DNA of 21,437 bases, taken from the IMG/VR virus record IMGVR_UViG_3300030101_001427, positions 1 through 21,437 of that record; one strand, given 5' to 3'. The translations under genes and the position numbers were made by a program. Origin of the DNA: a virus. Positions 1-21,437 of the stretch are shown here, piece after piece (the first letter of the stretch is position 1; each line of letters begins with the position of its first letter). The notes under the pieces are model-generated. The model was not told the DNA's origin, did no database searches, and saw nothing but the letters and a program-made list of their open reading frames with translations.

Positions 1-540
1 GTCATCTGTGGCTGTGATTGTATCGCCATTAATAGTTATTTCATCAACTGTAAGGGTTGTTAAGGTGCCTAAACTTGTAATGTTAGTTTGTGCTGCTGTT
101 GATAAAGTTCCTGCTAATGTTGTTGCTGTCAAAGTACCAGTAACAGTTGCACCACTACTTGTTGTAGCAAACTTAACGGCATCATCAAAATATAATCCAA
201 CCGCACCATTATCTAAAAAATATGCTTTAGTTTCTGTGTCTGCACCATTTTTAATATATAAATCATTAGATGCTATTCTAAGATCTCCAGTACCGCCATC
301 TTTAATATAGCTATTACTTCCATCGTGATAAATCTCTAAATCATCGCCAGTTCCAAAGATAGCTTTTGCATTATCATCAAAGTTTGCTGAAGCAAATTTA
401 ACATTGACTGCTGTACCGCCAGCTGCAAAGATTGCATCAAGAGCATCTAAGTCTGCATTTATTTTTGTTCCCCAGGTATCGGTTGATGCTCCTACTTCTG
501 GTTTAGTTAAATTTAAATTCGTTGTAAATGTATCTGCCAT
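1..540 (-). CDS. Tail fibre protein, N-terminal part (runs off the left edge)
   Basis: The minus-strand frame is open from an ATG at 538-540 to the window edge, giving the first 180 residues. A good ribosome site (AGGA, then ATTAATT) precedes the ATG, 13 bp after the stop of the upstream tail gene. The N-terminus carries W-G-T-K-I-N-A-D-L-D, a common adhesin-stem opening in marine phage tail fibres. Around residues 66-88 is the segment F-G-T-G-D-D-L-x-I-Y-H-D-G-S-N-S-Y-I, a motif recurrent in cyanophage and pelagiphage tail-fibre proteins. The remainder is Thr/Ala/Gly-rich, low-complexity beta material with T-G-T-L-T and L-T-T-L-T-V segments. It probably binds the host surface at the tail. 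The C-terminal receptor-binding part and the stop lie outside the window. Family placement is by motif recall, not alignment. Confidence 0.8.
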   Translation of the reverse strand, partial: MADTFTTNLNLTKPEVGASTDTWGTKINADLDALDAIFAAGGTAVNVKFASANFDDNAKAIFGTGDDLEIYHDGSNSYIKDGGTGDLRIASNDLYIKNGADTETKAYFLDNGAVGLYFDDAVKFATTSSGATVTGTLTATTLAGTLSTAAQTNITSLGTLTTLTVDEITINGDTITATDD

Positions 541-553
541 AATTAATTCCTAT

Positions 554-1213
554 TTATGCTGCTATGTCAGTCCAATCTGTACTTGTTGCGGACTGATCTG
601 TCCAAGTTGTTGTAGCGGGTGTTTGTTCTGTATAGTCAGTTGTTGCTACAGTCTGGTCATTCCATTTTAAACCACCTAACGCAGAAAAACCACTTGTTTG
701 TGCAACAGTAGATGCGCCTCTTAATACAATGCCACCTATTGCATCCATCCCGCTTGTTTCTGCTAATGTTCCTGCACCTACTACAGTAAATCTACCTGTA
801 GCTGTCATGCCAGATATAGCTGGCCCTATGACTACGCCTCGGTCTATTTGTGTACCTGTAGCTATGACATTAGAAGTTGCAGTTATAGTTGCAGATCCTA
901 AATCTATTTGTGTTCCTATTGCTGAAGCACCAGAGGTTGCTGATATAGTTGCAACACCTCTATCAATTTGCGTACCAGATGCCGTAACGCTAGATACTGC
1001 ACTAATAACCGCTTGTCCGCGATCTATTTGTCTACCTGTTGCTGTAAAGTTTGAATTTGCTGCTATGGTTGCAGAACCTAATACTGGAACTTGAACAGTT
1101 CCGATTGCTGTTACATTAGATGTTGCAGCAATAGTTGCTGCACCAAAATGATATGCGGGAGTTCCGTAATTGGATTTCCCGTATGTGTATAAACCGTAGC
1201 CTACTGAGGCCAT
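554..1213 (-). CDS. Repeat-rich tail/fibre-associated protein (eight ~20-residue repeats)
   Basis: This is a 219-aa protein of unknown exact role, placed among the tail genes. After a Gly/Tyr-rich N-terminus of 23 residues, residues 24-185 are eight consecutive units of 20 residues (the first is 22). Each has the pattern G-x-A-T-I-x-A-x-S-x-x-x-A-x-G-T-Q-I-D-R, so small residues and short beta strands alternate. This suggests a beta-solenoid or fibrous stalk. The C-terminus switches to a shorter Trp/Tyr repeat (D-Y-T-E-Q-T-P, then T-W-T-D-Q-S, then D-W-T-D), a kind of tail seen on other marine-phage structural proteins. It starts 4 bp after the stop of the upstream tail gene and is 13 bp before the fibre gene, so it is probably co-translated and virion-associated. 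No catalytic motif is visible. Confidence 0.65.
   Translation of the reverse strand: MASVGYGLYTYGKSNYGTPAYHFGAATIAATSNVTAIGTVQVPVLGSATIAANSNFTATGRQIDRGQAVISAVSSVTASGTQIDRGVATISATSGASAIGTQIDLGSATITATSNVIATGTQIDRGVVIGPAISGMTATGRFTVVGAGTLAETSGMDAIGGIVLRGASTVAQTSGFSALGGLKWNDQTVATTDYTEQTPATTTWTDQSATSTDWTDIAA
659..1144 (-). repeat. Eight in-frame ~60-bp tandem repeats inside the tail protein gene
   Basis: The repeat units encode residues 24-185 of the tail protein. Each is 60 bp except the first, which is 66 bp. The nucleotide copies are diverged, but the Q-I-D-(R/L)-G junction is conserved in the central copies. The repeats are in frame, so gain or loss of a unit would lengthen or shorten the protein without breaking it. 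Confidence 0.8.
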
Positions 1214-1217
1214 GTTG

Positions 1218-1610
1218 TTACGCTAGAGTAATATCTAAATCGCCAGCATCAAATCTAAATACATCTCCTGTGCTAACAGTTTTAGATGCCGTAAGGTTTG
1301 CATAAGCCATTAGATTACCACTTGAAGAGGCATCAAAGATACCAACCGCAACTACTGTTCCATAGTTTGCTGTAGCTGTTGGATATTCAACTGCTGCTGA
1401 GTTGGTTGCTGTTGTGGGATCAGTACCAGATACCGTAAAGGCAGCGGTTTGTCTTGCATAAGCACCGCCTGATACTTCTGTACCACCACCTGTATCTGTA
1501 GGTGCTACAGTATATAAAGCAACATGCAATGTACCTGGTGCTGTATAAGCATTACCACCAAATACATGATCTAATACTTTGTCCTCTAAATAATCGCTAA
1601 ATCCAGCCAT
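1218..1610 (-). CDS. Small tail protein, Gp80-like family
   Basis: The 130-aa product has the layout of the short phage tail proteins annotated as Gp80-like. It opens with an N-terminal D-Y-L-E-D-K-V-L-D-H-V-F-G helix, then L-H-V-A-L-Y-T-V-A-P-T-D-T, a Gly-rich turn (G-G-G-T-E-V), Y-A-R-Q, and a C-terminal F-x-F-D-A-G-D-L-D-I strand. The L-x-V-A-L-Y-T strand with the following Gly-rich loop and the terminal D-L-D-I are the features I relied on. The ATG has a strong ribosome site (GGAGAATAGA before ATG). It lies between the adaptor gene and the repeat tail protein and is probably a structural component of the tail tube or fibre base. Its precise role is unknown. Confidence 0.6.
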   Translation of the reverse strand: MAGFSDYLEDKVLDHVFGGNAYTAPGTLHVALYTVAPTDTGGGTEVSGGAYARQTAAFTVSGTDPTTATNSAAVEYPTATANYGTVVAVGIFDASSSGNLMAYANLTASKTVSTGDVFRFDAGDLDITLA

Positions 1611-1624
1611 TCTATTCTCCTATA

Positions 1625-2272
1625 TTAATTACCGTAATGGTAATTTCTTTTTTGTTTTTTTCCGTAAGTTCTTCTTCTCATCATTAAAGAACCTTTGCCA
1701 AATGCAGATTTTTCTTGTGCTAATCGCATTTCTTCCAATGCCTTTTCAAATTGTTGTGTAAACATTGGTATTCTTTCATCTTCCATTAAATAAATAGAAG
1801 CGTGTTTTAATGCACCATATAAATATACATCTGGGTGTGATGCAGATACAAAGTTACTTGTATTAGAATCACTCAATGCAGATATTTTAGCATAGTAAGT
1901 AAGTTGTAGGGTATATGAACTATCTGGTGTTGGTGCTAACTCTATTGAATCATCTACCATTGCATAATAAACAGGTTGGCCTGTTGAGTTGTTGTTTGCT
2001 TTTCTATAGACATCTAGTGATTCTATGGATTGTTGAAATAAAGGACAAAAATTGTTAGATGTAATTTCTATATTAATTGCTTCTAACCAGTCTGATGGAA
2101 CTGTTAAATATTGTGAGTCAGCAGTAGCAGTTGCTCTTTTTATCATGTCTTTGCTACGCAATCTTCTATTAAGCTCTGCTTCTACATTATCTATAAATGT
2201 ATCAATATCAGATGTTAAATCTGATCTATTTAGATAATTTGCTATTGCTGTTTTAAGTTCTGAATATGTCAT
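1625..2272 (-). CDS. Head-tail adaptor (gp4/gp11-like connector protein)
   Basis: A 215-aa protein that probably forms the ring attached below the portal. The N-terminus (T-Y-S-E-L-K-T-A-I-A-N-Y-L-N-R-S-D) followed by an amphipathic helix with E-A-E-L-N-R-R-L-R is typical of adaptor proteins of P22-like and SU10-like podophages. So are the middle L-P-S-D-W-L-E-type strand (here V-P-S-D-W-L-E-A-I) and the segment Y-x-L-Q-L-T-Y-Y-A-K-I. The C-terminus is helical then strongly basic (R-R-R-T-Y-G-K-K-Q-K-R), as might suit contact with DNA or the portal. Its ATG overlaps the TGA of the preceding gene (ATGA), indicating translational coupling. Position after the capsid gene and before tail genes fits the role. 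Assignment is by motif and synteny. Confidence 0.75.
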   Translation of the reverse strand: MTYSELKTAIANYLNRSDLTSDIDTFIDNVEAELNRRLRSKDMIKRATATADSQYLTVPSDWLEAINIEITSNNFCPLFQQSIESLDVYRKANNNSTGQPVYYAMVDDSIELAPTPDSSYTLQLTYYAKISALSDSNTSNFVSASHPDVYLYGALKHASIYLMEDERIPMFTQQFEKALEEMRLAQEKSAFGKGSLMMRRRTYGKKQKRNYHYGN

Positions 2273-2568
2273 ACTTTACCTTGCCATGTTCTAAATACTT
2301 TATTGTCTGAATGGTTTAGCCACTCTTTCCATTTTGCTGAATCTTGCGACCAACCTTCTCTTAATGCTTTTTGCCAAATTACCATCGGTACTTCAGCTAT
2401 GTGTCGCATATCTTTTCCAGGCTTTAATGTATTGTCTCTTAGTTTTTTAACATGGTCAATGACAGGAGCAACATCTTGGGTTGTGTGATAAACAAATTTA
2501 TCATCTTCAGTTACAAATTCTGATTTGTAACCAGTTTTATGATCTGTGATTGTGCGCTTTGTTGTCAT
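2269..2568 (-). CDS. Conserved phage protein of unknown function (99 aa)
   Basis: A small soluble protein with no recognised catalytic motif. It has a beta-hairpin-like N-terminus (I-T-D-H-K-T-G-Y-K-S-E-F), a central helix, and a Trp-rich C-terminal half (W-Q-K-A-L-R-E-G-W, K-W-K-E-W-L, R-T-W-Q-G-K). Small proteins of this kind sit between capsid and adaptor genes in several marine podophage-like genomes, which suggests a virion assembly or head-completion role, but that is inference. It starts right after a rho-independent terminator hairpin and has no Shine-Dalgarno sequence: the bases before ATG are the terminator's CTTTTTAG. It may therefore be expressed weakly. Its stop overlaps the adaptor start by 4 bp. 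Confidence 0.7.
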   Translation of the reverse strand: MTTKRTITDHKTGYKSEFVTEDDKFVYHTTQDVAPVIDHVKKLRDNTLKPGKDMRHIAEVPMVIWQKALREGWSQDSAKWKEWLNHSDNKVFRTWQGKV

Positions 2569-2570
2569 CT

Positions 2571-2597
2571 AAAAAGGGGGTGAGTTAAACCCACCCC
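2571..2597 (-). terminator. Rho-independent terminator after the major capsid gene
   Basis: On the minus strand the sequence folds as GGGGTG / CACCCC (6 bp), one mismatch, two more pairs and a UUA loop, followed directly by CTTTTT. It lies 14 bp after the capsid stop codon. This is the best intrinsic terminator in the window. It would let the capsid mRNA accumulate over the distal tail genes, which need read-through or antitermination. Confidence 0.8.
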
Positions 2598-2610
2598 AAG
2601 ATAATCTAAC

Positions 2611-3555
2611 TTATGAAGTTGTTAAATCAGCTACGACTCCATGAGCAGCTTCGTTGCTCATTTCTAAACCGTATTCAACTACAATCATTTTAGTTTGAGC
2701 ATCACCTATTGTTGAGATATCAACTGTTTGGAAATCTCTTAAGAATGATACTTTTGCAAAGTCAGGATCTACTAATAGTAGTGTTCTTTCTCTGCTGAAG
2801 TTAGAAGGTACTATTTTAAGCTCACCAAAATCTGATGCGTAAATAGAAACAGAAGCCTCTACTGTGTTTGCATCAATCATTTGTCTAGCTGAACTTCTAC
2901 CTGTGAAACCAGAAATTACTTGCTTGTTTACAGGGCCACAGATTGCCATTGAAGGCTCTCCACCGTTTGTAAAACAAGATTGTAATACTGTTTTAAGTAG
3001 TGCTTCAGTTAAAGCTCTCTGGTTACCTGCTGATGAATCAGTAGGAGCAGCACCGCCACCACTACCAGAACCACCAGTTCCTCTTGATACATTAGATGTA
3101 ATCCAAGATTCAAAACCGCCAGTTACCCTAGCTGTTGTTGCGTTACCAGTTGTTTTAGCACCTTTTTGACAGAGAGCTGTTTCCATATCTCTTTTTAATG
3201 CTTTAGACATAATAGCAAGTTGATGAGCCATTTCTGACTTTTTACCTGCTGGATCACTAGCTTGTTGTGAGCCAGTTACAGTTGCATCTCTTGATGAGAT
3301 CATTGCCACATTACTCACTCTTGAAGTAGCAGTTGAAGCAGCTCTTGAAAGTTCAAAACCTTCTAGCTGACCACTTCCGCTTGCAGTTGGTAATGTTTCT
3401 GTTTGCCAATCAAAAACTACATTCTTGATTGAGTTTTTTCCGATTGATGACATAAACGGAGTTTGCTGTGGAGAAATGTTATAGATAACATCACTTAGTT
3501 GTTCTCTATCAGCAGTCGCAGTATATGTATCAAAAGCGTTAGTTACTTTAGCCAT
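2611..3555 (-). CDS. Major capsid protein, SU10/DUF5309-type
   Basis: A 314-aa protein that should form the icosahedral shell with an HK97-like fold. The N-terminus F-D-T-Y-T-A-T-A-D-R-E-Q-L-S-D-V-I-Y-N-I-S-P-Q-Q-T-P-F-M is diagnostic of DUF5309/SU10-type capsids (given here only as the order of residues 8-35). Residues 155-177 carry a Gly/Ser-rich stretch (G-T-G-G-S-G-S-G-G-G), probably a flexible surface loop. The C-terminal half contains the strand A-M-A/I-C-G-P and L-K-I-V-P-S-N, as expected for the A-domain. It follows the scaffold gene after 22 bp, has an AAGGA ribosome site, and is followed by a strong terminator, which matches high expression. Its length is normal for the family. Confidence 0.92.
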   Translation of the reverse strand: MAKVTNAFDTYTATADREQLSDVIYNISPQQTPFMSSIGKNSIKNVVFDWQTETLPTASGSGQLEGFELSRAASTATSRVSNVAMISSRDATVTGSQQASDPAGKKSEMAHQLAIMSKALKRDMETALCQKGAKTTGNATTARVTGGFESWITSNVSRGTGGSGSGGGAAPTDSSAGNQRALTEALLKTVLQSCFTNGGEPSMAICGPVNKQVISGFTGRSSARQMIDANTVEASVSIYASDFGELKIVPSNFSRERTLLLVDPDFAKVSFLRDFQTVDISTIGDAQTKMIVVEYGLEMSNEAAHGVVADLTTS

Positions 3556-3577
3556 ATTTTTTCCTTATAAAAAAAGT

Positions 3578-4582
3578 TTATATTATTTGTTCAAAAAGTT
3601 TAGCTGCATCTTGCACTTTGCCAGTTTTAGCTAATCTTTGTTTTGCTTTTTTCACAGGAGTTGTAGATTTTGGAACATTTGAAGTGCCAGGTCGTGCGGT
3701 TCGAGCTGCCGCTTTCTTTTCAGTTGGTTTCACTTTAGTCGCTTGTTGTGTCTTATGTTGTAACCATGCGTTTCTTAAACCAAGTAAAACTCGGTAGTCA
3801 TAAACGCTGTCCATTTCTTGTGGTGTGTACCCAAGAACACTAACACCGTAATCCCGAATTGCCATCTTTTCTTTAGATGCCACATCGTTGTCTTGCCATT
3901 CTGGAATTTGGTCAAGCAGCTGTTGATTGCCGTATTCAACAAATTGTTGAAGTTTCTTTTGCTGTTCTACTTGTGATTCTTGTTGAACCCTTTGTGCTTC
4001 AGCTTGTACGGCCTGCAACTTTTGCTTTTTCTCATTCCAAACATCCTTTTCACGGACATAAGCAATAGGATCTGCTTCGTAAAGTGCGTTCCAATCTGGC
4101 TCGTTTTCTAACTCGCCCTTCAAAGTCGCTTCCATTCTAGGTAACAACTGTGAATAAATTGCATCTTTTTGAGAAACCTCTTGTTCTTTAGCCTCTATAG
4201 CTTTTCGCTGTTGAGCTAACTCTTGAGTTTTTCTCGTATAATCTCTTTGGCGACTGTACCCGTTTTGGAGTTCTTCAAGCGTAACCTGTGTATCTTCGCC
4301 ATCTACTTTAATTGTATATAGCTGTGGTTGCTCGGACTCCTCTTCTTCGACTTGATCTTCTTGGAGTTCTTCATCTTCTTCAACTTCATCTTCGACTTGG
4401 TTATCTTCAACGGATTCATCTTCAATGATTTCTTCCTGGACTTCCTCTTCGTTGACTACATCTTCTGATGTTTGTTCTGTTTCGTTTTCTGGTTGTTCCT
4501 CTGGAGTCAAAAAACTTTCAAAAGACTGTTCAGCCTCTTGAATATCAGTTTGTAAACCAGTCGGCTTTGCGTTATTGGTCAT
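3578..4582 (-). CDS. Capsid scaffolding protein
   Basis: A 334-aa, very acidic and helical protein placed immediately before the capsid gene. Residues about 20-85 are dominated by Glu/Asp/Gln (for example V-E-D-E-V-E-E-D-E-E). Residues 86-135 hold the recognisable segment Y-T-I-K-V-D-G-E, then L-E-E-L-Q-N-G-Y-S-R-Q-R-D-Y-T-R-K-T-Q, which recurs in scaffold proteins of marine phages. A long charged coiled coil follows (K-A-I-E-A-K-E-Q-E-V and the Gln-rich region 180-215), and the C-terminal 50 residues are Lys/Arg/Ala/Pro-rich. A basic C-terminus is the usual capsid-binding end of scaffolds. An AAGGA ribosome site precedes the ATG. The protein should direct procapsid assembly and then leave or be degraded. 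Confidence 0.82.
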   Translation of the reverse strand: MTNNAKPTGLQTDIQEAEQSFESFLTPEEQPENETEQTSEDVVNEEEVQEEIIEDESVEDNQVEDEVEEDEELQEDQVEEEESEQPQLYTIKVDGEDTQVTLEELQNGYSRQRDYTRKTQELAQQRKAIEAKEQEVSQKDAIYSQLLPRMEATLKGELENEPDWNALYEADPIAYVREKDVWNEKKQKLQAVQAEAQRVQQESQVEQQKKLQQFVEYGNQQLLDQIPEWQDNDVASKEKMAIRDYGVSVLGYTPQEMDSVYDYRVLLGLRNAWLQHKTQQATKVKPTEKKAAARTARPGTSNVPKSTTPVKKAKQRLAKTGKVQDAAKLFEQII

Positions 4583-4631
4583 TATTCATTCCTTAAAATG
4601 TAAAGTAATATTTTACTATATTAATTCTATT

Positions 4632-4892
4632 TTACACAACTTTATGTAGTCTGCCTAATTGTGATTTTGTAATCTTACCCTTCTCTACAATAATGCGGAG
4701 ATGTTTTTCAACTTCGGGCAACAGCTTAATAGCTTTGTGTAAATTTTCTCTTGTACTTATATCATCTCCTTTAGAAGATAACCATAAGTTTGTGTATTCA
4801 TCTTTAAGTATTTGTATAGCGTTTTTAAATGTTTCAGAGTTTAGAATTAACTCTGCTTCGTTAGAATGTAATATTTCTTCTTGTGATGCCAT
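4632..4892 (-). CDS. Small helical phage protein, unknown function (86 aa)
   Basis: I do not recognise a biochemical function. The product is predicted largely helical, with D-E-Y-T-N-L-W-L, R-E-N-L-H-K-A-I-K-L-L-P-E-V-E-K-H-L and a C-terminal G-K-I-T-K-S-Q-L-G-R-L. Similar small proteins lie near the scaffold gene in other marine phage genomes, so a morphogenesis role is plausible but inferred. Its ATG overlaps the TAA of the upstream Pro-rich protein by 1 bp (TAATG). A 49-bp AT-rich gap separates it from the scaffold gene; I see no convincing promoter or terminator there. Confidence 0.7.
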   Translation of the reverse strand: MASQEEILHSNEAELILNSETFKNAIQILKDEYTNLWLSSKGDDISTRENLHKAIKLLPEVEKHLRIIVEKGKITKSQLGRLHKVV

Positions 4893-5758
4893 TACCTTAA
4901 TAAACCACGCATTGGTTGTGCAATACTAAAGTCTGATCCGTTTGGAATTATTGGTTGGTTTAAAAAAGGATCAAAATTATTAAATCTATTTATATCTTCT
5001 ATAAATCTTGGTTCTTCAAAAACTGGTAAATTATCATTAATTATAAATTCTGATATGCTTGGAATTTCAGAAATATTAATATCTTCCACCAGTGGTACTG
5101 GTGGCATCATTAAATCTTCTGGTCTGAAAAAATCCTCTGAACGCCTAATCCCTGGGCCAAAACCAAAATCTTCTAATAGTATTGGCGGCATTTTTTTTGA
5201 AATTACTGGAGGAGGTGTAACTGGAGGAGGCATCATTAAATCTTCTGGTTTAAAAAAATCTTCAGATCGTCTTATGCCAGGGCCAAAACCAAAATCTTCT
5301 AAAGGTGTAACAACTGGAGCATCTTTTTTAAATGAATCTAAAATGCTTTGTATACCAGTAAGATCTAAAGGTTTATATCCTCTTAAAATATCTCTGGGTG
5401 GTGGAAATCTTAAATCTTCTGGTGGAAGAATGGTTATATTATCTCCCATACCACCGCCAATAATATTGGGTGGTAATTGGCTATAATCTGGTGGGTTTAC
5501 AGCATCTCCGCCTGGTAAAAATGCTGCATCATCTGGTGGACTGTCTGTAACAATATTAACATTTGGCAAACCGCTTGGTGGAAGATCCATTTGTGTATAT
5601 CCTTGTGGGTTTGCAGCTGAATAACTTACACCTGGCGCAATCATGTTGGGTACATTTTCTCCACCAGCTATAGAACGAGCATAGTTAAGACCACTTGTAA
5701 AAGTGGGATCGGTTGTAGGTATGATAACCCCATCACCTCCTGGTATTCCTATTGCCAT
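4892..5758 (-). CDS. Pro/Asp-rich low-complexity protein with an internal duplication
   Basis: A 288-aa protein with no recognised domain. It is rich in Pro, Asp, Phe, Ile and Gly and reads as largely disordered, with many short linear motifs. A block of about 25 residues (E-D-F-G-F-G-P-G-I-R-R-S-E-D-F-F, then P-E-D-L-M-M-P-P) occurs twice, separated by a Pro/Val linker. A third, weaker relative, L-P-P-E-D-L-R-F-P-P-P, occurs earlier. No signal peptide or membrane segment is seen. The ribosome site AGGAA precedes the ATG. It sits between the endolysin and the scaffold-side genes, so a virion or lysis accessory role is possible, but nothing in the sequence shows it. Such proteins may act as flexible linkers or partner-binding scaffolds. 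Confidence 0.65.
   Translation of the reverse strand: MAIGIPGGDGVIIPTTDPTFTSGLNYARSIAGGENVPNMIAPGVSYSAANPQGYTQMDLPPSGLPNVNIVTDSPPDDAAFLPGGDAVNPPDYSQLPPNIIGGGMGDNITILPPEDLRFPPPRDILRGYKPLDLTGIQSILDSFKKDAPVVTPLEDFGFGPGIRRSEDFFKPEDLMMPPPVTPPPVISKKMPPILLEDFGFGPGIRRSEDFFRPEDLMMPPVPLVEDINISEIPSISEFIINDNLPVFEEPRFIEDINRFNNFDPFLNQPIIPNGSDFSIAQPMRGLLR
5103..5302 (-). repeat. Duplicated 74-bp coding segment
   Basis: Copy A (5103-5176) and copy B (5229-5302) are the same length and mostly identical, differing largely at third codon positions. They encode the E-D-F-G-F-G-P-G block of the Pro-rich protein. The conserved protein with silent divergence suggests the duplicated motif is selected. Confidence 0.85.
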
Positions 5759-5794
5759 AATATATTCCTAATTTCTTGTAAGTTTAACAAAGAT

Positions 5795-6253
5795 TTAGAC
5801 TTCATGCCATTCTTTACCATCAAATAATAATGCCTCTGCCTCTCTTCTTCTTACTAAACCCTGTAAAACTTTTCCGCCTGCTTTGTTCCATCTTTTTATT
5901 TGTGTAGGTATGTCGTTCCAGTCTTTATGCGTACTATTTAATACTTTTAATAATGTAGAGCTTTTTAAATTAGCTGGCCCAAGATTAAACACCCATGATA
6001 CCAAAGCATCAAATTCGTTTTGTTTTAAATTGACCTCAACCAAGTCATTTATATAACCTTCGTATTCTTCCATTTCGTTTAATAACAATTCATCGGCTTC
6101 TTCTTGGGTAATAGTATCACCTTCTTTTACACCCTTAGTTGAGCCATAACCTATTGTTAAAACATTAGCTGCACAACGATAAGCCTCTAGCTCACAACCC
6201 TCAAACTTTTTAATAAGAGATAAACCCTCTTGTGATATTTTCATATCACTCAT
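5795..6253 (-). CDS. Endolysin, GH24 (T4-type) lysozyme
   Basis: A 152-aa muramidase that cleaves peptidoglycan at the end of infection. The N-terminal catalytic region has the GH24 layout: Glu in K-K-F-E-G (about residue 17), Cys in Y-R-C, and Thr in L-T-I-G-Y-G. This is the E-8aa-D/C-5aa-T triad with Cys in the Asp position, as in P21-like enzymes. Further family marks are F-D-A-L-V-S-W-V-F-N-L-G in the middle and G-L-V-R-R-R-E-A-E near the end. I chose ATG at 6251-6253, which overlaps the holin stop (ATGAGTGA); a second ATG lies 9 bp on. No signal-arrest-release segment is seen, so export across the inner membrane should depend on the upstream holin. Length is typical. Confidence 0.92.
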   Translation of the reverse strand: MSDMKISQEGLSLIKKFEGCELEAYRCAANVLTIGYGSTKGVKEGDTITQEEADELLLNEMEEYEGYINDLVEVNLKQNEFDALVSWVFNLGPANLKSSTLLKVLNSTHKDWNDIPTQIKRWNKAGGKVLQGLVRRREAEALLFDGKEWHEV

Positions 6254-6725
6254 TTTTGTCGCTGGAGTGAGATGCTCCAAAATAGAACGAAATAATTGCA
6301 CTTGCTAATCCTCCAAGATAACCAAGCACTAAATTAATTAGTGCCTCGCTGTTCTGTTCTGGTGGTTGTAATGTTACTAGAAATATATAACCAAGAAAGC
6401 CGCCTATGGTAGCAATACCAATAATTCTTGCAGTCCAGTCTTTGCTAAACATACCTCTAGCGTGTTGTTTGTCTTGTGCTTCTAATTGAAAAACATCAAC
6501 ATCAAGTTTTTTCATTTGCGTTTCAAACTCTTGTTCTGCTTTCTTTAGCTCCATCATTTGCTCTGGAGTTGCGTTTTGTATTGCTTGTTGTACGGATTTT
6601 TGATCGTTAGACACGCCTAGCACTTCTGCTATCTTACCCATTGCCATGCCACCTAAAGGGCCACCCATAGCTGAACCAATGGTAGGAGCTACAGCTCCGA
6701 CTATGTTTTTTAAAATATTCTTCAT
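6246..6725 (-). CDS. Holin, 3TM family
   Basis: A 159-aa inner-membrane protein placed directly before the endolysin. The N-terminal part is Gly/Ala-rich (A-P-T-I-G-S-A-M-G-G-P-L-G-G-M-A) and followed by a charged helix with P-E-Q-M-M-E-L-K-K-A-E-Q-E-F-E. The C-terminal half has two hydrophobic helices (about 99-117 and 128-148) joined by a short polar loop. This order matches the 3TM holin family, in which the amphipathic N-terminus counts as the third segment. It should form the membrane lesion that releases the endolysin. Its ATG overlaps the stop of the XhlA-like gene (ATGA) and its stop overlaps the endolysin start, so all three are translationally coupled. Confidence 0.85.
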   Translation of the reverse strand: MKNILKNIVGAVAPTIGSAMGGPLGGMAMGKIAEVLGVSNDQKSVQQAIQNATPEQMMELKKAEQEFETQMKKLDVDVFQLEAQDKQHARGMFSKDWTARIIGIATIGGFLGYIFLVTLQPPEQNSEALINLVLGYLGGLASAIISFYFGASHSSDKNE

Positions 6726-6934
6726 AAAACGACTGTGATTACCGCGATAGATAAAGCACCAATAAAACCAAAGACACCAAAGGTTGCCATCTTAATAGTA
6801 TTGTTGATTGCTGCTATTTCTTGTTTTATATCTGCAAACTCATTAAAGGCTGTTTTCCACCTTTCTTCGTTTTCTTTTTTAGAAACTGCTAGGTCGGCTG
6901 CGACATCACTTGCTGTTATTTTTTTTGTAGTCAT
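6722..6934 (-). CDS. XhlA-like small membrane protein (lysis accessory)
   Basis: A 70-aa protein with a charged, coiled-coil-like N-terminal part (K-K-E-N-E-E-R-W-K-T-A-F-N-E-F, then I-K-Q-E-I-A-A-I-N-N-T-I) and one C-terminal membrane helix of about 20 residues (residues 50-70). This is the layout of the XhlA haemolysin/holin-partner family. It is co-translated with the 3TM holin through an ATGA overlap and is itself joined by ATGA to the end of the cyclase gene. The context supports a role in timing or assembling the holin lesion. The sequence is too short and plain to be certain of family membership. Confidence 0.65.
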   Translation of the reverse strand: MTTKKITASDVAADLAVSKKENEERWKTAFNEFADIKQEIAAINNTIKMATFGVFGFIGALSIAVITVVL

Positions 6935-8673
6935 GCGTTTGTATAGATTTTTAAATATTTACTTTTGCCCTTAACTTTTATCGGTCTTAGTGATTTTAAC
7001 TCAAAATCACAATTTTTTGCAGTATTTTCACCAATTAGTATATCAACGCCAACATCTTTAGTTGCTGACTCTAATCTTGCTGCGGTGTTTACACAATCAC
7101 CAATAGCTGAATAATCAAACCTAGTATTACTACCCATGTTGCCAATTACAGCTTCGCCAGTATTTACACCTATACCAATTTTTAATGGTATGTTTGTTAC
7201 TTGCATATCTTCTTGTATTTTTAATGCTGCTAGTATTGCTTGGTTTTGGTGATCTGGTAAATCTATAGGTGCATTAAATATTGCCATCATTGCATCGCCT
7301 ATATATTTATCAACCATGCCACCATATTGTTGAACTGCGTTAGATTGAATTGTTAATGCCTGGTTCATTAGTTCAGTAACTTGTTCTGGTTGTAATCTTT
7401 CTGACAAAGAAGTAAAACCTCTGACATCTGTAAATAAAAATGTTGCTTCTTTTTTCTCGCCACCAAGTTTTAATAAACTAGGATTATCTTGTAATTGTTT
7501 TACTTGGCGTGGATCAAGATAATGTTCAAACTGTTTTTTTATCTCTTGGCGTAATTTATATTGTTTTTGATAGTTTAGATAGAAAGAAATGGTCGAAGTT
7601 ATGATTTGTGATACAAAAGTCCATGAAAAATCAATTAAAACACCCTTTTGGATGCTAAAAACTCCTGAGATGCCCGTGGTGAGCAAGATAATTCCAAATA
7701 TACTTGCACCCTTAACTACATTAAAATAATTGATTGTGAGCCATGTCAGAGACACAAAAATCAGTAAAATCAAAATTTCGGCTGCTAAGTGCCAATCTGG
7801 TATATGAGGAGAGTTTTGTATCAAGATTGACTCAGCTAATGCTGCTTGGATCTTGTGTGGTTCTAATAAACCAACTGGAGTTGCAATCTGTGGCATGACT
7901 CCGTTGGCCGTTACGCCTACAAAAACAAACTTACCATTTACATTCATTTCTTGTAATGTGGTTTGCTCAGTATTAACCCAACTAATCCATTTACGACCAA
8001 GGCTATCTGTCTTAACTGGTGGTATTCCTCTTATTGATATTTCTGATATACCACTATCATTAGTTTTTATAATGTAAGTTTTTACATTAAACAACGATTT
8101 ATATATTTGTGTACCAAAACTAGGAATCCAATCTTTGTTGGGTGTTTTGACTAAAAGAGGTATTTTACGAACCAGTTGGTCTACATCTGTGGGAGCAATA
8201 GCTAAACCAGATAGCGTGTTGTTTGCTAACAGAGGAAGGTTTTGTTTTACTCCCGAACTAAGTATACCACCATTATTATTACCCATAACAACTGTGCCAG
8301 GCGATGCAGGATAATTACCTTTGCCATCTTCAAACATAGCTATAACAGATGGTGCGTAACCAAGTGCTTCTGCAAACATTTTATCACCGCCCATACGATC
8401 TGCTTGCGGAAAAGATACAACCCAACCAATGCCTATTGCACCCTTGTTTAGTAAGTCTATTTGTATTTCTGCTAGTCTTTGTCTAGGTAATGGCCAACCG
8501 CCTTTTCGTTCTACATCTTCTTCTGTTATGTTAAGTATGACAAAGTTACCAGATGGTTCTGGTGTTTTGATAAAAGTGTCATACACCTTTAGTTTTAGTA
8601 TTTCTGTAGGAGTGCTTTGAAAAAGCAAAGGTAAACTTAGTATTATAAGTAATGGTAATAATAGTTTGTTCAT
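6931..8673 (-). CDS. CHASE2-domain adenylate cyclase (class III)
   Basis: A 580-aa transmembrane sensor that should make cAMP from ATP. Residues 1-19 are a signal-anchor helix. Residues about 30-290 form the extracytoplasmic CHASE2 domain (Y-D-T-F opening, I-T-E-E-D-V, G-W-P-L-P-R, V-F-V-G-V-T). Three membrane helices lie at about 296-316, 323-342 and 347-366, and a class III cyclase domain occupies about 405-578. The active site looks complete: metal-binding Asp416 (F-T-D-V-R-G-F-T) and Asp460 (K-Y-I-G-D), adenine-selecting Lys456 and Asp520 (R-F-D-Y-S-A-I-G-D), and transition-state Asn529 and Arg533 (V-N-T-A-A-R). Lys/Asp rather than Glu/Cys argues for adenylate over guanylate cyclase. Its ATG directly abuts the stop of the FecR gene, and its stop overlaps the XhlA-like gene. 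CHASE2 cyclases are usually bacterial; one in a phage late operon is very unusual. Confidence 0.93.
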   Translation of the reverse strand: MNKLLLPLLIILSLPLLFQSTPTEILKLKVYDTFIKTPEPSGNFVILNITEEDVERKGGWPLPRQRLAEIQIDLLNKGAIGIGWVVSFPQADRMGGDKMFAEALGYAPSVIAMFEDGKGNYPASPGTVVMGNNNGGILSSGVKQNLPLLANNTLSGLAIAPTDVDQLVRKIPLLVKTPNKDWIPSFGTQIYKSLFNVKTYIIKTNDSGISEISIRGIPPVKTDSLGRKWISWVNTEQTTLQEMNVNGKFVFVGVTANGVMPQIATPVGLLEPHKIQAALAESILIQNSPHIPDWHLAAEILILLIFVSLTWLTINYFNVVKGASIFGIILLTTGISGVFSIQKGVLIDFSWTFVSQIITSTISFYLNYQKQYKLRQEIKKQFEHYLDPRQVKQLQDNPSLLKLGGEKKEATFLFTDVRGFTSLSERLQPEQVTELMNQALTIQSNAVQQYGGMVDKYIGDAMMAIFNAPIDLPDHQNQAILAALKIQEDMQVTNIPLKIGIGVNTGEAVIGNMGSNTRFDYSAIGDCVNTAARLESATKDVGVDILIGENTAKNCDFELKSLRPIKVKGKSKYLKIYTNA

Positions 8674-9792
8674 TTAATTACTTTGAGTGATAGTGATAAC
8701 ACTATCGCTGCCTCCGTTGACTTTAATTATATTAGATACGCCATCTTGTATCAAAATGACCGTGTAAGCATCGCTACCGTTTAAGTCTAACCTCACGCTT
8801 TCATTTACATTTCTACGCAGACTTACAACATTACCAGTTATAAGTGCTGTTATCTGTGTGTCAGGATCTTTACCCAACAAAGTACCAGCTATTTGTGTGC
8901 TGGTAGCTTGTGCTAATTGATCTTCCTCATCTTCTACAGCTAACGCATCTAACACGTTCAATAAGTCCTCCAGGTAATTTACATCAAGGTAATTTATGTC
9001 TAGTTCTGTAAATTCTAAACTATCTTCTTTCAAATAGTCCTCTGCAAGATAGTCTATGTCTAAATCATTAAAATCTAACACGCTATCTGTTTGTGTTGTC
9101 GTAGCCTCTTCTTCTATAACCACATCTTCTTTGGGTGGTGTAACAATAAGCATATTGTCTATAAGGTCTAGGGTTAGGTCTAAGATTACTGGTTTGGTTG
9201 GTGTTGATTCAAACACGCTTACGGTTGTAGCTTCGTAGGGTTTGTTTAGCGTTACTGTTCCCATACCCGTGGTTACTAATATTTCGCCACTAGATAGACC
9301 ATATTTATCAGGCAAAAGAATAATTAGACTACGACCAAGCTCATCAACGGTTGCAGTAAAGTCAGTACCACGAATAGCTATGTTTGCTGTAGGTGTTTTT
9401 AGTGTAATGTTTTGCTTATCTATGCGGTTTAGATTACCAGTAATAAACCTGGCTGTACCAAGTCCAAAGGTAAGTGCCATCTTTGCTTTGCTTGGGTCTG
9501 GATCGTAGATGTATTCATCTATTAGCAGTTCTGAAAACTCTGTTAGTTTTACAACAGAATCATCTAAAAAGGTAATAGCCATGCGGCCATCTTTGGTTAT
9601 CGCCTCATCATTGCTTTGTATAGCAAAATCAAGATCAGCATTGTAGGTTTTGTCTCTGACTATTTGAGCCGAACCGTTTAGCTCAGATATGTCGCCAATA
9701 TTAGCAGCTTGTGCTTGTACCTTGGTCGTTTTGGATAACGCAAACAGTAGAAGCAGCAGTACCAGAAACGGATATGATTTTGAGCCAGTCAT
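8674..9792 (-). CDS. Periplasmic FecR-domain protein with a curlin-like C-terminal tail
   Basis: A 372-aa exported protein. Residues 1-27 are a clear Sec signal peptide with cleavage after V-Q-A. The FecR-like beta domain spans about 33-185 and includes the family hallmark T-P-T-A-N-I-A-I-R-G-T-D-F (133-145). Unlike anti-sigma FecR proteins, it has no N-terminal cytoplasmic helix and no internal membrane helix. Residues 240-290 are an acidic repeat of D-I-(D/N)-Y-L units. Residues 337-372 carry N-G-S-D, I-Q-D-G-V-S-N and N-G-G-S-D, then I-T-I-T-Q, matching the curlin signature Q-x-G-x2-N. The gene overlaps the curlin-like gene by 92 bp and abuts the CHASE2 cyclase with no spacing. FecR-CHASE2 cyclase pairs are a known bacterial arrangement, so it probably acts as the ligand-binding partner of that sensor. 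Confidence 0.88.
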   Translation of the reverse strand: MTGSKSYPFLVLLLLLFALSKTTKVQAQAANIGDISELNGSAQIVRDKTYNADLDFAIQSNDEAITKDGRMAITFLDDSVVKLTEFSELLIDEYIYDPDPSKAKMALTFGLGTARFITGNLNRIDKQNITLKTPTANIAIRGTDFTATVDELGRSLIILLPDKYGLSSGEILVTTGMGTVTLNKPYEATTVSVFESTPTKPVILDLTLDLIDNMLIVTPPKEDVVIEEEATTTQTDSVLDFNDLDIDYLAEDYLKEDSLEFTELDINYLDVNYLEDLLNVLDALAVEDEEDQLAQATSTQIAGTLLGKDPDTQITALITGNVVSLRRNVNESVRLDLNGSDAYTVILIQDGVSNIIKVNGGSDSVITITQSN

Positions 9793-10426
9793 TATCTTGT
9801 GTACTTAGTTGTGAAATATTAAAAGTTCTTGAACCACCAGTATGGTCTAACCAAAAATATCCACCTGCTGAGGCATTAACACCTGTACCTGTATAAGTTA
9901 CTGTATTATCAGAACCATCTATATCCATGTAGTTAGTAGCACCATCAATATTTATATTTGATGTAACTGTGTTATTTGAACCATTAATAATCCAATCTAA
10001 GTCAAGTGATGCAGCCAATGCTGTTGTGCCTTGATTTAATGTAAATGTATTACCACTACCTGTGACATCAACATTTTGGTTTGAACCATCAGCACTATAG
10101 GTATCTGTAGGATCTACTTGAATAGTAAATGAGTTAGTTCCGCCATCAAACTCGTAGAAACCTGTAAATGTGTCAGCAAATATATCACCAAGAAACTTGT
10201 TAGTTGCACCAATCATATTGATGTCAAGTGTCATAGTATTACCATCTAAATCAAATGCGTTTACACTACCTGCTGTAGAGTTTAGACCACCAATAATATT
10301 AGATATACCAAGCTGTTCTAGGTCTATGTTTGCACCCGTACCAGATTGATCTACGTATATTTCGTTATCAGCCGCGTATGTTGTCAATGCAGTCAGCATC
10401 ACAATCAGGCTTATTAATTTCTTCAT
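9701..10426 (-). CDS. Secreted curlin-like (CsgA-like) repeat protein
   Basis: A 241-aa protein, likely the substrate of the adjacent CsgG pore. Residues 1-18 are a signal peptide (M-K-K-L-I-S-L-I-V-M start, cleavage after T-Y-A). The mature N-terminus contains V-D-Q-S-G-T-G-A-N and Q-L-G-I-S-N (Q37-x-G39-x2-N42), the spacing seen in curlin repeats. Further on there are degenerate units with D-G-N-T, G-G-T-N, G-S-G-N-T, G-S-N-N-T and G-S-D-N-T followed by Thr/Val strands, as in an Asn/Gly/Ser-rich beta-solenoid. It has no long hydrophobic segment and only two Cys, both near the end. It overlaps csgG by 59 bp and the FecR gene by 92 bp. The match to CsgA is in pattern and context rather than close sequence, so amyloid formation is predicted, not shown. 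Confidence 0.72.
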   Translation of the reverse strand: MKKLISLIVMLTALTTYAADNEIYVDQSGTGANIDLEQLGISNIIGGLNSTAGSVNAFDLDGNTMTLDINMIGATNKFLGDIFADTFTGFYEFDGGTNSFTIQVDPTDTYSADGSNQNVDVTGSGNTFTLNQGTTALAASLDLDWIINGSNNTVTSNINIDGATNYMDIDGSDNTVTYTGTGVNASAGGYFWLDHTGGSRTFNISQLSTQDNDWLKIISVSGTAASTVCVIQNDQGTSTSC

Positions 10427-11267
10427 TATCTAATTTTACTCCCTCATTATTGTTTTGTAAAACCCAGAAACCTCGTTCATAACCAGACTTAACTATTTCT
10501 AACACACCGCCCTCAATCGCTTTCATTAGTGCTATAGTTGATGATTCGTTTCTTGCGTTTCCTAGTTCTATTTCCACTAGCTCGGTATTAGCCTCAATAA
10601 ACCTAAATACATCCTCTGATTTACCATAGCTAAATATGGTCTTTTGACTCAGCACTTCTAATAACACCTCGCCCGTAGCTACAGAAACCATACGTAGACT
10701 TACGGTTATATTATCTTCTCTGTATTGTACGCTGTTACCTATGCCTAGGTATCTAGCTCCAATACCGCCAGATTCTAAGTTAGCTTCGTAAGATATAACA
10801 GCTCCTTCTATTAAAATGCCAGCAAACAACAAAGGTCTTAGTGCTTTCTTTTTCTCTTCTTCAGTTGCGGTTTGCTCTCTTGCAGATCTTATTAGTTGTC
10901 GTTCTTTGGTAAGGTTATCTAATCCGACTCGTTCAACCACCCTAAAAAACTTTCCGTTACCAGCGTGTTTTAAGGCTCGTATAAGTAGTGCGTTTGGCTG
11001 TTGGGTTATGGCTGTACTAAATAAAGCAAACTCACTATTACTTTTTCTTTGACCAGTTTGGTCTGTAAAAGCGGTTGGATATACAGCAACCACAGGACTA
11101 GCTTGTGGTATGGGTACATTTTTAAGTTCTACTGATTGTAGGTCTTGTATTGATACTATGTCTTTGCTTGAAAATCTTTGTGCGTAAGTATCTTCGTACT
11201 GGTCAAATATAGAACAGCTAGAAAGTAAAAGTACCAATAGGTATTGTAATTTCTGTAACTGTGCCAT
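10368..11267 (-). CDS. csgG: CsgG, curli secretion channel lipoprotein
   Basis: A 299-aa outer-membrane lipoprotein that should form the nonameric curli export pore. The signal peptide ends in a lipobox L-S-S-C with lipidated Cys18. The family core is very clear: A-V-Y-x-x-x-F-T-D-Q-T-G-Q near 61-72, F-S-T-A-I near 83-87, R-L-I-R-S-A-R-like helix near 125-130 (R-Q-L-I-R-S-A-R), G-A-R-Y-L-G-I-G at 170-177, V-A-T-G-E-V-L-x-x-V at 196-205 and K-T-I-F-S-Y at 209-214. It ends with a helix containing M-K-A-I-E-G-G-V and E-R-G-F-W. Compared with the E. coli pore, the constriction aligns F83 with Phe56, but the Tyr51 and Asn55 positions appear to be Ser78 and Leu82. A short acidic tail with two Cys extends past the usual end. 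It overlaps csgF by 50 bp. I regard the identification as secure. Confidence 0.95.
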   Translation of the reverse strand: MAQLQKLQYLLVLLLSSCSIFDQYEDTYAQRFSSKDIVSIQDLQSVELKNVPIPQASPVVAVYPTAFTDQTGQRKSNSEFALFSTAITQQPNALLIRALKHAGNGKFFRVVERVGLDNLTKERQLIRSAREQTATEEEKKKALRPLLFAGILIEGAVISYEANLESGGIGARYLGIGNSVQYREDNITVSLRMVSVATGEVLLEVLSQKTIFSYGKSEDVFRFIEANTELVEIELGNARNESSTIALMKAIEGGVLEIVKSGYERGFWVLQNNNEGVKLDNEEINKPDCDADCIDNIRG

Positions 11268-11730
11268 CTGCTTCTGTTATTTTAAGAGTTAATGTTACAC
11301 CATCGCTAGTGTATTCTATGGTGTTGCCTTCTAGGGTTATTGTACCTGAACTTTGCGGTGTTTCTCCAAACAGATTATTAACCAGTTGCCTGGATAGTTC
11401 TGCATAGACTCTTGATTCTAGGTTACGCATGAACCTTGCAAGTGTAGAGTTTTCTTTTTCTCTTTCTATTTCATCTTGTAAGGCTTTGATTTCTTCTTTA
11501 ATCGTTAGCTTACGACTAAACTCTTGGTTTTCTATAGTTAGATAGTGTGAGCTAGTACTTACGCCATTAAAACTTGGCGATTTAAACTTGTGTACTATTT
11601 GATCTGCTTTTACATTTATAGCAATAACGCCTAAAAACATAATTAAACCCATGAACATAATCCAAATTAATATTCTGGTTTTTGCAGCTTCTTCCTGCAT
11701 TTGTTTTTTGCTAATCTTTCCTTTGGTCAT
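11218..11730 (-). CDS. csgF: CsgF, curli secretion accessory protein
   Basis: A 170-aa exported protein that should dock into the CsgG pore. The N-terminus has 19 mostly charged residues, a hydrophobic helix at about 20-40, then V-K-A before residue 43, which fits a signal peptidase site; the n-region is unusually long. The mature start I-V-H-K-F-K-S-P-S-F-N-G aligns with the CsgG-binding F-x-F-x-N-P-N-F-G-G segment of E. coli CsgF. A helical neck (76-122, K-E-E-I-K-A-L-Q-D-E-I-E-R) is longer than in E. coli. The C-terminal beta region (129-166, ending T-E-I-T-I-P) matches the family head domain. It overlaps csgG by 50 bp and the upstream membrane protein gene by 20 bp. The CsgF-CsgG order supports the call. 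Confidence 0.9.
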   Translation of the reverse strand: MTKGKISKKQMQEEAAKTRILIWIMFMGLIMFLGVIAINVKADQIVHKFKSPSFNGVSTSSHYLTIENQEFSRKLTIKEEIKALQDEIEREKENSTLARFMRNLESRVYAELSRQLVNNLFGETPQSSGTITLEGNTIEYTSDGVTLTLKITEADGTVTEITIPIGTFTF

Positions 11731-12061
11731 CTCTGTCCGCCTTTGCTAACCTGTCGGTGTGCATAAGTTGTGGTACACCAAGTATAGTCTTTAGCAGAGT
11801 ATCTTGTCTAATTATCTCGTTGTCTACAGATCTAACTCTATCTATAAGAGCAACTAAAATACCGTGTTGTGAGTCTAGTTTTTGACCTAGTCGTTGTTCT
11901 ATTTCTGATATTTGTGCGCTGACTTTTTCATCAAGTACATCTACTTTGGTTTCCATACCATCAATAATTTTGTTGATTAGTTTCCAGATAAATAAACCAA
12001 GACCTATAGCTGCTGCTATCGGAAAACCGACTTCGTTTATTAAAGTTACTGCTGATTCCAC
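11711..12061 (-). CDS. Membrane protein with coiled coil, holin-like
   Basis: A 116-aa protein with one N-terminal membrane helix (about residues 12-33, G-F-P-I-A-A-A-I-G-L-G-L-F-I-W) followed by a long heptad-rich coiled coil (E-T-K-V-D-V-L-D-E-K-V-S-A-Q-I-S-E-I-E). The layout resembles small phage holin-like proteins (BhlA type), but I see no decisive motif. The start appears to be GTG at 12059-12061, because no ATG lies in the frame before the membrane helix. The nearest ribosome site, GGGGAG, is about 14 bp upstream, farther than usual. It follows the nuclease gene by 6 bp and overlaps csgF by 20 bp. It could be a third lysis protein or an inner-membrane partner of the curli cassette. Confidence 0.62.
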   Translation of the reverse strand: MESAVTLINEVGFPIAAAIGLGLFIWKLINKIIDGMETKVDVLDEKVSAQISEIEQRLGQKLDSQHGILVALIDRVRSVDNEIIRQDTLLKTILGVPQLMHTDRLAKADRDDQRKD

Positions 12062-12067
12062 AAGGTT

Positions 12068-12448
12068 TTAGTAGTCTCCCCAAACCTTGCTTTTCTTTCC
12101 GCCATGGTATTCGACCGCATGGCCTTCATTGATTAAAATTTGACAGATGTCTTGACCATCTTCTGTGTAAGGTATGCCGAGAATACGGCCATATTTGCCT
12201 TTGCCTAGTGATTTAACTTTAAAGTTACCGTGGCAAAGTTCTTTAAGTCTATCTTTTGCAGCAAGACCTAGTTTCTTTTCTGCTAAATCACGGGTTCTTG
12301 ATTCTGGTGTGTCTATGCCGTGTAACCTGACTCTTTGTTTGTGTAGTTTGACATCAAAACCAAGGTCTAAAATACAATCAAATGTATCTCCATCTACAAT
12401 CCTATCAAGTGTAGCATTGTAAACAAAGGCATCTGGTGAGTCAGCCAT
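12068..12448 (-). CDS. SNase-like (micrococcal nuclease family) nuclease
   Basis: A 126-aa protein with the staphylococcal nuclease fold. The key positions are present: Asp21 in V-D-G-D-T, Arg41 in V-R-L-H-G-I-D-T-P-E, Asp46 and Thr47 for calcium binding, Glu49 as base, and Arg88 in K-Y-G-R-I-L-G. The C-terminus has the usual I-N-E-G-H-A-V-E-Y helix and ends with W-G-D-Y. No signal peptide is present, so it should act in the cytoplasm, for example on host DNA or RNA, or in DNA processing near packaging. Its length is that of a minimal single domain. The ATG overlaps the stop of the upstream small gene by 1 bp (TAATG). Confidence 0.9.
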   Translation of the reverse strand: MADSPDAFVYNATLDRIVDGDTFDCILDLGFDVKLHKQRVRLHGIDTPESRTRDLAEKKLGLAAKDRLKELCHGNFKVKSLGKGKYGRILGIPYTEDGQDICQILINEGHAVEYHGGKKSKVWGDY

Positions 12449-12624
12449 TAGTCTATTTTGTTTATGTTTACTTTACTTTTTTTAACTCTTTTGGTTGTGT
12501 AGGCTTCGTTGACTTCTGGTGTTGATTTGTCATCAGCAACATAATGTCCTTTTTTATTTCTAGCTCTTACTTTAACCTTTTCAGTTTTAGTAACTTTGTC
12601 CCATAATTTGCTTAAAAAACTCAT
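12448..12624 (-). CDS. Small basic protein, unknown function (58 aa)
   Basis: A short frame from ATG at 12622-12624 to TAA at 12448-12450. The N-terminus S-F-L-S-K-L-W-D-K-V-T-K is an amphipathic helix; the rest is Lys/Arg-rich (K-V-K-V-R-A-R-N-K-K-G-H-Y) with no known motif. Support comes from an AAGGA ribosome site, the 1-bp overlap with the nuclease start, and its location just after a probable promoter. It is the first gene of the nuclease-curli-lysis block. Function unknown. Confidence 0.7.
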   Translation of the reverse strand: MSFLSKLWDKVTKTEKVKVRARNKKGHYVADDKSTPEVNEAYTTKRVKKSKVNINKID

Positions 12625-12636
12625 ATTATTAATCCT

Positions 12637-12667
12637 TAGTTTAAAACTATAAAATAAAATTATAGCA
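12637..12667 (-). promoter_or_regulatory. Extended -10 promoter with a palindromic site, before the nuclease-curli-lysis block
   Basis: On the minus strand, TGCTATAAT (12659-12667) is a perfect extended -10 element; no good -35 is seen. About 10 bp downstream lies the palindrome TAGTTT-T-AAACTA (12637-12649), in a position where a bound repressor would block the start. The element lies in the only appreciable gap (50 bp) of this block. Function is inferred from sequence alone. Confidence 0.5.
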
Positions 12668-12674
12668 CAGACTT

Positions 12675-12848
12675 TTATTTTTGCGTTCTAGCTTTCTTCT
12701 TAGCTGTCTTGCTTAGTTCTCCAAAATGAAATAATTTTTTACTTGTTTTAGTGTGAGACTTGTTTGTATGTATAGTGCCATTAGGCATTTTGTGCATACT
12801 GCCTTTGTGCAAAGTACCATCTCTTTTATAATGTTTAACGCCTTTCAT
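12675..12848 (-). CDS. Small basic phage protein (57 aa)
   Basis: ATG at 12846-12848, TAA at 12675-12677. The product is rich in Lys, His and Thr, with G-V-K-H-Y-K-R-D-G-T-L, M-P-N-G-T-I-H-T and S-K-K-L-F-H-F. I recall similar M-P-N-G-x-x-H-(S/T)-x-x-x-H-T proteins in other marine phages, so it is probably a real conserved gene. The high positive charge suggests nucleic acid binding, perhaps internal to the virion, but this is inference. It follows the next gene upstream by 2 bp. Confidence 0.68.
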   Translation of the reverse strand: MKGVKHYKRDGTLHKGSMHKMPNGTIHTNKSHTKTSKKLFHFGELSKTAKKKARTQK

Positions 12849-12850
12849 AA

Positions 12851-12937
12851 TTAATACTTCATTTTTTTAGATTTAGTTTTTTTCTTCTTTGGCGGTCTGC
12901 CTTTTTTAGATCCGTAAGTTCCTTTTCCTCTTGGCAT
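12851..12937 (-). CDS. Micro-protein, Lys-rich (28 aa)
   Basis: ATG at 12935-12937 with an excellent ribosome site (GGAGATAACT before ATG), TAA at 12851-12853. The sequence begins M-P-R-G-K-G-T-Y-G-S-K and continues as a run of Lys/Pro. Proteins with this opening recur in marine phage genomes between portal and nuclease genes. About half of the residues are basic. The GGAG of its ribosome site lies inside the last codons of the upstream gene, so the two are coupled. The function is unknown; DNA binding is likely. Confidence 0.72.
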   Translation of the reverse strand: MPRGKGTYGSKKGRPPKKKKTKSKKMKY

Positions 12938-12939
12938 AG

Positions 12940-13098
12940 TTATCTCCTTTTCTTTGCTGTCTTAGCAGCTTTTTTAAACGCTTTTGCTGTTGGTGCGCCT
13001 TTTGAACCAGGTTTTCTCATTCGTTCTTTTGAGCCAGCTTTAATTCTTTTTCTTTTAGCGTGTATGTTCGCATAAAGACCTTTCTTTTTTCCAGGCAT
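12940..13098 (-). CDS. Conserved basic phage protein (52 aa)
   Basis: ATG at 13096-13098 (ribosome site GGAGATACT), TAA at 12940-12942. It reads M-P-G-K-K-K-G-L-Y-A-N-I-H-A-K-R-K-R-I, followed by M-R-K-P-G-S-K-G-A-P-T-A-K-A-F, a highly recognisable sequence found in many cyanophages and other marine phages. It is extremely basic, with no acidic residues beyond one Glu. A role in DNA condensation or packaging is often guessed but not established to my knowledge. Confidence 0.8.
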   Translation of the reverse strand: MPGKKKGLYANIHAKRKRIKAGSKERMRKPGSKGAPTAKAFKKAAKTAKKRR

Positions 13099-13107
13099 AG
13101 TATCTCC

Positions 13108-13356
13108 TTACCATTTTTTGCAAGACCAATATCTTGCGGTTAGTTTACTAGGCGGATTGCTGTCGCACTTATGCCTAGCACGAAAACTTTTTCTTCTTGC
13201 GGGTTGGTCTTTTTTGATTGTCATTTTAGGATCACCAAAACGTATAAGTTTGGTTTTATCTTTTACTTTGGCTACTACGGCAAACTTCTTAGATTTACCT
13301 GGTGTACGTTTTGGTTTGTTATAACCGCTAAACCTTTCGCCTCTGTATGTAATCAT
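13108..13356 (-). CDS. Conserved marine-phage protein, DUF5872/DUF6321-like (82 aa)
   Basis: A basic 82-aa protein. The N-terminus Y-R-G-E-R-F-S-G-Y-N-K-P-K-R-T-P and the later K-L-I-R-F-G-D-P, then R-R-K-S-F-R-A-R-H-K-C and A-R-Y-W-S-C-K-K-W, form the pattern of a small domain common in marine phages and also seen in large eukaryotic viruses. The family number is from memory and may be off by a neighbour. The two Cys (in R-H-K-C and W-S-C) and His could bind zinc. An AGAGGG ribosome site precedes the ATG at 13354-13356. It lies 9 bp from its neighbours on each side. Molecular function unknown. Confidence 0.8.
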   Translation of the reverse strand: MITYRGERFSGYNKPKRTPGKSKKFAVVAKVKDKTKLIRFGDPKMTIKKDQPARRKSFRARHKCDSNPPSKLTARYWSCKKW

Positions 13357-13365
13357 TGCAACCCT

Positions 13366-13548
13366 CTAATGTATATGTGTTTCCTTTGATGATATTAGTT
13401 CTGAATCATCTGGTATTTGTAAAAACACCATGGCAACTTGTTTAGCTTCTTCTAAGTTTCTTGCCTTTATGTCAGAACCAATATAGATCAAACCTTCTTT
13501 CAAAAATTGTAATTCGTAAATTTTATTGATTTGGTTGACCGTTTCCAT
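13366..13548 (-). CDS. Small protein overlapping the portal 3' end (60 aa)
   Basis: I chose ATG at 13546-13548, which gives 60 residues; the longer frame starts at TTG and has no support. It overlaps the end of the portal gene by 26 bp in another frame. The product has K-I-Y-E-L-Q-F-L-K-E-G-L-I-Y-I-G-S and A-R-N-L-E-E-A-K-Q-V-A, which resembles a small alpha/beta fold. No family is recognised. An AAGGA motif lies about 11 bp before the start. Confidence 0.6.
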   Translation of the reverse strand: METVNQINKIYELQFLKEGLIYIGSDIKARNLEEAKQVAMVFLQIPDDSELISSKETHIH

Positions 13549-15661
13549 TAGTAAACATTCCTTGTGATTGAGACTTAGCAACTTGTCTTATTGCCTCTCT
13601 GTCTCTTTCCATAATAGCATTTATTTCAGCAACATTAACCTGTGCGCCAAACTTAGCTTGTAGTTCAGCAATTTTAATTTTCATGTTTGCCGCAGCCTCA
13701 TCACGGTTTCTGTCATCTTCCATGATAATCTTCATTCTGTCAGTTTCGGCATCTATAATTGCTTTTTGTCCTAAGTTTTGAGCTTTCATTGCTTCAGCTT
13801 GTGCCAACATTTCAGCAGGATCAGGTTTCTGTTCCTCTGGCGGTTGTGGTGGCATAGGTGGTATATCGGTATTGATAAATGTTTTCGCATCTTTAAAGCC
13901 AGCCATCTCAATCATTTTAGTTAAAGTGTTGGCGTATTGCTGTAAATCAACCAAAGGATTTTGTGGCCCTAGAGTTTGCATGATTTGTTCTTGTTTTTGT
14001 GCAAGCGAGGTAAGGACTTGGAACTTTTCTTCATCCGATGATTTAGATATAGCAACATTTATAACCATATCTTTATCTGAATCCCAGTATCTAGGATCAA
14101 CAGGTATAAACTCATTGTTTAATCGCATTACATCTTGGCTCTCTTGGTGTTTGATAACCAAAGAATTAACCAGTTTAAATAAATCTTTCATGCCATCTGC
14201 AAAGTGTCGGCAAATAAGTTCTACTCTACCCTGTGCGCCAGACATGGTTGCTGATACTGCGGAAGCTGTAGAGCTTTGCAACGCATCTGCGTTTAATCCA
14301 GCACTAGCCTTAGAAACACCCGTTCTGTTTTCTTTTGCCTCATCTAAATAAGACAAGACAGGGAAAGCCTCTTTACCAACGAAGGGTACGGTAAAGGGTT
14401 GCACCATTCCAGGCGCACGCATCCTAATTGGTTGACCAATATCGGTGTTAAGAACATCATCAATGTTTACTTGCCCTTCAACTATTCCCATTCGGGGGAA
14501 GATGGCGTGGCCTAAACTATCAAGCGTATCTCTCATTATCTGAGATTTAGCTGCTTGAATAGGCATTAGGTAGTCCGCTGGACATGAACCGATGGAGGTA
14601 TGCGGTTCTGGATCGGGACAGAAGAGTGTAATAGGTAAATCATCCCAGGGAATTGTGTTAACAATGTTTAACCCATTCCCAACGGTGCATACCCTTATCC
14701 TTTCATCTATGCCATCGCCATCTAAATCATAAAAAACATAATGTTCTACATAAAGAACATTTTTGCTGTTGTTGTCAGCTCGATCAACACCAGTAAAATC
14801 TGCGTAGGGGTTTCTTGCTTGTTCTAGTTCGTAGGAATCTTCATCAACTGCACTTCCAGAACCAGCGAACATTTGCATTTCTTCTTTGTCATAACCCATA
14901 GCAACTAAGTCGCTAATTGTTTTAACCATACGGTGTGCAACATAGGGTGATGAGTGTAAATCTCTTGCGTGTCTGGATATTAATATTTCTTCTGTTGGTA
15001 CAGCTTCTATGCACACTTGGTCTTTAGCCTTTACTCTGCGAATAGTTACATCATAACTAGCAGGAGTTTCTTGTACTATCTCCTCGCCAGTCATCTGATC
15101 CATAACTGTCATGCTTTGCATCTCAACTTTTTCTTCTACCATTTCTACATCAGGATCTAACATTAATGCTTGATATGCCTCTGGCGATATGTTGCTGTAT
15201 TCGTGGGTGGATGAGCTAATAGTGTCATCCCAGTAGGCTTTTACATAACCAGCCTTTCTGACCAACGCATCTTTGAACACATCGTACATAACTTTAAAAC
15301 CAGGGTTCTTTTGTTGAATGATGTAGTTAATATAATTAGTTTGTTGTTTAGCAACTTCAATATCTTCAGGGCCGTTGGGTATAAACTCAACCACCTTGCT
15401 AGTACCAAAAAAGGTACGCATGATGCTAGGTAGCATAAACAATACGCTATCTCTAACATCTGTCGATACAAACTCTGATTGCATAGAGCTTTGTCCAGAA
15501 GGAGAGTTACCAAGGTAATAATCTGTAGCATCTGCTCTTTCTTCATCTATCTGGTCAATAAAGTCTTTGGCATCATCCATCTCAGACTTTAACACGCCCT
15601 GCAATTCTTCTATGTTTGCATCTTCGGTTTGATCCATCTTTTTATTTTTGTCTTGTTCCAT
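13523..15661 (-). CDS. Portal protein, P22-type
   Basis: A 712-aa protein that should form the dodecameric DNA channel at one capsid vertex. Its length matches P22-type portals (about 720 aa) rather than T7 or HK97 types. Typical features are R-A-D-A-T-D-Y-Y-L-G near residue 45, D-V-R-D-S-V-L-F-M-L-P-S-I-M near 70, G-Y-V-K-A-Y-W-D-D near 140, a conserved core with D-L-D-G-D-G-I-D-E-R and L-P-I-T-L-F-C-P-D-P-E-P-H, and N-R-T-G-V-S-K-A-S-A-G-L-N-A near 447. The C-terminal 80 residues are a long helix rich in Glu, Met and Ala (the barrel in P22), ending with a Gln/Asn-rich tip. It lies 4 bp after the large terminase stop. Assignment is strong. Confidence 0.93.
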   Translation of the reverse strand: MEQDKNKKMDQTEDANIEELQGVLKSEMDDAKDFIDQIDEERADATDYYLGNSPSGQSSMQSEFVSTDVRDSVLFMLPSIMRTFFGTSKVVEFIPNGPEDIEVAKQQTNYINYIIQQKNPGFKVMYDVFKDALVRKAGYVKAYWDDTISSSTHEYSNISPEAYQALMLDPDVEMVEEKVEMQSMTVMDQMTGEEIVQETPASYDVTIRRVKAKDQVCIEAVPTEEILISRHARDLHSSPYVAHRMVKTISDLVAMGYDKEEMQMFAGSGSAVDEDSYELEQARNPYADFTGVDRADNNSKNVLYVEHYVFYDLDGDGIDERIRVCTVGNGLNIVNTIPWDDLPITLFCPDPEPHTSIGSCPADYLMPIQAAKSQIMRDTLDSLGHAIFPRMGIVEGQVNIDDVLNTDIGQPIRMRAPGMVQPFTVPFVGKEAFPVLSYLDEAKENRTGVSKASAGLNADALQSSTASAVSATMSGAQGRVELICRHFADGMKDLFKLVNSLVIKHQESQDVMRLNNEFIPVDPRYWDSDKDMVINVAISKSSDEEKFQVLTSLAQKQEQIMQTLGPQNPLVDLQQYANTLTKMIEMAGFKDAKTFINTDIPPMPPQPPEEQKPDPAEMLAQAEAMKAQNLGQKAIIDAETDRMKIIMEDDRNRDEAAANMKIKIAELQAKFGAQVNVAEINAIMERDREAIRQVAKSQSQGMFTNGNGQPNQ

Positions 15662-15665
15662 AAAG

Positions 15666-17198
15666 TTATCCCACTCGTATTATTCTTGATGTCAAGGGTT
15701 TCTTGAAATTATACCCTAAAAAGTTCTCGCCACCACTAAAACTTGCAGCTGCACTTGCCATGGTTAATGCTAATGCATCTGCTTTGTCGGGCGATTTTAT
15801 GCCTCTTTTTTTCATTTCATCTTTTGATTCTATTTTTATTTTTCCTGTTGAGGTGTACTTGTAACTTGGTGCGGCTAGCTCCGACACAAGTTCATCATCG
15901 TTTGGCAGTCTGCAATCACGCTGCGTAAGCCAATCTTTTATAGCAAACCAAAGCTCAGCGCGTAGGTTTAAATAGTTTTTTCTAGTAGCTGGTGCTTCTG
16001 CTACATTAATACCTCTAACGGGTAAATTTTGTTCTAACAGCCTGTCTACCACACCACTACCAAGACCAATGACATCAATTAATATTTCGCTTGGTTGTTC
16101 TAATGCCGTGCAATCATCGTATAAATTTTTAACTGCACCGCATAATTGCATTAAATCCATTGATTTAAAAGTCTTAATTTCAAAGACAGTATTACCTTGT
16201 CTAACACAAAGCGCAGAGTTGTCGCCACCAAAACGAGCAACATCCAAACCCCACACAATAGGTGCTTTGGCGGTTAGCGATACATCTCTATCTATAGCAG
16301 CTCTTGCTAATTCTATTGGTACTACTGAATCATCATCAGCGTTTGGAAACTCTCCCAATACTTCTACTCTTGCAACGGTTGAATCTTCACCATATTGTTC
16401 TAGCATGGTCTGAAACAGCTTTTGATCTGTTCCCTCAACAGTCCTAGAGTCAATTTGTTTTAGATTCCAGAACTTACGCTTAGAGGTAAAGCTCTCGTAA
16501 AACGGCCCAGTATTTCTTCTTGGGTTAGAAAAGGTAAACCAAAAACGGTTTTCGGTAGGTTCTGAGAAGAAACCTTCCGATACGCTGTAGATAGGAGCAG
16601 GAATACCCGATGCTTCATCCATTATCAAACATACTCCGTAAGATGAGTGGATTCCTGCAAACGCATCTGGGTTTTCCTCACTCCATAATTGTGCTTGGGC
16701 GTAATAGTAACCAGTATCGATTTTTAGGTCGCGTTTTAGTGCTTCTTCAAACCAAGCATCTGGCTTTATGGTGGTTGCAGTTTTAGTAAACCAATGATTG
16801 TTTATGGATAGCGTTAGCCACTTACCTAATTCCGCCCATGTTCTTGATCTAAGCTGTTGTTCGGTGTTAGCGGTTACGATAATTGTAGAACCAAGTCTGG
16901 TTGATAGCATCCAAAGTATTAACCAGGCAACTAAGGCGGACTTTCCTATGCCACGACCACTTGCTACAGCAAGTCTAAACATCTCTGGCGTTACCACGCC
17001 TTGGTTTCTTTGTATGTGAGTTGTTAAATCTTTTAAAATTTTTTCCTGCCACTTACGAGGGCCAGTAAATTCTTCGAGGGGGGTGTCTTTTTCTCCCCAG
17101 GGGAAGATAAATTTGACAAAGTTGTAGGGATCATCCGCAACCTGTGGCGACCATATTTCGGTCATTAGTTCTTTTTCTGCTTCTGCTCCGTATTTCAT
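15666..17198 (-). CDS. terL: Terminase large subunit
   Basis: A 510-aa packaging motor. The N-terminal ATPase has Walker A A-S-G-R-G-I-G-K-S (79-87, Lys86), Walker B C-L-I-M-D-E-A (190-196, Asp194/Glu195) and a coupling segment near F-T-F-S-N-P-R. The C-terminal RNase H-like nuclease has its acidic residues at Asp319 (G-L-D-V-A-R-F-G-G-D), Asp375 (I-L-I-D-V-I-G) and Asp474 (S-P-D-K-A-D-A-L-A-L). It cuts the concatemer and pumps DNA through the portal encoded 4 bp downstream. Its ATG overlaps the stop of the methyltransferase gene (ATGA). Normal length and intact motifs indicate a functional enzyme. Confidence 0.96.
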   Translation of the reverse strand: MKYGAEAEKELMTEIWSPQVADDPYNFVKFIFPWGEKDTPLEEFTGPRKWQEKILKDLTTHIQRNQGVVTPEMFRLAVASGRGIGKSALVAWLILWMLSTRLGSTIIVTANTEQQLRSRTWAELGKWLTLSINNHWFTKTATTIKPDAWFEEALKRDLKIDTGYYYAQAQLWSEENPDAFAGIHSSYGVCLIMDEASGIPAPIYSVSEGFFSEPTENRFWFTFSNPRRNTGPFYESFTSKRKFWNLKQIDSRTVEGTDQKLFQTMLEQYGEDSTVARVEVLGEFPNADDDSVVPIELARAAIDRDVSLTAKAPIVWGLDVARFGGDNSALCVRQGNTVFEIKTFKSMDLMQLCGAVKNLYDDCTALEQPSEILIDVIGLGSGVVDRLLEQNLPVRGINVAEAPATRKNYLNLRAELWFAIKDWLTQRDCRLPNDDELVSELAAPSYKYTSTGKIKIESKDEMKKRGIKSPDKADALALTMASAAASFSGGENFLGYNFKKPLTSRIIRVG

Positions 17199-17755
17199 AC
17201 TTCATTACCCCAAACATCCCAACCCTCTGCTTTTTCTCTGGCAAACAGTTCTATTTTTGGAAGATCACCAAATAATAATTCAATTCGGTTTCTTACCTCT
17301 TGTGGTTTTTTGCTGTGCTTGGTGCGTTCTGCTATCACCAAAGATTCTATGTTATTAGCTTGTTTATATTTAGTCATTTTTCCTTTTATTCCAAGTAAAC
17401 ATATTTCACTACTTTTCATTGTCCAAGGTGCAACATTTTTACAATAGTTACCTTTTGATGTTGTTTTAACCCAATTAAAAGCTATGGTTTTATATTTAAA
17501 ACCCCATGCTTTAAATATTTCTAATGCTTCATCTAAGTGTGAATCAGTAACCCACATAAAACATACAGAATCTTCTTTTGTCATATTGTTTATAGGTAAT
17601 TTTTTTAGCTCTGCAAGGCTCATTGTGTTGTAATGATCGCTTAATGGTTTTATATCGTTGCCAGTCGTATTATTAACAGCTGATTTACTACCATAATGCC
17701 AAGGTGGATCAGCATATATAATGTTGTATTTTTTGTCTGGTAGTTGAATGTCTAT
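17195..17755 (-). CDS. MT-A70 family adenine-N6 methyltransferase, apparent ATA start
   Basis: A 186-aa DNA methyltransferase that should transfer a methyl group from S-adenosylmethionine to adenine. The catalytic motif A-D-P-P-W-H-Y-G lies near residue 17 (nt 17690-17713). Other family marks are C-F-M-W-V-T, then F-K-Y-K-T-I-A-F-N-W-V-K near the centre, and P-x-x-V-R-N-R-I-E-L-L-F-G-D near the end, with E-L-F-A-R. The frame is open back to a TAA at 17783-17785 but has no ATG, GTG or TTG before the catalytic motif. The ATG at 17621-17623 would remove the motif. The best start is ATA at 17753-17755, 7 bp after AGAGAGG. It may serve in protecting phage DNA from host restriction. Confidence 0.8.
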   Translation of the reverse strand: MDIQLPDKKYNIIYADPPWHYGSKSAVNNTTGNDIKPLSDHYNTMSLAELKKLPINNMTKEDSVCFMWVTDSHLDEALEIFKAWGFKYKTIAFNWVKTTSKGNYCKNVAPWTMKSSEICLLGIKGKMTKYKQANNIESLVIAERTKHSKKPQEVRNRIELLFGDLPKIELFAREKAEGWDVWGNEV

Positions 17756-17785
17756 GTTATTACCTCTCTTTGTTGTTACCTCTTA

Positions 17786-17980
17786 ATATTGTATCAAAAA
17801 AAATTAAAAAATTTTAGTTCTACAGTTACATATACAATACCCCGCCGAAAAACATTGACTGGGGGTCTAAAATGATAGTGAGTACTAACTATCAAAATGT
17901 AAGAGTTGGGATGTCTGTTTTTATTCGGAGCATGAATATCAAGTCACGGGCAAACTCTTACTGATAGCAAACTATCCGCC
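17786..17980. promoter_or_regulatory. Non-coding region with nested inverted repeats
   Basis: No plausible gene lies between the small terminase and the methyltransferase. The region holds a 20-bp near-palindrome (17874-17893: GATAGT, centre AGTACT, ACTATC, one mismatched pair), a second short one (GATAG-CAAA-CTATC, 17963-17976) and a 9-bp long-range inverted repeat (GTAAGAGTT at 17899-17907 with AACTCTTAC at 17953-17961). CTATC at 17889-17893 can pair locally or with GATAG at 17963-17967, so the two folds exclude each other. A local GC-rich patch (CCCCGCCG to GACTGGGGG, 17838-17865) stands out from the AT-rich surroundings. It could be operators, a structured leader RNA or a packaging site. 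Confidence 0.55.
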
Positions 17981-18487
17981 CTATTTAGTCTTGTTTTTTT
18001 TGCTAACCTGATTGGCTACCAGTTTGTTCTTCTCTTTATGTGTTGATTTAACAGCGTTTATAATGCGTGGATTTTCTTTTGTCGCCAATGAGTCGCCGAG
18101 TCTGTCTTTTGCGCCAGTCAATACTTGATTTAGGTCTATTGTTGCATGGACATTTTCTACTCGGTCTTTCCATATTTTAGGATCTTGATTCTTTAAATAG
18201 AAGATTTGGGCAACAACAGAGTTCTTTTCGGTGGCCGATTCAAACAAAGCGTTAGTAACTTGAGCCAAGCCACGAGCCCTGCCCTTTTTAATGGACTCTT
18301 CAAAATCTTCAGAACGCTTACGGTTACGATCAATAGTATTCCAAGAAACGCCTAAGGCACGGGCAATTTGAGAGTTACCAAGTCCACGACTGGCAAGGTT
18401 TTCTACTTGCTCTAAATCTATTTTAATTGGCTTTCTACCTGGTTTTTTTGGCTGTTTCTGTTCTTTTATTGCTGTTTTTTGTTCCAT
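17981..18487 (-). CDS. Probable terminase small subunit
   Basis: A 168-aa DNA-binding protein. The N-terminus is basic (K-Q-P-K-K-P-G-R-K-P-I-K). A helix-turn-helix follows at about 28-60 (L-A-S-R-G-L-G-N-S-Q-I-A-R-A-L-G-V-S-W-N-T-I), then the segment I-F-Y-L-K-N-Q-D-P-K-I-W-K-D-R near 117-131, which is typical of phage small terminases. The C-terminus is again Lys-rich. It should recognise the packaging site and recruit the large subunit encoded downstream. It is separated from the methyltransferase and large terminase by the structured 225-bp gap, which could contain or border the recognition site. A non-terminase HTH regulator is the alternative. The ribosome site is weak. Confidence 0.72.
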   Translation of the reverse strand: MEQKTAIKEQKQPKKPGRKPIKIDLEQVENLASRGLGNSQIARALGVSWNTIDRNRKRSEDFEESIKKGRARGLAQVTNALFESATEKNSVVAQIFYLKNQDPKIWKDRVENVHATIDLNQVLTGAKDRLGDSLATKENPRIINAVKSTHKEKNKLVANQVSKKNKTK

Positions 18488-18518
18488 AATTGATATTTTT
18501 TATCCTTTATAAACCTTT

Positions 18519-18547
18519 ATATTACAGTATTTGTTAAAAAACTTTAA
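18519..18547 (-). promoter_or_regulatory. Candidate promoter for the packaging genes
   Basis: Minus-strand TTAAAG (18542-18547) and TAATAT (18519-18524) are separated by 17 bp, giving a fair sigma70-like promoter about 30 bp before the small terminase gene. The region is very AT-rich, so chance matches are easy. Confidence 0.4.
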
Positions 18548-18560
18548 TATATTTGCCCTA

Positions 18561-18593
18561 AATACTTGATATATAAGTATTATTCGGTATCAT
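18561..18593 (+). promoter_or_regulatory. Inverted repeat and plus-strand promoter candidate in the divergent region
   Basis: A perfect 7-bp inverted repeat, AATACTT (18561-18567) and AAGTATT (18575-18581) with a 7-bp spacer, lies between the divergent gene sets. It overlaps a plus-strand promoter candidate, TTGATA (18566-18571) and TATCAT (18588-18593), spaced 16 bp. A repressor on the repeat would silence the plus-strand genes and might affect both directions. Confidence 0.4.
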
Positions 18594-18627
18594 ATAGTAT
18601 ATGTTAAACAAAAAAGGAGTAATTAAC

Positions 18628-18783
18628 ATGGAACAATCAAGAATTATACAACTAGAAAATATGATTGCTATGCGATTAAATATGAACAAAAAGTTTGGTA
18701 GCTATTGTTCACAAGAAGAAATTGATGAACTTCAAAAAGAACTTGAACAAGCCAAATTAGATATAAATGAGGACAGTTCATAA
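18628..18783 (+). CDS. Small helical protein, first of the plus-strand micro-gene set (51 aa)
   Basis: The start is ATG at 18628, which has AAAGGAG 8 bp upstream; the ATG at 18601 precedes that ribosome site and is rejected. The product is a two-helix, charged protein (I-I-Q-L-E-N-M-I-A-M-R-L, then E-E-I-D-E-L-Q-K-E-L-E-Q) like a helical hairpin. It could be a small anti-protein or adaptor. Its stop overlaps the next start (TAATG). It probably belongs to an early or regulatory transcript opposite to the structural genes. Confidence 0.75.
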   Translation: MEQSRIIQLENMIAMRLNMNKKFGSYCSQEEIDELQKELEQAKLDINEDSS

Positions 18784-18920
18784 TGAACTACACAGTAAAA
18801 GTAAACGTATCTAATAACTGGTTTATTAGATGCAGTACCAAAGATCTTAAACTAGCCAACCAACAAGCCGACAAGATGCGTAAGCAAGGTTTTGAGGTTA
18901 TATTAGAGGGGAAAGACTGA
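18783..18920 (+). CDS. Plus-strand micro-protein (45 aa)
   Basis: ATG at 18783-18785 overlaps the previous stop and is preceded by GAGG; TGA ends at 18920. The product, with N-Y-T-V-K-V-N-V-S-N-N-W-F-I and A-D-K-M-R-K-Q-G-F-E-V-I-L, looks like a small alpha/beta fold of strand-strand-helix-strand type. No family is recognised. Ribosome site and 1-bp overlaps on both ends support it as a real gene. Confidence 0.68.
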   Translation: MNYTVKVNVSNNWFIRCSTKDLKLANQQADKMRKQGFEVILEGKD

Positions 18921-19018
18921 TGAACAAGATTGACCGCAACAAAATACCGCCACACTTACGCCACCTATCAGACAAGGCGTTAAATGGTTTGTTTTATATA
19001 TTTAGGGCTAAAATCTAA
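18920..19018 (+). CDS. Plus-strand micro-protein (32 aa)
   Basis: ATG at 18920-18922 (TGATG overlap with the previous stop) after a strong GAGGGG ribosome site. The 32-residue product is basic, with K-I-P-P-H-L-R-H-L-S-D-K-A-L. Function unknown. Tight spacing is the main support. Confidence 0.55.
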   Translation: MNKIDRNKIPPHLRHLSDKALNGLFYIFRAKI

Positions 19019-19188
19019 TGATTAGAGTACAAATACAAGGAACTACGATCTTTGGCTATGTCCAAAAGAATTACAAGGATGTAAAACTACCAAAAGTTGC
19101 GTTCCTAGATGAAGAAACCAACGAGGTTAAAAGAGTAGCCAAGAAACTGATAAGGCCTACATACGCAAAAGATAGGCTCACACAATGA
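19018..19188 (+). CDS. Plus-strand small protein (56 aa)
   Basis: ATG at 19018-19020 overlaps the previous stop (TAATG), with AGGG 10 bp upstream. The product begins with strands (I-R-V-Q-I-Q-G-T-T-I-F-G-Y-V) and continues with K-V-A-F-L-D-E-E-T-N-E-V-K, then a basic C-terminus. It resembles a small beta-barrel-like protein but is not recognised. The hydrophobic/polar alternation supports real coding. Confidence 0.65.
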   Translation: MIRVQIQGTTIFGYVQKNYKDVKLPKVAFLDEETNEVKRVAKKLIRPTYAKDRLTQ

Positions 19189-19256
19189 ACATTGATTTAT
19201 TATCAGCCATAGCCTTATTCTTTTTAATGGCATTTGCTTTTTTTACAGAACAATGA
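19185..19256 (+). CDS. Single-helix membrane micro-protein (23 aa)
   Basis: ATG at 19185-19187 overlaps the preceding stop by 4 bp (ATGA) with AGG 8 bp upstream. Residues 4-20 (D-L-L-S-A-I-A-L-F-F-L-M-A-F-A-F-F) form one membrane helix, leaving only a few polar residues. It is too short for homology, but the tight overlap and membrane pattern support it. It could be a small membrane toxin or modulator. Confidence 0.5.
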   Translation: MNIDLLSAIALFFLMAFAFFTEQ

Positions 19257-19276
19257 AAGTCGGGAAGTAACTCCTT

Positions 19277-19300
19277 AATTGCTGTATAGCAATTATTCTT
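19277..19300 (+). terminator. Candidate terminator of the plus-strand set
   Basis: AATTGCT (19277-19283), loop GTAT, AGCAATT (19288-19294), then ATTCTTTT on the plus strand. The stem is perfect but AT-rich and the T tract is interrupted, so it is a modest terminator. It overlaps the stop codon of the converging HTH gene. Confidence 0.5.
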
Positions 19301-19730
19301 TTCGGCTTTCTTCCTCTAACATCACACCCAAGCCAACCAATAAGAAATGCTTGTGCTGAACACCTGCCTTTAAACTTCGCAACACCTTCCTTTCCCCATC
19401 TATAGCACACCATAGAATATTAAGATCCATTAACTTCTGAATACCCTTACTAACTGTATGTCTATGCATCCCTATCATCAATGCCAGGTAAGTAACCGCA
19501 TCATGCGAACTAAAGTCTTGTGCGGAATACCTTTCACACAACGCATACAAGATGAGCTTCTCCCTTGTCTTTATATCTTTCCTGCTTAAATGCTTCTTAT
19601 ACCACTTCCAAACCACCCTCTTTAAATTAGCATAATTTTTATATTTACCCGCTAACCCGTAATTGATTAACCCAGACTTCTCCGCATCTTCAATACCATC
19701 AACAACCAACCACCATTTATGTTCTTTCAA
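19293..19730 (-). CDS. HTH-domain protein, likely replication or transcription regulator (145 aa)
   Basis: The start is TTG at 19728-19730, placed directly after the TAG of the upstream gene and supported by AAAGGAGGT just upstream. The N-terminal half is basic and aromatic (E-H-K-W-W-L-V-V-D-G, K-W-Y-K-K-H-L). Residues 75-110 look like a winged helix-turn-helix (H-D-A-V-T-Y-L-A-L-M-I-G-M-H-R-H-T-V-S-K-G-I-Q-K-L). A wing-like G-E-R-K-V-L-R-S follows. It resembles helix-turn-helix regions of plasmid or phage replication initiators and transcription regulators, but no specific family is clear. It is coupled to the next HTH gene and converges on the plus-strand micro-genes. Confidence 0.68.
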   Translation of the reverse strand: MKEHKWWLVVDGIEDAEKSGLINYGLAGKYKNYANLKRVVWKWYKKHLSRKDIKTREKLILYALCERYSAQDFSSHDAVTYLALMIGMHRHTVSKGIQKLMDLNILWCAIDGERKVLRSLKAGVQHKHFLLVGLGVMLEEESRKE

Positions 19731-20096
19731 CTAAGCAACCTCCTTTAGACTAACCTGCCTTTTCTCAAAATAATCATCTAATGACTGCATCCCCGTTTTG
19801 CTAACCGCAAAAACCCTCTTTCGCTTATCCTCTCCGACACTCTTGCTCATATAACCAAGTCTAACAAAATCTTCTAATACATATCCTATCGTTGACCTAC
19901 TGCCTAAGTTACCAGGTAACAACTGAACTAACTTCTCAAAATTTAGTTTCTTTCCGCCTAGCTGTGCAATACCAACCTCCAACACAATAAAAAAATGTAT
20001 TGGAGTAGACTGACAAAAAGATATAAACCCTCTCTTCCTTCTATTACTATATGCTAAGTCTCTTACTCCGATCATCCTATCTCTTAACTGTTTCAT
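19731..20096 (-). CDS. Winged-helix (MarR-like) DNA-binding protein (121 aa)
   Basis: ATG at 20094-20096 has a consensus ribosome site (GGAGGAAGT) and the best promoter of the window upstream. The product has a winged-helix layout: an N-terminal helix, F-F-I-V-L-E-V-G-I-A-Q-L-G-G-K, a recognition region R-S-T-I-G-Y-V-L-E-D-F-V-R-L-G-Y, and a wing with D-K-R-K-R-V-F-A-V-S-K-T-G. The last part matches MarR-type regulators. It lies next to operator-like repeats, so it could control the replication block or itself. Both HTH proteins may act as a pair. Confidence 0.75.
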   Translation of the reverse strand: MKQLRDRMIGVRDLAYSNRRKRGFISFCQSTPIHFFIVLEVGIAQLGGKKLNFEKLVQLLPGNLGSRSTIGYVLEDFVRLGYMSKSVGEDKRKRVFAVSKTGMQSLDDYFEKRQVSLKEVA

Positions 20097-20118
20097 ACTT
20101 CCTCCATTTTTTTGTAAA

Positions 20119-20147
20119 AATATAGTAATGCTTTCTTACTCTTTCAA
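20119..20147 (-). promoter_or_regulatory. Near-consensus promoter for the two HTH genes
   Basis: Minus-strand TTGAAA (20142-20147), 17-bp spacer, TATATT (20119-20124), with the start expected about 7 bp on and the ribosome site close behind. The spacing is exact and both boxes differ from consensus at only one or two positions. Confidence 0.7.
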
Positions 20148-20187
20148 CCTTAGTATGCAAAAATTTTTACTCCTTTATTCTTTCCCT

Positions 20188-20214
20188 GAGAGTTGCCCTC
20201 CAGGGCAATCTCTC
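20188..20214. other. Strong hairpin in the control region
   Basis: GAGAG-TTGCCC-TCCA-GGGCAA-T-CTCTC forms 11 base pairs with one bulged base and a 4-base loop. It is the most stable small structure of this intergenic region. No T tract follows on either strand, so it is not a standard intrinsic terminator; processing, pausing or protein binding are possible. Confidence 0.65.
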
Positions 20215-20246
20215 TATTAGTTTAGTTTAGGATATATGTAAGGGCA

Positions 20247-20304
20247 TATATACGATTATCGTATATACGGGTGTCCGATAATCGTATATACGGGTGTACG
20301 ATTA
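20247..20304. repeat. Two 23-bp tandem repeats with an embedded palindrome (operator or iteron-like)
   Basis: Copies at 20254-20276 and 20277-20299 share GATWATCGTATATACGGGTGT and differ at three positions; a third partial copy (GATTA) starts at 20300. The first overlaps a perfect palindrome, TATATACGAT-T-ATCGTATATA (20247-20256 and 20258-20267). The array lies before the HTH genes and after the helicase and 34-aa genes, a good place for repressor sites or an origin. Confidence 0.75.
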
Positions 20305-20406
20305 CTTTGGTTTCTTTTTCTTCTTTTTCTTAAATATCCTATCCCAATTATCATCAAATACCTTCTTTGGTACTTGTCGTTTTCTTTGGTCTGATCCCTT
20401 ACTCAT
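20302..20406 (-). CDS. Small conserved basic phage protein (34 aa)
   Basis: ATG at 20404-20406, 7 bp after the helicase stop, TAA at 20302-20304. The sequence M-S-K-G-S-D-Q-R-K-R-Q-V-P, then F-D-D-N-W-D-R-I-F, and a C-terminal Lys run matches a short protein (M-S-K-G-S-x-x-R-P-x-x-V ... N-W-D-x-I-F) that I recall from many phages near replication genes. Function unknown; the positive charge suggests nucleic acid contact. Confidence 0.75.
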   Translation of the reverse strand: MSKGSDQRKRQVPKKVFDDNWDRIFKKKKKKKPK

Positions 20407-20413
20407 GGTTTAC

Positions 20414-21437
20414 TCAATCCCAGTCAAATGATTTATTCTTTTCTAATATTTCTAATACTGCTCCACGCCTAACCAATGTTTTCGTGCCATAGTCTACATT
20501 TCCAGAATTAGACTTAACCAATGATGCTTTAACAACCGCCATGCGGTCAACTTCAATACCTTGTTCCATACAAATCTTTTCACAAGTGTCCTTATCCGCT
20601 AACCACATTGCTATCGCAAATCTTACGCTGTCAGTTATGCTTGATGCTCCCCTTATCTCAGCACGATGCGATAAGGCATCATCAGAATCGTTTGTTAGGG
20701 CAGATTTACTTAAATGATGTACTGTAAGCGTTGTAACGCCCAATCTAGCTGATATATTTGCACAATAACTACCCCATAACTGGCCTACTTCATTACTTGA
20801 ACTAATATTGCCAGTCGTAAATGCTTGTAATGGATCAAAACAAACAAACTTTAAATTTGATATGGTTTTTAATTCTTCTACTAACTCTTGTGCTTGTGAG
20901 GTAACACCTTCTTCTCGCAACAAAATCATTGGTTCTTTTTGTTCTGGTATTGGGAATACATAAACATCGTATTGCGATTTAAACCTCTCGCCTTTGGGAT
21001 CTAAGCTCTCAATCCTTCTATGTACTTCGTTTAAATCATCCTCTGCGGCAAAAATAACGCTACTACCTCTTTGCATAATGGGTTTACCCCACCAATTACC
21101 ACCTGTTGCAACACCAAGAGCTAACTGAATCATGGACAAAGACTTACCAACACCACCAACGGCGGCGATAATGCCAGGCTTTGCTAATGGTATAAAACTA
21201 TCCACTAACCATTCTATTGGCTTTGGTGCTTCAACCAAATTACGAATAGCGTACTGCCTAATATTAAACTTTGATTCTAATAACTCTAACTCAACTTGGT
21301 CTATGCCTTGTTGCAGATGTAAGTCGTTAAAATCGCCTATGATGGATGGTAGTCTAACAATGCTATTGCTAACCGCAGTAGCTACCTCATTCGCACACTT
21401 TTGACCTACTCCAGACTCATCATTATCTAAACAAAGG
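20414..21437 (-). CDS. TOPRIM primase-helicase (RepA/DnaB-like ATPase), N-terminus outside the window
   Basis: The frame is open to the right edge, so the true start is not in view; the TTG at 21236-21238 is not the start. At the edge the frame reads L-C-L-D-N-D-E-S-G (D-x-D-x-x-G at 21410-21427), the metal-binding part of a TOPRIM primase domain. A RecA/RepA-like ATPase follows: Walker A A-V-G-G-V-G-K-S (about 21140-21163), E-D-D in A-A-E-D-D-L-N, Walker B F-V-C-F-D-P-L-Q (Asp at 20834-20836) and T-V-H-H-L-S-K-S. This is the T7 gp4-style fusion of primase and helicase. It should unwind and prime phage DNA at the replication fork. The protein ends at TGA 20414-20416. Confidence 0.88.
   Translation of the reverse strand, partial: LCLDNDESGVGQKCANEVATAVSNSIVRLPSIIGDFNDLHLQQGIDQVELELLESKFNIRQYAIRNLVEAPKPIEWLVDSFIPLAKPGIIAAVGGVGKSLSMIQLALGVATGGNWWGKPIMQRGSSVIFAAEDDLNEVHRRIESLDPKGERFKSQYDVYVFPIPEQKEPMILLREEGVTSQAQELVEELKTISNLKFVCFDPLQAFTTGNISSSNEVGQLWGSYCANISARLGVTTLTVHHLSKSALTNDSDDALSHRAEIRGASSITDSVRFAIAMWLADKDTCEKICMEQGIEVDRMAVVKASLVKSNSGNVDYGTKTLVRRGAVLEILEKNKSFDWD

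Follow-up and report, generated by a model that had tools for sequence, protein, structure and literature searches.

A marine tailed phage carries, in the middle of its own genes, what is probably an accessory type VIII secretion (curli-like) cassette, which would combine protein export with sensing by a FecR-CHASE2 pair and would alter the surface of the infected cell. The cassette lies in the window, the whole stretch of 21,437 nucleotides of IMG/VR virus record IMGVR_UViG_3300030101_001427 that was analysed here. On present evidence it is best read as an accessory, strongly conserved export-and-sense unit. Judged by its portal, major capsid and adaptor proteins (adaptor, E 1.4e-39), the virus is an SU10-like tailed phage, and a scaffold gene is also present in the record.

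Gene order and phage setting

The original prediction described overlapping CsgF, CsgG and curlin-like genes joined to phage genes on both sides, and this arrangement is confirmed. Proceeding from the gene for a 116-residue membrane protein through CsgF, CsgG and the curlin-like gene to the FecR gene, successive overlaps measure 20, 50, 59 and 92 bp; the FecR gene then abuts the cyclase gene, and both flanks of the cassette consist of phage genes. The FecR gene falls within the span first noted (8674-11730), and the cyclase gene lies just beyond it. The relevant features are as follows.

11711..12061, minus strand: first cassette gene, 116-residue membrane protein with an N-terminal transmembrane segment and coiled coil (hydrophobicity, locus survey)
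11218..11730, minus strand: CsgF homologue with a long signal/anchor N-terminus and an FKSPSFNG segment (Pfam PF10614, PHROG 35372)
10368..11267, minus strand: CsgG homologue, predicted outer-membrane secretion pore lipoprotein (Pfam PF03783, PDB sequences, lipobox)
9701..10426, minus strand: secreted curlin-like beta-solenoid protein, presumed substrate (signal peptide, family profile, model)
8674..9792, minus strand: secreted FecR-domain protein (Pfam FecR, structure model)
6931..8673, minus strand: predicted membrane-bound CHASE2 sensor and class III adenylate cyclase (Pfam, motifs)
6722..6934, minus strand: 70-residue protein with a C-terminal transmembrane segment (hydrophobic 52-70), lysis-region flank, outside the cassette
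6246..6725, minus strand: holin-like membrane protein, context (weak Pfam GTA_holin_3TM; PHROG 1544)
5795..6301, minus strand: GH24 endolysin, context (Pfam Phage_lysozyme, E 4.3e-47)
12068..12448, minus strand: SNase-like nuclease, context (Pfam SNase, E 6.5e-13)
13523..15661, minus strand: SU10-type portal protein, backbone (Pfam SU10_portal, E 8.7e-190)
2611..3555, minus strand: SU10-type major capsid protein, backbone (Pfam SU10_MCP, E 7.5e-87)

The holin-like protein matches GTA_holin_3TM weakly (E 0.016) and PHROG 1544, a family of unknown function, at E 3.5e-28; homologues occur in several relatives that lack the cassette. Small transmembrane genes placed like the 70-residue gene are also seen in cassette-free relatives. 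The SNase-like gene stands 5' of CsgF in some loci and 3' of the cyclase in others. No RNA families and no tRNAs were found in the window, and repeats across the cassette region showed nothing notable.

Distribution and transfer among phages

Cassettes of this kind have been described before (Zaragoza-Solas 2020, PMC7029224; Buchholz 2022, PMC9004378; Wittmers 2022, PMC9599517). GenBank records of HTVC008M (2013) and the Melnitz phages contain them, which bears out the remark in the original prediction that csgF/csgG-like genes occur in some marine phages. The further suggestion that a substrate plus sensor set would exceed what is known does not hold, since those same records have it and Wittmers 2022 gives the pelagiphage order CsgF-CsgG-CsgA/B-FecR-(CsgA/B)-adenylate cyclase (PMC9599517). 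What is new is the SU10-type backbone as an additional carrier.

The closest parallel in layout is with HTVC023P-type pelagiphages (PMC9599517), which have small membrane gene(s), CsgF, CsgG, curlin-like, FecR and cyclase genes in the same order and likewise lack CsgC, CsgD and CsgE; the window phage differs in having SU10-type head genes rather than an HTVC023P-type genome. The words SU10, lysozyme, endolysin and holin are absent from the text of Wittmers 2022 (PMC9599517). HTVC008M and other pelagimyophages (PMC7029224) have homologous CsgF, CsgG (47% identical), curlin-like, FecR-type and cyclase genes, but HTVC008M has a T4-like myophage backbone and a second curlin gene, and its cassette does not adjoin lysis genes. 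Melnitz, a Methylophilales phage, has homologous genes in the same order; no CsgA/B was reported in its description (PMC9004378), whereas its GenBank record has two curlin-associated repeat proteins.

A search for the same gene order, as originally proposed, found the block in well over 100 viral contigs. Such recurrence, with matched phage flanks and intact frames in many independent contigs, rules out the assembly chimera of phage and bacterial DNA that had been named as one way in which the prediction could fail. The companions of CsgG are nearly constant: CsgF was present in 157 of 157 informative loci, a curlin in 158 of 158, FecR in 139 of 139 and the cyclase in 84 of 85. At two loci (L124 and L161) the cyclase gene has been relocated, yet it is still nearby.

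The cassette is transferred repeatedly among unrelated phage backbones. In the CsgG phylogeny, the hypothesis that the SU10-type carriers share one origin is rejected (p-AU 0.00016; 6 parsimony changes). Moreover, between the window and locus L006 the synonymous difference is 0.26-0.49 for CsgF, CsgG, curlin, FecR and cyclase, as against 0.63-0.73 for portal, terminase and capsid. Together, these results indicate that the cassette is both transferred and retained as one block. Strong purifying selection is also evident, in that dN/dS for the substrate, FecR protein and pore is 0.04-0.11 (0.04-0.09 for CsgG; 0.04-0.11 for the curlin-like gene), comparable to or below that of portal, terminase and capsid.

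Searching with the window's portal retrieved 16 carrier loci and 27 informative cassette-free relatives (portals 71-88% identical). The gene for the 116-residue protein is present in all 16 carriers and in none of the 27 others, and one or two of its relatives lie directly 5' of CsgF in 142 of 157 loci. The protein has a single N-terminal hydrophobic segment, and it is read as a cassette member that is not a kinase. Wittmers 2022 names the upstream gene, whose position is homologous to that of the 116-residue gene, a histidine kinase, but the sequences here do not support that name: what was so annotated is one or two membrane proteins of about 90-116 residues, and among 16 members of that size no HisKA or HATPase match was found at E <= 1.

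In several genome-collection contigs (L085-L088, L091 and L096), which come from MAGs, are mostly short and look viral, FecR again stands beside CsgG; another contig, L084, ends before the FecR position. Four alphaproteobacterial curli loci (L089, L263-L265) have csgF and csgG, with curlins in three of the four. Virus-built profiles detected no FecR or CHASE2 cyclase near these four, which is a weak negative considering the small number of cellular loci and the origin of the profiles.

Components of the cassette

The original prediction of a CsgG with core motifs and a lipobox stood up well. The protein matches Pfam CsgG (PF03783) at E 4.3e-46 and the sequences of E. coli CsgG structures in the PDB at E 7e-49, and its lipobox reads LLLSSC. 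CsgF, too, was correctly recognized: it matches Pfam CsgF (PF10614) at E 7.6e-17, above the cut-off, and PHROG 35372 at E 1.3e-42, and the FKSPSFNG segment singled out at the start aligns with FRNPNFGG in the N-terminal pore-binding segment of E. coli CsgF. The CsgF family profile gave nothing significant against solved structures.

Compared with the E. coli curli system (csgBAC, csgDEFG), the window has CsgG, CsgF and a related beta-repeat substrate in common, while FecR and the cyclase are extra. CsgE is the gate of the CsgG pore in E. coli. No CsgE match was found in the 21,437-base record (possibly a fragment), although an E. coli control matched, and the cassette itself is without one; no csgC or csgD match was seen either. 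The constriction loop of CsgG retains the Phe of the E. coli protein, has lost the Tyr and Asn, and is longer by one residue. With no CsgE and a changed constriction loop, substrate handling may differ from that in E. coli, where CsgE is not essential for curli but increases yield (PMC7029224).

The secreted repeat protein is curlin-like, and it is most economically read as the protein that the infected cell would export through CsgG/CsgF. It has a signal peptide, is homologous to the annotated CsgB-like protein of HTVC008M (tblastn 3e-7), and contains nine G-x-x-N motifs against a shuffle mean of 2.9, a count reached in none of 2000 shuffles. A family profile was built from 36 diverse members; Curlin_rpt recognizes 19 of them at E <= 0.1, the best hit reaching 3.7e-9. 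The original description as a curlin-like repeat protein is sustained by homology and by the family. Taken singly, the window protein has degenerate Q-x-G repeats, and its Curlin_rpt matches (E 0.57 against the library, 7.9e-4 in a record-only search) are both below the curated cut-off.

An AlphaFold2 model (pLDDT 85) predicts a beta-solenoid subunit fold, with a ladder of short strands at the G-x-x-N turns. Superposed on the CsgA subunit of E. coli fibrils, the model matches over 110 of 111 residues (Z 12.1, rmsd 8.6), but other, non-amyloid beta-helices score at least as well, and a Foldseek search of the PDB gave no match at E <= 0.001, with the CsgA fibril at E 4.9.

The FecR-domain protein consists of a signal peptide, a FecR domain at about 60-213 (Pfam FecR, E 1.1e-8), a linker at 216-303 with acidic L-D-x-x pentads and low model confidence, and a C-terminal beta domain ending in VITITQSN. 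In the structure model, the FecR domain matches anti-sigma/PupR cell-surface-signalling domains (PupR, 6ovk: Z 15.6, rmsd 2.4, 135 residues). Ahead of this domain there is only a signal-peptide-type hydrophobic segment and no cytoplasmic anti-sigma domain, and no sigma gene that might be an ECF partner is among the window's annotated genes. The label "iron-dependent regulator" given to FecR in Wittmers 2022 lacks support from the sequences here.

The end of this protein is distinctive. A terminal [hydrophobic]-x-[hydrophobic]-x-Q-end signature is found in 102 of 102 distinct FecR homologues and in 17 of 2233 background ORFs. Most viral curlins end in it too, as do E. coli CsgB and several curlins from Alphaproteobacteria, whereas about 1% of other ORFs do so. 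The idea that the whole C-terminal domain is a curlin domain was rejected, as a profile comparison with the curlin family gave a probability of only 3.7; considering this result, the common tail is a short signature whose homology is unproven. Among the alphaproteobacterial FecR hits sampled, the FecR domain matched and the C-terminal part did not, and the signature was absent from the ends of the alphaproteobacterial ORFs under 620 residues that were read.

The last gene is predicted to encode a CHASE2 class III adenylate cyclase (Pfam CHASE2, E 1.3e-27; Guanylate_cyc, E 1.7e-21). CHASE2 occupies residues 12-306, hydrophobic stretches lie at 291-341, and the motifs TDVRGF, DKYIGDA, DYSAIGD and VNTAAR align with solved bacterial cyclases such that metal and transition-state residues are in place. 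Sinorhizobium meliloti CyaD1 without CHASE2 produces cAMP constitutively, so that CHASE2 restrains a cyclase (PMC5498481). A biofilm-regulating (BiofilmReg) operon of Burkholderia likewise pairs a secreted FecR-domain protein with an adjoining CHASE2 membrane sensor, but the sensor of that operon is a histidine kinase accompanied by a response regulator, and its FecR domain is joined to LysM instead of a curlin-like tail (PMC5192318).

Proposed function and alternatives

We propose, from homology, that CsgG would form an outer-membrane pore onto which CsgF would dock, and further that the small curlin-like protein would be the main exported substrate, which would coat the infected cell or form a fibre on its surface. 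The secreted FecR protein and the CHASE2 cyclase would act as a periplasm-to-cytoplasm signalling pair. Because the FecR protein ends in a curlin-type terminal strand, it might be handled by the export route or join the fibre base; in the least certain step, the FecR domain staying in or leaving the periplasm might report export status to CHASE2 and thereby set cAMP. That the FecR protein is a curli-route substrate or fibre-base protein, tied to export by its strand and reporting to the cyclase by its domain, is put forward only tentatively. The 116-residue protein may, at a guess, act in the inner membrane as an aid to the cyclase or to the pore. The outcome would most likely be a late-phase change in the infected-cell surface, serving either aggregation or the exclusion of other phages. 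The original prediction that the infected cell exports a curlin-like protein is partly supported, by the pore, CsgF and secreted beta-solenoid in a phage operon under strong purifying selection; its suggestion of a lysis role is disfavoured.

Alternatively, the same machine could deliver a coat or decoy that masks receptors or excludes superinfecting phages, rather than an aggregating amyloid fibre. The degenerate repeats of the window substrate, the good fit of general beta-helices, the exchange of cassettes between phage types and the lack of clumping seen in Melnitz-infected cultures (Buchholz et al., PMC9004378) are all consistent with such a product. Clear curlin repeats in more diverged homologues, however, favour fibre formation for the family at large, and we regard the coat as a possible but clearly less probable outcome.

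An uptake role, suggested by Zaragoza-Solas 2020 (PMC7029224) and Wittmers 2022 (PMC9599517), would make CsgG an ungated hole admitting larger nutrients or cofactors, with the secreted proteins as plugs or filters. The missing CsgE gate and altered constriction loop fit this scheme, but it leaves unexplained the constant presence of CsgF and a curlin-like substrate whose dN/dS is as low as the pore's, and we consider it unlikely.

Less likely still is a device that times lysis or disrupts the outer membrane, following the pinholin-like role that Buchholz 2022 proposes for the Melnitz cassette (PMC9004378). The window cassette does adjoin a holin-like gene and an endolysin, and lysozyme genes are commonly nearby in podophage-type loci. 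Yet the 27 informative relatives manage without the cassette, and all seven of the cassette-free intervals read gene by gene retain membrane-protein genes and an endolysin-like gene, as do all three carriers so read; this argues against a core lysis role. In addition, the HTVC008M and Melnitz cassettes adjoin tail and replication genes, with no annotated endolysin. An assembly chimera or a decaying, functionless bacterial insertion found no support and can be dismissed, given the many independent contigs with matched flanks, reading frames that are intact and dN/dS values well under 1.

Very many marine viruses carry curli-type cassettes. A cassette that hops between backbones, leaves a clean empty site, keeps constant companions and is dispensable for the presence of the lysis genes narrows the options to export or surface change plus cAMP signalling, and two published annotations, histidine kinase and iron-dependent FecR regulator, are corrected along the way. 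If the reading of the FecR protein is true, the cassette would be an export-coupled cAMP sensor, an arrangement that did not turn up in the small set of bacterial curli loci inspected.

The curli-type cassette and its recurrence

The genes of this region all lie on the minus strand, each overlapping or abutting the next:

11711-12061, minus: membrane protein of 116 aa, first in downstream reading order
11218-11730, minus: CsgF (Pfam 7.6e-17)
10368-11267, minus: CsgG (Pfam 4.3e-46)
9701-10426, minus: curlin-like protein, predicted secreted
8674-9792, minus: FecR-domain protein, predicted secreted (Pfam FecR 1.1e-8)
6931-8673, minus: CHASE2 adenylate cyclase (Pfam CHASE2 1.3e-27, cyclase domain 1.7e-21)
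6934-5795, minus: downstream of the cyclase, a small membrane protein, then a holin-like protein, then a GH24 endolysin

The 21,437-base source record is a virus fragment from IMG/VR. Phage genes flank the cassette: scaffold and terminase as well as a portal, a capsid and an adaptor of SU10 type. The Pfam matches, together with phage flanks on both sides, bear out the original prediction of curli-type genes inside phage DNA. PHROGs families match CsgF, CsgG, FecR and the cyclase, all with "unknown" as their function entry. Between portal and cassette lies a run of small, strongly basic ORFs (57, 52 and 82 aa; 12675-13356), and similar ORFs are present in cassette-free relatives too. Elsewhere in the window, a 288-aa Pro-rich protein (4892-5758), in which the segment FGFGPGIRRSEDFF occurs twice, has no family match and differs among relatives, and an MT-A70-type methyltransferase gene (17195-17623), undetected in many relatives, overlaps the terminase start.

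A CsgG scan of viral contigs returned 387 relatives and an alignment-based scan at least 572, with 80 kept in each case. A search for the same gene order in viral contigs was a check proposed with the original prediction; loci with enough flank contained CsgF (157/157), the curlin-like gene (158/158), the FecR gene (139/139) and the cyclase gene (84/85). In 142 of 157 loci CsgF has one or two small membrane genes ahead of it. An artefact is rejected, given the complete set across many viral loci and the recurrence of the window neighbourhood, with matched flanks, in three of them (L001, L006 and L034). T8SS cassettes extend to further viral groups, with distant examples in L149, L150, L151, L157 and L159 (contigs up to about 197 kb); several of these have clearer curlin repeats, and in none do the small membrane genes immediately precede CsgF. 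A CsgG-like gene is also present in OR851715.1 (Salmonella phage S.Kent 1-2-1, a 1,499-base record), where it is possibly host curli DNA, not phage DNA.

The window cassette belongs to an already known kind, because the cluster is found in existing records, namely HTVC008M (annotated CsgF, CsgG, CsgB-like protein and cyclase) and the Melnitz phages (CsgF, CsgG, two curlin-associated proteins, FecR-domain protein and cyclase), and in three papers. Zaragoza-Solas et al. 2020 (PMC7029224) and Buchholz et al. 2022 (PMC9004378) discuss the curli cluster in phages. Wittmers et al. 2022 (PMC9599517) describe, for podophages of HTVC023P type, a cluster of CsgF, CsgG, CsgA/B, FecR and cyclase, which they report to have passed between phage families and to be expressed in metatranscriptomes; the substrate and sensor set, once thought to go beyond what was known, is already there. 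The present analysis adds the phage backbone, the empty site and two corrected annotations.

The empty site and transfer between phages

Loci retrieved with the window portal include 16 informative ones with the cassette and 27 without, although these loci are related to one another and the numbers are not independent counts. The 116-aa gene is present in 16/16 carriers and 0/27 non-carriers, which argues that it is part of the cassette. The seven cassette-free loci that were read out have 2.0-4.4 kb between the portal and gene 4632; besides small basic genes, this interval encodes membrane proteins that are small or holin-like, and an endolysin whose sequence suggests a D,D-peptidase-like type. 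The interval reaches 7.6-8.8 kb in the three carriers examined in the same way, which also have a holin-like gene and an endolysin. Because the cassette-free relatives read out keep holin-like or other membrane genes and an endolysin, the cassette is an accessory insertion and not the phage lysis system, and the lysis role once suggested for it is disfavoured.

Endolysins are exchanged at one same site: the window has a GH24 type (5795-6301), whereas cassette-free SU10-type relatives have a D,D-peptidase-like one ending in HIWSY, an ending also seen in cassette carriers such as L223 and L229 (loci compared with the window: L181, L192, L207, L236 and L244). An SNase-like nuclease gene (window 12068-12448) varies in position, lying upstream of CsgF or downstream of the cyclase (window, L003, L006 and L028), and the window profile found none in cassette-free SU10-type relatives.

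The closest relatives of the window portal and capsid are uncultured Manatee Spring phages, Sinorhizobium phage phiM5 and Microcystis phage MJing1, all below 60% identity; the nearest Pelagibacter phage, HTVC106P, has 33% (portal) and 44% (capsid). A different backbone, with HTVC023P and HTVC027P among its relatives, is found in other carriers such as L004. The CsgG phylogeny, built from 73 podophage-type sequences, is a quick tree with some long branches and with backbone labels taken from marker hits; it requires six switches of backbone and rejects SU10-type carriers as one clade (p-AU 0.00016). Compared with L006, the window shows a synonymous difference of 0.26-0.49 in its CsgG, curlin-like, FecR, CsgF and cyclase genes and of 0.63-0.73 in capsid, portal and terminase. 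Together with the tree, the lower values in cassette genes argue that cassettes move between unrelated phages.

The FecR-domain, curlin-like and upstream membrane proteins

Wittmers et al. (PMC9599517) describe the FecR protein as an iron-dependent regulator. We correct this annotation, since the protein has a signal peptide but no anti-sigma part at its N-terminus, and a sigma gene is absent from the vicinity. In its model, a PupR-like FecR domain (Z 15.6, rmsd 2.4, 135 residues) is followed by an acidic linker, predicted with low confidence, and by a beta domain at the C-terminus. All 102 distinct FecR homologues end in hydrophobic-x-hydrophobic-x-Q plus 1-3 residues, compared to 17/2233 other ORFs, and across 26 diverse sequences the Gln is among the few residues that never vary. 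The same ending occurs in 55/63 viral curlins, including that of the window (up to 10 trailing residues), and, with up to 3 trailing residues, in 25/31 second curlins, E. coli CsgB and several alphaproteobacterial curlins. When the whole tail was compared with the curlin family by profile, no similarity was supported; what the FecR tail and curlins share is therefore a terminal signature and not a proven curlin domain.

The curlin-like protein was confidently modelled (pLDDT 85) as short stacked strands with turns at G-x-x-N. Its alignment to the CsgA fibril subunit of E. coli covers 110/111 residues (Z 12.1), but the rmsd is 8.6 and higher scores are reached by three other beta-helix chains, so that the model supports a beta-helix-like fold class and does not imply amyloid. 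The gene has a dN/dS of 0.04-0.11, as low as that of the pore gene.

Wittmers et al. (PMC9599517) also call the gene or genes upstream of CsgF a histidine kinase. The genes found here likewise number one or two and lie ahead of CsgF, from which we infer that these are the same genes. Their products, of about 90-116 aa, have an N-terminal membrane segment and a coiled coil. The kinase annotation was dropped in view of this small size and of the family members, of which 0/16 give a kinase-domain match even with E relaxed to 1.

A possible export pathway

Curlins cross the outer membrane by CsgG/CsgF export. Gene content, linkage, selection, mobility and domain composition are established directly; the infected cell would export the curlin-like protein. 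Because no CsgE was found in the 21,437-base window record, and the constriction loop of the window CsgG is altered and differs from that of E. coli curli, substrate control in the phage cassette probably differs from that in E. coli. The FecR protein may link export to cAMP. A Burkholderia biofilm operon pairs a secreted FecR-domain protein with a CHASE2 sensor (PMC5192318), and in S. meliloti CHASE2 restrains a cyclase (PMC5498481). The sole culture observation reported, with a related phage, noted no clumping (Buchholz et al. 2022, PMC9004378). A changed surface of the infected cell may help the phage through aggregation or through exclusion of competitors.

Follow-up and report, generated by a model that had tools for sequence, protein, structure and literature searches.

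Curli secretion modules of pelagiphages, comprising csgF, csgG, csgA/B, fecR and a cyclase gene, were described in 2022 (PMC9599517), and parts of the module are described in PMC7029224 and PMC9004378. In the accessible portions of these papers FecR is treated as a regulator of iron or of curli; FecR and the cyclase are regarded as regulatory additions, and a csgC or csgE homologue is not reported for the phage modules (PMC9599517). The fibre subunits themselves, the curlins, follow the kernel N-x-h-x-h-x-Q-x-G-x-x-N-x-h-x-h-x-Q-x-G, and the described ones have at least four repeats (PMC10192328). For the presence in phages of curli secretion genes absent from their presumed hosts, explanations from aggregation to lysis timing have been put forward.

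The periplasmic FecR-domain fold is known from the FecR/PupR anti-sigma proteins of cell-surface signalling, in which the PupR signalling domain reports on an outer-membrane transporter. Genes for a secreted FecR protein and a CHASE2 signalling enzyme are found side by side in the Burkholderia BiofilmReg biofilm operon, which encodes a LysM-FecR protein with a CHASE2 histidine kinase (PMC5192318), and in a cAMP cluster of Campylobacterota, which consists of a FecR protein, a TPR protein, a CHASE2 cyclase and a phosphodiesterase (PMC9239204). These two systems differ from the locus analysed here in that they have no curli, and no curlin-like tail has been described for them.

The curli module of the window

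The DNA analysed (the window) is an IMG/VR virus record of 21,437 bases, belonging to a marine phage. It carries terminase, portal and major capsid genes, whose best matches among named phages are below 50% identity, and the following curli module:

11218..11730, minus strand: csgF (PF10614, 62 bits)
10368..11267, minus strand: csgG, encoding the curli outer-membrane channel CsgG (PF03783, 157 bits)
9701..10426, minus strand: curlin-like secreted protein (CsgA1-type), an ORF of 241 amino acids (weak PF07012 match, E 0.57)
8674..9792, minus strand: fecR, 372 amino acids, with a Sec signal peptide without lipobox (PF04773, 35.8 bits; phrog_37870 over the full length, 7e-66)
6931..8673, minus strand: CHASE2 - class III adenylate/guanylate cyclase (PF05226, 97.5 bits, and PF00211, 77.1 bits)

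CsgG, CsgF, curlin, FecR and CHASE2 cyclase are thus all present in the expected order, with the gene for a secreted FecR protein adjoining that for a CHASE2 enzyme; gene set and gene order are identical to those of the published pelagiphage module as far as the accessible text of PMC9599517 describes it. The start codon of the cyclase follows immediately after the stop codon of fecR, and no csgC or csgE homologue was seen in the window's module. The curlin-like neighbour of FecR is homologous to the curlin-associated protein of HTVC008M (29% identity, 3e-7) and is predicted to be all-beta with regular short strands (pLDDT 79.8); a Foldseek search of its model against the PDB gave nothing at E≤0.001. 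In viral loci a curlin gene adjoins this FecR family wherever the upstream neighbour is visible, and the CHASE2 cyclase is adjacent to FecR in 80 loci of the window's type. Pelagimyophage-type loci have a second curlin gene, placed between fecR and the cyclase gene; loci of the window's type lack it.

The operon is already published; the FecR tail described below and a tail-based coupling to the cyclase are not described in the literature searched. The accessible portions of PMC9599517, PMC7029224 and PMC9004378 contain no mention of a curlin-like FecR end, and no paper naming both 'curlin repeat' and 'FecR domain' was found in the open-licence literature. A conserved tail of fibre-like character on the one component with a genetic tie to a cyclase would offer a specific and testable way of connecting fibre export with second-messenger signalling.

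The C-terminal tail domain of FecR

The FecR protein of the window is composed of the following parts:

9709..9792, minus strand: signal peptide, residues 1-28 (assigned by eye), a hydrophobic leader ending VQA-QA; helix 7-20 in the model
9340..9597, minus strand: FecR domain PF04773, residues 66-151, inside a confident fold of about residues 30-215 (pLDDT about 70-92)
8785..9150, minus strand: acidic linker, residues 215-336, rich in D-L-D-x-L (pLDDT below 50 over 215-337; one predicted helix, 271-288)
8677..8886, minus strand: C-terminal tail domain, residues 303-372, delimited by alignments; the tail HMM finds the Caulobacteraceae FecR at 2e-19
8731..8748, minus strand: Q349-D-G-V-S-N354, a curlin-type Q-x-G-x2-N found in the window-type clade only
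8677..8703, minus strand: C-terminal curlin-type half-repeat S-V-I-T-I-T-Q-S-N, residues 364-372

The FecR domain scores 35.8 bits against a cut-off of 24, and the solved structures closest to the folded region are the PupR signalling domain 6ovk (Z 15.2, rmsd 2.8, 135 residues aligned) and the anti-sigma structures 4m0h/4m0n (Z 14.1). The protein begins with a signal peptide and its folded FecR region starts at about residue 30; it therefore has no N-terminal cytoplasmic anti-sigma part with transmembrane helix as in the FecI-FecR systems. In contrast to the FecR/PupR proteins it is secreted and is encoded next to a CHASE2 cyclase. Searching PDB sequences with profiles of FecR and of curlin gave nothing significant. 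In the AlphaFold2 model the tail forms strands at residues 343-349, 352-358 and 366-371, with a pLDDT of only 40-50, that is, poorly predicted.

Positions 8674-8784 (minus strand) encode residues 337-372 and the stop codon: L337-N-G-S-D-A-Y-T-V-I-L-I-Q349-D-G351-V-S-N354-I-I-K-V-N-G-G-S-D-S-V-I-T-I-T-Q-S-N372. The two NG(G)SD units and the curlin-type hexapeptide that the first-pass annotation had read here are present. The counterpart that it had placed in the curlin-like neighbour, QLGISN, exists as well, at residues 38-43 of the 241-residue ORF (Q38-N43, positions 10298-10315) rather than at 37-42; Q38, G40 and N43 are near-invariant in the alignment of the curlin-like protein. By chance, a QxGxxN motif is expected about 0.05 times per shuffled FecR (9.35 over 181 proteins, versus 101 seen).

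Compared with the curlin kernel (PMC10192328), residues 343-358 contain h3, h5, Q7, G9, N12, h14 and h16; N1 is replaced by Y343 and Q18 is missing. The second half-repeat is S-V-I-T-I-T-Q. The tail thus comprises 1.5 degenerate repeats with a Q-to-Q spacing of 21, as against at least four repeats of about 23 residues in curlins, and in the terms of that paper it is at best an a-b-a stretch. It shares with E. coli CsgA and CsgB the Q-x-G-x2-N with alternating hydrophobic residues and, with CsgB, the C-terminal half-repeat, but these at most 1.5 repeats follow a FecR domain and a linker, and the Pfam curlin model (PF07012) is silent: no match was obtained at E≤10 with FecR, with the tail alone or with full-length FecRs.

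Further comparisons place the tail above chance. The first-pass annotation had let its proposal depend on a curlin-profile score better than that of shuffled sequence of the same composition, and the tail does score higher. It reached 5.5 bits with an HMM of E. coli CsgA/B (p=0.0105, 2000 shuffles) and 9.1 bits (p=0.0075, 2000 shuffles) with an HMM of phage and Caulobacteraceae curlins, which was built from segments picked for Q-x-G-x2-N and so favours the window's tail. These scores exceed those of all 275 other viral C-termini and of 303 windows from other parts of the module. A profile of the tail family aligned to two curlin alignments with scores of 20.1 and 22.6; column shuffles averaged 10.5-10.7 (±1.9) and 0 of 300 reached the observed values. 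Column shuffles destroy strand alternation, so that the reversed tail profile (9.7 and 11.2) and beta-rich controls provide the better comparison, and these scored lower as well, with maxima of 15.9 and 16.4 in another 92 control windows, TbpB-type and Slam barrels among them. The tail ranked first among the module windows in the profile-profile comparison, and the only non-tail windows with comparable scores were signal-peptide regions. The profile signal was weaker when the tails were split by clade, and shuffles then occasionally exceeded it.

When full-length FecR and curlin alignments were compared with hhalign without guidance, the best match joined the two C-termini (325-377 to 172-229 of 236; P 0.009, probability 4.5%); for the tail versus curlin the hhalign probability was only 4-9%. 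The pattern h.h.Q.{1,2}-COOH ends 96 of 99 distinct FecRs and 129 of 239 curlins, compared with 9 of 2524 other ORFs (phylogenetically redundant counts). An HMM of the C-termini of myophage CsgA, however, matched the FecR tail with a p of about 0.05 and in a different register, and 12-residue look-alikes at the stop codon are thus by themselves no proof of homology. Overall, the tail is weakly curlin-like, above chance; judged from these comparisons it is probably related to, or convergent on, the end-repeat of curlins, and it is not a curlin.

The window's FecR has at least 594 relatives in IMG/VR. In 72 sequences of its own clade, for which we use the name window-type clade, Q349, D350, G351, S353 and N354 are invariant despite synonymous codon changes (CAA/CAG; GGT/GGC/GGA/GGG; TCT/TCA/TCC; AAT/AAC). 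Tail residues 303-372 have a dN/dS (ratio of means) of 0.055, as low as in the FecR domain (0.057) and lower than in the less conserved linker (0.092); the tail is under purifying selection as strong as that on the FecR domain. HTVC008M, Melnitz and their relatives keep Y343, Q349 and Q370 but not G351 and N354. In two Caulobacteraceae MAGs (L185 and L186, close relatives from one sampling series that count as a single independent case) bacterial genes surround csgF-csgG-csgA-csgA-fecR-cyclase, whose FecR ends VSVNGGGTVINVTQD; the phrog_37870 alignment to these FecRs reaches position 381/382. With the two MAGs added, Q370 is invariant and G361 and Q349 are nearly so, and Q-x-G-x2-N is absent from the myophage and Caulobacteraceae tails. 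As the tail is homologous in phages and Caulobacteraceae, the alignments indicate that the domain of about 70 residues is ancestral and also cellular, occurring in pelagimyophages and Caulobacteraceae MAGs; the ancestral part is this C-terminal domain ending in a curlin-type half-repeat, x-I-x-I-x-Q, which also ends many curlins.

The terminal motif of the tail was found in 0 of 73 FecRs away from curli genes, and with the tail HMM no match to these 73 was obtained at E≤10. A curli-specific branch of the FecR proteins has the tail as its C-terminal domain. The tie between FecR tail and fibre drawn by the first-pass annotation therefore holds in so far as the tail is curlin-like above shuffles and occurs in FecRs of curli operons only, while the Q-x-G-x2-N on which it had been founded turns out to be a clade-specific refinement. 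An origin of the tail as the fused remnant of a missing second curlin gene was rejected, as the tail and a separate second curlin gene occur together in myophages.

An assignment of the window-type clade to podophages was also rejected: among 14 virus records with a related FecR, the window's terminase occurs only on the contig of L002. Nine contigs of 30-63 kb (L045, L035, L046, L058, L051, L022, L049, L027 and L012) have FecRs 84-90% identical to that of the window and no recognisable homologue of its terminase, although the contigs are possibly incomplete; on the long window-type contigs neither a phrog_2 terminase nor gp23 was seen. The curli module may move between phage backgrounds.

FecR-CHASE2 pairs and possible roles of the tail

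In many bacteria without curli, fecR lies directly before a CHASE2 cyclase gene. Five such loci (L209, L216, L224, L240 and L242), from Alphaproteobacteria, Deltaproteobacteria, an unplaced Proteobacteria MAG and Planctomycetota, have a gene for a TPR plus outer-membrane-barrel protein upstream of the pair. The cut-off of the Pfam Slam family (PF04575) is passed in three of the five, L209 falls just short, and in L240 no more than TPR and a generic barrel is recognised. Each of the five FecRs has a Slam-cargo-type barrel at its C-terminus, assigned to TbpB_B_D in four loci and to Slam-dependent lipoprotein in L240 (NCBIfam). The survey was small and drawn from the best-scoring CHASE2 matches rather than at random. 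At 10 further Alphaproteobacterial loci a weaker Slam-like gene adjoins fecR, and the FecR ends scanned there have no recognisable barrel; a strict rule that every exporter-linked FecR has a cargo-like C-terminus was thus rejected. Another class pairs LysM-FecR with CHASE2 with no Slam-like gene nearby; the Burkholderia biofilm operon (PMC5192318) is an example of this class. No paper naming FecR together with DUF560 and TbpB was found in the open-licence literature. Overall, FecR-CHASE2 is a recurring, putative sensor pair, often beside outer-membrane export, with a cargo-like FecR end in two kinds of loci.

The first-pass annotation had offered two roles for the tail, a CsgB-like nucleator of the fibre and a periplasmic sensor of unexported subunits that reports to the cyclase. 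We tentatively favour the sensor over the nucleator, with a probability somewhat short of even. By pairing of edge strands, the tail would contact curlin subunits not yet assembled, or the route that they take through CsgG/CsgF. The FecR domain would remain periplasmic and relay the status of export to CHASE2 of the neighbouring cyclase, and this enzyme would then alter cyclic AMP during infection. The FecR C-terminus would adapt FecR-CHASE2, as a reusable sensor pair, to different outer-membrane exporters (curli in the phages; Slam in the other loci). We infer the signalling between FecR and CHASE2, and the contact of the tail with curlin or its export path, from what is known of FecR/PupR and from the pattern of FecR-CHASE2 pairs beside exporters. 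The sensor gains support from comparative genomics, because FecR and CHASE2 cyclase are paired even without curli and often beside another outer-membrane exporter. The five Slam-like loci, the PupR fold match and the FecR-CHASE2 clusters in biofilm and cAMP contexts (PMC5192318, PMC9239204) point in the same direction, as do the above-chance likeness of the tail, the shared terminal half-repeat, the restriction of the tail to curli operons, its purifying selection, the unguided joining of the C-termini and the homologous tail in the Caulobacteraceae operon. Against it stand the weak curlin likeness, the low pLDDT of the tail, the loss of G351 and N354 outside the window-type clade, the Slam-like genes beside barrel-less FecRs, and the LysM-FecR/CHASE2 pairs without a Slam-like exporter.

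That the curlin pattern is coincidental appears unlikely, though it carries appreciable weight: the tail would be a common type of small beta domain, with alternating strands and Gly/Asn turns that happen to look like curlin, and FecR would respond to another signal such as iron or the state of the envelope, in line with the interpretation published for the module. This would fit with the silence of Pfam on curlin repeats in the tail, with a single-sequence p of only about 0.01 and with subgroup tails that stand less clearly above their own shuffles. It fits less well with the lower scores of the reversed tail and of beta-rich profiles (FecR domain, Slam, TbpB-type barrels), with a best full-length FecR-curlin alignment that joins the C-termini, and with the confinement of the tail to curli operons. 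A nucleator or anchor of the CsgB kind, in which the linker of about 120 residues would thread CsgG, the FecR domain would act as a periplasmic plug and the exposed tail would seed or tether the fibre, we consider quite improbable. The linker is indeed predicted to be disordered, and the tail end is similar to the final repeat of E. coli CsgB (...MAIRVTQR). The window-type clade has no second curlin gene like that of the myophages, and it has the more curlin-like tail. However, at most 1.5 degenerate repeats compare with at least four in described curlins (PMC10192328), the Caulobacteraceae and myophage operons already hold two curlins beside the same FecR, and no exporter signal was identified in FecR. 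Residues 29-122 of the AlphaFold2 model also match the cell-surface anchoring domain 5ix9 (Z 7.0, rmsd 2.3, 72 of 76 residues), but a match at this Z may reflect only a common arrangement. With so few repeats, and separate curlin genes already in the ancestral operons, the nucleator is left without specific support. Least probable, and very much so, is a periplasmic holdase that would keep curlin unassembled before export in place of the missing CsgC/CsgE; the lack of csgC and csgE in the window's module and in the accessible account of the phage modules (PMC9599517) agrees with this role, but it does not account for the constant pairing with the CHASE2 cyclase, which is seen whether or not curli are present.

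The favoured sensor reading could be extended to a general one, which we regard as doubtful: FecR-CHASE2 pairs would be sensors of outer-membrane export in which the FecR C-terminus imitates the cargo of the neighbouring exporter (a curlin half-repeat where that is CsgG, a TbpB-type barrel where it is Slam) and cargo or channel occupancy is converted into cyclic AMP, marine phages carrying the curli version. The Slam parallel would give the bacterial FecR-CHASE2 clusters a candidate function. A separate observation is a Rhodospirillales protein of 1681 residues (L191, 5641-10683) in which a FecR domain is joined to RTX calcium-binding repeats, a further FecR whose C-terminal half is cargo-like.

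Neighbouring genes and minor observations

The last 92 bases of the curlin-like gene (9701-9792) overlap, in a different frame, with the signal-peptide region of fecR, and the same overlap is seen in listed window-type relatives (e.g. L045, L058 and L027). Directly beside the curli module, at 5795-6725, are lysis-type genes (judged by eye, a lysozyme-like ORF and a holin-like one), and in L022 and L027 the module adjoins spanin-like pairs; this proximity is relevant to the published proposal of a role for phage curli pores in lysis timing. A small ORF just before csgF (11711-12061) appears to consist of a single membrane helix and a coiled coil. A histidine kinase is said to open the published module; Pfam found no kinase domain in the small ORF, which may or may not be the same gene. 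An ORF of 219 residues at 554-1213, without a PHROG match, is built of imperfect repeats of the type ATSNVTATGTQIDRG and is possibly a virion fibre or decoration protein. In the second curlin gene of HTVC008M (L083, 6025-7347) a PA14 domain is followed by fused curlin repeats, a fusion that suggests a sugar-binding or adhesive head on one subunit of the phage fibre.
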